The position numbers and the translations under genes are program-made. A stretch of DNA of 55,636 nt from Gammaproteobacteria bacterium (GTDB lineage Bacteria > Pseudomonadota > Gammaproteobacteria > UBA6429 > Thiohalophilaceae), in assembly GCA_024641475.1 (NCBI GenBank), contig JAHECZ010000013.1, positions 1 through 55,636 on the forward strand, in the 5' to 3' direction. Each line of letters opens with the position of its first letter. The first letter of the stretch is position 1. Positions 1 through 55,636 of this stretch are shown here, piece after piece. Below the pieces are notes generated by a model that was not told the origin of the DNA, ran no database searches, and saw nothing but the letters and a program-made list of their open reading frames with translations.

Positions 1-172
1 TATTTCAAGGGACAAATTATTATATAATAATTGAATTAAGGATTAATAATTGCTTACCTAATAAAATTATGTATATGAATTGTGGTGAACCGTCAATCTT
101 AATATTATTTTGGGATGGAATCGAAACGTTGATTTTAACAAATCTAGCTCACAAAGAACTAATAAATCTACA

Positions 173-2017
173 TTACTCAAATTTTAATACACCGTAATAT
201 TTAGGATTATAAAGCTCCCCTGCCCATGTTGTTTCTTTATCCATAACTTGCTGACGATGCCTGCCAACATTAAAACCCCATTCATCACCAGAATTAGGGC
301 CTTTTTTAATTGCAATATCACTCCATGGAATCTCCATTTCGAGCGACCAAAAATCATCACCAATAAATATCGAACTTTTATATTTACTTTGAAAATATTT
401 ATTCTCAACCCATCGCTGCAGTGAATTAAAACGTGTACCAACTGCATTTTGAAATAACCTTATGTAATCTTTTTGACTTCTTTCAGTATCAAAAAAGAAT
501 TCCAAATCATCATCATTCCATGTTAAAGGAATATCTCCACTTGCTGAAGTCTGAATGCCAGAAGGATTAGGTTCTTCCATTACTGCGGCAACATATAAGT
601 AGCTTTTATCGTAGAGCAAACGAATTTTAGTTATTGTTTCAACTTTTGATTTATCATCACTAATAACAATACTGTCCGATTCTTTCCAGGCTGTATCATT
701 AAATTTTCCATCAATGCTGATGTTGCCGTTGAGTTGTTTTACAAGTACTTTTGGTGGAAGATAGAGTTCAAATGATCCACTATATAAAAATTCATCATCA
801 AGTTTTATAGCCGGTTCATATCCCTCAATACTTTCATTTCCATTTCGGTACTTCTCTTCTAGCTCACGTGATAGAAAACCGGTTCGATATTTTTGCTTTG
901 TAGAAACTTCAAGAGATGGCATTTGAGTTATGGGAGGTGTACTCTCTGAGCTAATGAAAAATGACTGACTGATTTTACTAAATGGTTTAATTGTAATAAA
1001 TGTACTTTCGGGAGTAATCTTCAGATTTGCTTTATGGGGGATGAACCAGTCCAATCTATAAACAATTTCTTTATTGTACTTATTCTCTAATTCAACTTTC
1101 ACTGAATCATTCATTCTACTACCAACATTCCACGCTTCAATAAGAATAGATTTTTCTTCAATGTTGTATTTATTCGCTTCAATTCTGTCTATGGGATCAA
1201 TAGAATCGATTGGTAAAATTGATCCCGCTTTTATTGCTGCATATTCAACTTCGCCATTGCTCTGAACTACAACATTCATAAATGCAGAAAATTTCCCACC
1301 GATAACATTTTCGTTTTTAACACCCGCAGAGTTTATAACTAAATAATTGATCCCATCTATTCTCTCCCATACATATTCGTGTGTATGCCCGCCCACAACT
1401 AATTTAACTGGATATTTTACTAATATGTTATGAACCAGTTCCCAATCTTTCTTTCCTTCACTTTCCAAAGGATATTTCCATAAGGGACTATGAATAAAAA
1501 CAAATATTGATTTTGATTTTATTTCTTGATCAGAAAACTGATTTGAAAATTTTTTAAGATCATCATCAAGCCATTTTCTTTGCCATTCCATAACTCTATC
1601 ATCTTCATCTCCCCACCAACTATTTAGAATTACAAAATGAGAAGAACCCCGATCAAAAGAATACAAAAGTTTTCCCTTACCCCATGTTTCAAGATAAATT
1701 TCTTCCGCTTCATTAGTCACAACATCATGATTCCCTGGGACAGGATAAAAAGGAGCTTGGAGTAGGCTAATCTGCCCTTTAAACCTTTGCCACTCTTTTC
1801 TAAGTTGCTCTTTATTATGTGTATAACCATGAATTAAATCCCCAACCTGAATAGCAAAATTTGGTTTAAGCAAAGAAGCCTCATAAACCATTCTTTCATA
1901 TTCAGCTGGATTTCCAAATTGACTATCACCAAAAATTATAAATCTTGTGTCAGATTGAGCCGGTAGCTGTAAAAACAAACTAAAAATAATGACAACTATA
2001 GAAATTATACGCATCAT
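173..2017 (-). CDS. Secreted calcineurin-like metallophosphoesterase with C-terminal CBM9-like domain
   Basis: The 614-aa protein begins with a hydrophobic signal peptide ending near LPAQS. Residues ~25-230 carry the metallophosphoesterase motif series: FGDSQFG, VGDLIHG, PGNHD, FIHSPLW and GGHTHEY, which supply the two-metal site ligands. A linker region follows. Residues ~430-614 look like a CBM9/DOMON-type beta-sandwich (IDGKFNDTAW near its start, DDDLEFFFDT, WSLEMEIPWSD, WGFNVGRHR). The family hydrolyses phosphoesters; the substrate cannot be read from the sequence. Base composition is strongly AT-rich, unlike everything right of 3.76 kb, and this domain pairing is commonest in Bacteroidota/Ignavibacteria-type genomes (from memory). 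It probably belongs to a different genome from the rest of the window. Confidence 0.85.
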   Translation of the reverse strand: MMRIISIVVIIFSLFLQLPAQSDTRFIIFGDSQFGNPAEYERMVYEASLLKPNFAIQVGDLIHGYTHNKEQLRKEWQRFKGQISLLQAPFYPVPGNHDVVTNEAEEIYLETWGKGKLLYSFDRGSSHFVILNSWWGDEDDRVMEWQRKWLDDDLKKFSNQFSDQEIKSKSIFVFIHSPLWKYPLESEGKKDWELVHNILVKYPVKLVVGGHTHEYVWERIDGINYLVINSAGVKNENVIGGKFSAFMNVVVQSNGEVEYAAIKAGSILPIDSIDPIDRIEANKYNIEEKSILIEAWNVGSRMNDSVKVELENKYNKEIVYRLDWFIPHKANLKITPESTFITIKPFSKISQSFFISSESTPPITQMPSLEVSTKQKYRTGFLSRELEEKYRNGNESIEGYEPAIKLDDEFLYSGSFELYLPPKVLVKQLNGNISIDGKFNDTAWKESDSIVISDDKSKVETITKIRLLYDKSYLYVAAVMEEPNPSGIQTSASGDIPLTWNDDDLEFFFDTERSQKDYIRLFQNAVGTRFNSLQRWVENKYFQSKYKSSIFIGDDFWSLEMEIPWSDIAIKKGPNSGDEWGFNVGRHRQQVMDKETTWAGELYNPKYYGVLKFE

Positions 2018-2378
2018 AGATATTCAAATATATTTTAATTGTAAAAATAATATATAATGTTACTTAACTTATGAAACAAGAACCAATAAAATTTGGGTTT
2101 GATTTGGGCAGTAAAATTTATTGAGAATAATTTAAATTATAAAAATTCTTTATAAGATAAATAAATATTGATCCATATTAGATATTTTTCTAATTTAAAC
2201 AATAGTAATGAGTAATTCTAATTATGGTAAATATTTTCACATTATCCCCCCATCTAACATTACACATAAGTGTTAATTCTGCACTTAATTTAATTTCATC
2301 ACACCATCTTCATTCAAATGAAAATAAAATATCCTGCGGGTATTATATACATTCATCTCATAATTTTCGGAGTACTAA
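2018..2378. other. AT-rich intergenic stretch
   Basis: This stretch separates two divergent genes and probably contains both promoters. It is very AT-rich with many poly-A/T runs, so no single -35/-10 pair stands out. I see no RNA gene or strong inverted repeat in it. Confidence 0.6.
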
Positions 2379-2579
2379 ATGACTCACACATGTTTTCATG
2401 CAAAAGCTGACCATCATGATCAGTATGTTGATTCAATTGAAGAAGCTAAAAACTTAGTAACTGAATGGAGTGTGGAAGGAGATTCTCATATTCAAATATT
2501 CAAACTTTCAGCGGATGAAATAACAGATTATATTAATTTAGACGAAGAACTGGTTTATCTCGATAATACGAATCTATAG
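2379..2579 (+). CDS. Small acidic hypothetical protein
   Basis: A 66-aa reading frame preceded by a good ribosome-binding site (GGAG, 6 nt before the ATG). The product is acidic and His-containing near the N-terminus (THTCFHAKADHHDQY), with no signal peptide or membrane segment, so it is probably cytoplasmic. I do not recognise the family. It stands alone between two long AT-rich gaps. The ribosome-binding site is the main argument that it is a real gene. Confidence 0.5.
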   Translation: MTHTCFHAKADHHDQYVDSIEEAKNLVTEWSVEGDSHIQIFKLSADEITDYINLDEELVYLDNTNL

Positions 2580-3003
2580 AAGTTTTCGTCAATATTTAAT
2601 TTGATATAACACATTACTCATAATACATTTTTACATTGTACGAAATCATTAATCTATTTTTTTGGTTACGGTCGATGTGCTATGTGTCGTATAGAAGCAA
2701 TAATTTTTTATAATAATAAATTTTATTTTTAAAATTATATTTTTTTAGTGGTTTTAATTTTCAGATTCAAAAATGAACTATTGCTACTACTTTTAAATTC
2801 TGATATTCACATTTATTAATTAGATGTTTTATATTTAATATTTTCTGCAATTAGTTTAGTCTTATCTTAATTAATAAATTCGCTTTAATTAATTATAATA
2901 ATTCTTTCAAAAGGAATAATTTTTAGAGATTTTTTTTGGGGATAAAAAAATTAACTAAACTCTTGTTTTACTTTTTATTATGTGTAGATACTGAATTAAA
3001 GCA

Positions 3004-3102
3004 ATGAGCATTTACGCAGTTTTAGAAGTTGGAGATTCACAAGGTTTAGCTGTCAAAGCTCCAATTATTTTTGAAGGAATCACAATCAAAGTGATCTCTT
3101 AA
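3004..3102 (+). CDS. Possible 32-aa peptide
   Basis: A short ATG-to-TAA frame encoding a 32-aa peptide starting MSIYAVLEVGDSQG. It lies 70 nt upstream of a good rho-independent terminator in the same direction, so something here may be transcribed. There is no clear ribosome-binding site and no family I recognise. In sequence this AT-rich a 33-codon frame can easily occur by chance. Confidence 0.2.
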   Translation: MSIYAVLEVGDSQGLAVKAPIIFEGITIKVIS

Positions 3103-3170
3103 TTTTTTACATTATTTCTGATCAAACATTTACAATTCCAAACAATAATAAAAGTAAACACAGTAAAATT

Positions 3171-3214
3171 AACGCAAACATTTTTTTAAGGAGAAATGTT
3201 TGCGTTATTTTTTT
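3171..3214 (+). terminator. Rho-independent terminator
   Basis: A perfect 13-bp stem (AACGCAAACATTT at 3171-3183 against its complement at 3194-3206) with a 10-nt loop, followed by ATTTTTTT. The T-run serves plus-strand transcripts. The hairpin also sits just past the stop of the convergent minus-strand gene and may stop both. Confidence 0.85.
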
Positions 3215-3236
3215 AAATGAGAACCAGGTTAGAATA

Positions 3237-3758
3237 CTAATTTTCCTCTATATGAATGCTACCACCTGAACTTCTCAAATAAAGTTCTGGTCCACCTTCA
3301 TTTATTTTACCATTTAATTTTGAGCGATCAATCTTTCCCTTAATCGTAATCGGGAAATCAGTCTGAACAGATCCACCGCTGGTTTTCGCATCCAAATAGA
3401 CATTAATATTCTTAGCAAGTTTAACTGTAATTCCCCCTCCAGATGTGGTTAGTGAACAATTTTCTTTAGGCTGTTCAGTAATAGATGCATATACCGAACC
3501 TCCGGAGGTTGAAGCATCGATGGCACCATAAACTTCATTTACTGTAATTCCTCCACCGGAAGTATGAGCGTCAACTGACCCTTCGCATTTTTTAATTTTT
3601 ATTCCACCACCGGAAGTACTTATTTTAATATTTCCTGCACACTCTCCAATTGTAATTCCCCCGCCTGAAGTCTTACCATTAATATTTCCATGAATGTTTC
3701 CAAAAGTTAATCCACCCCCAGAAGTCTTAGCTTCAACCATTCCTTCTAGATCGCCAAC
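3237..3758 (-). CDS. DUF4097-like repeat protein, N-terminal part missing
   Basis: The product is a run of ~20-residue beta repeats built around the core TSGGGIxI (for example KTSGGGLTF, TSGGGITI, HTSGGGITV, SSGGSIHIEEN at the end). This is the pattern of DUF4097/adhesin-like right-handed beta-helix proteins, typically cell-envelope proteins of unknown role. The frame stays open to 3821, but the residues encoded beyond ~3758 are the antisense of the cytochrome gene on the other strand. The true N-terminus is therefore missing. Translation reading GDLEGMVEAKTSGGG marks the first trustworthy residues. Composition matches the AT-rich left segment. Confidence 0.7.
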   Translation of the reverse strand, partial: VGDLEGMVEAKTSGGGLTFGNIHGNINGKTSGGGITIGECAGNIKISTSGGGIKIKKCEGSVDAHTSGGGITVNEVYGAIDASTSGGSVYASITEQPKENCSLTTSGGGITVKLAKNINVYLDAKTSGGSVQTDFPITIKGKIDRSKLNGKINEGGPELYLRSSGGSIHIEEN

Positions 3759-3763
3759 AGCAA
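3753..3763. other. Junction of two unrelated genomes (probable assembly chimera)
   Basis: Left of this point the DNA is AT-rich and codes on the minus strand for DUF4097 repeats. From 3760 on it is mid-GC and codes on the plus strand for AIATALVS, the end of a cytochrome repeat that recurs at ~3973-3996. Both genes lose their 5' ends here. The right side is a tandem repeat, a typical site for a mis-join. Confidence 0.8.
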
Positions 3764-4842
3764 TTGCCACCGCGTTGGTATCGGTAGCTCCGCCACCACC
3801 CCCCCCGACCGATGGTGCCACACTCTATGCCAACAATTGTCAGAGTTGCCATGGACCGTTGGCAACCAGTGCCAAACTCAATCGCACCGCGTCGCAGATC
3901 CAAAGTGCGATTAATGGCAATGCAGGCGGGGTGATGGGATCTCTCAGTGGCTTGACCGCCACGCAGGTTCAGGCGATTGCCACCGCGTTGGTGAGTAGCA
4001 CTTCACCAACTACAGGTGAAGGTCTCTACAATAGTTATTGTTCAGCCTGTCATGGTCCTGGTGGACGTGGTGGACAATATGAAAATGTCACCGGTTCAAC
4101 CACCAGTCAGATCAGCAGTGCGATTAGTGGTGTACAGCAAATGAGATCGATCTCGTTAACTTCAAGCCAGATCAAGAGCATTTCGGATTATCTGCGAGGG
4201 ATCACCACAACACCGCCTCCAACTGATGGTGCATCGTTATATGGCACCTATTGCCAGAGTTGCCATGGCGCGTTGGCGACCAGTGCCAAGTTGAATCGTA
4301 CTGCCACGCAGATCACCAACGCGATCAGCAGCGTAGGCCAGATGAGCACGATCAATTTGTCATCTACGCAGATCCAGGCCATTGCGGCTGCCCTGGTGAG
4401 TACGACCACACCGCCACCGACAACCGATGGTGCATCGTTATATGGCACGTATTGTCAAAGTTGTCATGGCGCATTGGCCTCGAGCAGTAAGTTGAATCGC
4501 AGCGCCACGCAGATCACCAATGCAATCTCGACCGTTAACCAGATGAACACCATCAACTTAACGTCGACGCAGATCCAGTCGATTGCCGCAGCATTGGCCA
4601 GCGTCGCGCCGGCACCGACCACAGGTGTGGAGCTGTACAATAGTTATTGCTCATCCTGCCATGGTCCTGGCGGTCGCGGTGGCACCTATGAAAGTGTAAG
4701 AAATGCAACTACCAGTCAGATCACCAGCGCCATCAGTAGGGTGCAGTTAATGAATTCAATTACGCTGACGTCGAGCCAGAAACAAGCTATCGCTAACTAT
4801 TTATCTGGAAGCGGTAGTGGCGGCGGCGGTGGAGGCGACTAA
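3760..4842 (+). CDS. Multi-domain string-type c-type cytochrome (five haems visible, 5' end lost)
   Basis: The readable part holds five class I cytochrome-c-like domains of ~62-64 residues. Each has one CXXCH haem site (CQSCH, CSACH, CQSCH, CQSCH, CSSCH), and they are joined by Pro/Thr-rich linkers such as PPPPPPTDG. The C-terminus is Gly/Ser-rich (GSGSGGGGGGD). The beads-on-a-string layout suggests a periplasmic or surface electron carrier reaching over distance. The signal peptide and an unknown number of further domains lie beyond the junction at ~3760; the frame continues upstream to 3694 but that part is foreign sequence. It is followed by a cytochrome lipoprotein and mtrAB, so it may serve as a partner of that conduit. 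No MtrC/OmcA gene is present here. Confidence 0.8.
   Translation, partial: AIATALVSVAPPPPPPTDGATLYANNCQSCHGPLATSAKLNRTASQIQSAINGNAGGVMGSLSGLTATQVQAIATALVSSTSPTTGEGLYNSYCSACHGPGGRGGQYENVTGSTTSQISSAISGVQQMRSISLTSSQIKSISDYLRGITTTPPPTDGASLYGTYCQSCHGALATSAKLNRTATQITNAISSVGQMSTINLSSTQIQAIAAALVSTTTPPPTTDGASLYGTYCQSCHGALASSSKLNRSATQITNAISTVNQMNTINLTSTQIQSIAAALASVAPAPTTGVELYNSYCSSCHGPGGRGGTYESVRNATTSQITSAISRVQLMNSITLTSSQKQAIANYLSGSGSGGGGGGD
3808..4812 (+). repeat. Tandem coding repeats, cytochrome domains in order A-B-A-A-B
   Basis: Units begin at about 3808 (A), 4012 (B), 4222 (A), 4423 (A) and 4621 (B). Type A reads TDGASLYGTYCQSCHGALA; type B reads LYNSYCSACHGPGGRGG. Copies of one type are highly similar at DNA level (for example GATGGTGCATCGTTATATGG in units 3 and 4), indicating recent duplication. 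This also makes the gene prone to assembly error. Confidence 0.85.
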
Positions 4843-4903
4843 GAGTTATTGGATAATCAACCGCCGATTATCTAAAGATCCAATATTCAGGAAGGTGATA
4901 GCC

Positions 4904-5260
4904 ATGAAAACATTCACAACAATAGCAACAATGGTTTTATTCAACCTTGCTTTAGCGGGTTGTTATCAGAGTGGCTCGGAAACGACACCGCCACCTGCCG
5001 TAGCCCTGCCGCCGGCTCCGCTCGTGGGTTCAGTGGATAGTGGAAAAATCTATTACGAGAGTAATTGCAGCACCTGTCATAGTCTGGGTACTGATTATAC
5101 CCCACCGCATTTTGGCGCATCAAATTTGGCACTGAAGCAGGATATGATCACCTCGAATATGAGTGACTATGATCTGGCAACGCAATTGATGACTGCCTTT
5201 AATAATTTACCTGAGCAACGTGTACTTGATCTGCAAGCGTTTATTGCATCCAAATCCTAG
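4904..5260 (+). CDS. Monohaem c-type cytochrome lipoprotein
   Basis: The start at 4904 is chosen because it follows AGGAAGGTG and gives a lipoprotein signal peptide ending LALAGC. The frame is open further upstream, to 4817, but without a signal. The mature 118-aa precursor has a Pro-rich spacer (TTPPPAVALPPAP) and one CXXCH (NCSTCHSLG) in a short class I cytochrome c fold ending LQAFIASKS. A lipid anchor plus a flexible tether suits an electron shuttle fixed to the outer or inner membrane. It lies between the string cytochrome and mtrA on the same strand, probably in one transcript. Confidence 0.8.
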   Translation: MKTFTTIATMVLFNLALAGCYQSGSETTPPPAVALPPAPLVGSVDSGKIYYESNCSTCHSLGTDYTPPHFGASNLALKQDMITSNMSDYDLATQLMTAFNNLPEQRVLDLQAFIASKS

Positions 5261-5351
5261 TTGGATGGGAGCGGTTTCTCGTTAGTCACCGTTTCGATGT
5301 GTGCTGTGTCGGGTGCTGGCTTGGCGCTATTAAAATAAAAAGAACTTAGGG

Positions 5352-6311
5352 ATGACTATGAACTCACAACGGTCTCGCAGTGTAGTAGTAGGTTTCATTG
5401 CCGCATTAATTTTGACAAATTTCTGTGCAATAGCAGCTGAACCAAATGAAAAACAACCTGATCGATCCTTTTCATCGAAAGGAGCCGATACCTGTTTAAA
5501 ATGCCATGATGAGGATAACGCCTATCCTGTCCTGCCCATTTTTAAAACCCGGCACGGTAATCGCGTCGACCCGCGTTCACCGATGGCGCAATTGCAATGT
5601 GAAACCTGCCACGGCCCGGTAGGCGATCACCAAATTGCAGTGAAAGAAGGTGAAAAGAAAGCGCCGATTCGTGCTTTTGGCACCAAAGCCTGGACGCCGG
5701 TTGCCGAACAAAATGGGGTGTGTTTGAGTTGTCATAGCGATCTGCATCGTATGAATTGGGCAGGCGGTCCACATGAAAAAGAAAACATGGCCTGTGCCAG
5801 CTGTCATGTAATTCATGCACGCCAGGATCCGATGCGCGATAGTGTGGCGCAAGTCGAAAAATGTATGTCCTGTCATATCAACCAACGCGCCGAATTTAAC
5901 CGCACTTCGGCACACCCGATACGCTATGGCAAAATGCGTTGTACGGATTGTCATAACCCGCATGGGACAATGACCGACAAGCTGGTGAACAGCACATCCA
6001 AAAATGATCTTTGTTATACCTGCCATACAGAGAAGCGGGGTCCGCTATTGTGGACGCACGCACCGGTAGCCGAAGATTGCACACTGTGCCATTCACCACA
6101 CGGTTCCCTGCACCCGGCCTTGTTGAAGAAACAGCCGCCATTACTGTGCCAATCCTGTCATGCCGCAAGCGGTCATCCCAGTGCTGCCTATACCGCAGAT
6201 GGGTTGCCATCCGGCACACCGGATCGGTTTTTGCTCGGTCGAAGCTGCCTGAATTGTCACTCGCAAGTGCACGGCAGCAATCATCCGTCCGGAGTGAAAT
6301 TGTTACGTTAA
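5352..6311 (+). CDS. mtrA: MtrA/DmsE-family periplasmic decahaem c-type cytochrome
   Basis: The 319-aa product has a signal peptide (cleavage near CAIAAE) and ten CXXCH sites in order: CLKCH, CETCH, CLSCH, CASCH, CMSCH, CTDCH, CYTCH, CTLCH, CQSCH, CLNCH. Length and haem count match the MtrA/MtoA/PioA/DmsE family (Shewanella MtrA is ~333 aa). In that family the decahaem sits inside the MtrB barrel and carries electrons across the outer membrane. An alternative ATG lies two codons in (5358). The mtrB gene follows directly. Whether electrons flow outwards (metal reduction, DMSO reduction) or inwards (iron oxidation) cannot be told from this gene alone. Confidence 0.9.
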   Translation: MTMNSQRSRSVVVGFIAALILTNFCAIAAEPNEKQPDRSFSSKGADTCLKCHDEDNAYPVLPIFKTRHGNRVDPRSPMAQLQCETCHGPVGDHQIAVKEGEKKAPIRAFGTKAWTPVAEQNGVCLSCHSDLHRMNWAGGPHEKENMACASCHVIHARQDPMRDSVAQVEKCMSCHINQRAEFNRTSAHPIRYGKMRCTDCHNPHGTMTDKLVNSTSKNDLCYTCHTEKRGPLLWTHAPVAEDCTLCHSPHGSLHPALLKKQPPLLCQSCHAASGHPSAAYTADGLPSGTPDRFLLGRSCLNCHSQVHGSNHPSGVKLLR

Positions 6312-6384
6312 GGAATTGAACATATATCAGAAGCTGGTGATAACAAGAATAGCAGTCTTAACACCAGAAGACGGGAGAACAGTC

Positions 6385-8469
6385 ATGAAACAGCGATGCT
6401 ACCGACAATTTGCCCTGATCTCTCTGATGGGGTTCGTGGCCTGGCCCGTACTTGCCGAAACGCAAACTGACGACAAGCTCAATATCGACGACATCACCAA
6501 GTCCTGGAAGTGTAAGTATTGTCCGGATTTTTCCGAAAAACAGTGGGAAGGTTTTTTTAGTTTTGGGCTAGGTAATGTGAGTAATGATTCGTATAAGTTT
6601 GGTGAATTTAACGGTCTATATAAGAAAGGGACTTATCTTAATGGTGAGTTTAATAGCCTCTATCGGGATAATGAGGGGGCCTATTGGAATCTGCGCGGCG
6701 ATAATCTTGGTCTGGAATCACCGAATATCGGTATAGAAGGTGGTCGACAGGGACTGTACAAACTAAATCTCGACATCGACCAGATCACTCGCTACACGCT
6801 GGATACGAGCCGCACGCCCTATAGCGGTAGCACAACTCAAACACTACCCGGCGGCTGGGTGCCAGCCGCCAGCACGGCCGGGTTTACGACGCTGGCTACG
6901 GATCTGCATGATGTCAATATTTCAACTCAGCGGCGCTCAATGAAACTGGGCGGTGAATATATCGCATCGTCACAATGGTCTTATGCCGCGTCATTTAAAC
7001 ATCAAACCAAGGAAGGTAATCGCCCTGTGGCATTTGGATTTGGATTTAACCGTTCCGTAACACTGTCCGCCCCAGTCGACTTCACGACCGATGATCTCGA
7101 ATTCAAGGCGAATTACCAGCAAACCGGATTCAATGGGCAGATCGCCTTGCTGCATTCCAAATTCGAAAACACCAACAAATACTTGCGTTGGGATAATGCT
7201 TATGACACGCCAGCAAGCCAGGGTCAGGCAGGAACAGAACCCGATAATAGCAAGCATCAACTATTGTTAAGCGGTAATTATCTCGGGTTTAAAGATGTGC
7301 AACTGACCGGTATGTTTTCCTATGCGCAATTGTCACAAAATGAGGTGTTTTTGCCCTACACGGTGAACGGTGCACTGGCTCCGCCAGCTTTACCGACAAC
7401 TTCTTTAGATGGAAAAGTTACGGTGATTAATACAAATCTGGCAGCGCACTGGCAGTACAGCCCAGCCCAGGCCTGGCATGCGGTGTTTGAACATAGCGAA
7501 CAGAATAATTCCACCGCACGATATACCTACACCTATGTCAGGGCAGATGATGTATTTACCGGTACATCGCGCGCCAACTTTCCTTACGGCTTTCGTCAAC
7601 AGAAATTGAAAATCGACACGGATTACAAATTTGACAATCAAATTAGATTAAGTGGCGGTGGTCAGTATGCCACGGTAAATCGGGATTACCAGTCCGTTGA
7701 ATTGACGCAGGAAACGAGCCTGTGGGCCAGGTTGAAGCATCGATTGGATAATAAACTGCAATACAGCGTTAAAGCTGAACTCAGCGACCGCAGCATCGAC
7801 AATTACAATGTGGTCAGCGAGGTTGTACCGCCAGATAATCCACTCATGCGCAAATACAATATGGCCGATCGAAAAGGTAATAAACTGGAATTTAATCTGA
7901 GTGTTGCTGCTACTGATGCGTTATCCATGAATTTTTCCAGTGATGTAGCCCAATTTGATTACAGCGCCACCACAATCGGTTTGACCAAGAGTGATGAATT
8001 CTCCGCTGGGGCGGATATTCAGTATTTGGTTAACAAGGATTTAAGTTTCTCTGGATTTGTCCATACTACCAACATCAAATCCGAACAGGCGGGCACCACC
8101 TGGACTGCCACTAACGATGACAAGGTGAATACGCTCGGCCTTGGTGGCAGTTATCAGATTATTGAAAACAAACTCAAAGTCGGGCTTGACTATGTGCATG
8201 CCGGATCAAGTGCGGCCATTAATCTGAGTACAGGCAGCCCATTCCCTGATTTGACCACGAAGCGTGACAGCCTGGCGTTGCACGCCGACTATCGCATTGA
8301 CAAAAACTTGTCCGTCAAAGGGACCTATCAATACGAAAAATACGACGAGAAGAACTGGTATATCGATAATGTAGCAGTTAATACATTAAGCGATGTACTC
8401 ACGCTGGGGAATACCGCACCGAATTACAAGATCGGCGTATATTGGTTGACGCTTCGCTACAATTATTAA
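6385..8469 (+). CDS. mtrB: MtrB/PioB-family outer-membrane beta-barrel
   Basis: The start at 6385 is preferred over the open frame from 6316: it follows GGGAG and gives a signal peptide ending VLAETQ. The 694-aa length matches Shewanella MtrB (~697 aa). Residues 43-46 are CKYC, equivalent to the N-terminal CXXC of MtrB proteins. The rest alternates in the manner of a large barrel and ends in the aromatic strand WLTLRYNY. The barrel sheathes MtrA and makes the trans-outer-membrane wire. There is no mtrC-type gene after it; instead a terminator and convergent genes follow. Confidence 0.9.
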   Translation: MKQRCYRQFALISLMGFVAWPVLAETQTDDKLNIDDITKSWKCKYCPDFSEKQWEGFFSFGLGNVSNDSYKFGEFNGLYKKGTYLNGEFNSLYRDNEGAYWNLRGDNLGLESPNIGIEGGRQGLYKLNLDIDQITRYTLDTSRTPYSGSTTQTLPGGWVPAASTAGFTTLATDLHDVNISTQRRSMKLGGEYIASSQWSYAASFKHQTKEGNRPVAFGFGFNRSVTLSAPVDFTTDDLEFKANYQQTGFNGQIALLHSKFENTNKYLRWDNAYDTPASQGQAGTEPDNSKHQLLLSGNYLGFKDVQLTGMFSYAQLSQNEVFLPYTVNGALAPPALPTTSLDGKVTVINTNLAAHWQYSPAQAWHAVFEHSEQNNSTARYTYTYVRADDVFTGTSRANFPYGFRQQKLKIDTDYKFDNQIRLSGGGQYATVNRDYQSVELTQETSLWARLKHRLDNKLQYSVKAELSDRSIDNYNVVSEVVPPDNPLMRKYNMADRKGNKLEFNLSVAATDALSMNFSSDVAQFDYSATTIGLTKSDEFSAGADIQYLVNKDLSFSGFVHTTNIKSEQAGTTWTATNDDKVNTLGLGGSYQIIENKLKVGLDYVHAGSSAAINLSTGSPFPDLTTKRDSLALHADYRIDKNLSVKGTYQYEKYDEKNWYIDNVAVNTLSDVLTLGNTAPNYKIGVYWLTLRYNY

Positions 8470-8483
8470 CAACTGATAAGCGC

Positions 8484-8514
8484 AAAAAAACCACGGGCTG
8501 TTCACCCGTGGTTT
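8484..8514 (-). terminator. Rho-independent terminator between convergent operons
   Basis: A 10-bp stem (AAACCACGGG at 8488-8497 with its complement at 8505-8514) and a 7-nt loop. On the minus strand it is followed by seven T residues (8490-8484), so it best terminates the c4/NapC-type operon. It may also help to end the mtrAB transcript. Confidence 0.85.
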
Positions 8515-8529
8515 CAATCTAAAATAAGA

Positions 8530-9141
8530 TTACTGTTGGCTGGTGTAATAGTGAATTAATTGTGTAATACCATCATTGCCAGCGGCTTCCTGCATGGCCT
8601 TAAACTTAGTTGCCATTTTCTTGCTCATTTCACGCTTGCCATTGGCATAATTGTCCATACTGTATTTTAAATAGCCTGCCGGTTGGCCAGCCAGAATGCC
8701 GGTATCGTCTTCAGTCGAAGTGCCGCCTGACGAGTGGCACTTGTCGCAATACTGCTTGTGTAGTTGTTTGCCTTGTTTAGCCAGGTCAGCATTGAATTCC
8801 TGCTTAAAGGCAGTGAATTTCTGTTTACTAAAGTAACCTGCCAGTGCCTTAACATCGGCGTCCGAGAGTTTATTGGTAACATCCTTCATATCCTCTTTCT
8901 TGTCCTTCAGTTTCAGGGCAGGCCGGCTACCGGTTTTATAGCCTTTCATTGATTCCAGAAAGAATGCAGAAGACATACCGGCAATGCTGGGAGTGTCTGA
9001 GTTCTTGCTATTGCCATCCTTTTCATGACAATCCGCACATTTTTTGACAAGTGCATCTACATCGGCCATGGCGCTATTTGTCATCATGCCCAGACTGCAG
9101 GCCAACACCAGTGGAATCCAATATTTATTTTGTTTTTTCAT
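8530..9141 (-). CDS. Dihaem cytochrome c4-type protein
   Basis: A 203-aa periplasmic protein with a signal peptide ending NSAMADVD and two CXXCH sites (KCADCHEKDG near residue 35, and YCDKCHSSGG near residue 130), one in each half. This is the two-domain layout of cytochrome c4/c553. Met ligands are plausible in each half (DMKDVTNKL and KREMSKKM). Such proteins shuttle electrons in the periplasm. It lies downstream of, and is probably co-transcribed with, the NapC/CymA-like gene, so it may accept electrons from it and pass them to MtrA. Confidence 0.85.
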   Translation of the reverse strand: MKKQNKYWIPLVLACSLGMMTNSAMADVDALVKKCADCHEKDGNSKNSDTPSIAGMSSAFFLESMKGYKTGSRPALKLKDKKEDMKDVTNKLSDADVKALAGYFSKQKFTAFKQEFNADLAKQGKQLHKQYCDKCHSSGGTSTEDDTGILAGQPAGYLKYSMDNYANGKREMSKKMATKFKAMQEAAGNDGITQLIHYYTSQQ

Positions 9142-9180
9142 GTCAGCTTTCTCCTTATATCGATAACATACTTTGATTGT

Positions 9181-9747
9181 TTATTGATCTTCTTCGGCAG
9201 GCAGTTTGTGAGCAATGCCTTGATGGCAATCAATACAGGTTTTTCCCTGCTCAATCGATCTCGCATGCTTTTTGCCCGCGGTTTTGTCCTGGTCTTCTAA
9301 TTTCATGAAATCAAAACGGTGACAATTGCGACATTCCCGGGAATCTGTCTCTTTCATGGTTTTCCATACCCGTTTAGCCATAGTCAAGCGGTGCGCATCA
9401 AATTTTTCTGGTGTGTCAACCGTACCCATCATCTTGTGATAGAGCTCATTACTGGCCTGGATCTTCCTGACCATTTTATGTCCCCAGGATTTAGGAACGT
9501 GACAGTCACTGCATATCGCGCGTACCCCGGTACGATTCGAATAATGAATTGTTTTTTTATACTCCTGATATACGTTGTCTTTCATCTCGTGACAGGAAAT
9601 ACAAAACTCTTCCGTGTTGGTGGCCTCGATCACAGTATGGAAGCCACCCCAGAAAATGATTCCGGCGATAAATCCAACAAGCAACAATAAACCCAGGGAA
9701 TATTTAGCTGTTGGGGAGCGAAGAAGTTGCCAGGTTTGTTTGATCAT
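9181..9747 (-). CDS. NapC/NirT-family tetrahaem quinol dehydrogenase (CymA-like)
   Basis: The 188-aa protein has one N-terminal membrane anchor (SLGLLLLVGFIAGIIFWGG) and four CXXCH sites (CISCH, CSDCH, CRNCH, CIDCH). The length is nearly the same as Shewanella CymA (187 aa). The family oxidises menaquinol/ubiquinol in the inner membrane and hands electrons to periplasmic reductases. There is no nap, nir or nrf gene nearby, and mtrAB lies opposite, so a CymA-like role is the best reading. An FNR box with a fitting -10 lies upstream (9834-9877), so oxygen-limited expression is expected. Confidence 0.88.
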   Translation of the reverse strand: MIKQTWQLLRSPTAKYSLGLLLLVGFIAGIIFWGGFHTVIEATNTEEFCISCHEMKDNVYQEYKKTIHYSNRTGVRAICSDCHVPKSWGHKMVRKIQASNELYHKMMGTVDTPEKFDAHRLTMAKRVWKTMKETDSRECRNCHRFDFMKLEDQDKTAGKKHARSIEQGKTCIDCHQGIAHKLPAEEDQ

Positions 9748-9833
9748 TGTTATGTCCTACCATTTATTATTGGGTTTTATCCATTCGAAATCGGACCATA
9801 CTGAAGGTGTCTGGAAATAGAATAATTGCAACT

Positions 9834-9877
9834 AATATATACTTGAACCAAGGCCAAGTAGCTTTGATCTGGATCAA
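9834..9877 (-). promoter_or_regulatory. FNR/ANR-type promoter of the CymA-like operon
   Basis: TTGATCTGGATCAA at 9864-9877 is a perfect match to the FNR consensus TTGATNNNNATCAA. On the minus strand a TATATT/TATATA -10 element lies at 9841-9834. This puts the box centre about 41-43 nt before the predicted start of transcription, the spacing of a class II FNR-activated promoter. The gene starts at 9747. Confidence 0.8.
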
Positions 9878-10186
9878 GCTAATGTACATCGATATGTAGT
9901 AGACCATACTTGATATTCATGAATTCTCGCTGTTTTGTGCTGTAAGATATATTAAGAATAATATCGATAGAACTTAACCAGTGCCAGGATATGTAATTAA
10001 CAGGATATGTAATTAAATAGTCAGGCCAATACCGGCTGTAGAGGACAGAATGGCAATTTGCCCGGTTTTTGTGTTGTTTGTGTACCATAATAAATTGATT
10101 AATTTGGCCCGCGAAGAGGGCTGTCAGGAAGCATTCGTGGCAGATGCAGATGTGTTCAACTACCGTGTTAAAATAAACCAAACATT

Positions 10187-10753
10187 ATGAATAAAACTTC
10201 CTTCTACACTGCATTAATTCAAGAACTGCAAAAGATCTATGCCCGGCTTTTGCTGACGGTGTTGCATGTGCGTATGGATCGTTATCAACAGCAAGCCGTA
10301 CAAAGCTTTAAACCCTATACCACCGATATTAAATCCCCGTTGCTGGCGCTGGTGAATGCCATCAGTCATCGCGCTAAAACCGAACCCGATTTGCATCGTG
10401 CCCTCGACCATCATAAGGCTTACATATCCAGGGCGGACTCAGGTGGAGATGTTACTGGTTTGCATGGCATAGATAAGGATAACTTCGGCGAGCTATCCAA
10501 GTATTTCAAGGCTCGCAGCAATGGTGCGGAATTGCATCCGGGCATTGAGGCGCGGCTGGAGCAGAGTACGCTGGAACATATTCAGGCCGCGATACGTTGT
10601 GCGCGTTGTGCCGATAGTAGTCACGCCAAAATGCATGCCGGGATCGCCAGTAGTGCCTGCAAGGAACTAGCGCACTACATGCCTGAGGATCAGTATTTAA
10701 AATTTGTCGGAGAAATTGCAAAACATCTGGATGAATTAACGCATATTAAATAA
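10187..10753 (+). CDS. Hypothetical soluble protein
   Basis: A 188-aa protein without signal peptide or membrane segment, rich in Ala, His and Lys and predicted mostly alpha-helical. One Cys cluster (RCARCADSSHAKMH, residues ~137-150) contains a CXXC followed by His residues, which could bind a metal, but it is not a haem site. I do not recognise the family. It lies between the two FNR-type promoters with its own ~430-bp upstream region. A link to the cytochrome systems is positional only. Confidence 0.6.
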   Translation: MNKTSFYTALIQELQKIYARLLLTVLHVRMDRYQQQAVQSFKPYTTDIKSPLLALVNAISHRAKTEPDLHRALDHHKAYISRADSGGDVTGLHGIDKDNFGELSKYFKARSNGAELHPGIEARLEQSTLEHIQAAIRCARCADSSHAKMHAGIASSACKELAHYMPEDQYLKFVGEIAKHLDELTHIK

Positions 10754-10898
10754 AGCGACTTAAACTACATTGCAGTTGCTCGAGCTATATCTTGTCAATT
10801 TCCTTAAAAATACAGTCTTCTACCTATAGACCATCATTATCCTCAGGTTTGATTAATAAAAATTATCGCGCTCCGAGAAAAGCTAATAATAGAATTAA

Positions 10899-10940
10899 TT
10901 GATACCGATCAATATCGCGGGCTAAGCTAGAGCGTATAAG
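10899..10940 (+). promoter_or_regulatory. Class II FNR-type promoter of the large cytochrome operon
   Basis: TTGATACCGATCAA at 10899-10912 is a perfect FNR half-site pair. A -10 element TATAAG lies at 10935-10940. If its first T is -12, transcription starts at 10947 and the FNR box is centred at -41.5, the classical position for FNR activation. The first gene starts at 11036, leaving a ~90-nt leader. Confidence 0.85.
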
Positions 10941-11035
10941 TTAATTGCAATTTAAGAATTAGTCTAAGTGATACCAGAGTGAATTACTCAAGTATCACAA
11001 CAAAAATTATCAAATTATAAATAGTGAGGTGTGTC

Positions 11036-11752
11036 ATGAAGGAAATATCAACATTGAAGGCGCGCTATATTCAGAACCTGGCAGTTTTATTCACCATCAT
11101 CGCCGGTTTTACCAGCAATATCGCCTGGTCGGGTGTAATTGCCGGATCAGCGCATGATTTTACTCGTCCTACCGTCAATTTTACCGGCGGACAAATTTGT
11201 GTCGCCTGTCATACGCCGCACGGTGGCAATACGTCGGTGACAGACGCGCCGCTTTGGGCCCATACGTTATCAGCTACAACAAATTACTCGCTATATAGTA
11301 GTGGGACTTTGAATGCCGGAACATTGGCACAACCCAGTGGCGTATCGAAACTATGTCTGTCTTGCCATGATGGTACGGTGGCGCTGGATAGTTATATCGG
11401 TGGCGCAGGTACCTTTGGTGCGTTAACCGGAACCAAAGCAGTGGGTGCAACAGCTCAAGGTAGCCTGGCCAATGACCATCCAATTGGCTTTACCTTTGAT
11501 ACTGCCCTGGCCACCGCCGATGGCGCCTTGCATGATCCGGCCACCCGCAGCGTGACGATTGGTGCCGGTGGTACCCGTAGCAAAACCGGAACGGTTGCCA
11601 GTTTAATGTTGTTCAACGGCAAACTCGAATGTGCATCCTGCCACGACGTGCATAACAGCTTCACCGCCGCTGACGGTGTGGGTGTGGGTGCGCCACTGTT
11701 GCGCGTAAGCAAAGGTAGCAGTGCACTGTGTTTGACCTGCCATAACAAGTAA
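11036..11752 (+). CDS. Secreted tetrahaem c-type cytochrome (possible OmcE-type filament subunit)
   Basis: The ATG at 11036 is preferred, with GTGAGG just upstream; an in-frame GTG lies at 11024. The 238-aa protein has a signal peptide ending NIAWSG and four haem sites: CVACHTPHGG, CLSCHDGTVAL, CASCHDVH and CLTCHNK at the very C-terminus, with NDHPIGF between haems 2 and 3. The same module forms the N-terminal half of the dodecahaem at 16158 and, minus its first haem, the trihaem at 25732. The size, four haems and company of propeller and barrel genes recall the Geobacter OmcE nanowire locus. That assignment is from memory and unverified. It is the first gene of the FNR-driven operon, a position giving the most transcript. 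Confidence 0.8.
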   Translation: MKEISTLKARYIQNLAVLFTIIAGFTSNIAWSGVIAGSAHDFTRPTVNFTGGQICVACHTPHGGNTSVTDAPLWAHTLSATTNYSLYSSGTLNAGTLAQPSGVSKLCLSCHDGTVALDSYIGGAGTFGALTGTKAVGATAQGSLANDHPIGFTFDTALATADGALHDPATRSVTIGAGGTRSKTGTVASLMLFNGKLECASCHDVHNSFTAADGVGVGAPLLRVSKGSSALCLTCHNK

Positions 11753-11761
11753 GCAGTGTGT

Positions 11762-11849
11762 TGGTGTACGAAGTTACCGTCTGCCTTGGGGTTGTAACTC
11801 CTGGTCAGGCGGTAATTTCTGATGCAGTTAAGCGATAATCCGTACACCA
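11762..11849. repeat. Nested inverted repeats between operon genes 1 and 2
   Basis: An outer 9-bp stem (TGGTGTACG at 11762-11770 with CGTACACCA at 11841-11849) encloses an inner 10-bp stem (TTACCGTCTG at 11774-11783 with CAGGCGGTAA at 11806-11815, one G-U pair). No T-run follows, so it is not a classical terminator. It could stabilise or partly terminate the upstream cytochrome message. Confidence 0.6.
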
Positions 11850-11867
11850 GGCATAGCGAGTCAGCAG

Positions 11868-13046
11868 ATGATCATGAGTAAATATCCATCCGCCACCGGA
11901 TCGAGTGTTTCTACCTGTGGCAAGACAGTTTGTCGCTTGTTCCTAAGCAGTTTGCTACTCGCCATGGTATTTGCCATGACGAGTTGTGCCAGTGTTTCAG
12001 AAACGAAACTGGCACGGGCAACAGTATTTTACCCGCCACTGCCCAATCCGCCGCGTATCCAATATCTCACATCATTTTCCGGGCCTAATGATATTGTCGA
12101 GAATCGCAGTAATTTTCTGGATGCGCTGATCGGCAAGGAAAACGAAGCGACGGAATCGATCAAAAAACCTTATGGTGTCGCCATTCGTAACGGACGAATT
12201 TATGTCGCAGACACGCGGGGCGGTGGCTATGCGGTCTTTAATTTAGAGCAACGGCGTTTTGAAATCGTGCAAGGTTCCGGTGGTGGCAAGTTATTAAAGC
12301 CCATCAATATCAGTATCGATGTTGATGGCAATAAATACGTGACGGATACCGGGCGTGAGCAAGTGGTGGTATTCGACAAGGACGATCGCTACGTGCGCGC
12401 CTATGGCACCAGTGATGAATTCAAGCCCAGTGATGTGGCTGTCGATGGGGATCGACTCTACCTCACCGATCTGAAGCATCAGCAAATTCAGGTGCTGGAT
12501 AAAGCGAGCGGCAGTGTACTTTTTAAAATTGGCAAACCTGGATCAAAGGAAGGCGAATTTGTCTTCCCGACCAACCTTACTATCGGTCAAGATCATTATT
12601 TGTATGTCACTGACACCGGCAATTTCCGTATTCAGAAATTTACCCTTGATGGACAATATGTACGTAGTTTCGGTGGCATCGGTGCCAGCTTTGGACAATT
12701 TGCCCGACCCAAGGGCGTCGCGATGGATCACGCAGGGCGTCTGTATGTGGTCGATGCGGCATTCCAGAATATCCAGGTTATGGCGCCAGATGGTAAGTTA
12801 CTGATGTTTTTCGGTAGTGCCGGTGATGATCCGGAAAGCATGAACCTGCCAACGCAAGTGGTCATTGATTATGACAATCTGCAGTATTTCCAGGCGTATG
12901 CCGATCCCCGTTTTAAACTTGAATATGTCATTTTAGTGGCGAATCAATTCGGCAACAGTAAAGTAAATGTCTACGGCTTTGGCCGATTTGAGGGTGCTGA
13001 CTATAGTGCGGACGCACCTGCCGTTGCAGTGCCTGAGCAAAAATAA
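11868..13046 (+). CDS. NHL-repeat six-bladed beta-propeller lipoprotein
   Basis: The 392-aa precursor has a signal sequence ending FAMTSCASVS, a likely lipoprotein site. It then carries repeated NHL blades with the motif pattern KPYGVAI..GRIYVADT, KPINISID..GNKYVTDT, KPSDVAV..LYLTD, FPTNLTI..YLYVTDTGNFRIQKF and RPKGVAMD..GRLYVVDA. These propellers bind proteins or ligands and have no catalytic residues visible here. Two close relatives are encoded in the same operon (15109, 22435). Position before the barrel gene suggests a structural or assembly role in the outer-membrane conduit. ATG codons at 11868 and 11874 are both possible. Confidence 0.85.
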   Translation: MIMSKYPSATGSSVSTCGKTVCRLFLSSLLLAMVFAMTSCASVSETKLARATVFYPPLPNPPRIQYLTSFSGPNDIVENRSNFLDALIGKENEATESIKKPYGVAIRNGRIYVADTRGGGYAVFNLEQRRFEIVQGSGGGKLLKPINISIDVDGNKYVTDTGREQVVVFDKDDRYVRAYGTSDEFKPSDVAVDGDRLYLTDLKHQQIQVLDKASGSVLFKIGKPGSKEGEFVFPTNLTIGQDHYLYVTDTGNFRIQKFTLDGQYVRSFGGIGASFGQFARPKGVAMDHAGRLYVVDAAFQNIQVMAPDGKLLMFFGSAGDDPESMNLPTQVVIDYDNLQYFQAYADPRFKLEYVILVANQFGNSKVNVYGFGRFEGADYSADAPAVAVPEQK

Positions 13047-13069
13047 CGATAACGTGCAGCAGATTAAGC

Positions 13070-15109
13070 ATGAAAAAGTATTGCCGGCAAATAAAACCCT
13101 GTGGTGTGATCCTGAGTGTGATCACTCTACTGTTTGGTTTCAGCAATGTCGGTACTTGCGAAGATATTACGCCATTTCGTTTAACCGGTATTGATGGTTA
13201 CGTTGGGGTTAATTATCTTTCCGATTCGGAGCGACAGGATTCCGGTGGCAGCACCGCCAAAAATGCCATTACCACCGTGCAAGAAGAGATTTTCATCAAT
13301 ACTCACAGCTATATTTATCACCCCAATTTCCTCAAGATGGATTTGGGCGGTGGGCCATTGTTCGTGCAGGATCGGATCGAAGCGGGCGGTCTCGCCAATC
13401 GTGAATCCAGCGAGTTGTACAATTTTGCCGGGCGACTGAGTTTTCTCGAACAAAAATCCACGCCATTTGCTTTTTACTACGAGCATCTCAATCCCACCGT
13501 CACGACCAGTCTGACGCAAAGTTTCATTCAGACCAATGTTAAAAAAGGTGTAACGCTGACAGTACGTGAGCCTTTATCGCCGGTATTAATTACCGCCGAA
13601 GCTTTTCAGCAGCGCTCCACAGGTAGTAGTGCATCACTGGTTGTCGATGATAATCTTGATCAGGCATCCGTACGTGCGACATCAAACTTTGGTGCAGACA
13701 ATACAGGCCAGTTATTTTATCAGGTGAGTCGCTTGCAGACGGCCAGTGGTAACACCGGTTTCACGATTAACCCGTCGCAAGTGGATTCGCACAATGCGAG
13801 TTTCGATGGCCGTTTTTTGTTTGGAACAAGCAAACAATTTTCCTACAACCAGGTTATCAATGTCAGTTCATTATCTTTTTCGCGTCCGGATTATTTATTG
13901 GATCATAAGGATTTGCGCTTTTCACCGGATATACGCTGGCAGCATTCAGAAAACCTGAGTACGTTTTACAACTATAATTTGTACAAAAGCAAAGAAACCA
14001 GTAATGAAACGATATATGCCTCAGATGTGGAGGCAACCAACCAATCAGGTCGAGTTGGGGTGAATTACAGCGACGCCGATCGGTTATCCCTGGCTACAGA
14101 CGTTCATGCAACTGACGATCGTATTACCGGATGGAATGCGCGCAGCAAGGGGATTGGGGCACATGGAAATTATTTGCAGCCATGGGAAAATGTCACGCTG
14201 CGATTCGGTGCAGGCATTACCTACGATTCAAACGATCGCAATATAGTCGCATCCTACATCGCTGTAAAAGGTACTGCCCCTATCACGCTCGATGTTAATG
14301 TGGCGGTGACACTGCCTCACGATTTCATCGACATAAGTACGATACGTATTTGGGATACCGCGCATAACCAGGAATATACGGAGAATCCTCCGGTATCGTA
14401 TAAAGTGACAGTGATTGGTTCAAAAACTCAAATTGAGCGTCTTGATACTGTAACACTGCCGTCACAGGTGCTGGTGGACTATTCCGTACGAACCGGAGGC
14501 CCGGCGCAATATAGTTATACCTCTTTAAATCAAAACTATCAGGCCAGTCTGACGCTGTATCGTAATTACACGGTCTACGTGCGTTATCTCGTGGCAAGTT
14601 ATGATGTGGTAACCGGTACACCGACACTGCCGTTCAATTCTTCACATAACACCTTGTTTGGATTGCGCGTTGATCAACCCTTGTTCAATAGTATGACGAT
14701 AGGTGGTGAGGCAATGTTTGAGCGTCAGGATGAAGAGCTCGCACCCTATCGCCGCCAGAGTTACGATACTTATGTGCAGTTTCCAGTAGTCGCACGCATG
14801 AGTCCGCGATTTTCATTACGGCGCCAACTGGTGGATTACAGTAATTCGTCCGAAGACGTGGACCTCATCGGTTGGTCGATGCAAATCAATGCGCATCCAT
14901 GGAATTACACCAGTGTAACGGCTGAGGCGAGCTATGAGAAAGATACCGGTGGTAGTCTGCGGCGCGTCATCTTGCGAGATTCACTCGGTATCGAATGGCG
15001 CTTCCGGCAGCTGTCGCTGCGTGGTGATGCCCAGTATGTTCACGAGATGTTAGGTACCTATGATCGCAACCGTTCATTGATTAAATTCACGGCACGGCGG
15101 GACTTCTAA
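13070..15109 (+). CDS. Large outer-membrane beta-barrel of a porin-cytochrome conduit
   Basis: A 679-aa protein with a signal peptide ending NVGTCED. Long stretches of alternating polar/aromatic beta strands run from residue ~40 to the end, which is the Phe-terminated strand LIKFTARRDF typical of outer-membrane barrels. It shows no similarity to the MtrB gene at 6385 that I can see by eye, and it lacks the N-terminal CXXC. Flanked by propeller lipoproteins and multihaem genes, it is the probable pore of a second trans-outer-membrane wire, comparable in concept to Geobacter OmbB/ExtD-type porins. Its stop codon overlaps the next start (TAATG). Confidence 0.75.
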   Translation: MKKYCRQIKPCGVILSVITLLFGFSNVGTCEDITPFRLTGIDGYVGVNYLSDSERQDSGGSTAKNAITTVQEEIFINTHSYIYHPNFLKMDLGGGPLFVQDRIEAGGLANRESSELYNFAGRLSFLEQKSTPFAFYYEHLNPTVTTSLTQSFIQTNVKKGVTLTVREPLSPVLITAEAFQQRSTGSSASLVVDDNLDQASVRATSNFGADNTGQLFYQVSRLQTASGNTGFTINPSQVDSHNASFDGRFLFGTSKQFSYNQVINVSSLSFSRPDYLLDHKDLRFSPDIRWQHSENLSTFYNYNLYKSKETSNETIYASDVEATNQSGRVGVNYSDADRLSLATDVHATDDRITGWNARSKGIGAHGNYLQPWENVTLRFGAGITYDSNDRNIVASYIAVKGTAPITLDVNVAVTLPHDFIDISTIRIWDTAHNQEYTENPPVSYKVTVIGSKTQIERLDTVTLPSQVLVDYSVRTGGPAQYSYTSLNQNYQASLTLYRNYTVYVRYLVASYDVVTGTPTLPFNSSHNTLFGLRVDQPLFNSMTIGGEAMFERQDEELAPYRRQSYDTYVQFPVVARMSPRFSLRRQLVDYSNSSEDVDLIGWSMQINAHPWNYTSVTAEASYEKDTGGSLRRVILRDSLGIEWRFRQLSLRGDAQYVHEMLGTYDRNRSLIKFTARRDF

Positions 15110-16161
15110 TGCGTATAACTGTCATGTATGGAAGGATCGTCGCCAGTAGCGTAGTTCTTGCTGCACTATTACTCAGTAATGGTTGTGCTACAACAGCAAA
15201 CGATAGCAAAGTTCAACCTGCTGTCGCACGTGTCTGGCCGGAGGCTCCGAACGAACCACGTGTCCGCTATGTTAACGCATTTAGTAAGCCTGCCGATCTG
15301 GGTATCAGCAAAGGTTTCTTTGAACGCCTCGCCGAATTTTTTGTGGGCGAATCGGATGCGCATTTGGTGCGACCAATGGCGGTAGTGCAGACACAGGACG
15401 GTACCGTGTGTGTCGGAGATCCGGGCGCCAAGGCGGTGCAGTGTTTTGATCAGAAACGCGGCCGGTACCGTTTTATTCAGGCAGCGCAAGATCAACCCTT
15501 GCCCAGTCCGGTTGGTTTGGCGGTTGGGAATCACAATGAAGTGTATGTAGCAGATTCGGTCCTGGCAAAAATTCTGGTGATTGAGCCAAATGCAGAACTT
15601 GCCACACCGATATTACTGAATACTCAGCTAAAACAACCTGCTGGCCTGGTATTCGATCCTGTTGCGCAGCAATTATTGGTGGTGGATGCCGCCGCCCATC
15701 AGATCGTTATTTTCGGCCTGGATGGCCAGGAGCGAGCACGTATTGGCAAGCGTGGCAATGGCGACGGTGAATTTAATTATCCGACGCACATTAGCCGTGA
15801 TCAACAAGGAAGATTGTATGTGACCGACTCACTGAATTTCCGTATCCAGATATTGGATCAGGCCGGTAAATTTATCAGCAAATTTGGTCATAACGGGAAT
15901 GCCTTGGGCGATATGTCACGTCCCAAGGGCGTCGCGGTCGATCGTTTTGAGCATGTCTATGTGGTCGATGCGTTGTTTCATGCATTGCAAGTTTTCGACC
16001 CGCAGGGTGTATTTCTCCTGGATATCGGTGGGCAAGGGCAGGCGGCAGGTGAATTCTGGCTGCCAACCGGCTTGTTCATCAGCGACAATAACACAATTTA
16101 TATTGCCGACGCGCACAACCAGCGCGTACAAGTGCTGCAATATATTGGAGATAAACCATGA
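15109..16161 (+). CDS. NHL-repeat beta-propeller lipoprotein
   Basis: A 350-aa protein with a lipoprotein-like signal (LLLSNGCATTAND). NHL blades follow, for example RPMAVVQ..GTVCVGDP, SPVGLAV..EVYVADSV, YPTHISRD..RLYVTDSLNFRIQIL, RPKGVAVD..HVYVVDALFHALQVF and LPTGLFIS..TIYIADAHNQRVQVL. It is a paralogue of the propeller at 11868, with the same mature N-terminal pattern (WPEAPNEPRVRYVNAFSKP compared with LPNPPRIQYLTSFSGP). Start and stop overlap both neighbours (TAATG before, ATGATG after), so translation is coupled to the barrel and dodecahaem genes. Confidence 0.85.
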   Translation: MRITVMYGRIVASSVVLAALLLSNGCATTANDSKVQPAVARVWPEAPNEPRVRYVNAFSKPADLGISKGFFERLAEFFVGESDAHLVRPMAVVQTQDGTVCVGDPGAKAVQCFDQKRGRYRFIQAAQDQPLPSPVGLAVGNHNEVYVADSVLAKILVIEPNAELATPILLNTQLKQPAGLVFDPVAQQLLVVDAAAHQIVIFGLDGQERARIGKRGNGDGEFNYPTHISRDQQGRLYVTDSLNFRIQILDQAGKFISKFGHNGNALGDMSRPKGVAVDRFEHVYVVDALFHALQVFDPQGVFLLDIGGQGQAAGEFWLPTGLFISDNNTIYIADAHNQRVQVLQYIGDKP

Positions 16162-17984
16162 TGCGACGTAACTATCAATTTATTGTTACAGCTATTTTTG
16201 CGATGTTGGCCTCTGCAGCGTCAGCAGCCATCAGTACCAGCAAACATAATCTGTCAGTGAGTGGCACGGGCGCCGTCAAGGCCAGCAGTGAATCGCAGAT
16301 CTGTATTTTCTGTCATACCCCGCATAATGCTGCACCGAATAGCCCATTATGGAATCGACGCAGTAATACCAATGCTTATACACCGTATAGCAGCTCCACT
16401 GCGATAGCGACACCTGGTCAGCCAACCGGATCGTCGATACTCTGTTTGAGTTGCCATGATGGGACTATTGCACTGGGTGATGTGCTGAATTCCAGCACGA
16501 CGATCAACATGGTGGGCGGTGTAACAACAATGCCTGTTGGTGCCGGGCGTTTGGGTACGGATCTGTCCGACGATCATCCAATCTCTTTCAATTTCACCAC
16601 GACACTCGCCAATCAGCGTGGTGAGTTGGTCAATCCAACCACGCTTACTGGTGCGGTTAAGCTGGATAAGACCGGTCAGCTACAATGTACCAGTTGTCAT
16701 AATCCCCATGACGACAGCAATGGTAAATTTTTAGTAATGGCGAATACGCGTTCGGCGTTATGCCAGACTTGCCATATTAAAAATTTCTGGACGGCATCCT
16801 CGCACAGCACATCAAATGCAACCTGGAATGGCGTTGCACCGGATCCGTGGCCCAGTAGCAGTCTGACCACGGTGGCGAATAATGCCTGTTTGAATTGTCA
16901 CAAGCCGCATAGTGCCGGTGGACGTGCACGCTTGCTCAATTCCGCAGTGGAAGAAACCAATTGTTCGGTTTGCCATAACAGTCATGTCGCGCAGAAAGAC
17001 ATCATGACCGAGTTTAATAAATTTTCACATCATCCGATTACCAGCACGAGCGGTGTGCATGATCCCAAAGAACCGGCAGTGGTGGCCGCACGCCATGTGG
17101 AATGTTATGACTGTCATAATCCGCATGCGGCAAAATCGGCGGCGACCGGTAATCTGGCCGGACCGCTCACCGGTGTGCGTGGGGTGAATGCCGGTGGCAC
17201 GGAAGTCAATCCGGTAACACGTGAATATGAAGTGTGCTTCCGTTGTCACGCCGATAGCACCAACAAACCGGCGGCACGCACGGCGCGTGTGCTGGTGCAA
17301 ACCAATGTGCGGCTGGAATTCGCCACGGCAAATCCGTCTTATCATCCAATTGAAGGTGCAGGCAAGAATGCCAACGTACCAAGTCTAGCGGGTGCCCCGG
17401 CGGGACTGAGTACTTCAAGTACAATCAATTGTACCGATTGTCATAATAACGATGGCGGGCCCAAGGCCGGTGCAACCGGTCCGAACGGACCACATGGGTC
17501 ACAGTATGCACCGTTGTTAGTGCGTCAATACATAACAGCCGACCCGACGGTAGAAAGCCCGGCGACGTATGCACTTTGTTATAACTGTCATAACCGCAGC
17601 AGTATCCTCGGTAATCAAAGTTTTCCACGCCACAGTTTCCATATCGGCGGTGGCACGCGTATGGGCGGCGGCGGTGGTGGTGGCATGGGCGGCGGTGGAG
17701 GTGGCGGCGGCATGGCGACCGTCAATGCACCGTGCAATAATTGTCACGATCCACACGGGATCAGTGTGACGCAGGGGAACAGTACCAATAACAGTAAATT
17801 GATCAATTTCAATACCGGGCAGGTTAGTCCGAGTTCTTCGAATATTCTGCGTTACGAATCAACAGGGACATTTTCCGGTCGGTGCTATTTGACCTGTCAC
17901 GGCATGAACCACAACCCCTGCACTTATGGTGCTGCCGGTGGTGCCGGTGGTGGCATGTGCGGTGGCATGGGCCCGGCGATGTGA
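16158..17984 (+). CDS. Dodecahaem c-type cytochrome (11 CXXCH plus one CX3CH) with Gly-rich inserts
   Basis: A 608-aa exported protein (signal ending ASAASAAIS) with CIFCH, CLSCH, CTSCH, CQTCH, CLNCH, CSVCH, CYDCH, CFRCH, CTDCH, CYNCH, CNNCH and finally CYLTCH, a CX3CH site. Haems 1-4 repeat the tetrahaem module of the 11036 gene (CIFCHTPH, CLSCHDGTIAL, DDHPISF, CTSCHNPH). Residues ~497-520 form a Met/Gly-only stretch, and the C-terminus is also Gly/Met-rich (GGMCGGMGPAM). It is probably the electron carrier working with the barrel at 13070, either within or outside it. The start overlaps the stop of the propeller gene (ATGA). Confidence 0.85.
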   Translation: MMRRNYQFIVTAIFAMLASAASAAISTSKHNLSVSGTGAVKASSESQICIFCHTPHNAAPNSPLWNRRSNTNAYTPYSSSTAIATPGQPTGSSILCLSCHDGTIALGDVLNSSTTINMVGGVTTMPVGAGRLGTDLSDDHPISFNFTTTLANQRGELVNPTTLTGAVKLDKTGQLQCTSCHNPHDDSNGKFLVMANTRSALCQTCHIKNFWTASSHSTSNATWNGVAPDPWPSSSLTTVANNACLNCHKPHSAGGRARLLNSAVEETNCSVCHNSHVAQKDIMTEFNKFSHHPITSTSGVHDPKEPAVVAARHVECYDCHNPHAAKSAATGNLAGPLTGVRGVNAGGTEVNPVTREYEVCFRCHADSTNKPAARTARVLVQTNVRLEFATANPSYHPIEGAGKNANVPSLAGAPAGLSTSSTINCTDCHNNDGGPKAGATGPNGPHGSQYAPLLVRQYITADPTVESPATYALCYNCHNRSSILGNQSFPRHSFHIGGGTRMGGGGGGGMGGGGGGGGMATVNAPCNNCHDPHGISVTQGNSTNNSKLINFNTGQVSPSSSNILRYESTGTFSGRCYLTCHGMNHNPCTYGAAGGAGGGMCGGMGPAM

Positions 17985-18077
17985 ATGGAGTTGATGTATG
18001 TCAGTATCTGACTGCGAGGGAGTCGCTACAGTGTCAGCAAACTATGTTGCGAGTGTGTGTGTCAGGAAAAATAAAAC

Positions 18078-19094
18078 ATGCTACAAATACGCATACTAGT
18101 TGGATTTATCAGTAGCTTGATGATAGCGACAGGTGTGGTTGTCGCGGCGGAATCAAATAAAGAACAAGGTAAAAATGTTATGACGCCGGCACCAAGCGAA
18201 GCAACTTTACTGAAAGCACCGCAGCGAATTCCCGCGCTGGTGGCTGAAGGTAAGCTCGCACTCACACAAGTACCGAATCCGCATTGGCGACAGGATGCCT
18301 GCAGCGCCTGTCATAACGGTAAACCCGTGCGTGATAATCTCAAATTACGTGACAAGGATATCAATCGCATGTGTAATACCTGTCATGGTGCGATTACCGA
18401 TCACAGTTTTATTCATCCCACCGGCATGCCGGTTCCCAAAGCCATGCAGTCACGCCTGACACCATCGTTTGCACAGGCCGTCAAGCGTGGTAGTGGCGCG
18501 ATGAGTTGTATCACCTGTCATGATCTGCCAATGACGTGTCGTGAAGAGCGTCGCAATGAGCGTGGATTAAACCCGCGTTTTTTCCGTGAAGGGCCGTATC
18601 CGGATCGTAGTGCCCTGTGTTATCGCTGTCACGATCCGAAACAATACATGCGCTTGAATCCGCACGATCAGATAGATAAGGAAGGTAACTTGCGCAAGTC
18701 AACCTGCCAGATCTGCCATGATCAGGTACCGGATGTGACTTCTGCACGCAGTATTGCCGACGTGGACTTTGTTGTGACAGGGGATTTGGTGGCGATGTGC
18801 GCCAATTGCCATCCGGTCAAACCGCATCCTGGTGGATTCTCATTTTCAAACGGTGGTGGCCTGCCCAATCATTTGCGTATACCGTCAGATCGCGTTGCGC
18901 AACGTCGTGAGCAGATGCAAAAGGAAAATGATATTGTTTTGCCGCTGGATCCGAATACCGGCAAGGTATTTTGCGGCACCTGTCATAACCCGCATGCACG
19001 CGGGGTGATCCGTGTGAAGGCGGCGGCCAAAGGGGCGGGCGAGAAGCAACGTCTGCGTATGCAGGAAATTTGTGAGAATTGCCATGACAAATAA
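18078..19094 (+). CDS. Periplasmic octahaem c-type cytochrome
   Basis: The 338-aa precursor has a signal peptide (cleavage near TGVVVAAES) and eight CXXCH sites: CSACH, CNTCH, CITCH, CYRCH, CQICH, CANCH, CGTCH and CENCH, the last three residues from the C-terminus. There is no membrane anchor or lipobox. Two features fit the doubled-CXXCH multihaem families: HNGKPVRDNLKLRDK after haem 1 and a GTCHNPHARG motif at haem 7. It probably relays electrons in the periplasm between the inner-membrane bc module downstream and the barrel-associated cytochromes upstream. Confidence 0.85.
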   Translation: MLQIRILVGFISSLMIATGVVVAAESNKEQGKNVMTPAPSEATLLKAPQRIPALVAEGKLALTQVPNPHWRQDACSACHNGKPVRDNLKLRDKDINRMCNTCHGAITDHSFIHPTGMPVPKAMQSRLTPSFAQAVKRGSGAMSCITCHDLPMTCREERRNERGLNPRFFREGPYPDRSALCYRCHDPKQYMRLNPHDQIDKEGNLRKSTCQICHDQVPDVTSARSIADVDFVVTGDLVAMCANCHPVKPHPGGFSFSNGGGLPNHLRIPSDRVAQRREQMQKENDIVLPLDPNTGKVFCGTCHNPHARGVIRVKAAAKGAGEKQRLRMQEICENCHDK

Positions 19095-19127
19095 ACAGCG
19101 ATGCCGGCGTGGCGCGAGGTATATAAC

Positions 19128-20258
19128 ATGCTAACGATACGTTGGGTGCTGCTGTTGTGTGGATGGCTGAGTGTGAATGCGCTGGCGGCAGAAACAGCCG
19201 AACACTTGCCGGCACAGGCATTCCAGGATTCTGAAGGTTGTCTGTTATGCCATAAATATCCGCGCATGGCGCGGATTACCGAAGATGGTGTGTTGCGTAA
19301 ATATTTTATACAGCCCGAGGTATTCGCACGTACCGTACACCGTAATGTGCCTTGTCGCGATTGTCACACCGAGATCAACGAGCTGCCGCATAAGCCGGTC
19401 AAGATCGGCGTGACCTGCAATACCGAATGCCACTCGGTGAAGAATCCGGCCACGGGCAAACCTTTCAGTCATAAACCGATCTATGATGCCTTCCGCGAAA
19501 GTGTGCATGGCCGCAGTAAAGTCGCCGAAGGCACCGATGCGGACAAACCCTACTGTGTCACCTGTCACACCAATCCACTATATAATCCGCAAGAAGCAAT
19601 GCCGCCACCGAAAATTACCGATCGGTGTGTACTGTGTCATGAAGATCGCACCTTTGTGAATCGCTGGTATAACCATACAAGCCGGCGTATCCGTGAAGTG
19701 CGCCGCACACCCGAACAGATCGTGGCGCTGTGTTCTACCTGTCATGATGATCAGCGCGTAATCGAGCGTCATCTGGCGAAGGCCAAGGCCGAAGGCAGAG
19801 AGATGGGCCGCAAATACCCGCTGGCAGTGGAATCCTATTATGAAAGTTTCCATGGCAAGATGGTGAAATACGGTTTTAATGCGGCAGCCAACTGTCTGGA
19901 CTGTCATGCCGATCAGGTTAACTATTACAAGAGTGTGCATGAGATCCGGCCCTCCCGCGATCCTGCCTCGCCGGTGTCGAAAGAGCGGCGTGTCAATACC
20001 TGCAAGCGTTGTCATACCTATGCCGATCAAAATTATGCACAACTCGATCCGCACCCCACCAGCACGCGTGAAGGCAATATGTTCCGCTATTTTGCCGAAA
20101 AGATTTACAACATCGTCGGTTATGTGGTGATCGCCGCATTATTAGGGCTATCGTTATTTGAAACCATCGGGCGGCGCCGCGATGGCGTGGGCTGGCGTCT
20201 GACACATGGATCGTCGTGGTGGCGCAAGAGCAAACGTGGACGCAAACGAATCATTTAA
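19128..20258 (+). CDS. Membrane-anchored octahaem c-type cytochrome subunit of a Cbc-type quinol oxidoreductase
   Basis: The start at 19128 (GCGAGG upstream, signal ending NALAAE) is preferred over the frame opening at 19101. The 376-aa protein has seven CXXCH sites (CLLCH, CRDCH, CVTCH, CVLCH, CSTCH, CLDCH, CKRCH) and one CX3CH (CNTECH). A C-terminal membrane helix (NIVGYVVIAALLGLSLF) is followed by a basic cytoplasmic tail (KSKRGRKRII). The next gene encodes a dihaem cytochrome b. A multihaem c with a C-terminal anchor plus a FdnI/HydC-like b subunit is the design of Geobacter Cbc inner-membrane quinone oxidoreductases. Confidence 0.82.
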   Translation: MLTIRWVLLLCGWLSVNALAAETAEHLPAQAFQDSEGCLLCHKYPRMARITEDGVLRKYFIQPEVFARTVHRNVPCRDCHTEINELPHKPVKIGVTCNTECHSVKNPATGKPFSHKPIYDAFRESVHGRSKVAEGTDADKPYCVTCHTNPLYNPQEAMPPPKITDRCVLCHEDRTFVNRWYNHTSRRIREVRRTPEQIVALCSTCHDDQRVIERHLAKAKAEGREMGRKYPLAVESYYESFHGKMVKYGFNAAANCLDCHADQVNYYKSVHEIRPSRDPASPVSKERRVNTCKRCHTYADQNYAQLDPHPTSTREGNMFRYFAEKIYNIVGYVVIAALLGLSLFETIGRRRDGVGWRLTHGSSWWRKSKRGRKRII

Positions 20259-20304
20259 GGTGGATTGATGTGATCCGCGTTATATATATCAGAGGTGAAA
20301 TGCA

Positions 20305-21255
20305 ATGAAGCTGTCGAAAGAAGCGCACGACGTATTGGAAACCTCCATGCGGCAAAATCATGTCAGTCATAAGGATCGCGCAGAAATCAATGCGGTGGTC
20401 GAGATGCTGCCTGAGGACAGAGTATTACTCTACAAGAATGTCGTGTCGAATCCACTGGGTGATATCTATCGCTATTCGATCCATATCCGGATTCAGCACA
20501 TGCTGACGTTTGTAACTTTTCTGACCCTGGCGTTCACCGGGTTGCCGATCCATTTTTTTGAAGCGTTCTGGGCGGAACCCTTTAATAATTTGTTAGGTGG
20601 TGTCGGCATTACGCGTGTGATTCATCGTACCATCGCTGTGGTCATGATTTTCTCAATGATCTATCACGTGTTTACGATCACTTTCGGCAGTCTGGCGCGT
20701 ATTCGCGCCAAAAAATTCGATATCCGTCGCACCATCATTCCATTGTGGAAAGATATCCGCGACTTTCGTGCCGATTTACACTATTTCGCCGGCAAACGTA
20801 CGCAGCGTCCGGAAATGGACAAATTCAATTACAAACAGAAACTTCACTATTTCGCGGCGGCGTTTGGTAACGGCGTGATGGTGTTATCAGGTTCGTCGTT
20901 TTTGTTTCCGGATATCTGGGCGATGATCTTGCCTGCCAGTATCGCCTCGCACTGGCAGGAGCTGATGCGGCTGTCGCATCCGCACGAAGCCTTGCTGGCG
21001 TTATTAGTTATCGCCTTCTGGCACTGGTACAACGTGCATCTGGCGCCGGGTCGCTTCCCGATGCAGTGGACATTCCTGACCGGCAAGATCACCCGCGAGC
21101 ATCAGATGGAAGAGCACTTTCTGGAATACTTGCGTAATCTGGTCGAATTGCCGGCCGAACGCAAGGCGCTACAGGATGTGCTCGAAAGTCGCGAGTTGGT
21201 GCCTGAAAGCTTATCGATGACCGGCGAACCCGCGCCCGGTCATAAAGGCGCCTAG
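20305..21255 (+). CDS. Dihaem cytochrome b subunit (FdnI/HydC/b561-like)
   Basis: A 316-aa integral membrane protein with about four transmembrane helices (around residues 58-80, 105-128, 183-205 and 228-250). Candidate haem-b histidines are IRIQHML in helix 1, RVIHRT and MIYHVF in helix 2, and HPHEALL and FWHWYNVH in helix 4. The pattern is that of the formate dehydrogenase gamma/Ni-hydrogenase cytochrome b family, which exchanges electrons with the quinone pool. It most likely takes electrons from quinol and passes them to the octahaem subunit encoded just upstream. Confidence 0.85.
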   Translation: MKLSKEAHDVLETSMRQNHVSHKDRAEINAVVEMLPEDRVLLYKNVVSNPLGDIYRYSIHIRIQHMLTFVTFLTLAFTGLPIHFFEAFWAEPFNNLLGGVGITRVIHRTIAVVMIFSMIYHVFTITFGSLARIRAKKFDIRRTIIPLWKDIRDFRADLHYFAGKRTQRPEMDKFNYKQKLHYFAAAFGNGVMVLSGSSFLFPDIWAMILPASIASHWQELMRLSHPHEALLALLVIAFWHWYNVHLAPGRFPMQWTFLTGKITREHQMEEHFLEYLRNLVELPAERKALQDVLESRELVPESLSMTGEPAPGHKGA

Positions 21256-21257
21256 CC

Positions 21258-21380
21258 ATGATTCTGCCGTTAACACGCTGGCAAAAGATTATCGCCTACA
21301 CGGCGCTAATCATCGTGGGTTTGTGGACTGTATTCGGGATTATTGCGATCTGGTTAATGCTGACCGATCCGCACGGATGA
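21258..21380 (+). CDS. 40-aa single-helix membrane microprotein
   Basis: An ATG three nt after the stop of the cytochrome b gene opens a 40-codon frame: a short basic N-terminus (LTRWQK), one hydrophobic helix of ~23 residues, then LTDPHG. The next gene starts 15 nt after its stop and has GGGAG before its ATG. The tight spacing and membrane helix suggest a small accessory subunit of the bc complex. I know no named family for it. Confidence 0.6.
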   Translation: MILPLTRWQKIIAYTALIIVGLWTVFGIIAIWLMLTDPHG

Positions 21381-21395
21381 TCTGGGAGAATAACG

Positions 21396-22463
21396 ATGCA
21401 TGACATGACAACAGCCAATACGATCATCATCGTGATTGCGGTGCTGCTGTTCTTTTTCCTGGGTATCGCCATCATGGTTATCATGGACCATAAAGCCAAG
21501 CTGCCGGGCGGCTTTACTTCCAATCCATTCAGTGTCGTCGGCATGCGGCGTGATCACCCGGTGATCGCCTTTATTACCACGATTATTTTGTTTGGTATTA
21601 TCGGCAGTCTGCTGTTTGTGATGATCGCCACGGTAACCGGTTACTTCGATATTTTCAAACCCGCCAAAACACCGGCGTTACTGAGTCGGTTGAGTGAAGG
21701 CCGTACCGCCGAACGCTTGCGGCATTTTCATAATTTACCGGCTGAAGATATCACCACGCTGGGCGCCAAGAACGTGTGTTTCTCCTGTCACGGTGATCTG
21801 CCGCACTCCAAGGAACCGATGATCCGCACGTTACTGAATATGCACACCCAGTTTGTCGGTTGCATGACCTGTCATGTCAATGACAAGAAAGTCGCCGAAG
21901 CGTCGTTGAAATTGCGCTGGTTGAATTTCACCGGTATCGCCACGACCGGCAAGCCGTTTGGTACGCAGGTGGATCCGGATACCGGCTACTTGCTGGCGAC
22001 CGATGACATGTATTCGAAAATCGTGCCGTATATGCAGGTCGATGGCCAGGAGAAATTAGTCGAGATCACCATGGACGATCCTGAGGCGCGTGAATTTGTA
22101 AAAATAAAGGATAAACTATCTGATCATGATCGCGATGGCGTCAAGAAAACCTTCCACCGTCTGGTGATGCCCAAGGGCCGCTTCTGTACGCGTTGCCACA
22201 CCGATGAAACCAAAAGTTATGTGCCGTTCCGCGAACTGGGTTTTTCGGATCGTCGTACGCGTGACATCACCAATTTAAATATCATTGGTCTGGTCGAGAA
22301 GTACAAGAATTTCTATATGCCGACGCTGATGCGTTCGGAAAAATCATCAGCGTCAACCCCTGCGGATCGACCATCCACCAAGGATGACACAGATATTCAA
22401 AAAGATCCGCGTACCTGGTGGAAGGAAACCTACGATGCGCCAGCAGGTACAAATAAAAAATAA
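21396..22463 (+). CDS. Membrane-anchored trihaem c-type cytochrome
   Basis: A 355-aa protein with two N-terminal transmembrane helices (residues ~9-30 and ~56-84) and a large periplasmic domain with three CXXCH sites (CFSCHGDLPHSKEP, CMTCHVND, CTRCHTDE). No signal cleavage is evident. Several His residues near the haems (HFHNL, LNMHTQ, FHRLV) could be second ligands. It is encoded directly after the cytochrome b and microprotein genes and is probably a further subunit of the same quinol-linked complex. I do not recognise a named family. Confidence 0.8.
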   Translation: MHDMTTANTIIIVIAVLLFFFLGIAIMVIMDHKAKLPGGFTSNPFSVVGMRRDHPVIAFITTIILFGIIGSLLFVMIATVTGYFDIFKPAKTPALLSRLSEGRTAERLRHFHNLPAEDITTLGAKNVCFSCHGDLPHSKEPMIRTLLNMHTQFVGCMTCHVNDKKVAEASLKLRWLNFTGIATTGKPFGTQVDPDTGYLLATDDMYSKIVPYMQVDGQEKLVEITMDDPEAREFVKIKDKLSDHDRDGVKKTFHRLVMPKGRFCTRCHTDETKSYVPFRELGFSDRRTRDITNLNIIGLVEKYKNFYMPTLMRSEKSSASTPADRPSTKDDTDIQKDPRTWWKETYDAPAGTNKK

Positions 22464-23376
22464 ATTTGTCAGCGCTTGGCGCCGCGGATGGCTCGCGCTA
22501 ATCTGCGGCGTTATCTCCTCGCTTGCCTGTGCCGAAATACCGTTGGCGCAAGTGCATACGGTGGTGACGCTGTCTGAAGGATTGGCGCTACCCTCCGATG
22601 TCGCGATAGGCTCCAACGGTCGTGTCTATGTGGTCGATAGCGGCAATCACCGCATCGCGGTGTTCGAGCGCAATGGCAAACGCATCACGACCTTTGCCAG
22701 CCGTGGCAATGGCCCCGGTCAGTTGCGTGATCCCGTCGGTATCGGTATCGATCACGCCGGTCTGGTGTACGTCGCCGATAAAGGCAATCGTCGTATTCAA
22801 ATTTTCAGCGCTGAAGGCAAGTTTGTGCGTTCTCTGCCAGTCAAGGTCGATGGGAAGGACATCGCGCCGATCGATGTGGCCATCGATGCATCCGGTAAAA
22901 CGATCTATGTCACCGGTAACACCAATCATAAAGTCATGGCCTTCAGTCCCACCGGTAAATTGTTATCGCAATGGGGTGGCGAAGGCTTGATGCGCGGGGA
23001 GTTTCGTTATCCCGCGACGATCAGCATTGGTAAGGATGGCCGCGTCTATGTCGTCGATGTGTTGAATACCCGCGTGCAGGCACGCGATGCCCGCGGCCAG
23101 ATTTTTCTAATCAGTGAATGGGGTGTATTACCCGGCCAATTATTCCGACCCAAGGGTGTCGTGCTGGATCATAAGGGACGTGTTTATATCAGCGACAGTT
23201 ACATGGATATGGTGCAGGTATTCAATACGGATTACAGCTTCGCGCATGTACTGGGCTCAGGTGATAAACCCCATACCTTTACGTCGCCGGCCGGCATGGC
23301 GATAGATAACGATAATCGCCTGTACGTCACCGAAATGTTAAAGAATCGCGTCAGTGTGGTTGAGTTGCCGCCATGA
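22435..23376 (+). CDS. NHL-repeat beta-propeller, periplasmic
   Basis: The start at 22435 (GAAGGAAA upstream, 29-nt overlap with the trihaem gene) gives a signal peptide ending SSLACAE; the frame is open from 22384. This 313-aa protein carries six NHL blades, for example LPSDVAIG..RVYVVDSGNHRIAVF, DPVGIGID..LVYVADKGNRRIQIF, YPATISIG..RVYVVDVLNTRVQAR and RPKGVVLD..RVYISDSYMDMVQVF. Unlike the two propellers upstream it has no convincing lipobox, so it is probably soluble. It is the third propeller of the operon and is coupled to the 18-haem gene that follows (ATGA overlap). Confidence 0.82.
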   Translation: MRQQVQIKNKFVSAWRRGWLALICGVISSLACAEIPLAQVHTVVTLSEGLALPSDVAIGSNGRVYVVDSGNHRIAVFERNGKRITTFASRGNGPGQLRDPVGIGIDHAGLVYVADKGNRRIQIFSAEGKFVRSLPVKVDGKDIAPIDVAIDASGKTIYVTGNTNHKVMAFSPTGKLLSQWGGEGLMRGEFRYPATISIGKDGRVYVVDVLNTRVQARDARGQIFLISEWGVLPGQLFRPKGVVLDHKGRVYISDSYMDMVQVFNTDYSFAHVLGSGDKPHTFTSPAGMAIDNDNRLYVTEMLKNRVSVVELPP

Positions 23377-25727
23377 TCAATGGTGTCTCAAGCAACGCAT
23401 GGCGAACAGCAGCAAGCGTGTTGCTGGGGTTTTGCAGTATGCCAGTGGTGTTTGCTGTAAATGATGTGGCGGAAAATCGCGAATGCGCCACCTGCCACAT
23501 CATGTGGCTGAAGGATTTCAAACGCACCGATGTCACGACCCTGATTCCGTTTGATGCCAAACCCGTCGTCGACACCGGCAAGCAGGATGTCGCCAGTACT
23601 GAACGCATGTGTTTTTCCTGTCACGATGGCTTTATGCTGGATTCGCGGCAGGTATGGCGTAGTGGCGCGCACGGTCATCCGGTTGGTGTGAAGCCGTCGG
23701 ATAAAGTCAGGATACCCACATCAAAAGGCAAAACCATTTTCCCACTGAATGAAGATGGCAAACTCTATTGCGGTACCTGTCACAGCGCGCATGGGGTGGA
23801 TTGGAAGCAGGAAGAGTCACCGGTGTTTTTGCGCGTCAAGAATGTCGATTCCAGTTTGTGTTTCGCCTGCCATCTGGATCGCAGTACCGGACCGGCCGAA
23901 GGTAATCATCCGGTCTTTAAAAAGCTTGCCAATCCTCCGGAAGTCTTGCGTGAACACGGTTCGCACTTCGGTCGTGGCGGTACGGTGATCTGTCAATCCT
24001 GTCATACACCACACGGTTCCACACAAACCAAGTTGCTGGTGATGAGCAAGGAGAATTCGGAATTATGCGGCACCTGTCATGCCGACAAATATCGGATTCG
24101 CCATACCAAACATGACATGGCGGTGATGGCACCGGAGGCCCACAATAGTAAAAATCAAACGGTGACCGAATCGGGGCCATGCGGTGTGTGTCACTTACCG
24201 CATAAAGCCAAAGGCACGGCATTGTGGGCGCGCGATCTGTATCCAGGTGTCGATCCGGTGTCGGCACGTTGCCTGAGTTGCCACAACGAAGAAGGACTTG
24301 CGAAGAAAAAAACCGTGGGCAAGCACAGTCACCCGATCAACATTGCGGTATCCAAAGCGGGCATCACCGCCACACGCGAAGGCTGGACCAGTCAGTTTCC
24401 GTTGCCCGATGCCAGGACTGTGTTACAACGTTTACCGTTATATGATGACAAAGGCATGCGCACCGACAGCGGCGGTAAAGTCGGTTGTGCCAGTTGCCAT
24501 GATCCGCATCGCTGGTCCGCTGACGATAATCGAACCGATAAAGAAAAAGCCGCAACGGATCCCAAAGAGATTGAAGGCGATGGGCACAGCAGTTTTCTGC
24601 GGCTGCCCTTCGATGCAAATTCCGCACTGTGTGCCAACTGCCATGTCGACAAAAGCGCCGTGCAATTCAGCAAACATAATGCCGCGTTCATGCCGGACGT
24701 AAAGTCAGACGCACAAACCAAGACAGCGTCAGTTGAAAATAAAGGTGTGTGTGCCACCTGCCATATGCCGCATAATGCCAAAGGCGATTTTTTATGGGCA
24801 CGTGAACGTGGTGCCGATACCGGTGAATCCGGTGCACTGTGTACCAGTTGTCATCGCAAGGATGGATTGGCGGATAAAAAAATCATCGGTAGCCATAGTC
24901 ATCCGTTCAATCGTCAGCTGGCGAGCGGCATGCAACCGCACCTGCCGCTATTCAAAAAGAATGGAGATGGTAGTGGTGGTCAGATCGAATGTGCGACCTG
25001 TCATGATCCGCATCAATGGAATCCAGCTGATCCGCAGAATCACGACGGTGCCAATAAATCCGTTGAAGGAGATGCCAGCACCAGTTTCTTGCGGCGGCAA
25101 GCTGCGGGTCGTGCTGAGTTGTGCGTCGAATGTCATCGTGAACAAAGCCGGGTGCGTGGAACAGACCACGATTTGACCGTAATCGCTCCGCAAACCAAAA
25201 ATGCCAAGGGCGATACCGCGCTGCAATCCGGTGTCTGCGGACAATGTCATAACGTACATAACGCCGAAGGTGATTTGCGGTTGTGGGCGCGACAATTGGG
25301 TAGCGGTCAGGATATCGATGAAAAACTGTGTCGCAGTTGCCATGCCGATGGTCAGGTCGCCGCGGCGAAAGTCCCACCCGATCGCCAAGGCAAACATCCG
25401 GGTAAGGTCACTGCCTGGTCACCGGAAATTCGCGCACGCTTCAATCCCAAGGGCGCACATGGTATTCGTGTCTATGGACCCGATGGCTTACCGGCGAAGA
25501 CCGGGGTGATTACCTGTTTGAGTTGTCACAATCCCCATCAATGGAGTGCAAAATCTGAGAAAGAAGGCACAGGGAAGAATACCGAAGGCGACGTGCGTAG
25601 CAGTTTCTTGCGTGTGAGCGATACCGAATCGATCTTATGCGCGGATTGTCATGGACTTGATGGATTATTCCGCTACAAATATTTTCACGGTAAATCCGCA
25701 CACTCGGATTATCCGTTGTTCCGATAA
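23373..25727 (+). CDS. Octadecahaem (18-haem) c-type cytochrome
   Basis: A 784-aa exported protein (signal ending PVVFAVND) with 18 CXXCH sites and no anchor. It is built from repeats: a CxxCHDPHxW motif (CASCHDPHRW, CATCHDPHQW, CLSCHNPHQW) followed by EGDxxSSFLR and LCxxCH, and a CGVCHLPHKAKG/CATCHMPHNAKG/CGQCHNVHNAEG motif followed by LWAR. At least three such ~200-residue units are visible. Large modular proteins of this kind act as periplasmic or surface electron reservoirs or wires. It ends the FNR operon; its stop lies only 4 nt from that of the convergent trihaem gene. Confidence 0.87.
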   Translation: MINGVSSNAWRTAASVLLGFCSMPVVFAVNDVAENRECATCHIMWLKDFKRTDVTTLIPFDAKPVVDTGKQDVASTERMCFSCHDGFMLDSRQVWRSGAHGHPVGVKPSDKVRIPTSKGKTIFPLNEDGKLYCGTCHSAHGVDWKQEESPVFLRVKNVDSSLCFACHLDRSTGPAEGNHPVFKKLANPPEVLREHGSHFGRGGTVICQSCHTPHGSTQTKLLVMSKENSELCGTCHADKYRIRHTKHDMAVMAPEAHNSKNQTVTESGPCGVCHLPHKAKGTALWARDLYPGVDPVSARCLSCHNEEGLAKKKTVGKHSHPINIAVSKAGITATREGWTSQFPLPDARTVLQRLPLYDDKGMRTDSGGKVGCASCHDPHRWSADDNRTDKEKAATDPKEIEGDGHSSFLRLPFDANSALCANCHVDKSAVQFSKHNAAFMPDVKSDAQTKTASVENKGVCATCHMPHNAKGDFLWARERGADTGESGALCTSCHRKDGLADKKIIGSHSHPFNRQLASGMQPHLPLFKKNGDGSGGQIECATCHDPHQWNPADPQNHDGANKSVEGDASTSFLRRQAAGRAELCVECHREQSRVRGTDHDLTVIAPQTKNAKGDTALQSGVCGQCHNVHNAEGDLRLWARQLGSGQDIDEKLCRSCHADGQVAAAKVPPDRQGKHPGKVTAWSPEIRARFNPKGAHGIRVYGPDGLPAKTGVITCLSCHNPHQWSAKSEKEGTGKNTEGDVRSSFLRVSDTESILCADCHGLDGLFRYKYFHGKSAHSDYPLFR

Positions 25728-25731
25728 CGCG

Positions 25732-26238
25732 TTATTTATTATGACAGGCCATGCACAGCGCTTTATCGCCGTGACCGGTGGTTAATTCTTTTGTTGCGGT
25801 GCAACTGTTGGATGGCAGCGCGGATGTAACCGGTGAAGTATTCGCAGCCAATAGGGAATCTGATTTCACTTGATGACAGGACACGCAACTGACCTGGCCA
25901 TTCACGAGCTTGATATTTGGATGCAGCGCAGTGCGCGAGCGATAACTTTGCGGGTCTTTGCGGACAGAATCATCATATACCATGCCAACGGGATGATTGA
26001 GCGTTTGCGAGCCGCGGATTTGCAGCGGACTGCCACTGCGACGTAGCGTGATATGCGACGCACTGGAACCGTCATGACATTGCATACAACCTTGCGCCAC
26101 ATTGTCGATCGCCTGTGTGACCGGTGTTTCGTTGCCAACGATAAACGCACGAAATTGATCGGCAAAATCCGCGGATGCCGGCATCGCGCAGCCAAGCATT
26201 AACAGTAATACACTCAGTGCAGTAGTAACCAAACGCAT
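25732..26238 (-). CDS. Secreted trihaem c-type cytochrome under riboswitch control
   Basis: A 168-aa protein with a signal peptide ending MPASADF (an LGC earlier in it is an unlikely lipobox) and three CXXCH sites: CMQCHDGSSA, CVSCHQ and CMACHNK at the C-terminus, with NHPVGMVY between the first two. It corresponds to haems 2-4 of the tetrahaem module at 11036 with the first haem lost. Its 5' leader carries a GEMM-I riboswitch (26247-26332), whose 3' end reaches the GGAG ribosome-binding site. It faces the big operon and overlaps its transcript end. A surface or periplasmic role tuned by cyclic-di-GMP is the likely reading. Confidence 0.85.
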   Translation of the reverse strand: MRLVTTALSVLLLMLGCAMPASADFADQFRAFIVGNETPVTQAIDNVAQGCMQCHDGSSASHITLRRSGSPLQIRGSQTLNHPVGMVYDDSVRKDPQSYRSRTALHPNIKLVNGQVSCVSCHQVKSDSLLAANTSPVTSALPSNSCTATKELTTGHGDKALCMACHNK

Positions 26239-26246
26239 GCATTTTT

Positions 26247-26332
26247 CTCCGGTAGTCCCTCTGCCATCACCTTGCGGCTACAGGCAGGTAACTTTGCGTA
26301 CCAGTCTTTCGAGCTGGCTTGCCTTTGTCACG
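26247..26332 (-). promoter_or_regulatory. GEMM-I (cyclic-di-GMP-I) riboswitch
   Basis: Read on the minus strand the leader contains the GEMM-I core in order. First comes GGCAAGCC (consensus GGCAAACC), then a hairpin CCAG..C-GAAA-G..CTGG with the conserved GAAA tetraloop. The invariant ACGCAAAG follows. Next is a second hairpin (CTGCC..GGCAG) capped by GCC-GCAA-GGT with GATGG on its 3' side. The last element is GGGACTACCGG, directly followed by the GGAG ribosome-binding site. The residue I align with G20 is G, which fits cyclic-di-GMP rather than cGAMP binding. Closeness to the ribosome-binding site suggests translational control. The outer P1 stem is not clear to me. Confidence 0.8.
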
Positions 26333-26668
26333 AAATGTGCTCTGTAAGGGTTAGCGGATTGACCGGTTAAATATTTAGGTGTGGCTATGTACAGAGGTCT
26401 ATGGGAACAGCGCTAAATACAGCAATTCGCGATCTGGATCACGGATATGTACCCAGGGCCTCGCTGGGCAATGGCCGTGCGACTCGCCGGGTGTTGCGGC
26501 AGCAATACGCATAACGAACGTCGCTATTCGCACTTTGCTCGCGGGATATTTAATGCTGAACGGAATTTCAGATGGTTGGGAAAACGATGGATTTTAAAAC
26601 AGGAATAAGTACTATATATAGGAATAAGCAGGCTTGGATATTTCCACCCAGAACATGAGGAAACGACC
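26333..26668. other. Intergenic region with divergent promoters
   Basis: This region lies between the riboswitch and the ferritin gene and must hold the promoters for both. A 72-codon frame at 26379-26597 has no ribosome-binding site or recognisable product and is not called. An AT-rich patch (TATATATAGG near 26613-26622) could be a -10 region for the ferritin gene. No FNR box was found. Confidence 0.5.
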
Positions 26669-26956
26669 ATGGCAAACGAAGGCTATCATGAACCAATCAA
26701 TGAATTATCGGATGTAACGCGCGACATGCACCGTGCCATCACGTCGCTGATGGAAGAGCTCGAAGCGGTGGATTGGTATAACCAGCGGGTTGATGCCTGC
26801 AAGGACAAGGAACTCAAGGCGATACTGGCGCACAATCGTGATGAAGAAAAAGAACATGCGGCGATGGTACTGGAATGGATTCGCCGCAAGGATTCTGCTT
26901 TTTCCAAAGAATTAAAAGACTATCTGTTTACCGATAAAACGATAGCACACGCGTAA
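26669..26956 (+). CDS. Encapsulated-ferritin (EncFtn) family ferroxidase without targeting peptide
   Basis: The 95-aa sequence matches the EncFtn core closely: EELEAVDWYNQRVDA and LAHNRDEEKEHAAM, ending YLFTDKTIAHA. Metal/ferroxidase residues of Rhodospirillum rubrum EncFtn (E32, E62, H65, W38, Y39) align with E30, E60, H63, W36 and Y37 here. The family forms annular decamers that oxidise Fe(II) and deliver iron into an encapsulin shell. Typical cargo forms have a further C-terminal tail ending in a short encapsulin-docking peptide. This one stops right after the helical domain, and no encapsulin gene is adjacent; the next gene is convergent with no gap. The ribosome-binding site GAGGAAA precedes the ATG. 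Confidence 0.9.
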   Translation: MANEGYHEPINELSDVTRDMHRAITSLMEELEAVDWYNQRVDACKDKELKAILAHNRDEEKEHAAMVLEWIRRKDSAFSKELKDYLFTDKTIAHA

Positions 26957-27955
26957 TTATTCGCTGGATAGTGCTGCGACCAGGGCGAGATCGCCGGGAC
27001 GTACCGAGTCGATATTAAACTTTTTGGCACTGGCGAGCATGCGGGTTAACGCAGCCGCGATCGGCATGGCCGGTTTGTTATCGCCTTTTTTGGCTTTGTG
27101 AAAACGCACCGGATTGATACGGGCGACGATGTAATTACGCAAATACGGAGACTTAAAACCTTTGGCCTGTAATTTCAGGATAATTTTTTTCACCTCGGCT
27201 TCTATCGATTCCAGCCGCGAAGCATAGTCTTCCCGCAGGCGCAAGCTCATTGGTAAAGTCTTGTCGGTAAAGCGATCAACTTTTTTCAAAAACGATGTAT
27301 AAGCCCCACCACCGAAGCGGCCGGACTTGGCGTAAATAATTCCCAAAGTTAAAAATTCCGGTGCATCGAATTCGCTGTGGTAATCCTGTTCTTTACTGCG
27401 CGGATGACGTTGGGCGAGATTGCGCGCCATGCGGATCACTTCCAGACTGCGATCTTTCAGGTTATGTGCCTTCTCGGTGTTGAGCGCGAGTATACGAAAT
27501 GCCAGATTTTCATCCGGTGAAACCAGCGCGGTGATTTGTTTTAGCCCCAACACTTTAGCGGCGGCAAGACGGTGACGACCATTGGGTGTCCAGAGTTGGC
27601 CATCTTCACCGCGCACGACAATCAAGGGATCGAGAAAGGATCCGGATTCATCGATTTTTTCGGCCAGTCGTTTGACGTGAGTAGGCGACAGGTCACGCTG
27701 AAAGGGTGTGGGTTCGACCGACTTCAGTGGCAGCGATGCCAGCAACATCGGTTTGCCTGACAGTGGTTCCTGGTACGCACCAATGACGGCACCATCGAGT
27801 GCTTCAATTTCCCGGGTGAGGGCAGCCAGGTCGGGATGATCTTTGCTGATGACAATATCCTGCGCAGACAGACCACGCCGGCTTTTGTTGGGCGAGAGTT
27901 TGCCACGACTGACTTTCTTTTTTCGTACGGGGAATTTTTTCTTGTTGCTCGCCAT
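26957..27955 (-). CDS. ParB/sulfiredoxin-fold domain protein
   Basis: A 332-aa soluble protein with a very basic N-terminus (SNKKKFPVRKKKVSRGK). A ParB N-terminal-type domain occupies residues ~70-150 (SLPLKSVEPTPFQRDLSP, then FLDPLIVV and TPNGRHRLAAAKVLG), the nucleotide-binding GxxRxxA box of the fold. The C-terminal half is not recognised. No parA gene or parS-like sites are seen, so chromosome partition is unlikely; members outside par operons include nucleases and CTP-using regulators. It lies 3' to 3' against the ferritin gene with no spacer. Confidence 0.65.
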   Translation of the reverse strand: MASNKKKFPVRKKKVSRGKLSPNKSRRGLSAQDIVISKDHPDLAALTREIEALDGAVIGAYQEPLSGKPMLLASLPLKSVEPTPFQRDLSPTHVKRLAEKIDESGSFLDPLIVVRGEDGQLWTPNGRHRLAAAKVLGLKQITALVSPDENLAFRILALNTEKAHNLKDRSLEVIRMARNLAQRHPRSKEQDYHSEFDAPEFLTLGIIYAKSGRFGGGAYTSFLKKVDRFTDKTLPMSLRLREDYASRLESIEAEVKKIILKLQAKGFKSPYLRNYIVARINPVRFHKAKKGDNKPAMPIAAALTRMLASAKKFNIDSVRPGDLALVAALSSE

Positions 27956-28017
27956 GCAGGGATTTTAATCGCAGCATGGTCGCAACACTAGCGAAATTAA
28001 TGCAACATAAACAGCGA

Positions 28018-29694
28018 CTAAAGTTGGCGCTGAATGATATCGGCAACCCGAAACGAATTGGCATAGATCGTCCAGGTATAGGTAACGCTGCCGCCGGTAG
28101 GCATGAAGCTGCCATCGGTGACAAACACATTCGACGCACTATGCACACGGCAATCCGGGTCCAGCACCGAGTTGCGTGGATCGGTGCCAAAGCGACAACC
28201 CCCCGCCATCAGATTTTGCGGTGGAGACGTGCTGGCACCGCCGATGATATTTTTTGCACCCATCGCCTGCAACACGGTTTTAGCCTTGTCAGAAATATAC
28301 TCACCGATGCGTACATCGTGAGGGTGCGAGTTCAAACGGATCTTCGCAACGGGTTTACCCCATTTATCTTTAACGGCGGAATCCAGACTGACAAAACAAT
28401 CATCGGTGGGTAACCAGTCACAGAAGACTTCGTAATCGAGAAATTGGGCACGGGTGAATTCGGTTTTAAGTCGTTGCTTGAGCGCCTTACCCCAGATCAA
28501 ATTATCGTTGTCATCACGACGCAGCGCGGTAGCACGCGAGATCGCGTTGGGATGGCGTAACAGAAAATCGATACTGCCGCCCTTGAGTCGTCCGCCAAAC
28601 TTCTTGTCATTAATGAAATACCAGTCCTGCAGACTGCGATTCACAAACGGACCAATTTGTTTCAAGGCGTCGGCATCGGTTGGTGAGAAATCGCCATATA
28701 GGAAATCACCGCGACCCGAACCACCGGCGGAAAAGATCAGGTTCTTGCCAACCTGGCCATGTTGATTACCCAGGCCATTTTGATGTTGTGGACCCGGCGA
28801 GGCTAACAGTAAACGGGAAGTTTCAACCGCCTGACACGCAACGACAAATATTTTTGCACGCGCCTGTTGTAGTTGATCATTTGCATCGACATATTCCGCG
28901 GCAGTAACACGCCCCTTGGCGTCACTGATCAGGCGATGTACTTTGGCGTGAGGACGTATCTCGCATTTGCCGGTTTTAATCGCACGATCCAGTAACGCGA
29001 CACGCGCACTGCCTTTGGCACCGGAAGCGCAACCGTAACTGCCGCAGTATCCGGAGTATTCACAGGAACGCCGTTCGCCGTTGGGCTGCGATAAAATCGC
29101 GCGCGGCGTGGGAATGGAATGTAAGGATAGTTTGTTACAGGCTGAATCAAAAATCGAACTCAGCCGATGTTCCTGGGTGGGTGGATAAGGAAAATCGGTG
29201 GTTGAGCGGGGTTCCGCAAACGGATGCTTGACGACACGGCCAGAAATACCGACTTCTGTTTCGACTTTGGTGTAATACGGTTCGAGTTGTTCGTAGCTGA
29301 TCGGCCAATCCACAATATTGGCGCCCTTGATGGCGCCAAACTCACTGCGTAAACGAAAGTCTTCCGGTTTGCTGCGCAGGAAAAATCCACTCATGAAATT
29401 CGACGATCCACCGACGACATTGCCGTTCCAGAAATCCCAGCCGGAGTCAGCGGTGGATTGGGCACTCCAGCCGGTCTGCTGGTGTTCTTCGATCACGTGA
29501 CGTTCATCGCGCAGATTGGGCGTAAAGACACTGCGACGACAACAAGCGACTTCATCTTTGAACATATCGGCCGTGGTATACCACGGACCTTTCTCCAGAA
29601 CTAAAACGGAATGACCGGCCTGTGCAAGTGTGAATGCCACTGGCCCGCCGCCGGCGCCGCTGCCGATAATGCAAATGTCGTAGTCGTGTTCCAT
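28018..29694 (-). CDS. GMC-family FAD oxidoreductase (gluconate/choline dehydrogenase-like)
   Basis: A 558-aa flavoprotein. The N-terminus has the dinucleotide-binding motif IIGSGAGGGPVAFTLAQAG followed by VLVLEKG. A GMC-like FAD segment follows (NVVGGSSNFMSGFF), and the C-terminus has the signature block NVFVTDGSFMPTGG with TWTIYANSFRVAD. Such enzymes oxidise alcohols or sugars and pass electrons to quinone or cytochrome. The adjacent gene (29707) encodes a gluconate 2-dehydrogenase subunit 3-like protein with a Tat-type signal. The pair therefore resembles periplasmic GMC dehydrogenases carried out by a Tat partner. The usual c-type cytochrome third subunit is not next to it. The substrate is unknown. 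Confidence 0.85.
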   Translation of the reverse strand: MEHDYDICIIGSGAGGGPVAFTLAQAGHSVLVLEKGPWYTTADMFKDEVACCRRSVFTPNLRDERHVIEEHQQTGWSAQSTADSGWDFWNGNVVGGSSNFMSGFFLRSKPEDFRLRSEFGAIKGANIVDWPISYEQLEPYYTKVETEVGISGRVVKHPFAEPRSTTDFPYPPTQEHRLSSIFDSACNKLSLHSIPTPRAILSQPNGERRSCEYSGYCGSYGCASGAKGSARVALLDRAIKTGKCEIRPHAKVHRLISDAKGRVTAAEYVDANDQLQQARAKIFVVACQAVETSRLLLASPGPQHQNGLGNQHGQVGKNLIFSAGGSGRGDFLYGDFSPTDADALKQIGPFVNRSLQDWYFINDKKFGGRLKGGSIDFLLRHPNAISRATALRRDDNDNLIWGKALKQRLKTEFTRAQFLDYEVFCDWLPTDDCFVSLDSAVKDKWGKPVAKIRLNSHPHDVRIGEYISDKAKTVLQAMGAKNIIGGASTSPPQNLMAGGCRFGTDPRNSVLDPDCRVHSASNVFVTDGSFMPTGGSVTYTWTIYANSFRVADIIQRQL

Positions 29695-29706
29695 GATGTT
29701 CGTGAT

Positions 29707-30330
29707 TTACTTGAGCCGTTGTGCGTAAGGGGTGGGTGGTCGAGGAAAGCCGGGAATGTGTTCCAGCCAGCGCCAGCCAATGCCATCCGGGTTGCCGCCA
29801 TAGACCGGATCACTGAGCAGGGCTTCCAATATATAGGTGAGCAATGCGCCCAGCCAGCGGTCGCCGACGCGATAGGTGGCAACTTCCTGCACTACGGCCT
29901 CGCGCTGGCTGGTATTGAGTTGTAAAAACGCGTTGTGATGGAGTTCGTGGCTGACTTTATCGAGCTGCTGAACGCCATCCAGAATAAATTGTTTTTCTTC
30001 CGGATCAAAATCCGCTGTTTGCAATACCTGATACAAATAGCCTGCTGCATGGATATCGTTGGCGCCGGGACTCGTCGCATCGTGTGGAAATAAATGATCT
30101 TGCACCGCCGCTATCGTCGGCCAGGGTGTCTGGGACAGCACTTCTGTGGAGTTGTTGAGATTGGCGTGATCAGAACAACCCGCCAGTGAACCCAGATAAG
30201 GCGCCAGTGCCACCGCCGTGGCGGTTTTCAGTCCCGCCCGCAAAAATGCACGGCGTTGCCAGTTTTGGGGCAATTGATCAAGGAAATCTGTTGAGTAACA
30301 GCGCGTCCAGTTATCGAGTATTTTGCTCAT
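29707..30330 (-). CDS. Gluconate 2-dehydrogenase subunit 3-like Tat protein
   Basis: A 207-aa protein with a twin-arginine signal (QRRAFLRAGLK followed by a hydrophobic segment ending GSLAGCSDH, which also contains a possible lipobox). The mature part has the pattern of gluconate 2-dehydrogenase subunit 3 (TIAAVQDHLFPHD, ANDIHAAGYLYQVL, DPVYGGNPDGIGWRWL). It is the small partner of the GMC flavoprotein encoded 12 nt downstream, and its Tat signal probably exports both as a folded complex. Confidence 0.82.
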   Translation of the reverse strand: MSKILDNWTRCYSTDFLDQLPQNWQRRAFLRAGLKTATAVALAPYLGSLAGCSDHANLNNSTEVLSQTPWPTIAAVQDHLFPHDATSPGANDIHAAGYLYQVLQTADFDPEEKQFILDGVQQLDKVSHELHHNAFLQLNTSQREAVVQEVATYRVGDRWLGALLTYILEALLSDPVYGGNPDGIGWRWLEHIPGFPRPPTPYAQRLK

Positions 30331-30425
30331 CGTAAGGGTTAGTGTGCAGGATTTAATCCTTGAAATCCATAAGACATGGAAAGCTTCACAATCCTTACCA
30401 ATTTAAGTACAGGATTATTGATACT

Positions 30426-30944
30426 TTATCTATGGCGTGTTTCCTGTGCGGGCATGTCGGTAGTGTTGCGGGAGTCGGATTTTTCCCGGACTGTTGCCGG
30501 AATGGCTGAATTCCCTATATGAACAGGTATCAGATGCGTAGTGGATTGCTCTTGTCCATCGACGGTATACAGAGTGGCAGTTAACACCAACCTGAATTCA
30601 CCTTCGGTCTGTGCCAGTACCGTGATGGTATGCGAAATACTGTTATTGGCAGCGATGGCGGGCAAGGTAATGTCAGCGGGTTCAACCAGGGTCATACCTT
30701 TTGCCTGGTACGATAACTGTAAGGCTGTCCCCGGCCGTGTTGAACGTAATACCAACTCGATATGAATTGGTATATTGAGCGCAGGGGGTTCAATAAAACG
30801 ATAGCTGATTTGTACTGGCCCAGATGTTTTGCTGGTGGGGATTCGCGTGGGTGGTGTCTGTAATGTCGCCTGAGGCGTTTCAGTTGGTTGGCATGCTACA
30901 ACCAGCAATAATGAACCTAATAGTGTGGCTAATTTGGTCTGCAT
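30426..30944 (-). CDS. Hypothetical lipoprotein
   Basis: A 172-aa protein with a lipoprotein signal ending LLLVVACQPT, then a Thr/Pro-rich linker and a beta-rich domain (residues ~45-145). That domain could be an immunoglobulin-like or DUF-type fold (VQISYRFIEPP, TVLAQTEGEFRLVLTATLY). No catalytic motif is visible. It starts 8 nt after the end of the metalloprotease gene on the same strand and is probably co-transcribed with it. Confidence 0.65.
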   Translation of the reverse strand: MQTKLATLLGSLLLVVACQPTETPQATLQTPPTRIPTSKTSGPVQISYRFIEPPALNIPIHIELVLRSTRPGTALQLSYQAKGMTLVEPADITLPAIAANNSISHTITVLAQTEGEFRLVLTATLYTVDGQEQSTTHLIPVHIGNSAIPATVREKSDSRNTTDMPAQETRHR

Positions 30945-30952
30945 ATCTAATC

Positions 30953-32614
30953 CTAATTAATTGTAACCGACAGGCAAGAATTATTATTGCGGGATTTATA
31001 TCCGGTTAAAACAAGATTCACATCATATACCTCGATGATGTACGTGCCCGATGTGAAGTTATAGGTTAGGGTTTCCGTGATGGGTTGAATCACAGATGAA
31101 CTGGCAACCAGCCCGGATTTGTGCAAGTAGATGTCCGGGTCTGAACTATTGTCGCCCGTTACGGTAATAGTGTGAGAACCTGCAGATGCAGTAAATTTCA
31201 GATAACGATAATTGCCTAGTTTATTATCGACCCCCGCGGTGTCGGTAGTGCAGACTGAAACTGATCCGCCACCGCTACTGATCGATGAATAGATTGGAAA
31301 AATGTAACCAGAGGTAAGACTGCCTGCGTGTGTTTCAGTACTGCCATAATCATCAATTATGGTATCAATGGACTGCCCGGTGAGCAATGTATTCACGGTG
31401 GTTGCCTGAGATGCATTGCGGGTTTTAAATGCGTTTATAAATGGAAAAAGCGTGGTGAGAGCAGGGGTTGTGCGTTGGTCGTTTACTAACACAGTATAGA
31501 TTGGTGAAAAGCCTGCTGATCCTGAATTATTGTTCAGGTAGAGATCATATATAATTTTTTGAATTGACGGTTCGCTGAACCAGCCTGGATAGGCTGTGCT
31601 GGCCGCGTCAATGTCGAATGTGCTGCCTTTGGATTGTTGCGCTCCTTTGGAATCTTTATAAATCGGATCGCCGCTACCCATGGCAGAAAAGGCATTGCCA
31701 AAGCCTTCACCGAAAGCCACGCGAGGATCGAGTCGGTCATTATCACCGTGTGATCCACCGATGGAATCACTGCGGGAGAATTTGTCTTCGACATAGTGGC
31801 CGAACTCGTGAATGATTACATGATAGTCATATTCATCGGTATCATTGTCTGCATCACCCAGCAGATAGATCATGCTGCCATTCCAGCTCGACGTGCCAAT
31901 TTTGCCTGCAGTTGGTTCGCCACTGACACTGGTATTTTTCGGACTCCAGCCCAAATTCATCGCCGGGAAGACTAAATTACTGTTAGCCGTGAGGACCAAT
32001 GCTTTAGCATCGTACACGGAATCTATAATGGCAAAGGGCGCAGCAACGCGTGTGTCAGTATACTGCCATAGTCCGTTTACCTGTGATGCGCCAGAGGGAG
32101 CATGTAGATCACGTGTTTCATTGTTTGTGCCAGTGGCTGCGGGGTTACCGCTCATTGACCAGGGTATATTCGAGCACGTGTTATCGACAACTTTAAAATC
32201 CCAGGAGGGAGTACCCGACTGATATAAGGCGGCTATTACTCGCATGGTAATTGAAGTGTTCGCAGGTACGGTAAGAGTGTAATTGCCAGTATCAGAGGCG
32301 GCTGTCGAAGTTTGAATACAATTGGAGGCAGTATTGATTGCCTGGACAGTAACGCCGCGCGCTGGTTGCGTATGTATTGTATTGAGATAATCCAGCCCGC
32401 CATTACTGGCATGCGGAACACGATCATACGTTATCAATCCGCTGATGCTGACCGTGGCGCCCCCAGTGGCTGGGCATGCTGGCAACTCAATACTTGGTGT
32501 ACTGCAGGTACCGCCGAGTGCAGTTGTAGAGCCACCACCACTGCAAGCACTGATGATTCCGCAAGTGCAAATGACAAAAATGGGAATAAACCGCACACGC
32601 ACCTCAATATTCAT
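30953..32614 (-). CDS. Secreted zinc metalloprotease lipoprotein (HExxH)
   Basis: A 553-aa protein with a lipoprotein signal (CGIISACSGGG). A beta-sandwich carboxypeptidase-regulatory-like region follows (residues ~50-130, SISGLITYDRVP). The central catalytic domain carries HEFGHYVED (residues ~270-278), where the HExxH supplies two zinc ligands and the catalytic Glu. GEGFGNAFSAM ~30 residues further on could supply the third, Glu ligand, as in gluzincins. The C-terminal ~100 residues resemble a pre-peptidase C-terminal domain (SDPDIYLHKSG, YNFTSGTYIIEVYD). It is probably anchored at the cell surface or in the periplasm. The target is unknown. Confidence 0.75.
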   Translation of the reverse strand: MNIEVRVRFIPIFVICTCGIISACSGGGSTTALGGTCSTPSIELPACPATGGATVSISGLITYDRVPHASNGGLDYLNTIHTQPARGVTVQAINTASNCIQTSTAASDTGNYTLTVPANTSITMRVIAALYQSGTPSWDFKVVDNTCSNIPWSMSGNPAATGTNNETRDLHAPSGASQVNGLWQYTDTRVAAPFAIIDSVYDAKALVLTANSNLVFPAMNLGWSPKNTSVSGEPTAGKIGTSSWNGSMIYLLGDADNDTDEYDYHVIIHEFGHYVEDKFSRSDSIGGSHGDNDRLDPRVAFGEGFGNAFSAMGSGDPIYKDSKGAQQSKGSTFDIDAASTAYPGWFSEPSIQKIIYDLYLNNNSGSAGFSPIYTVLVNDQRTTPALTTLFPFINAFKTRNASQATTVNTLLTGQSIDTIIDDYGSTETHAGSLTSGYIFPIYSSISSGGGSVSVCTTDTAGVDNKLGNYRYLKFTASAGSHTITVTGDNSSDPDIYLHKSGLVASSSVIQPITETLTYNFTSGTYIIEVYDVNLVLTGYKSRNNNSCLSVTIN

Positions 32615-32704
32615 TGAGTTTCATTCTGACACAAAAACAGTGTGGAACTGAGAGCAAGGTCAAAAATGCAGTGTAACCAGAATATTGGGGAGTGAAGGAG
32701 GCCG

Positions 32705-32739
32705 GATCAGCGCAATCGATAAGTTATTCTGCGCCGATC
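32705..32739. repeat. Inverted repeat downstream of small membrane-protein gene
   Basis: GATCAGCGCA (32705-32714) can pair with TGCGCCGATC (32730-32739) over 10 bp with one G-U pair and a 15-nt loop. It lies just past the stop of the gene at 32763. No T-run follows on either strand, so it could be a processing or weak termination site. Confidence 0.45.
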
Positions 32740-32762
32740 TTAAGGCTTAAGTAAGCGGCCGT

Positions 32763-32957
32763 CTATTCGTACGTACCCACGTTCCCGCTATCCGGCTCGG
32801 TCATCACCCAATAATGCCGAATCAGCGCAGCGATACTGCTTAGTACCAGTATGGAGCCGAGAGCGATGGTTAAGGCAGAAGGCAGTGCGGCGACCAGGAT
32901 AATTCCAAATGCCGTCGCGCCGATGGCGATAAATTCAATAAATGCGCGTCCCATCAT
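32763..32957 (-). CDS. Small two-helix membrane protein
   Basis: The ATG at 32957 is chosen because a perfect AGGAGG sits 6 nt upstream (32969-32964); the longer frame to 33011 has no such site. The 64-aa product has two hydrophobic helices (residues ~6-26 and ~29-48) and a short acidic C-terminal tail (TEPDSGNVGTYE). The family is unknown. The strong ribosome-binding site argues for a real and well-translated gene. Confidence 0.65.
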   Translation of the reverse strand: MMGRAFIEFIAIGATAFGIILVAALPSALTIALGSILVLSSIAALIRHYWVMTEPDSGNVGTYE

Positions 32958-33130
32958 ATAAAACCTCCTTTGTGTAATTATTGATTCGTTGTGACACAGT
33001 TCAGATGTCAAACGTGAATAGCATCACAAGATGCGCAAAGAATAGACGCCGCGTATACGCGAGTCAATGGACGCAACGAGGATTAATACCAAATAGTCCG
33101 TGAAATTTCTGGAATGTAACCGCGCGAGCG

Positions 33131-36100
33131 TTACTGGAATACTTCACGCCAATAAATAATCCGGTCATCACCACGGAACTGCCCAAACGAGGCGGTGCCG
33201 GGTTGCGTTCTCAGATAAGGATGAGCGGTAAATGGAATAAGGTAATCACCGCCGTTACCACCGCCCGTGTAGAAAAGCTGCCAGCCGGCACTGTGACTGA
33301 AGGTATCCGGTACATGAACGCGACCCGATACGCCGGTGAAATCATAGGTGCCGCTGCTGACCGTCGGTGCGGCGCGATGGTAATAACCCTGCCCGTCACC
33401 CGCACTGACATTACCTGGTGCTGTCGAGGCCGGTGGGATAATCGTAAACAGCGTGCAACTGTCATTGGTTTTGGCTGACCAGCTACTGCATTGTCCCGCC
33501 GCAATGGCGCTGCAGTATTGGGTTTGTGCCCACATCGATAACGGCAGCGTTTCCGGGCCATAGGCGTTATCCGCATAGAGCCGACCAAAATACAACGCCG
33601 TGCTGGCCACTAAACGATAGCTATCACTGCCGATAGTGAGATTGGTTGAATCGATACTGACATTATCGGAATCGACAGGATGAATTCCCAATGCCACAGT
33701 CGTAAACGGTGTCTCTGCGGTGTAACTGGGTCCACTGCCGCTACGGTTGATATCGAGGCGCTCCTGCACATCGATGACGCCATTGGTGAATTGGCCGCTC
33801 GCCGGTGTGCTGGCCGGTGCATTGATATCAATGCGTGCCCTCAGATCCGTGGGAGTTCCGGCCGGATCATTCACGGTGCCCACATTAAATTTGCCTGTCT
33901 CGTTGGGCAGACTGGGGTTATCGGTAAAGGGCGTGCTGAACTTCGACCAGTTACCAGAATAATTTTGTGTCAGTGTGCCATCGCCACACACCGCACCAAG
34001 TCGTTGGGCGGTTAAGCGAAAATTTACATCAAAATCTTCATCCAGGTAACTGAAGTTATCCGTGCAGGTACTGGCCGTGGCACTGTCGGTGCGATTGGTG
34101 ATGGTATTGTTAGTCAAACAAAAATGATCGGGTATAAACCGGCCGATATAGGCGCTGGTATTGAGCGTGGCATCGCCTATGGTATTACCAAAATAACCAC
34201 CCGCTGGCGTGTTAGCGGTAAAGGTGAATACGCCGACTTCTGACACCGTTTGATTCGACGTGACATGTTCACCCACATCGGTTGCGCTGGAATTGATCGT
34301 GCTGACGCCCAACGTGCCCGGGTTGATGGCAGGCGCAATATTGGTGTGGCTGAGCGTCATCCCATTCAATTGAAAATTTGGCGTAACGTTGTTATCCGCA
34401 CAGGCGGCGCGCACTTTCAGATTGAAATTTTCACCGGCACGTTTGAATACGCTACAGGTCGGCATGGCAGCGGCGCAATCTGAATTGGCATCATCACTGT
34501 AGACATAAAACTTGTATGGCTTGGTGACGTACGTTGTCGCGCCATTCATGATCAATCCCGTTTCACTACCTGAACCGGTGAATTGGCTGTTTAACGTCAA
34601 TTGACCTGCATCAGTGTAGGTTAGCGTGATGCTGGCTTCACCACTGGCATTAAAATTCAACGGCACACTGCTGCCGGGCGAGGCGGTGGCGAGCGCGTAA
34701 TTAGTCGTGCCGTTATTCAGAGTTAACGCACGCGTGCCTGTCGCAGGACTGGTGTAACTGGTCCAGAAATTCACACTGGCAGTACGACTCTGAAATGACG
34801 GCACACACTGTTGTGAGGTGTTATCCAGTCGTACTGCACTGACGGTAATTGCACTGGAGGTGGCGCAGGAAGTTTGTGTCGGTATCGTATAGATAAAACC
34901 GGTGTCGTAAAAAGTTAAATTGCAATCCACAGTACCTGTCGATGTATTGGTGCACACTGTCGCACTGGTTGGACTGGGAGTCGGCGCACTCGTTGCTAAT
35001 GTTACTGCACCTGCGACGCTATGGCGTAATGGCACCGTCGTCGCACCCTCGCTGAAACTGATCGTGTCACCACCGACCCAGCCGGTGGGAGCGAGGGTGA
35101 CAGTAACATTACCTGTGTACAAGCTGGCGCAGGTGCTATCTGCACAAGCGCGTACAGTAATGCTTTCCGGATTACAGGTTAATGCGGTGCCGTCATGTTG
35201 TATTTCAATATGATGGAAAGTGCTGCCACAACTGCGGGTGTCATTTTTTACCGCCGTAATACCGGCCGCATCCAGAGCGCTGTTAAAAATACGGACCTCA
35301 TCAATAAGCCCGTTAAAGCGATACTGGTTGTTGCCTTCGCTACTGGCATTGTTTTCGCCACCGATACTGGCAGCGCCATTATCCGTACCCCAGGAGCCGG
35401 TGTAAGTCAGTGCGCTGGTGACAGCGGTGCCGTTGACAAAGATCTGGCGCGTCTTCGTCGTGGCGTTATGTACCGCGGCGACGTGAAACCAGCTGCCAGT
35501 GGAGATGACGATAGGACTGTCAACACTTACCGGTGTAACGTTGCGAGAGAAAAAGCGCAACTTACCATTATCCGAGTCACCCAGACTCAAGGCATAGCCA
35601 CCGTTATTGTTTTGATCATCGGCAAATATGCGCTGGTCACCCGTAATACGATTGGCGCGGATCCAGGCGGTGATCGTGAAACTGCCGGTTAAATTGGTGA
35701 AACCTGGTAAAGCGATGTAATCGTTATTACCGTCAAATGATCCATAGCGGCAGGTGCCAGGTGAACCCGCGATCGCAGGAGTACTGTTGGCGGTTACCGG
35801 ACCATTCGTCGCGGTGCCATTGTAACCATTGCCACTGCTGTCGCTGACTTCATTGGCCGTGCCATTCCAGGCCGCTTCTTCAAAATTCCATTGGGCCAGT
35901 GGTTTGGCGAGAATCGTACCAACCGGATAATGATTGATAACAGATCCATTCACTTCGTTATAAAGAAACAAATAAAAATACACTTGTCCGGAGTTGCTGG
36001 TGGCAGTGGTCGGGATGCTGATGGTCGTGGAGGTACTACCCGCCGGGATGGAAGCGGTACCACTGACATAAGTGAAATCCGTCCCGGCGATCGCCGTGGC

Positions 36101-36802
36101 ATTTTGGGTGCGATAACCAATGCTGATGTTGTAGCTGCTGGTACTGGCAATGCTTAACGTAAAGATCGCGGTTTGTCCTTTGACGACCGTAACATTGTTT
36201 ACACTGACCACTGGTGCGGTTGTGCCACCTGTCGTCACATCATTGGAAGCGGCCTGGGTGATCGGTCCGGAATTACCCGAACCTGCAATAACCCAGTCAC
36301 CGGTACCATCCGGACTACGTGCAATGGTTTGCGTATTGGAGGCGCTGATACTCCAGCCAAAAGGCAGATTGCAGGCGTCGTCGCGGTGTGCGGTATAGCC
36401 GGCCACACTGAGGTAATCAATCGTGTTACCGCCGGCATCGAGCAGAAGAATATCGGTACCGTTGGTCAGATCAATAAAGTTCTGACTGCTGATATAGGGT
36501 TTGTCGATCACGATCCAGGGATAATTCGTGGTCGTGGCATTTGCAAGGCTGATGCTACCGGAACATGAGTTTTGATAATTACAAATATTGATTGACCAGT
36601 TATTAAAAGTACTGGAAGTGATACCGGTGTCCAGGAGGGCTATTTCGACAAAGCGCGAGCTGTTACCGGTGCGATTCACTTCGTTGATTGTCGCAAAGCC
36701 CGCATAACTGGAGCAGACGGCTTGCACGCTTAGATGAATGACACCCAGCAGGATGCCGAGGATATATTTAGCGGACCAACGCTTGTCGAAATGAATAAGC
36801 AT
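33131..36802 (-). CDS. mshQ: MSHA biogenesis protein MshQ, large adhesin-like pilus-associated protein
   Basis: The 1223-aa protein is last in the MSHA operon. It has a signal peptide (SVQAVCSSY) and then, in order, a lamin-tail-type domain (~30-180, ATINEVNRTGNSSRFVEIAL), a Calx-beta-like segment (~193-290) and a LamG/concanavalin-type domain (~335-515, CRYGSFDGNNDYIALPGF). A long Cys-containing region with the DUF6701 character of MshQ proteins fills ~640-1223. This protein is thought to be exported with the pilus and perhaps to sit at the tip; its exact role is unsettled. The start is 2 nt after the mshP stop. Confidence 0.82.
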   Translation of the reverse strand: MLIHFDKRWSAKYILGILLGVIHLSVQAVCSSYAGFATINEVNRTGNSSRFVEIALLDTGITSSTFNNWSINICNYQNSCSGSISLANATTTNYPWIVIDKPYISSQNFIDLTNGTDILLLDAGGNTIDYLSVAGYTAHRDDACNLPFGWSISASNTQTIARSPDGTGDWVIAGSGNSGPITQAASNDVTTGGTTAPVVSVNNVTVVKGQTAIFTLSIASTSSYNISIGYRTQNATAIAGTDFTYVSGTASIPAGSTSTTISIPTTATSNSGQVYFYLFLYNEVNGSVINHYPVGTILAKPLAQWNFEEAAWNGTANEVSDSSGNGYNGTATNGPVTANSTPAIAGSPGTCRYGSFDGNNDYIALPGFTNLTGSFTITAWIRANRITGDQRIFADDQNNNGGYALSLGDSDNGKLRFFSRNVTPVSVDSPIVISTGSWFHVAAVHNATTKTRQIFVNGTAVTSALTYTGSWGTDNGAASIGGENNASSEGNNQYRFNGLIDEVRIFNSALDAAGITAVKNDTRSCGSTFHHIEIQHDGTALTCNPESITVRACADSTCASLYTGNVTVTLAPTGWVGGDTISFSEGATTVPLRHSVAGAVTLATSAPTPSPTSATVCTNTSTGTVDCNLTFYDTGFIYTIPTQTSCATSSAITVSAVRLDNTSQQCVPSFQSRTASVNFWTSYTSPATGTRALTLNNGTTNYALATASPGSSVPLNFNASGEASITLTYTDAGQLTLNSQFTGSGSETGLIMNGATTYVTKPYKFYVYSDDANSDCAAAMPTCSVFKRAGENFNLKVRAACADNNVTPNFQLNGMTLSHTNIAPAINPGTLGVSTINSSATDVGEHVTSNQTVSEVGVFTFTANTPAGGYFGNTIGDATLNTSAYIGRFIPDHFCLTNNTITNRTDSATASTCTDNFSYLDEDFDVNFRLTAQRLGAVCGDGTLTQNYSGNWSKFSTPFTDNPSLPNETGKFNVGTVNDPAGTPTDLRARIDINAPASTPASGQFTNGVIDVQERLDINRSGSGPSYTAETPFTTVALGIHPVDSDNVSIDSTNLTIGSDSYRLVASTALYFGRLYADNAYGPETLPLSMWAQTQYCSAIAAGQCSSWSAKTNDSCTLFTIIPPASTAPGNVSAGDGQGYYHRAAPTVSSGTYDFTGVSGRVHVPDTFSHSAGWQLFYTGGGNGGDYLIPFTAHPYLRTQPGTASFGQFRGDDRIIYWREVFQ

Positions 36803-36804
36803 GT

Positions 36805-37209
36805 TTAGGGCCCCTTTGCCATCAATTCAATTTGGCGCGTGGCACTTAGCGTCGCGAAGCGACAGGTGCCGGTGCTGGTCAGTGTGTAATAGGTTTTGCT
36901 GTTAATCGTGTTACTCGTGCAGCTAACACTGGCACTGCAACCATCCATTGCCGTGGCGGTAAAATTTACTGCTGGATAGGGCGTGGCACAATTGGCCGCT
37001 GCGCCATTTAAACTGAACAACTGACCCAGTGCGATCTGCGCACCGCTTTCGGCCGCATAAAAGGCGCGCGTGGAAATCACTTCCTGACTCAACGATTGAT
37101 GACTGCTTTGTGTCAGGCTGACCAGAGCCGTGCCGATCAGTGCCATGATCACCAGAATAAAAATCGCCACGGGCAAGCTGAAACCGGTTTGTCGAAAACT
37201 ACATGACAT
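36805..37209 (-). CDS. mshP: MSHA biogenesis protein MshP (PilX-like minor component)
   Basis: A 134-aa protein with a pilin-type N-terminus in which the leader is followed by GFSLPVAIFILVIMALIG, the PilX/MshP form lacking the +5 Glu of true pilins. FYAAESGAQIALG follows, typical of PilX/MshP. It overlaps the mshO end by 11 nt and is followed directly by mshQ. It probably forms part of a minor pilin tip complex. Confidence 0.82.
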   Translation of the reverse strand: MSCSFRQTGFSLPVAIFILVIMALIGTALVSLTQSSHQSLSQEVISTRAFYAAESGAQIALGQLFSLNGAAANCATPYPAVNFTATAMDGCSASVSCTSNTINSKTYYTLTSTGTCRFATLSATRQIELMAKGP

Positions 37210-37996
37210 TGCGGATTTGCACCTCGTGGGTCAGGCGTATCCATTCGTTGTCCTGCATGAAACGCAAGTCCAGTGTGATAATGGCGTTACGTTTCAACGT
37301 GCCCGGCGTGTAGGTAAATGGCGTCACCAGGTTACCGTTATCGATGAGTTGAATATTTTCTGCCAGCAGAACATTGCCACTGGCAGGTGGTGCGCTTTGA
37401 ATATTATTCAGGCCGTAACCGCTGTAACGATTCAATTGAGTCCCGCTAACGCAAAAACTGATCGGTGAACCGACAATAAAAAAACGTTTTTGTGGCGATT
37501 CATCACTGAAACGATGTGCGGCTGACAGCGTCACAGTCGCAGTAGGCGAACCACTGACGGTGTTCAATGCCGCCATCGGACTGGGACTGCTTGTGGTATA
37601 TAAATTTGCGGTGGTGTAAGGATAAACCACAACATAACGAGACCCGGCGACTGCCGGTAAATTAAACGCAGCGGCGGTAAAGTTGCTGCTGGCGACATCG
37701 ACAGGCAAGGTTAAATACGCCGAGCCGCTTTGTATCGGTAAAAATTCCAGGCAGTTATTGCTGACGCGAATACTGTTGGGAAGTGCCACGCGCAATTCAC
37801 GGGTAAGACGTTCGGCACTGGCGCGACCGATAGCCGCCAGATCCTGGCGACGCACGGTATCGCTGTATGCGCCGACACTGCGGCTGATATAGGCGGCCGT
37901 ACCGGCCATGATCACGCCCAACACAGTAATCACCACAACGAGTTCGATCAGGCTGAAACCTTTGCGATGCATGTAAAGACAGATTTTATATCGCAT
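37199..37996 (-). CDS. mshO: MSHA minor pilin MshO
   Basis: A 265-aa prepilin with the processing site KGFSLIELVVVITVLGV and Glu at +5. The start at 37996 shares TAATG with the mshD stop, giving a 13-residue leader; an internal ATG at 37972 gives a shorter leader. The length and the central region with paired Cys fit the GspJ-like large minor pilin MshO. It acts with MshD and MshP in pilus initiation. Confidence 0.82.
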   Translation of the reverse strand: MRYKICLYMHRKGFSLIELVVVITVLGVIMAGTAAYISRSVGAYSDTVRRQDLAAIGRASAERLTRELRVALPNSIRVSNNCLEFLPIQSGSAYLTLPVDVASSNFTAAAFNLPAVAGSRYVVVYPYTTANLYTTSSPSPMAALNTVSGSPTATVTLSAAHRFSDESPQKRFFIVGSPISFCVSGTQLNRYSGYGLNNIQSAPPASGNVLLAENIQLIDNGNLVTPFTYTPGTLKRNAIITLDLRFMQDNEWIRLTHEVQIRNVM

Positions 37997-38532
37997 TAGA
38001 AATTTACCCGATAGGCACTGACCGGAATCGAATTACCCAGTGGTGTGGTAATCGTCACGGTGATCCGTTTGGCCTGTTGATTTGATGCCAACCCCAGTTC
38101 TGTACCAGCATAGGCGACGCTGACCTGCACACGAAAATCATCGTATAACGTCGATGCTGCGCCGCTGACGATCGATAGCGGTGGTTGTTCATTCAGGCCA
38201 TCGTAGTCATCAACATCATCGTAACTGAGCCGCGTCGCCTCAGCCGGATCCGCGGTGGGAATACTGGCGGTGCACGCCAGCGCACCGCTGTCGGTGGAAT
38301 TGCAGCGCGGCATGCCGCCACTCCCGGTGTTTTCATCAAAACGTTTGCTGAGGATTTCATCCAGATAGGTTTGCGCCAATTCCATTGCGCGGGTTTGTAG
38401 CAGACCTTCGGGGCTCTGCAGCACAGCGCGATTGATCACCAGCGTGACACCGGTGAGGGCAACGGCGAGCACGATGATCACGACGATGAGTTCGATCAGC
38501 GTGAAACCGCGATGTCTAGCAACCATGGGCAT
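37996..38532 (-). CDS. mshD: MSHA minor pilin MshD
   Basis: A 178-aa prepilin with leader MPMVARHRG and FTLIELIVVIIVLAVALTG; the +5 Glu is present. The globular part has a YLDEILSKRFDE segment typical of GspI/MshD-type minor pilins. It overlaps the mshC end by 17 nt and the mshO start at its stop, so translation is coupled. The ATG at 38526 is an equally possible start. Confidence 0.82.
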   Translation of the reverse strand: MPMVARHRGFTLIELIVVIIVLAVALTGVTLVINRAVLQSPEGLLQTRAMELAQTYLDEILSKRFDENTGSGGMPRCNSTDSGALACTASIPTADPAEATRLSYDDVDDYDGLNEQPPLSIVSGAASTLYDDFRVQVSVAYAGTELGLASNQQAKRITVTITTPLGNSIPVSAYRVNF

Positions 38533-38956
38533 AACCGCTAGTCTCGATGCACACCTGTCGGGTGGTATCGCCCGTAATCACAATGGTAGTCACTGGCGAC
38601 GCGTCACCCAGACTGGTGTAATTCAATGTGGCATTGCTGAGGGTGATGCCTGCCGGTATCGGTGTATCGCGTGTTTGTGTACCGGCATCAGTGAATTGAA
38701 TGCGAATGCGTTTGTTGGTGTTATCCACTTGCAACTGTACATTCGCGCCAAGGCCTTTGCTCATCGCCAGTTGCTGGGCTTCCTGCGCGGCACGTAGGAG
38801 TTGATCCTGGATGGTGCGGGATTCAAACGCGGAGCTTTGTAAAAAGCGCGGCGCTACATACACCGCGAGGATGCCGAGAATGGTGATGATCGTAACCAGC
38901 TCGATCAGGGTGAAGCCGTTGGTACGATCACTCCGTGGCACAACATTACACTCCAT
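38516..38956 (-). CDS. mshC: MSHA minor pilin MshC
   Basis: A 146-aa prepilin with a 14-residue leader ending TNG and FTLIELVTIITILGILAVYVAPRF. The C-terminus ends QVCIETSGYAHGC, a Cys pair that could form the disulphide loop. It is separated from mshA by a hairpin terminator, so it should be expressed at a lower level than the major pilin. Confidence 0.82.
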   Translation of the reverse strand: MECNVVPRSDRTNGFTLIELVTIITILGILAVYVAPRFLQSSAFESRTIQDQLLRAAQEAQQLAMSKGLGANVQLQVDNTNKRIRIQFTDAGTQTRDTPIPAGITLSNATLNYTSLGDASPVTTIVITGDTTRQVCIETSGYAHGC

Positions 38957-38960
38957 CCTT

Positions 38961-38988
38961 AAAAAGCAAAAGGCGGTTGTTCACCGCC
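38961..38988 (-). terminator. Intra-operon terminator between mshA and mshC
   Basis: A 6-bp GC-rich stem (ACCGCC/GGCGGT pairing 38983-38988 with 38972-38977) with a TTGTT-type loop is followed on the minus strand by TTTTGCTTTTT (38971-38961). It probably ends most transcripts after mshA, letting a fraction read into the minor pilin genes. Confidence 0.75.
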
Positions 38989-39014
38989 CTTTGTGATTAT
39001 GTATTAAAGAATCA

Positions 39015-39503
39015 TTAGCATGTAAGCGGATTAGGCACGGTAACCGGATCAATGGGTGTTGGCGCAACAACGGCGTTAGGGGTGTAAGTAACCTGGCATG
39101 TCGCGCTACCACCTTTTGGTGTAAACACAATAGGAGTTGTTGTGGCTGCACACGCAGCAGCATTAGCTGGGACAACGGTATATCCATCAGGCACTGGCAT
39201 CGCAGCAAACATGCCAGCACAAGTTGGTCGACCACCCATGCCAGTATTTCCTGTTTCTGCAAGTACTGTTACAGGAGTACCGCTCATCGTGACAGAGGTA
39301 GATGTTTTGACACCAGCAACAACGTATTGTGCTTGTGCCAGTGCAACTGCGGCACGAAGACCACCAGCTACACCTTGCACACTTGAGGCACGCGCATCGG
39401 TCGTCACGTCGATAAACTTCGGCAGCGCGACCGCTGCCAGTAAACCTAAAATCACGATCACCACGACCAATTCAATCAATGTAAAACCACGTTGTGTCTG
39501 CAT
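39015..39503 (-). CDS. mshA: MSHA major pilin MshA
   Basis: A 162-aa prepilin with a six-residue leader (MQTQRG) and FTLIELVVVIVILGLLAAVALPKF, the canonical type IVa N-terminal helix with Glu at +5. The start follows GAGG by 5 nt. The globular domain has Cys pairs, including the C-terminal PLTC, as in MSHA major pilins. It is the structural subunit of the pilus, used for surface attachment and twitching-like motion. A terminator follows at 38961-38988. Confidence 0.87.
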   Translation of the reverse strand: MQTQRGFTLIELVVVIVILGLLAAVALPKFIDVTTDARASSVQGVAGGLRAAVALAQAQYVVAGVKTSTSVTMSGTPVTVLAETGNTGMGGRPTCAGMFAAMPVPDGYTVVPANAAACAATTTPIVFTPKGGSATCQVTYTPNAVVAPTPIDPVTVPNPLTC

Positions 39504-39505
39504 AC

Positions 39506-40081
39506 TTACCTCGATGTATCCTTGTGAGTAACGGTTGTGGCGGGTAACCGGCGCGCGTCGCGCAACCAGCGGTAGGGATGGACACTGCGTAAGGTCAAGC
39601 CTTTGAGGGTGTCGCCCGCATCAAACCGGCCATTGTGGTTGTTATCGTCATAGACCGGGAAAATCTTGAATTCGATTTGAGCTAAGTCGTTGTCTGGGCT
39701 ACTGAAATACTCGGCATTGTCGACCTTATAGATCAATGACTTAGTATCAGTACGGAAATACCAGGCGCCGCCGGGGAGTTCACTGTGCATACCCGTCAGG
39801 TAGCCGTGATAGTTCAAAGGGGTTTGCGCCAGTAAACGAATCGGGTTGGAATCGACATAACTGCGCAAGCCGGCAATATCGGCGTGGGCAATGTGTTCAG
39901 CAATGGTCAGCGCCAGCGCGCTCTGCAGATTGCCGACGGTTTGATCGACCACGGCCTGCTCGGCGGTGACTTGCAGTTTCCACAAACGATCAAAGGCAAA
40001 ATACAGCAGCGTACTGATAATGCAGATGACCACGACCAATTCCAGAATGGTAAAACCCGACTGACGCGCAAGACGGATCAT
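39506..40081 (-). CDS. MshF/MshB-type prepilin-like protein
   Basis: The start at 40081 overlaps the mshG stop (ATGA) and gives the leader MIRLARQSG before FTILELVVVICIISTLLYF. The 191-aa product has the segment NLQSALALTIAEHIAHA, then LNYHG and LPGGAWYF, and a Ca-binding-like loop DDNNHNGRFDAGD. Between mshG and mshA the reference operon carries mshF and mshB. Only one gene is present here, and I cannot say firmly which it is; the middle region reminds me more of MshF. Confidence 0.7.
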   Translation of the reverse strand: MIRLARQSGFTILELVVVICIISTLLYFAFDRLWKLQVTAEQAVVDQTVGNLQSALALTIAEHIAHADIAGLRSYVDSNPIRLLAQTPLNYHGYLTGMHSELPGGAWYFRTDTKSLIYKVDNAEYFSSPDNDLAQIEFKIFPVYDDNNHNGRFDAGDTLKGLTLRSVHPYRWLRDARRLPATTVTHKDTSR

Positions 40082-41301
40082 TTGCGCATGATACTGGTGA
40101 GGTCCCACATCGGCAGGAACACCCCCAGCGCCAGGATTAATACCATCGCACCGACAATAACAATCAGAATCGGTTCAAGCGCACTGCTGAGATTTTTGAG
40201 TTTGTAATCCACTTCGCGTTCGTAGAATTGCGCGACATTGTCCAGCATCTCGTCGACCAACCCGGTTTCTTCGCCGACACTGAGCATCTGGATCGTTAAC
40301 GGTGAAAACATTTTTGTATTAGAAGCCGTACGAGTGAGCGTGTCGCCACGTTCAATGCCGTTGCGCATCTGCCGGATTTTTTCACCGACGTAACTGTTAT
40401 CGACCGCCTGTGAAACCACAGACAGCCCTTGAATCAGCGGCACCCCGGTGCGCAATGTCAGTGCAAACGACGTGGCAAAGCGTGCCAACAAGGCTTCATA
40501 CAAAACAACGCCGATCACGGGAATGCGCAACTTGTATTTGTCCCAACGCCAGCGACCAGTTTCAGTCGCCAAATATCGACGCAGGGCAATAAATGATGCA
40601 ATGCTAAAAACGAGCAACAGTGGCCAGTAATGCTGCATAAGATTGGAGCTGGTGATTAATAATTTGGTTTGCCAGGGTAAGTCGGCATGAAATTTTTCAA
40701 AGATTTTCGCAAAGGTGGGCATCACCCATAAATTAATAATTGTAATGGCCACGACAATGGCGCCAATCACAATTGTTGGGTAACGCATGGCTTGCTTGAT
40801 ACGATCGCGTGTATCTTTTTCACGATCCAGATATTGCGAAAGTTTTAACAGCGAGCCGTCCAGATCACCGGAACGCTCGCCGACCTGTATCATGCTGACA
40901 AACAGATTGTTAAAGGTGTCTGGATGTTTCGCCAGACTGCTGGCCAGGTCTCGGCCGCTTTCGAGTTGTGTAGCGATATCGCGTAGCGTGACACCAAAAT
41001 GCAGATTGCGGACATTTTCCGCCAGACCATTAAACGCCCGCACAATCGGCACGCCGGCTTTAAGCAATGTATGTAACTGTCGACTGAAAAAAATCAAGTC
41101 ATCAAGCCCGGCTTGGCGCTTGGGCAAAAGTTGTTTGACGTGTTGCTCAATGGAGACGGTCGGTTTTGCCGCGGTGATGTCCAGCGGAATGATGCCGGTT
41201 GCTTGCAGTTGTGTGGCGACTGCCTGTGCCGTGGCACCTTCCATCACCCCGGTGATGGCTTCGCCGCGACTGGTACGTGCTGAATAGGTAAAATGCGGCA
41301 T
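40078..41301 (-). CDS. mshG: MSHA inner-membrane platform protein MshG
   Basis: A 407-aa PilC/GspF-family polytopic protein with two duplicated GspF domains (residues ~70-195 and ~270-395). Each has the FSRQLHTLLKAGVP- or ATSFALTLRTGVP-type motif, and three transmembrane helices are visible (~170-190, ~220-240, ~375-395). It couples the MshE ATPase to pilus assembly. It lies 3 nt downstream of the mshE stop. Confidence 0.88.
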   Translation of the reverse strand: MPHFTYSARTSRGEAITGVMEGATAQAVATQLQATGIIPLDITAAKPTVSIEQHVKQLLPKRQAGLDDLIFFSRQLHTLLKAGVPIVRAFNGLAENVRNLHFGVTLRDIATQLESGRDLASSLAKHPDTFNNLFVSMIQVGERSGDLDGSLLKLSQYLDREKDTRDRIKQAMRYPTIVIGAIVVAITIINLWVMPTFAKIFEKFHADLPWQTKLLITSSNLMQHYWPLLLVFSIASFIALRRYLATETGRWRWDKYKLRIPVIGVVLYEALLARFATSFALTLRTGVPLIQGLSVVSQAVDNSYVGEKIRQMRNGIERGDTLTRTASNTKMFSPLTIQMLSVGEETGLVDEMLDNVAQFYEREVDYKLKNLSSALEPILIVIVGAMVLILALGVFLPMWDLTSIMRK

Positions 41302-41304
41302 GGC

Positions 41305-43056
41305 TTATTCGGGCGGCGATACTGCAGTCGTGTCCGGTAATTCATCGATCGCTCCGGCCACGCGAATGACTTCTTCCAGCGAGGTCTTGCCTTGCAATGC
41401 GTATTCCAGTGCGTGTTGTGCAAACGATTTAAAACCGGCACTTAATTTCGCCAATCGACTAAAGGCGCTGGCGTCTGAACGCCGCAGTGCGTCGGTAAGT
41501 TGTTCATCGAATTCCAGAAATTCAAACACACCGATACGGCCGTGATAGCCGGTGTTATTACATTGTGAACAACCGACGCCATGGTAATAGGTCGCGTCTG
41601 TCAGGACATGGCCCGCCATGCTGGCAAGCCAGGCATGATCCTGAGCCTCAGGTGTATAGACTTCACGGCAGCTATCACAAATTTTGCGTACCAGACGTTG
41701 CGCGACGACGGCGCGCAATGCAGTGGCAACCAGATAGCCTTCTGCGCCCATATCAAGTAGACGATGCACGGTAGAAATGGAATCGTTGGTATGGAGCGTG
41801 GATAAAACCAGGTGGCCGGTCATCGCCGCACGCAAGCCGATTTCGGCGGTTTCCTTGTCGCGCATTTCGCCGATCAATACGATATCCGGATCCTGGCGTA
41901 ATGCCGAACGTAATACATTGGCAAAACTCAAACCGATTTTGGCGTTGACCTGAACCTGATTAATACGCGGTAAGCGATATTCAACCGGATCTTCAATGGT
42001 AATGATCTTGGTGGTCGGATCATTCAGTTCGCTGAGCGCGGCATACAATGTGGTGGTTTTACCACTACCCGTCGGACCGGTGACCAGCACCATGCCGTGA
42101 GGTCGATGTATGTTCCGGCGAAACCGTTCGAGAATATGCGCGGTCATTCCCAGCTGCTGTAAATCCAGCATATTGCCGGATTGATCCAAAAGACGCATGA
42201 CCACGGATTCGCCCGCCTGGATCGGCATCGTGGATAAACGGACATCAACACTGCGATCGCGCACGCGGATATTGAAGCGGCCATCCTGTGGTACACGTTT
42301 TTCCGCGATATTCAGACCGCCCATTAATTTCAGGCGCGATACCAGCGCCGGGGCGATGCGGCGTTCTTTCATCACCTGTTCCTGCAGGATGCCGTCGACA
42401 CGTTGGCGAATGCGTAACACGGTATCATCGGGTTCAATATGGATATCCGACGCGCCGATCTGGATGGCATCTTCAAAGATAGATTGTAAAAGTTTGACAA
42501 CGGGGGCATTGGTGACATCTTCATTTTGCACCAACTGGGTTAAATCAAAATCGTTTTCGGAGATTTCGTGTTGTAATTCTTCGGCGAGCTCGGTGATCTC
42601 ATTATTACGCCGATACACCATGTCGAGCGTGGCCATCAGATCCGCTTCGCGAACTACTGCCAGTTGCAGTGGGCGGCGTAATTGTCGCGTCAGCTCATCG
42701 TAGGCAAAGATGTCAGTGGCATCGGCCATGCCCACCAACAGGCTACCGTCCGGATTTTCTTTCAGGCTCAACACACGAAAGCGTCGCGCGGTCATTTCCG
42801 GAATCAACTTGACGGTAGTGTTATCGAATTGGTAACGCTTGAGATTGATATGCGGGATCTGTAACTGCCGCGACAGCAAGTCCAGCATTTGTTCTTCTTT
42901 GACGAAGCCGCGGTCAACGAGTACCCGGCCGAGTTTGTGGCCGGATTTTTTCTGTTCGGCCAGGGCTTGTTGTAATTGCAATTCAGTCAGCAGGCCTTGC
43001 TCAACGAGCAAGTCGCCAAGACGGATCTTTTTACGTGCACTGGCGGGTTGATTCAT
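41305..43056 (-). CDS. mshE: MSHA assembly ATPase MshE with cyclic-di-GMP-binding N-domain
   Basis: The ATG at 43056 (GGAATG upstream) is preferred to a GTG at 43074, giving 583 aa. The N-terminus holds the tandem MshEN motifs that bind cyclic-di-GMP: RLGDLLVEQGLLTELQLQQA, then LGRVLVDRGFVKEEQMLDLL ending QIPHINL. The ATPase core has Walker A GPTGSGKTTTLY, an Asp box (IITIEDPVEYRL), Walker B DIVLIGEMRD and a His box (HLVLSTLHTND). A four-Cys zinc site follows (CDSC and CSQC). It powers pilus extension when cyclic-di-GMP is bound. Confidence 0.9.
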   Translation of the reverse strand: MNQPASARKKIRLGDLLVEQGLLTELQLQQALAEQKKSGHKLGRVLVDRGFVKEEQMLDLLSRQLQIPHINLKRYQFDNTTVKLIPEMTARRFRVLSLKENPDGSLLVGMADATDIFAYDELTRQLRRPLQLAVVREADLMATLDMVYRRNNEITELAEELQHEISENDFDLTQLVQNEDVTNAPVVKLLQSIFEDAIQIGASDIHIEPDDTVLRIRQRVDGILQEQVMKERRIAPALVSRLKLMGGLNIAEKRVPQDGRFNIRVRDRSVDVRLSTMPIQAGESVVMRLLDQSGNMLDLQQLGMTAHILERFRRNIHRPHGMVLVTGPTGSGKTTTLYAALSELNDPTTKIITIEDPVEYRLPRINQVQVNAKIGLSFANVLRSALRQDPDIVLIGEMRDKETAEIGLRAAMTGHLVLSTLHTNDSISTVHRLLDMGAEGYLVATALRAVVAQRLVRKICDSCREVYTPEAQDHAWLASMAGHVLTDATYYHGVGCSQCNNTGYHGRIGVFEFLEFDEQLTDALRRSDASAFSRLAKLSAGFKSFAQHALEYALQGKTSLEEVIRVAGAIDELPDTTAVSPPE

Positions 43057-43344
43057 GGGGCATTCCTGACACACTGCATTCCAAAGGCATGTGCAAGCTT
43101 AGCGGCGTCGCAGCGGAGTCACTTTAATATATAGGGATACTCCAATATGGTTTAAGTACGGGTGAATCATCGCAATAAGAATAAATTCGGTTATTTAACA
43201 GGGATATGCTATCTTACTGGTAATTGATTGTTTTATTTGATAATTTTTTGTGTGGGAGCGATATTTTAAAGCGGGAGCATAGCTACCGACTAGCAAGTGT
43301 GCGAGGATTCCAGCCACTTAAGTGCGGCAGTGACAAATAATGTT

Positions 43345-46300
43345 ATGTTTATAAAATCTATCGCCAGGCAGATCTATCAGCGACTTCAGCGTTGTCTGGC
43401 TATCTCTGATGACTACCCTGATCCCATCGAGCGGCATCGGGTGCAACTGCTGGTAAGTGTCTTGTTGGTCTTGTTGGCACTGGGAACCGGCGCGGCATTG
43501 ATCGAGCTGTGGTTAGTGCCGGGCTTTTTACCTGAATTTCTGGCATTACTGGCTGCCGTTATCAGCATGAGTCTGTTGTACCTGGCGGTATGCCGGAAAC
43601 ACCAGCAGTTTGCAGCCGTGATCGTGTGTTTGGTTCCTACGCTTGGTAGCGTCGGTGGTTTTCTGGCAGGCGATATGCTTGCCTTGTCATATATATTGTT
43701 GAGCGTGGTGCTGGCAGGTGCATTTTTATCTGTGCTACACACGGCACTATTAAGTCTGTTTAATCTTGCAGTTGCAGTCATGCTGTTCCTGGTCGTACCG
43801 CAGGAAAAATTGCACGTCTCGTTGTACACCCTGCTTGCCTTCTTTGTTATTTTCTCGGCACTGCGTCTGGTGTTAATGCGCTATCGTGAAAAGCTGGTGG
43901 CGATGCAGCAACACCAGCTGCAACAAAGTGAACAGGATTTACGTGCAATGGCAGAAAATGCCACCGAAGGGATTTTGATCAATGCCAGGGGAGTACACGT
44001 ATTTGCCAATCATTACCTCGAGGACATGTTGGGCTACGCACCAGGTACATTAATTGGTACCGGTATTGCCGACGTGGTGCATGAATCTGAGTTAGCCAAA
44101 GTCACGGAAATCGCAGCCAAACGAGCAAAAGGTGAGGCTGTCGTATCGCAATACGAGACCTTATTTCGACATCGCAATGGCGAGGCGATACCTGTTGAAA
44201 TCAATGGTTCCATTACCCTGTGGCACGGTCAGCGCGCAGGCATGGTGCTGATACGCGATATACGTGAGCGGCTGCGACAAAAAAATGAATTAGAAAGGCA
44301 ACGTACGTTACTACAGTCGGTGGTGGTTAACTCCCCCGTGATTATCTGGGTATTGGATAAAGACGGGAATTTCACCTTATCGGAAGGCCAGGGATTGCAG
44401 CAACTGGGACTGCGCCCGGCACAAATGGTCGGTAGTAATGTATTTACAGTTTACGAAGCTTATCCGGATATTAAAGACGATGCTCAGCGTGCCTTGAAAG
44501 GCGAACATGTTAATGCACAACGTAATGTAGGCGGGCGGATATTTCAGAGCAGTTACACGCCACTGCACGATGAAACAGGAAAATTTGCCGGAACCATTGG
44601 TGTTGCAACGGACATCACCGAAGTTGTGACCAGTCAGCACAAAATCCAGAAATCACAAGAAGAACTGGAAAGTATCCTGAGAAATATGCAGGATACGATT
44701 TACCGAATCGATTCGGATGGTAATTTTTCGCACGTGTCCGGTGCAGTGGAACGCCTACTGGGATTTACCAAACAAGAACTGCTGGGACGCAGGGTAGCGG
44801 AATTCTATGTTGTGCCCGGCGCACGCGAACGATTACTGGATACATTGCAAAAAGCCGATGGTGAAATTGAAAACTATGAAATTCTATTACGCCACAAGAG
44901 TGGCGCACCGGTGTGGGTATCAATCAATGCACATTATCTGCGCGATGACAGCGGTAATGTCGTCGGTATCGAGGGCACCACCCGCAACGTGACGCGCCTG
45001 AAAGAGGCTGAGGAACAAATGCGGACGCTCTCCAGTGCATTGGAGCAGACCGCCGATCTGGTCATGATTGCCGATGACAAAGGCATTATTACCTATATCA
45101 ATGCTGCTTTTGAAAAAACCACTGGCTATAGCGCCAGTGAAGCACTCGGCATGTCAACTAATTTATTGCGCTCCGGCAAACAGAGTACGGAATTTTACAA
45201 GCGGTTGTGGCAAACAATTCGTGCCGGCAACTCCTTCAGCGATGTATTTATCAATCGCCGTAAGGATGGTGAACTCTACTATGAAGAGAAAACCATTACG
45301 CCTTTGTGTAACACGGACGGTACCATCACGCATTTCGTTTCCACCGGTAAAGATATTTCAGATCGCATGCAGACTCAGGAGCGGTTGCGCTTTATGGCGC
45401 ACCACGACGCCCTGACAGAATTACCTAACCGCACCTTGTTTTTAGATCGACTCAAACAATCGATAGCACGGGCACGCTGGCACGAACGCAAAGTGGCGGT
45501 GATGTTTATGGATCTGGATCGTTTTAAAATCATCAATGACACACTGGGCCATAATATTGGTGATCAGTTGTTGGTGAAACTCACGCAACGGCTGGGCTCC
45601 AGTGTGCGCGCCGGTGATACGGTGGCCCGGTTTGGTGGGGATGAATTTGCGATCTTGCTGGACGATATTGCCAGTGAGCAGGATATTGCCCATGTCGCCA
45701 AAAAGATCCTGAGTTCGCTTGCGCCGGTATTCCATATCGAAAAACGCGAATTATTTGTTACCGCAAGTATCGGTGTAAGTATTTTTCCCAGTGACGGCGA
45801 AGATTCCGAGGCACTGTTGCGCAATGCCGATGTGGCCATGTACCGCGCCAAGGATCTGGGACGCAATAACTTCCAGTTTTATTCCAGCGAAATGAGCGCA
45901 CGCGCGTTTGAACGGTTGTCATTGGAAAATTCCTTGCGGTATGCACTCAAGCGCAATGAATTTTTTCTGGCGTATCAACCTCAATATGATGCCCGCAGCG
46001 GCAAACCGGTGGGCGTCGAAGCCTTGTTGCGCTGGCAGCATCCGGAGCTGGGTCTGGTCATGCCCAATGATTTTGTGATGCTGTTGGAAGAAACGGGCCT
46101 GATTGTGCCGGTCGGTGAATGGGTATTACAGGAAGCCTGCCGCCAGGCCAAGGCCTGGCATGATGGCGGCATCAATTTGAAAATTGCGGTGAATCTATCC
46201 GGCAGACAGTTCAACGATCCGGATTTTTTGGAGTGTGTGCAACGCATTCTCAATGAATCAAAAATCAAACCGGAATTATTGGAACTGGAATTAACCGAGA

Positions 46301-46704
46301 GCCTGTTGATGCGCAATGCCAGCATGACGATTCATGCGCTGGATACGCTGAAGAATATGGGTGTCCGCCTGGCCATCGATGATTTTGGAACGGGCTATTC
46401 TTCGCTGAGTTATTTGCGACGTTTTCCGATTCGTACCCTCAAGATCGATCGCAGTTTTGTGCGTGATGTAATCAAGGATCCGGACGATACGGCGATTGCC
46501 ACGGCGATCATTGTCATGGCGCAAAGTCTCTATCTGGAAGTGGTGGCCGAGGGTGTGGAAACCGAAGAGCAACTCATCTTCCTGCAAAGTCTGGATTGCC
46601 ACCTGATTCAGGGATTTTATTTTTCCGCGGCGGTCAGCGCCACAGCAATTGAGGCGTTATATCAAACTGCGTTCAGACACAAAGGTGCTGATTGTTTAAA
46701 TTAA
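43345..46704 (+). CDS. Membrane PAS-GGDEF-EAL cyclic-di-GMP enzyme
   Basis: The ATG at 43345 gives 1119 aa; a GTG start at 43297 would add 16. About six transmembrane helices occupy the first ~190 residues, followed by four PAS domains, then GGDEF and EAL domains. The cyclase site is intact (RFGGDEFAILL) with an inhibitory RxxD (RAGD) five residues upstream. The EAL domain is also intact (VEALLRWQHP, DDFGTGYSSLSYLRRFP, KIDRSF, VVAEGVET), so it may both make and break cyclic-di-GMP. It is divergent from mshE and shares its ~290-bp promoter region. PAS domains may sense redox state or oxygen. Confidence 0.88.
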   Translation: MFIKSIARQIYQRLQRCLAISDDYPDPIERHRVQLLVSVLLVLLALGTGAALIELWLVPGFLPEFLALLAAVISMSLLYLAVCRKHQQFAAVIVCLVPTLGSVGGFLAGDMLALSYILLSVVLAGAFLSVLHTALLSLFNLAVAVMLFLVVPQEKLHVSLYTLLAFFVIFSALRLVLMRYREKLVAMQQHQLQQSEQDLRAMAENATEGILINARGVHVFANHYLEDMLGYAPGTLIGTGIADVVHESELAKVTEIAAKRAKGEAVVSQYETLFRHRNGEAIPVEINGSITLWHGQRAGMVLIRDIRERLRQKNELERQRTLLQSVVVNSPVIIWVLDKDGNFTLSEGQGLQQLGLRPAQMVGSNVFTVYEAYPDIKDDAQRALKGEHVNAQRNVGGRIFQSSYTPLHDETGKFAGTIGVATDITEVVTSQHKIQKSQEELESILRNMQDTIYRIDSDGNFSHVSGAVERLLGFTKQELLGRRVAEFYVVPGARERLLDTLQKADGEIENYEILLRHKSGAPVWVSINAHYLRDDSGNVVGIEGTTRNVTRLKEAEEQMRTLSSALEQTADLVMIADDKGIITYINAAFEKTTGYSASEALGMSTNLLRSGKQSTEFYKRLWQTIRAGNSFSDVFINRRKDGELYYEEKTITPLCNTDGTITHFVSTGKDISDRMQTQERLRFMAHHDALTELPNRTLFLDRLKQSIARARWHERKVAVMFMDLDRFKIINDTLGHNIGDQLLVKLTQRLGSSVRAGDTVARFGGDEFAILLDDIASEQDIAHVAKKILSSLAPVFHIEKRELFVTASIGVSIFPSDGEDSEALLRNADVAMYRAKDLGRNNFQFYSSEMSARAFERLSLENSLRYALKRNEFFLAYQPQYDARSGKPVGVEALLRWQHPELGLVMPNDFVMLLEETGLIVPVGEWVLQEACRQAKAWHDGGINLKIAVNLSGRQFNDPDFLECVQRILNESKIKPELLELELTESLLMRNASMTIHALDTLKNMGVRLAIDDFGTGYSSLSYLRRFPIRTLKIDRSFVRDVIKDPDDTAIATAIIVMAQSLYLEVVAEGVETEEQLIFLQSLDCHLIQGFYFSAAVSATAIEALYQTAFRHKGADCLN

Positions 46705-46710
46705 TCAAAC

Positions 46711-47694
46711 TCAGCAACAAGTGGTTTTTACCGGTGCGGCGCCATGCAACTGCAAGCTACCGATCAGTTCCGTGACATTGTTGAGTTTATGCCGCTGCAG
46801 ATAGTCGCTGATGCCGGCGTTGATTTTTGGACAGACCAGCGGATCATAAAACAGCGCCGTACCGATACCGATACCACTGGCACCCGCAATTAAAAATTCC
46901 AGTGCATCCGCTGCGGTGGTAATGCCGCCCTGACCGATAATCGGAATGCGGTGTTGTTTGGCGACCTGATAAACCTGATGAACCTTCAACAGCGCAATGG
47001 GTTTAATCGCCGGGCCGGACAAGCCGCCCTGATTATTGCCGATAACGGGTGTGCGCGATTCGATATCAACCGCCATGCCGGTCAGTGTATTGATTACTGC
47101 AAGTCCGTCGGTGCCCGCTTCAATGCAGCGGCGGGCATTATTGGCAATATCAGTTTGATTGGGCGAGAGTTTGGTGATGATGGGTTTGCGGGTTGCCGCG
47201 CGACAGGCTGCCACCACACGCGCCGACATATCCGGGTCATTACCAAATTGAACGCCGCCTTCCTTCACGTTGGGGCAGGAAATATTAATCTCCATCGCGT
47301 CGATCGGTGAATCATCAAAAATTCGGGCGACTTCGGCATATTCTTCTAATGTGGAACCAGAGAGATTGGCGATAAAACGGGTTTCAGTGAAATCCAGCGT
47401 GGGTAATATTTTATCGACGACATAACGTGCGCCGGGATTTTGCAAACCGATGGCATTAATCATGCCTGCCGGGGTTTCGCACACGCGGTGTGGTGGATTG
47501 CCCAGGCGTGGATTAAGCGTTGTCCCTTTTAAACAAACTGCACCGACATCATGGTGCGAGAAACCGGCGACACGGGTGTATTCCTCGCCAAAGCCAACAC
47601 AGCCGGAGAGTAATACCAGTGGCGTCGCGAAATGCATTCCGCAAAAATCAAATTGAAGCAATTTTGTATCGGTTGTCAATTTAGAGGAGTTCAT
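46711..47694 (-). CDS. pyrD: Dihydroorotate dehydrogenase, class 1 (PyrDB-like)
   Basis: A 327-aa TIM-barrel flavoenzyme of pyrimidine synthesis, oxidising dihydroorotate to orotate. Class 1B features are visible: the catalytic Cys in EINISCPNVKEGG (class 2 enzymes use Ser), GLQNPGARYV, TKLSPNQTDI and GQGGITTAADALEFLIAGA for FMN phosphate binding. There is no N-terminal membrane helix of the quinone-linked class 2 enzyme common in Gammaproteobacteria. Class 1B normally needs a PyrK electron-transfer subunit, which is not encoded nearby. It is convergent with the GGDEF-EAL gene, 6 nt apart. Confidence 0.88.
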   Translation of the reverse strand: MNSSKLTTDTKLLQFDFCGMHFATPLVLLSGCVGFGEEYTRVAGFSHHDVGAVCLKGTTLNPRLGNPPHRVCETPAGMINAIGLQNPGARYVVDKILPTLDFTETRFIANLSGSTLEEYAEVARIFDDSPIDAMEINISCPNVKEGGVQFGNDPDMSARVVAACRAATRKPIITKLSPNQTDIANNARRCIEAGTDGLAVINTLTGMAVDIESRTPVIGNNQGGLSGPAIKPIALLKVHQVYQVAKQHRIPIIGQGGITTAADALEFLIAGASGIGIGTALFYDPLVCPKINAGISDYLQRHKLNNVTELIGSLQLHGAAPVKTTCC

Positions 47695-47844
47695 CGGTTG
47701 AGTTTAAATGAATTATATAAGAACCCGCTGTGTTGCGCCCAGTCATCTGCCAGACCCGAAGGGTTATTTTTGCGCTAAGGGGCTCTGTGGCGGTATGCTT
47801 GAACAAATACAGGAAATACTGGCCTGGCAGCGGAGGATGTAGCC

Positions 47845-48678
47845 ATGTTTGATGAATTGGGCGATGCATTACATAACGCCTATCTGGTCGTCATGGAGGG
47901 TATCAAGCACTATTTACCCAGCGTCATGGGTGCCGTCGCCCTGCTCATTGCCGGCTGGATTGTGGCGTGCGTGTTACGGGCGTTGACCTTGCGGCTGGGG
48001 CGCCTGCTCGATCAATTAATCAATCATTTTTTCCAGCGCCGTGGTATGGATCGGCCGCGTATCGCGCCTTTTTCCGCAGATCTGCTGGGCAACCTGGTTT
48101 ACTGGCTGGTCATCCTGTTCTTCGTCATTGCCGCAACCCAGGTCATGGGCTTTACCGTATTTATGGGCTGGCTGGATCGTCTGGTCAATTACCTGCCTTC
48201 GTTGCTGGCGGGAAGCCTGATAATTCTTGCCGGTGTTTTGCTGGGTAAATTATCCAAAGATTTGATTTTAGCCACCAGTTCGATACCGCGACAGCGGCTG
48301 TTGTTGGCGAGGGTAGCGCAAGTCACGATCCTGGTGACGGCGCTGGTGATCGGCGCCGATCAAATTGGCATTAAGATCACCTTCCTGGTAATCATGGCCA
48401 CGGTGCTGGTTGGTACGGTGTTAGGTGGGGTGGCGTTGGCACTCAGCCTGGGCTCGCGGGATTATGTTGCAAATCTAATCGGTGCCCATTTTCTGCGCCA
48501 ACATTATCAAACCGGGCAGCGGGTTCGATTCGGTGAAGTGGAAGGCAGCGTACTGGAAATAACACTGATTCATATTGTGCTGGAAACATCACAGGGTCGG
48601 GTCAGTATACCCGCAAAATTATTCAACCAGCAGAGCAGTGTGCTGGTGATAGAGGCGGAAGACGATGCAACGGCGTAA
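47845..48678 (+). CDS. MscS-family small-conductance channel-like protein
   Basis: A 277-aa integral membrane protein with 4-5 hydrophobic helices, including an amphipathic Gly/Ala-rich pore-type helix (VLVGTVLGGVALALSLGSRD). A short cytoplasmic beta domain follows (TGQRVRFGEVEGSVLEI, RVSIPAKLF). This corresponds to the MscS TM3 plus upper beta domain, without the long C-terminal cage of E. coli MscS. It probably releases osmotic pressure. It overlaps the next gene by 14 nt. Confidence 0.75.
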   Translation: MFDELGDALHNAYLVVMEGIKHYLPSVMGAVALLIAGWIVACVLRALTLRLGRLLDQLINHFFQRRGMDRPRIAPFSADLLGNLVYWLVILFFVIAATQVMGFTVFMGWLDRLVNYLPSLLAGSLIILAGVLLGKLSKDLILATSSIPRQRLLLARVAQVTILVTALVIGADQIGIKITFLVIMATVLVGTVLGGVALALSLGSRDYVANLIGAHFLRQHYQTGQRVRFGEVEGSVLEITLIHIVLETSQGRVSIPAKLFNQQSSVLVIEAEDDATA

Positions 48679-49537
48679 ACAACGTAATCGTCTGGACGGG
48701 TTATCGTTAGGTTTGCTGGAGACTCATCCGGCGGACGCGGCGGATGTGCTGGAGCGTCTGGTAACCGCGGATGCAGTTGCGGTATTGACCGCTGTGCCAG
48801 TGCGAATCGCCGCCAGCGTGGTGGCTGAAATGTTGCCGTTACATGCAGCGCAGTGCCTGCTGACATTGCCGGAGGAAAATCGTATAGCTCTGTTACATTC
48901 CCAGCCAGTACAGATCATTGCGGCAATTCTGCGACATTTTCATCGTGAACAACGGCTACAGGTACTCACGCAGTTACCTTCTGCCACCGCAGTAACTTGT
49001 CGGTTGTTATTACGTCATCCGGAAAATTCGGTTGGTGCGATTGTCGATAGCAATGTACTGGCGATCGCCCCCACGGTTACGGTGAAGGATGCATTGCTGC
49101 GCGTGCGCGAATTACCGGAAGGCAATACCGATTATATTTATATAATCAATGCACACCGTCATATCGTCGGTGCGGTGGCATTGGCAGAATTACTCCGCAG
49201 CAATCACCAGCAACAGGTTGAGTCACTCAGTCACAAAACTGTGCCGCGCTTGTCTGTGCAGGCAACTTTAACCGCGGCATATGCGCATCAGGGCTGGCAT
49301 GAATATCATATGTTACCGGTGGTGGAGCGGGATCAGCGTTTCATCGGCGCATTACGTTATACCGAACTTTATCATTACATCCAAAAGCAAACAGCCGATC
49401 AACCAACTCTGGAAAATCCCCGGCTCTCGCTGGCCATTGCGACCAACGGCTATTGGCATTTGTTTGACGGCTTGTTGCGCGGCTTGGTGAGTCTGTTGCC
49501 ACCTTCCCGCGTTAGTAAACCGGATCAGTTGCCATGA
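48665..49537 (+). CDS. MgtE N-domain/CBS protein lacking the transporter domain
   Basis: A 290-aa soluble protein with an MgtE N-domain-like superhelical region (residues ~10-130, THPADAADVLERL) and two CBS motifs (~135-255, HPENSVGAIVDSN, IINAHRHIVGAVAL, MLPVVERDQRFIGALRY). It then ends without the membrane domain. The next gene, overlapping at ATGA, is a complete MgtE. It may be a regulatory Mg2+-sensing partner or the remnant of a tandem duplication. The frame is intact and the overlaps suggest selection. Confidence 0.7.
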   Translation: MQRRKQRNRLDGLSLGLLETHPADAADVLERLVTADAVAVLTAVPVRIAASVVAEMLPLHAAQCLLTLPEENRIALLHSQPVQIIAAILRHFHREQRLQVLTQLPSATAVTCRLLLRHPENSVGAIVDSNVLAIAPTVTVKDALLRVRELPEGNTDYIYIINAHRHIVGAVALAELLRSNHQQQVESLSHKTVPRLSVQATLTAAYAHQGWHEYHMLPVVERDQRFIGALRYTELYHYIQKQTADQPTLENPRLSLAIATNGYWHLFDGLLRGLVSLLPPSRVSKPDQLP

Positions 49538-50841
49538 GTGCGATACCATCCACTGCGGTACAGGCGTTGAATCAACGCTATTTGCTGGATTATCCACACG
49601 AAGCGGCATTGCGCATTGAAACCATGCCCAGTGATGAAGCCGCCGTATTACTGGCGGAACAACCGCTGCATGTGGTGTTGGCAGTGTGGCACTATCTGGT
49701 CGATGACGTAGCGGTGCATATTCTCAAACATTGTGCCGATGATCTGGCGCGGCGACTGGTCGTTGAACTCGAGCCGATGCGCAGCGCCGCGATGCTCAGT
49801 CGTATCGAAACGGGTGAGCGCGAACGTTTGTTATCAATTATTGATAAAGAAGTGGCGCTCGAATTACGTGGTTTGCTCAATTATCCGCAAGATAGCGCTG
49901 GCGCCAGCATGGACCCGCGGTTTGTCGCCTTGCGCCGGGATATGACCGTGGAGGATGCTGAAGCACGCTTGCGGACGCGTAAACCTCGTGCCACCCGGGA
50001 ATTCTTTTTGGTGGATGACGAAGGGCGTCTGGATGGGCGCATCGAGATTCAGGATCTGTTAGTCGCCGATCCGCATGTGCCGCTGAATAATCTGGCCAGA
50101 CCGATCATTGCGGTGGTGCAGGATGTGACGCCACGTGAAGAAGTGGTGGAGAAATTTGAACAGTTCAAGTTAGCGAATTTACCCGTGGTGGATTTTTCCG
50201 GGCGCGTACTCGGGGTGATTCATCAGGAAGGCCTGGTGAGTGCGATGCAACAGGAAACCAGTCTGGACATTCAAACCATGGTGGGCGCCAGTCGCCATGA
50301 GCGCGCGTTATCGCCGATCGGATTTTCGGTCAAACAACGCTTGCCCTGGTTAAATATTAATTTGGCAACCGCCTTTCTGGCGGCGGCGGTCGTTGGATTA
50401 TTTGAAAATACGATTGCACAAGTGACGGCATTGGCCGTGTTGATGCCGATCGTTGCCGGTCAATCCGGCAATGCCGGTGCCCAGGCGCTGGCCGTCACAA
50501 TGCGTGGTCTGGTGTTACGCGAAATCGCCACGCGGCATGCGTTGCGTGTGTTGTTCAAGGAAATCGCCGTGGGCTTTTTTAATGGACTGGCGATTGCGTT
50601 GGTCACGGCGATTGGTGTGTTTTTGTGGAGTCGTTCTACCGGATTGGCTGTGGTCATCGCCTCATCAATGGTGTTATCAATGATCGCGGCCGGATTTGCT
50701 GGCGCGGTAATTCCAATCACCTTGCAACGCCTGGGGCAGGACCCGGCACAATCATCCTCGATTGTATTGACCACCGTGACCGATGTCGTCGGCTTTATGT
50801 CGTTCCTGGGCATCGCGACATTGTTGATCAAATTCTTATAA
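49534..50841 (+). CDS. mgtE: Magnesium transporter MgtE
   Basis: A 435-aa protein with an N-domain (~15-125), a CBS pair (~130-250, PQDSAGASMD at its start) and about five transmembrane helices (~270-435). The pore motif MPIVAGQSGNAGAQALA holds the conserved Gly-Asn of the ion path. The family admits Mg2+ when the cytoplasmic domains sense low Mg2+. It is the third gene in a run with the MscS-like and half-MgtE genes. Confidence 0.87.
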   Translation: MSAIPSTAVQALNQRYLLDYPHEAALRIETMPSDEAAVLLAEQPLHVVLAVWHYLVDDVAVHILKHCADDLARRLVVELEPMRSAAMLSRIETGERERLLSIIDKEVALELRGLLNYPQDSAGASMDPRFVALRRDMTVEDAEARLRTRKPRATREFFLVDDEGRLDGRIEIQDLLVADPHVPLNNLARPIIAVVQDVTPREEVVEKFEQFKLANLPVVDFSGRVLGVIHQEGLVSAMQQETSLDIQTMVGASRHERALSPIGFSVKQRLPWLNINLATAFLAAAVVGLFENTIAQVTALAVLMPIVAGQSGNAGAQALAVTMRGLVLREIATRHALRVLFKEIAVGFFNGLAIALVTAIGVFLWSRSTGLAVVIASSMVLSMIAAGFAGAVIPITLQRLGQDPAQSSSIVLTTVTDVVGFMSFLGIATLLIKFL

Positions 50842-50859
50842 GTCGATTGATCGAACTGT

Positions 50860-51327
50860 ATGTTTCATGTGGTGTTATACGAACCGGAAATACCGCCCAA
50901 TACCGGTAATATTATCCGTTTATGCGCCAATACCGGCACGCAGTTACATTTAATTGAACCATTGGGTTTCGAACTGGACGACACCAAGCTCAAACGCGCC
51001 GGTCTGGATTATCACGAATACGCACAAGTTAAAGTACATAAAGATTTGACGACGTTTATTCATGGTGTAAAACCAACACGCTTATTTGCGCTATCTACAC
51101 ATGGCAAGACGCATTTCTATCAGCATAATTTTCAAGCGGGTGACGCATTTCTTTTTGGACCAGAGAGTCGCGGACTGCCCAAGGCACTGCGCGAGTCCAT
51201 GCCCAATGAACTGGTGGTGCGTATTCCCTTGATGCCGGAAAATCGTAGTTTGAATTTATCGAATACGGTTGCCGTGGTGGTGTACGAGGCATGGCGACAA
51301 CATGGCTTCACCGGTGGGCTATTATAA
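50860..51327 (+). CDS. trmL: tRNA (cytidine/uridine-34-2'-O)-methyltransferase TrmL
   Basis: A 155-aa SPOUT methyltransferase starting MFHVVLYEPEIPPNTGNIIR, with the trefoil-knot SAM-binding motifs LFGPESRGLP and IPLMPENRSLNLSNTVAVV. It methylates the wobble 2'-OH of tRNA-Leu. Size and motifs match E. coli TrmL/YibK closely. In E. coli this gene lies near secB-gpsA, which are ~2 kb away here. Confidence 0.92.
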   Translation: MFHVVLYEPEIPPNTGNIIRLCANTGTQLHLIEPLGFELDDTKLKRAGLDYHEYAQVKVHKDLTTFIHGVKPTRLFALSTHGKTHFYQHNFQAGDAFLFGPESRGLPKALRESMPNELVVRIPLMPENRSLNLSNTVAVVVYEAWRQHGFTGGLL

Positions 51328-51365
51328 TAGAGAGTTCCATTTAACAGGATTCCTCAGGGAGTTTT

Positions 51366-53249
51366 ATGAAATTTGTGCAGCATTTTTTAAGATATTACTT
51401 TGTAGACAGAACGAGTCATGGGCGCATTCAGCAAATTATATTTATAATTGCTGCGAGCTTTTTTTTGTTGCATCCTCTTATTTATATTCCTGGATTGAGA
51501 AATGTTTCGTCTTTGCCACGTTATGCTGCGCTCGGGTTAGTGGTACCAATTTTGTTGATTTTGTCGGGTATTGCAATCAGGCGCGATAATATTCGACTGC
51601 GCTGGAATCTCTTGTTTGGCTTGATCGCTGTGTTTTTTAGCTGGAGTCTATTGTCATTAATATGGACCGTCGATGGTCTGACAGGTCTGGTTGACAATTT
51701 AGAGCTGCTAAATCTGGTTTTGCTGGCAATTATATTGGGGCAGTTTGTCAGCTGGCGGAATCTGGAAGGTATCATGACTGCATCGGTAATTGGGGCAGCC
51801 GGGGTGGCACTGATTGGTATAGGACAGTACTACGGATTTAATCCACTTGGTGTTATGCAGTTGGCAGCACCATCATCTTTATTTACAAATAAGAATTTTG
51901 CCGCGCTCTATTTGGATATGGCTATACCTTTCGCGTTAATTTTCATTCTAGTTGCGCGAAGTAGCAAAGGTGCATGGTTATACGCATCGGGATTCAGTAT
52001 TATTTTGACAATGGAAATACACGTTCGAAGTCGAGGTACATGGTTGGCGTTGCTCGTTGGCTTGAGCGTAATGTTGTTGCTGATATTATGGAATCCATCA
52101 GCGCGTACAGTTTGCAGGCAGCGGATAAAATCCAGATTGCTGCAGTTCCTTGTGGCTGTCGTTATCGCTGCAGGTGCTGCACTGACGCCAAGCTCAGTAT
52201 TTACTACTGCAGTGACTACTAAACAAGTATTTAATTTTGAACAAAACTCCAGTGCATCAATAAGATTAGTTGCGTACAAAAATAGCCTGCAGATGATTCA
52301 GGACAATCCTGTTCTGGGGGTTGGGCAGGGAGGGTTTCGAATTGGTTTTCGTCCTTATATGTTTGCAAAACAGGCTCTGCCAGGTGTAACTGAAGATATC
52401 TATCTAGTGCGCCTGCACAGTGATCCACTGCAATATTTTGTTGAGCTGGGGGCTGTGGGTGGAATTTTGTTCTTAACATTGATTGGTACTGCGTTATTTT
52501 CGCTTCATCGGATAATTCGAGTAGCAGAAGTCGGGAGTACAGAATATTTTCTGTCATTGGGTATTTTGCTGGCACTGGTGATCGGCATGACGCATGCTTT
52601 GGTTGATTTTCCTCTGCGGAAACCCAGTTCAGCAATTCAATTCTGGTCGCTGTTAGGCATCACTGCAGGATTACCGTATTGTCGGAATATTGTGGAACAA
52701 ACTCAAATTAAAGCGTTTTTCGGGTTGCTATGCTTAAGTGTTGGAGCGTTATTGTTAGTTTTTAATGTGTATTTTTACAGTGGCTGGATTGACGCCAATA
52801 TTGATCTGCAACAAGCGCTCAAACAAAGTGAAGTTAAAAATTGTCCTCAGGCAGCAACCTTGATTGATGGCAGCGTGCATCGCTTTCCCTTCGATTATCA
52901 GGCGCGGCAGTATCGCGTACAGATATATGGAGAATGTTTGGCATTAGCTCCACAGCGCATCTTGGATGCGATGAATGAGGAATTGGCATTTGATCCGTAC
53001 AATACACGCGCATTATTGACGCGTGGCTGGATTCTAACGTCGCATAACTATCTGAATGCTGCCGAGACAGATTATCGACGTGTGACTACGCTGCTGCCAA
53101 ACCGCGCCAGCGGTTTTATTGGGCTGGGTCAGGTTGCTTATATGCGTGGAAAACGGCAAGAGGCGAAACAGTTTTACTGGCAGGCATTGCAAGTCGAGCC
53201 TAATAATCAAATTGCACTGCGGGTAATGAAAGAGCTGGATGCACATTAA
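51366..53249 (+). CDS. O-antigen ligase/polymerase-like membrane protein with TPR tail
   Basis: A 627-aa protein with about ten to twelve transmembrane helices (residues ~20-480) and the Wzy_C/O-antigen ligase region. A large periplasmic loop around residues 290-370 holds RLVAYKNSLQMIQDNPVLGVGQGGF and HSDPLQYFVELG. The C-terminal ~130 residues contain tetratricopeptide repeats (LTRGWILTSHNYLNAAETDY, GLGQVAYMRGKRQEAKQFYW). It joins or polymerises surface glycans, or could be a protein O-oligosaccharyltransferase acting on pilins. No other glycan genes are nearby. The ribosome-binding site CAGGGAG precedes the ATG. Confidence 0.78.
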   Translation: MKFVQHFLRYYFVDRTSHGRIQQIIFIIAASFFLLHPLIYIPGLRNVSSLPRYAALGLVVPILLILSGIAIRRDNIRLRWNLLFGLIAVFFSWSLLSLIWTVDGLTGLVDNLELLNLVLLAIILGQFVSWRNLEGIMTASVIGAAGVALIGIGQYYGFNPLGVMQLAAPSSLFTNKNFAALYLDMAIPFALIFILVARSSKGAWLYASGFSIILTMEIHVRSRGTWLALLVGLSVMLLLILWNPSARTVCRQRIKSRLLQFLVAVVIAAGAALTPSSVFTTAVTTKQVFNFEQNSSASIRLVAYKNSLQMIQDNPVLGVGQGGFRIGFRPYMFAKQALPGVTEDIYLVRLHSDPLQYFVELGAVGGILFLTLIGTALFSLHRIIRVAEVGSTEYFLSLGILLALVIGMTHALVDFPLRKPSSAIQFWSLLGITAGLPYCRNIVEQTQIKAFFGLLCLSVGALLLVFNVYFYSGWIDANIDLQQALKQSEVKNCPQAATLIDGSVHRFPFDYQARQYRVQIYGECLALAPQRILDAMNEELAFDPYNTRALLTRGWILTSHNYLNAAETDYRRVTTLLPNRASGFIGLGQVAYMRGKRQEAKQFYWQALQVEPNNQIALRVMKELDAH

Positions 53250-53291
53250 ATTGTTGTGCAAAGTTACTTATAAATTTGAGTAGACAAGAAA

Positions 53292-54296
53292 TCAGTCTAT
53301 TTCAGATTTTGCCGCGCGCTCCATCAGATTATCGACGGCTTCACGCGGTGCCAGGCCTTCATATAAAACCCGGTAGACCTGTTCGGTAATCGGCATGCTG
53401 ACGCGCAAATCCTGCGCGAGTTGGTGTACTGCCTTGGCGGTGGTGACACCCTCAACAACTTTACCGACTTCCTGTTTGGCCTGCTCAATGGTTTTGCCTC
53501 TGCCCAATGCCAGGCCCATGCGGCGATTGCGGGATTGATCATCCGAACAGGTCAGCACCAGATCGCCCAAACCCGACAGACCCATAAAGGTTTCGCGTTT
53601 ACCACCCAATGCCACACCCAGACGCATCATTTCAGCCAGGCCGCGGGTGATTAATGCGGCGCGGGTGTTAATACCAAAATTAAGTCCATCAGAAATGCCG
53701 GCAGCAATCGCCAGCACATTTTTCACTGCGCCACCAACTTCAACTCCAATAAGATCATCGCTGGTGTAGGTACGGAAGTAACCATGATGCAAGGCATTGG
53801 CCAGTTCGGCGGCAAAATGCGGGTCTTTGGAAGCCACGGTGATGGCACCGGGTAAACCACGCGCAACCTCTTGCGCGAAGGTGGGACCTGAAACAACGGC
53901 GGTGGGGACGGTAATGCCAAGTTCTTCCTGCACGATCTGATGCAATAATTTGCGCGAGCCGACTTCCAGACCTTTGGTACCCCAGGCCAGACGATGTTGC
54001 TGGCGCAGCAACGGTTTGATCTGATGCATGGTCTGGCGAAAGACCTGTGATGGCACCACCACTAACAAATCACCGGCGCGTTCCAGACACGTCGCTAAAT
54101 GGGCGATAGGTTCGATGGTGTCAGGCAGATGAATTTTGGGAAGATAAATTTCATTACGCCGCGTCTGTTGCATCTGTTCCACATGATCATTGCGATGTGA
54201 CCATAACAGTGTCGGGTGTCCGCCTTGGGCCAACTGAATGGCCAGCGCGGTGCCCCAGGAACCCGCGCCAAGGACAGCGAATGGGCGTTCAGTCAT
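53292..54296 (-). CDS. gpsA: Glycerol-3-phosphate dehydrogenase [NAD(P)+] GpsA
   Basis: A 334-aa soluble enzyme with the N-terminal Rossmann motif VLGAGSWGTALAIQLAQ and the GpsA signatures VVSGPTFAQEVARGLP, GVEVGGAVKNVLAIAAGI and GLSGLGDLVLTC. It reduces dihydroxyacetone phosphate to glycerol-3-phosphate for phospholipid synthesis. It follows secB on the same strand, the usual gammaproteobacterial order. Confidence 0.95.
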   Translation of the reverse strand: MTERPFAVLGAGSWGTALAIQLAQGGHPTLLWSHRNDHVEQMQQTRRNEIYLPKIHLPDTIEPIAHLATCLERAGDLLVVVPSQVFRQTMHQIKPLLRQQHRLAWGTKGLEVGSRKLLHQIVQEELGITVPTAVVSGPTFAQEVARGLPGAITVASKDPHFAAELANALHHGYFRTYTSDDLIGVEVGGAVKNVLAIAAGISDGLNFGINTRAALITRGLAEMMRLGVALGGKRETFMGLSGLGDLVLTCSDDQSRNRRMGLALGRGKTIEQAKQEVGKVVEGVTTAKAVHQLAQDLRVSMPITEQVYRVLYEGLAPREAVDNLMERAAKSEID

Positions 54297-54319
54297 GGTG
54301 AGTTTGATTGCACACGGGA

Positions 54320-54811
54320 TTAGTGCGTTGCATTTTTATCAGCAGGCGCGGTATTTTGTTCCTGCAAATGATGTGCATACAGAGCGTCAAAATTCACCGG
54401 TGCCAGCAGCATTTGCGGAAAGCCGCCGCGTGTGACGATATCGGAAATCGCTTCGCGGGCATAGGGGAAGAGGATGTTAGGGCAAAAGCTGCCGAGCATT
54501 GCGCCCATATCGGTTTCGGAAAAACCTTCCAGTTGGAAAATACCGGCCTGTTGTACTTCGATCAGATAGGCGCTTTCTTCGTTATTTTTGACATTCACGG
54601 TCAGCGACAACACGACTTCGAATTGATGTTCCCCCAGATTACGTGCACGGGTGTTCAAATCCAGATGGTGTTGGGGCTGCCAGTTGGGTTGAAAGCTCGC
54701 GGGTGAATTGGGTGCTTCAAAGGAAATGTCCTTAACGTAGATCTTGTGGATCGCAAAACGGGGTTGTTCAGCGGCGGTATCGCCAGCAGCAGTATTGTTT
54801 GTGTCGCTCAT
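54320..54811 (-). CDS. secB: Protein-export chaperone SecB
   Basis: The ATG at 54811 gives the usual-length 163-aa SecB beginning MSDTNNTAAGD; the open frame to 54892 is not part of it. Hallmarks are IYVKDISFEAPNSP, a beta-sheet core with VVLSLTVNVKN, GIFQLEGF and CPNILFPYAREAISDIVTRGGFP (shown here in part as LFPYAREAISD). It keeps preproteins unfolded for SecA. It lies between trxC and gpsA. Confidence 0.94.
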   Translation of the reverse strand: MSDTNNTAAGDTAAEQPRFAIHKIYVKDISFEAPNSPASFQPNWQPQHHLDLNTRARNLGEHQFEVVLSLTVNVKNNEESAYLIEVQQAGIFQLEGFSETDMGAMLGSFCPNILFPYAREAISDIVTRGGFPQMLLAPVNFDALYAHHLQEQNTAPADKNATH

Positions 54812-54914
54812 GAAAGGTCCGGAAGGTTGATGATATTTAAGGTAAGCGCAATGATAACAAATCCACCGCAACGGTAACCAGCGAAAGCCCACAGGGCGGG
54901 GAAAATCAGTCAGT

Positions 54915-55349
54915 TTATTGGTGTTGTGTTACAAAACGACGTAAGCCGGCGAGATCGGTCGCACCTGCCTGGCGGGCGATCTCACGGCCGTGTTGGAACA
55001 GTGCCAGTGTTGGTATGCTGCGGATGGCGAATTGCTGGGCGAGTTGCTGCTGTTCTTCGGTATTGACCTTGAGTAAGCGAATTTTGGGTTCGAATTGGGC
55101 GGCAGCTTGTTCAAATACCGGCGCCATCATACGGCAGGGCCCGCACCAGGGAGCCCAGAAATCTACCAATACCGGAATATCATTATGTTGCAGATGCTGA
55201 GCAAAGTTGTTGGCGTTTGCCGCCAGCGGCTGGCCAGCAAATAATTTCTGATGACACACGCCACATTTGCCGCGTTCATGCGGTTTGTCGGCGGGCAGAC
55301 GATTGATGTTATTACAATGCGGACAGACGATGTGAACGGGTTCAGCCAT
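54915..55349 (-). CDS. trxC: Thioredoxin 2
   Basis: A 144-aa protein with an N-terminal zinc ribbon (CPHCNNINR and CGVCHQK, two CXXC pairs) and a thioredoxin domain with active site DFWAPWCGPCRMM and the cis-Pro SIPTLALF. This matches TrxC, which reduces disulphides and resists oxidative stress. The zinc-ribbon CGVCH resembles a haem site, but the protein has no signal peptide, so no haem is expected. Confidence 0.93.
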   Translation of the reverse strand: MAEPVHIVCPHCNNINRLPADKPHERGKCGVCHQKLFAGQPLAANANNFAQHLQHNDIPVLVDFWAPWCGPCRMMAPVFEQAAAQFEPKIRLLKVNTEEQQQLAQQFAIRSIPTLALFQHGREIARQAGATDLAGLRRFVTQHQ

Positions 55350-55376
55350 AGTTGCTGATGTAGCGATGCCGCGGTG

Positions 55377-55634
55377 TTATTTCAAGCCAAGTTTTGCATC
55401 CAGATCGCCAGCGGCTTCGAGTTCATATAAATCGTCGCAACCACCGACATGAAAATCATCGATAAATATCTGTGGCACGGTGCGGCGTCCGGATTTTTCC
55501 ATCATGATGGTGCGTTGCGATGGATCGGTGTCGATGCGAACTTCGGTATACGGCACGCCCTTGCGTTCCAGCAACTTCTTGGCGCGCACACAATACGGAC
55601 AGACTAATGAGCTGTAGACAGTCACTTGCGGCAT
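55377..55634 (-). CDS. grxC: Glutaredoxin 3
   Basis: An 85-aa glutaredoxin with active site VCPYCVRAKKLLE, the TVPQIFID cis-Pro loop and the glutathione-binding GGCDDLYELE. It reduces disulphides with glutathione. It is the first gene of the grxC-trxC-secB-gpsA block. Its start is 3 nt from the window edge, and the whole frame is present. Confidence 0.94.
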   Translation of the reverse strand: MPQVTVYSSLVCPYCVRAKKLLERKGVPYTEVRIDTDPSQRTIMMEKSGRRTVPQIFIDDFHVGGCDDLYELEAAGDLDAKLGLK

Positions 55635-55636
55635 GG

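Follow-up and report, generated by a model that had tools for sequence, protein, structure and literature searches.

Among described systems, the undecahaem electron transfer (Uet) complex, encoded by uetABCDEFGHIJ in Tenderiales and Gallionella, comprises an extracellular tetrahaem cytochrome (UetA), a barrel (UetC), two NHL proteins (UetHI), and an 11- to 12-haem protein (UetJ) (PMC10734462, PMC12575090). An undecahaem protein also occurs in the organism of the Occ cluster (PMC13264449). He et al. (2017, PMC5566968) described PCC3 and PCC4 as clusters that group a porin and large multihaem cytochromes with an inner-membrane protein proposed to be of the dihaem-b type. In MtrCAB and MtoAB, a large barrel has a multihaem partner, and the OmcE nanowire of Geobacter sulfurreducens is represented by PDB 7tfs. 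CbcBA (GSU0593/GSU0594) and CbcL-type bc quinol oxidoreductases combine a cytochrome b with an anchored multihaem cytochrome c. CbcBA acts near -0.2 V, and nanowire assembly and secretion are active areas of investigation, both as stated in one source (PMC12307469).

The locus described here lies in a window of 55,636 nucleotides, the whole stretch of DNA that was analysed, from a gammaproteobacterium (contig JAHECZ010000013.1). Positions 11036 to 25727 hold 12 closely spaced genes, all open frames on the + strand, with spacings of -80 to +115 bp. The cluster splits into two separable modules, an outer-membrane module (tetrahaem, NHL, barrel, NHL, and dodecahaem proteins) and a quinone module (octahaem, anchored octahaem, cytochrome b, peptide, trihaem, NHL, and 18- to 24-haem proteins). 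An earlier note on this DNA had placed a barrel, three NHL propellers, 53 haem-c sites, a cytochrome b, and a 40-aa peptide in one gene run, and all of these were found; the sites sum as 4 + 12 + 8 + 8 + 3 + 18, and the three propellers match Pfam PF01436. Its claim that quinone-to-outside parts stand in one run beside MtrAB also held, with the order kept in other genomes; the MtrAB genes upstream are a PF11854 match (2.6e-132) at 6316 to 8469 and a decahaem gene at 5352 to 6311. Neither promoter-like sites (19 found versus 24.8 expected) nor terminator-like sites (21 versus 17.8, standard deviation 4.3) were in excess.

In gene content, the outer-membrane module agrees with the Uet complex already published (PMC10734462, PMC12575090), and the suggestion that the locus was undescribed therefore fails for this outer half, which is widespread and partly named. 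Both clusters join a tetrahaem protein, a barrel, two NHL proteins, and an 11- or 12-haem protein, and by gene content only, the tetrahaem A4h is UetA-like and the dodecahaem J12h is UetJ-like. They differ in that the peptidylprolyl isomerase (PPIase) UetB and the three small trihaem proteins UetDEG, as listed in those sources, were not seen here, whereas our cluster adds the octahaem K8h and the quinone module. No PPIase appeared among the Pfam matches of the 12 cluster proteins searched, and the only three-haem proteins are O3h and the membrane-bound M3h. For the 12-gene unit as a whole, no description was found in the open literature searched, the original Uet (2022) and Occ (2020) papers lying beyond its reach. 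No record named Tenderia occurred among the 80 J12h loci retrieved; the undecahaem of Tenderia is Tel_16545 in PMC5371394. The undecahaem gene of the Occ organism reportedly lies in a cytochrome-rich cluster that was named Occ in 2020, and that cluster may hold further parts of the 12-gene unit.

The new point is that A4h and residues 1 to 208 of J12h are both homologues of OmcE; from sequence and structural models, J12h has the look of a connector joined to a filament subunit. A4h (11036 to 11752, four CXXCH sites, signal-like N-terminus) matches OmcE 7tfs at 8.6e-19, over almost the full length, and 9yuq at 1.6e-21, and its similarity to OmcE stands at z 13.1 against shuffles that preserve the haem motifs. 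The same test gave z 19.9 for J12h, all of it in the head (tail, -0.4), and -1.6 to 4.1 for the other eight of the 10 window multihaem proteins tested, so that these two stand out. A4h shows the marks of the OmcE family, namely, near-full-length homology, four haems, and four distal histidines at positions common to both; the J12h head shares these four positions as well. Eight histidines are invariant in 37 of 37 aligned A4h rows; a further one, H76, present in 35 of the 37, is a fifth conserved non-motif histidine at a place where OmcE has arginine, and because of it A4h subunits may have no need to share a ligand. The tree places OmcE beside the J12h heads, with modest support, rather than with A4h, which therefore need not be the OmcE orthologue. 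Part of the A4h/OmcE similarity extends more widely than nanowire subunits, given that the C-terminal half of O3h matches the A4h family profile at 6.6e-10. The possible filament subunit of the earlier note thus gains backing from the homology of A4h to OmcE, and we propose that A4h is such a subunit.

J12h (16158 to 17984) has 12 haem sites, 11 CXXCH and one CX3CH, divided between the OmcE-like head and an eight-haem tail (residues 209 to 608). Its positions 7 to 209 match OmcE at 2.1e-40 in a profile comparison, with 42% identity in the head, and the J12h model superposes on 7tfs with Z 14.1 (2.5 Å over 174 residues). The tail begins at a CHxK motif, where A4h and OmcE end. At least one CX3CH is present in all 57 aligned dodecahaem proteins, with its two cysteines and histidine invariant. 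In at least 55 of the 57 rows, 28 histidines are conserved versus the 24 needed for 12 bis-histidine haems, which would leave J12h ligands to spare for a neighbour. A likeness of the tail to MtrA was dropped as evidence, because the match is weak (Z 7.0, 4.9 Å) and its aligned range overlaps the head; in the structural match lists generally, absence of a family from the listed matches does not exclude that family. Long J12h frames in four loci (L053, L062, L088, and L125) had suggested a fusion with the neighbouring NHL2 gene, and this was rejected: the extra N-termini are shadow frames, and in tblastn NHL2 proved to be a gene of its own, read in a different frame in L062, L088, and L125 and from the opposite strand in L053.

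Between A4h and J12h lie the barrel and its two propellers. NHL1 (11868 to 13046; PF01436, 2.3e-20) is a probable lipoprotein, with a lipobox-like site in 54 of 70 copies, including that of the window. NHL2 (15109 to 16161; PF01436, 4.1e-26) has such a site in 42 of 78 copies, the window copy lacking it by the pattern used. At E 0.01, the product of the barrel gene (13070 to 15109) matched no family in Pfam or NCBIfam. It was modelled from 54 rows (mean pLDDT 90, pTM 0.76) as an outer-membrane beta barrel of, by our own count, about 28 strands with an inserted beta domain (about residues 396 to 474). In the PDB, the model matched various types of outer-membrane barrel. By Z score, the usher FimD (351 residues, 9.2 Å) and FhuA share the top at 15.3, above MtrB at 13.5 (483 residues, 7.2 Å, 11% identity), such that the model is as similar to the usher and TonB-dependent kinds of barrel as to MtrB; among 50 Foldseek matches listed, MtrB has the highest query-normalised TM-score (0.43). 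The large barrel and multihaem partner recall MtrCAB and MtoAB, but the barrel differs from MtrB/PioB in having no PF11854 match, and the true MtrAB genes form the separate upstream set.

The quinone module opens with K8h (18078 to 19094, eight CXXCH, signal-like N-terminus), which in relatives stands after J12h or before L8hTM. L8hTM (19101 to 20258) is an octahaem protein with a C-terminal membrane anchor, and its pattern of seven CXXCH and one CX3CH recurs in nine of nine uncut orthologues (59 to 69% identity within the family). The cytochrome b (20305 to 21255; PF01292, 1.5e-10), our proposed quinone site, shares 68 to 74% identity with nine orthologues, and 11 histidines are invariant in all 10 rows. 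The 40-aa single-helix membrane peptide (21258 to 21380) is kept in position and sequence, with 44 to 55% identity to nine aligned orthologues; it was also found in L026 and L123 and was not found in Nitrospirota loci L135 and L136. M3h (21396 to 22463) is a trihaem protein with two N-terminal hydrophobic segments. NHL3 (22435 to 23376; PF01436, 2.7e-33) lies in a frame open from 22384, and we took the ATG at 22435, which precedes a signal-like stretch. N18h (23373 to 25727), with 18 CXXCH sites and a signal-like N-terminus, has counterparts that carry 24 haems in some relatives. On the - strand, O3h (25732 to 26238, three CXXCH, lipobox-like site) is probably a thirteenth, accessory member, since its relatives follow the 24-haem gene on the same strand in L023, L120, L121, and L123. 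Compared by description, the module resembles CbcBA and CbcL in its cytochrome b and anchored multihaem protein and differs in having the peptide, trihaem, NHL, and 18- to 24-haem proteins. As in PCC3 and PCC4 (PMC5566968), a porin, large multihaem proteins, and a b-type inner-membrane protein are clustered, whereas neither WX3HX13H nor SGXXG motifs were found in the cytochrome b of the window.

The order A4h-NHL1-BAR-NHL2-J12h-K8h-L8hTM-cytb-peptide-M3h-NHL3-N18h recurs in the same family (L021, L023 with L037, L025, and L028) and in other gammaproteobacterial families (L121 and L123). The outer-membrane module occurs in many phyla, and its union with the quinone module was seen only in Gammaproteobacteria, relatives of the quinone module being found in Nitrospirota. 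By an automated count, A4h, NHL1, the barrel, and NHL2 are all present in at least 50 of the 80 loci retrieved with J12h, a lower bound owing to contig ends and to NHL2 being missed in L062 and L088. A barrel-sized frame lies near J12h in 63 of the 80, which fits a conduit or an export machine alike. Among 37 same-family genomes, our own included, seven have both modules, two J12h only, and five the cytochrome b only, a count that leaves out two weak J12h matches (G011 and G031). Four same-family loci, L022, L024, L026, and L031 (the last one cut), carry the quinone module but neither barrel nor dodecahaem, and no J12h was found at 1e-60 in their genomes. In L022, L024, and L026, the gene after that of the 18-haem protein encodes a tetrahaem protein similar to the J12h head (33%).

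The distribution is patchy, the cluster not being found in the one same-genus genome compared, G001. There, each flank is on a contig of its own, the cluster-side neighbours are unrelated, and no clean empty site was seen. The unit had been called mobile-like, and this reading was not supported, as no transposase or integrase matched any of the 40 window proteins searched and a search for tRNA genes gave none. Nor did the gene tree, in which few such genomes were compared, give any sign of the transfer from Desulfuromonadota that had been raised: the gammaproteobacterial J12h heads nearest the window fall within a supported group of 14 rows, none of them from Desulfuromonadota. The nearest non-gammaproteobacterial quinone modules found were from Nitrospirota. 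Two Nitrospirota cytochrome b sequences (L163 and L164) fall with the gammaproteobacterial clade, with weak support, and a J12h locus titled Nitrospinota (L032) falls among gammaproteobacterial heads; these three cases may reflect transfer between Gammaproteobacteria and Nitrospirota or a binning error.

We lean, by a little, toward reading the locus as a quinone-coupled conduit that spans the entire envelope and has a cytochrome nanowire at its outer end. Electrons leaving the quinone site would cross the periplasm on the 18-haem and octahaem proteins; J12h, in or at the large barrel and helped by the propeller lipoproteins, would take them across the outer membrane, and its OmcE-like head would dock end-on to an A4h filament. 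A more specific proposal, which we hold tentatively and consider somewhat doubtful, is that J12h supplies the anchor so far missing for OmcE-type nanowires, as a subunit fused at its C-terminal face to an eight-haem wire through the barrel. Its free N-terminal face (His30) would ligate the last haem of the A4h filament, and its own His216 would replace the ligand of the next subunit; the same set would wire nanowires in many phyla and, in some Gammaproteobacteria, do so with its own quinone module. The same path could instead run inward, by analogy with what is proposed for Uet, so that electrons taken up from minerals, Fe(II), or partner cells would reach the quinone pool and serve CO2 fixation, and we give this direction a substantial chance, somewhat short of even. 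The genome encodes a RuBisCO large-chain family protein (1.4e-138), from a family that also holds RuBisCO-like proteins, Uet has been proposed for Tenderiales that oxidise cathodes and for Gallionella that oxidise iron (PMC10734462, PMC12575090), and in Seep-SRB2 a reverse operation of CbcBA is predicted (PMC10553843). However, the sequence holds nothing that fixes direction, and Mtr/Mto homologues are proposed to act both ways (PMC10734462).

In a rather unlikely alternative, the barrel and the propellers would not conduct electrons but export and assemble the filament of A4h, a role like that put forward for the Osc proteins that accompany OmcS in Geobacter, with J12h as starter or cap. Shen et al. 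(2025), as cited in PMC13194489, assign folding, secretion, and filament shape to the companion proteins of OmcS, and both the rank of the usher FimD above MtrB by Z and the inserted beta domain would suit such a machine, but 12 haems exceed the needs of an export chaperone and the Foldseek score among the matches listed favors MtrB. That the proteins form a periplasmic respiratory complex, not an extracellular one, and that the barrel is an ordinary porin, we regard as very improbable: the quinone module does stand without barrel or dodecahaem in the four same-family loci and in Nitrospirota, yet three of those four keep a filament-type tetrahaem protein after the 18-haem gene, and in various phyla J12h has an OmcE-family tetrahaem protein and a barrel next to it.

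The assembly of extracellular cytochrome nanowires, their attachment to the outer membrane, and their charging by the cell still call for an explanation, and J12h suggests how filaments might be wired to cells. If J12h does combine a nanowire subunit with a trans-barrel wire, structures and mutants could address the problem directly, in a system that spans many phyla. The gammaproteobacterial version adds the quinone module, which would make one gene run a candidate complete conduit that could be transferred to a laboratory host.

Every open frame, haem count and propeller of the earlier note was confirmed on the plus strand, together with its barrel, its cytochrome b, its small peptide and its total of 53 haem c sites, two of which are CX3CH. 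The twelve genes (11036 to 25727) are separated by gaps of -80 to +115 bp and form an outer module (tetrahaem A4h, propellers NHL1 and NHL2, the barrel and dodecahaem J12h) and a quinone module (octahaem K8h, anchored octahaem L8hTM, cytochrome b, a 40-aa peptide, trihaem M3h, propeller NHL3 and the 18-haem N18h). The window comprises bases 1 to 55636 of a 65,622-base contig from a 3.16-Mb draft genome that is 97.4% complete. That genome also encodes a protein assigned, at the level of family, to the RuBisCO large chain.

Two proteins of the outer module are related to OmcE, the Geobacter sulfurreducens nanowire. Over most of its length, A4h matched the OmcE chain (PDB 7tfs) at 8.6e-19 and, at 1.6e-21, a further PDB chain, 9yuq, deposited under the name "putative multiheme cytochrome c"; the J12h profile matched OmcE at 2.1e-40 over positions 7 to 209. 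Against 200 shuffles that kept every haem motif in place, A4h reached a z of 13.1 in its match to OmcE and the J12h head (residues 1 to 208) a z of 19.9, versus -0.4 for the J12h tail (residues 209 to 608); eight further multihaem proteins encoded in the window, a set that excludes the dihaem at 8530 to 9141, gave -1.6 to 4.1. The A4h family profile had three matches in its own genome: A4h, the J12h head and, weakly and in the C-terminal half (6.6e-10), O3h, a minus-strand trihaem (25732 to 26238) that is a probable accessory member. The J12h model (mean pLDDT 84.8) aligned with 7tfs by Foldseek (2.3e-9, 4.3 A over 202 columns) and by VIA (Z 14.1, 2.5 A, 174 residues, 42% identity), and the head ends in CHxK, the same end point as in A4h and OmcE. 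Counterparts of the four distal histidines of OmcE are conserved in A4h and in J12h heads. In OmcS, the ligand supplied by the neighbouring subunit is close to the N-terminus. Two reviews describe one OmcE haem as ligated by a histidine of the neighbouring subunit (PMC12307469, PMC12954529). A tree was built from 155 sequences, 79 of them heads, 74 of A4h type and 2 PDB chains, with four duplicate loci and frames over 640 aa dropped beforehand; it needed two changes for each of the labels J and A. Midpoint rooting nested the J12h heads inside the A4h type; OmcE fell beside the J12h heads with modest support, and 9yuq was a long branch.

The outer module is widespread. A J12h scan of genome contigs gave at least 559 relatives, and the best 80 loci were analysed, with gene content taken from an automated reading. 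The titles of these best 80 of at least 559, mostly metagenome-assembled genomes, include Gammaproteobacteria, Nitrospirota, Verrucomicrobia, Planctomycetota, Bacteroidetes, Ignavibacteria, Calditrichota, Zixibacteria, Acidobacteria, Deltaproteobacteria and others. Since the loci were fetched by J12h, its presence there proves nothing; among its companions, a tetrahaem with A4h or J12h as best window match was found in 62 of the 80, NHL1 in 64, a barrel-sized frame in 63, NHL2 in 71 (the automated reading overlooked it in L062 and L088) and all four in 50. An extra multihaem protein, often five-haem, stands directly after NHL1 and before the barrel in 46 of the same 80; the window is without it, and so are those gammaproteobacterial relatives whose gene order is described below. 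Such proteins, as in L043 and L049, are often lipoprotein-like. Lipobox-like sites, called by a simple pattern, occur in 54/70 NHL1, 42/78 NHL2 and 26/37 five-haem proteins of other phyla. K8h was present in 7 of these best 80 loci and orthologous cytochrome b in 5, all titled Gammaproteobacteria; four of the 80 (L033, L035, L037 and L061) lie in genomes that other counts given here include as well. When 45 source genomes from the 80 were searched whole, the cytochrome b had matches at E 1e-40 in 6, one of them at orthologous level. In the order of a Comamonadaceae genome, J12h was found in 2 of 300 genomes, the centre genome counted.

The two modules occur both together and apart. Among 37 same-family genomes, several of them incomplete, orthologous-level cytochrome b was found in 12 and full-level J12h in 9, own genome counted and weak J12h matches in G011 and G031 excluded. 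Seven have both, two (G004 and G030) J12h without cytochrome b, and five (G007, G012, G021, G028 and G033) the reverse. Four loci (L022, L024, L026 and L031, the last cut) carry the quinone module but neither barrel nor dodecahaem; in L022, L024 and L026, a J12h-head-like tetrahaem (280 to 320 aa, 33%) comes after the 18-haem gene, and these tetrahaems form one group in the tree. Wider draws, own genome counted, gave cytochrome b in 8/274 genomes class-wide and 1/349 phylum-wide, the latter being the own genome.

The full order A4h-NHL1-BAR-NHL2-J12h-K8h-L8hTM-cytb-peptide-M3h-NHL3-N18h, BAR being the barrel, recurs in same-family loci L021 (A4h cut by the contig end), L025 and L028 (cytochrome b frame broken), and could be pieced together for same-family G018 from L023 and L037. 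It is also whole in two loci of other gammaproteobacterial families, L121 and L123, the latter from a single-contig genome, and is kept in large part in two more, L120, with a second quinone module inserted, and L125, which is cut. The peptide of L026 and L123 was missed by the first scan and recovered by tblastn. L027 has broken A4h and NHL1 frames and no dodecahaem at the usual place; its source genome has one elsewhere. Either decay or errors in the draft sequence may account for the broken frames in L027 and L028. Next to the first quinone module, L027, L044/L122, L120, L126 and L135 carry a paralogous second one, whose cytochrome b is about 30% identical and which in some of these loci lies on the opposite strand.

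Outside Gammaproteobacteria, cytochrome b was matched at 1e-60 in 5 of 198 genomes from the phylum of a Nitrospirota genome, centre counted. L163 and L164 have K8h-L8hTM-cytb-M3h-N24h, with a 24-haem version of N18h and cytochrome b 65% identical; NHL3 was not seen in either. L135, L136, L165 and L166 have a more distant cytochrome b (51 to 54%), with NHL3 and the 18-haem protein in L135, L165 and L166. After its quinone module, L164 (Nitrospirota) encodes a five-haem protein that in part resembles the dodecahaem (35% over 234 aa), along with three trihaem cytochromes of small size that recall UetDEG of the undecahaem electron transfer complex.

Upstream of the cluster lie an MtrA-type decahaem (5352 to 6311) and the MtrAB barrel (6316 to 8469, PF11854), beside a dihaem (8530 to 9141) and a NapC-type tetrahaem (9181 to 9747) on the other strand. 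Same-genus G001 keeps this set (5352 to 9747) on its contig C37; the cluster itself was not found in that genome. NapC and dihaem genes stand directly upstream of A4h in L036. A pentahaem with repeated CBB3-type domains (3694 to 4842) precedes mtrA, and DNA similar to its region is repeated on own-genome contig C12:1-608. Downstream, 33131 to 43074 looks like an MSHA-type pilus locus, with a DUF6701/laminin-G protein, T2SSF, an MshEN-type ATPase and pilin-like N_methyl proteins, three in all, of which one falls slightly below the cut-off.

From the observed gene set, gene order and OmcE homologies we infer each step of an electron path. Quinone would exchange electrons with cytochrome b, the anchored octahaem and the membrane trihaem at the inner membrane, these with the periplasmic 18-haem and octahaem proteins, these in turn with the dodecahaem inside the barrel, and the dodecahaem with a tetrahaem filament. 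The barrel model (mean pLDDT 90) has 28 long strands by hand count and a beta domain inserted near residues 396 to 474. Its matches are spread across outer-membrane barrels, from TonB-dependent receptors and ushers to LptD and MtrB: FimD and FhuA lead by Z (15.3; MtrB 13.5), and MtrB has the top query-normalised TM-score among the matches listed. These results establish a large outer-membrane barrel and not a particular function. Barrel and propellers may instead export and shape the filament, a reading drawn from work on OmcS companion genes as told in PMC13194489, and one that could hold alongside the conduit.

An undecahaem is reported (PMC13264449) for the organism that carries the Occ cluster. 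As two papers describe it, Uet (uetABCDEFGHIJ) has the gene content of our outer half, plus a PPIase and three trihaems that the outer half lacks (PMC10734462, PMC12575090). In the parts seen of the literature examined, a set with the main nanowire and Uet papers outside its scope, no mention of an OmcE-like dodecahaem head was found, and we make no claim that it is unpublished. Because the outer half has Uet gene content, and the Occ cluster may be of the same family, we file the whole unit as a new variant among known porin-cytochrome conduits.
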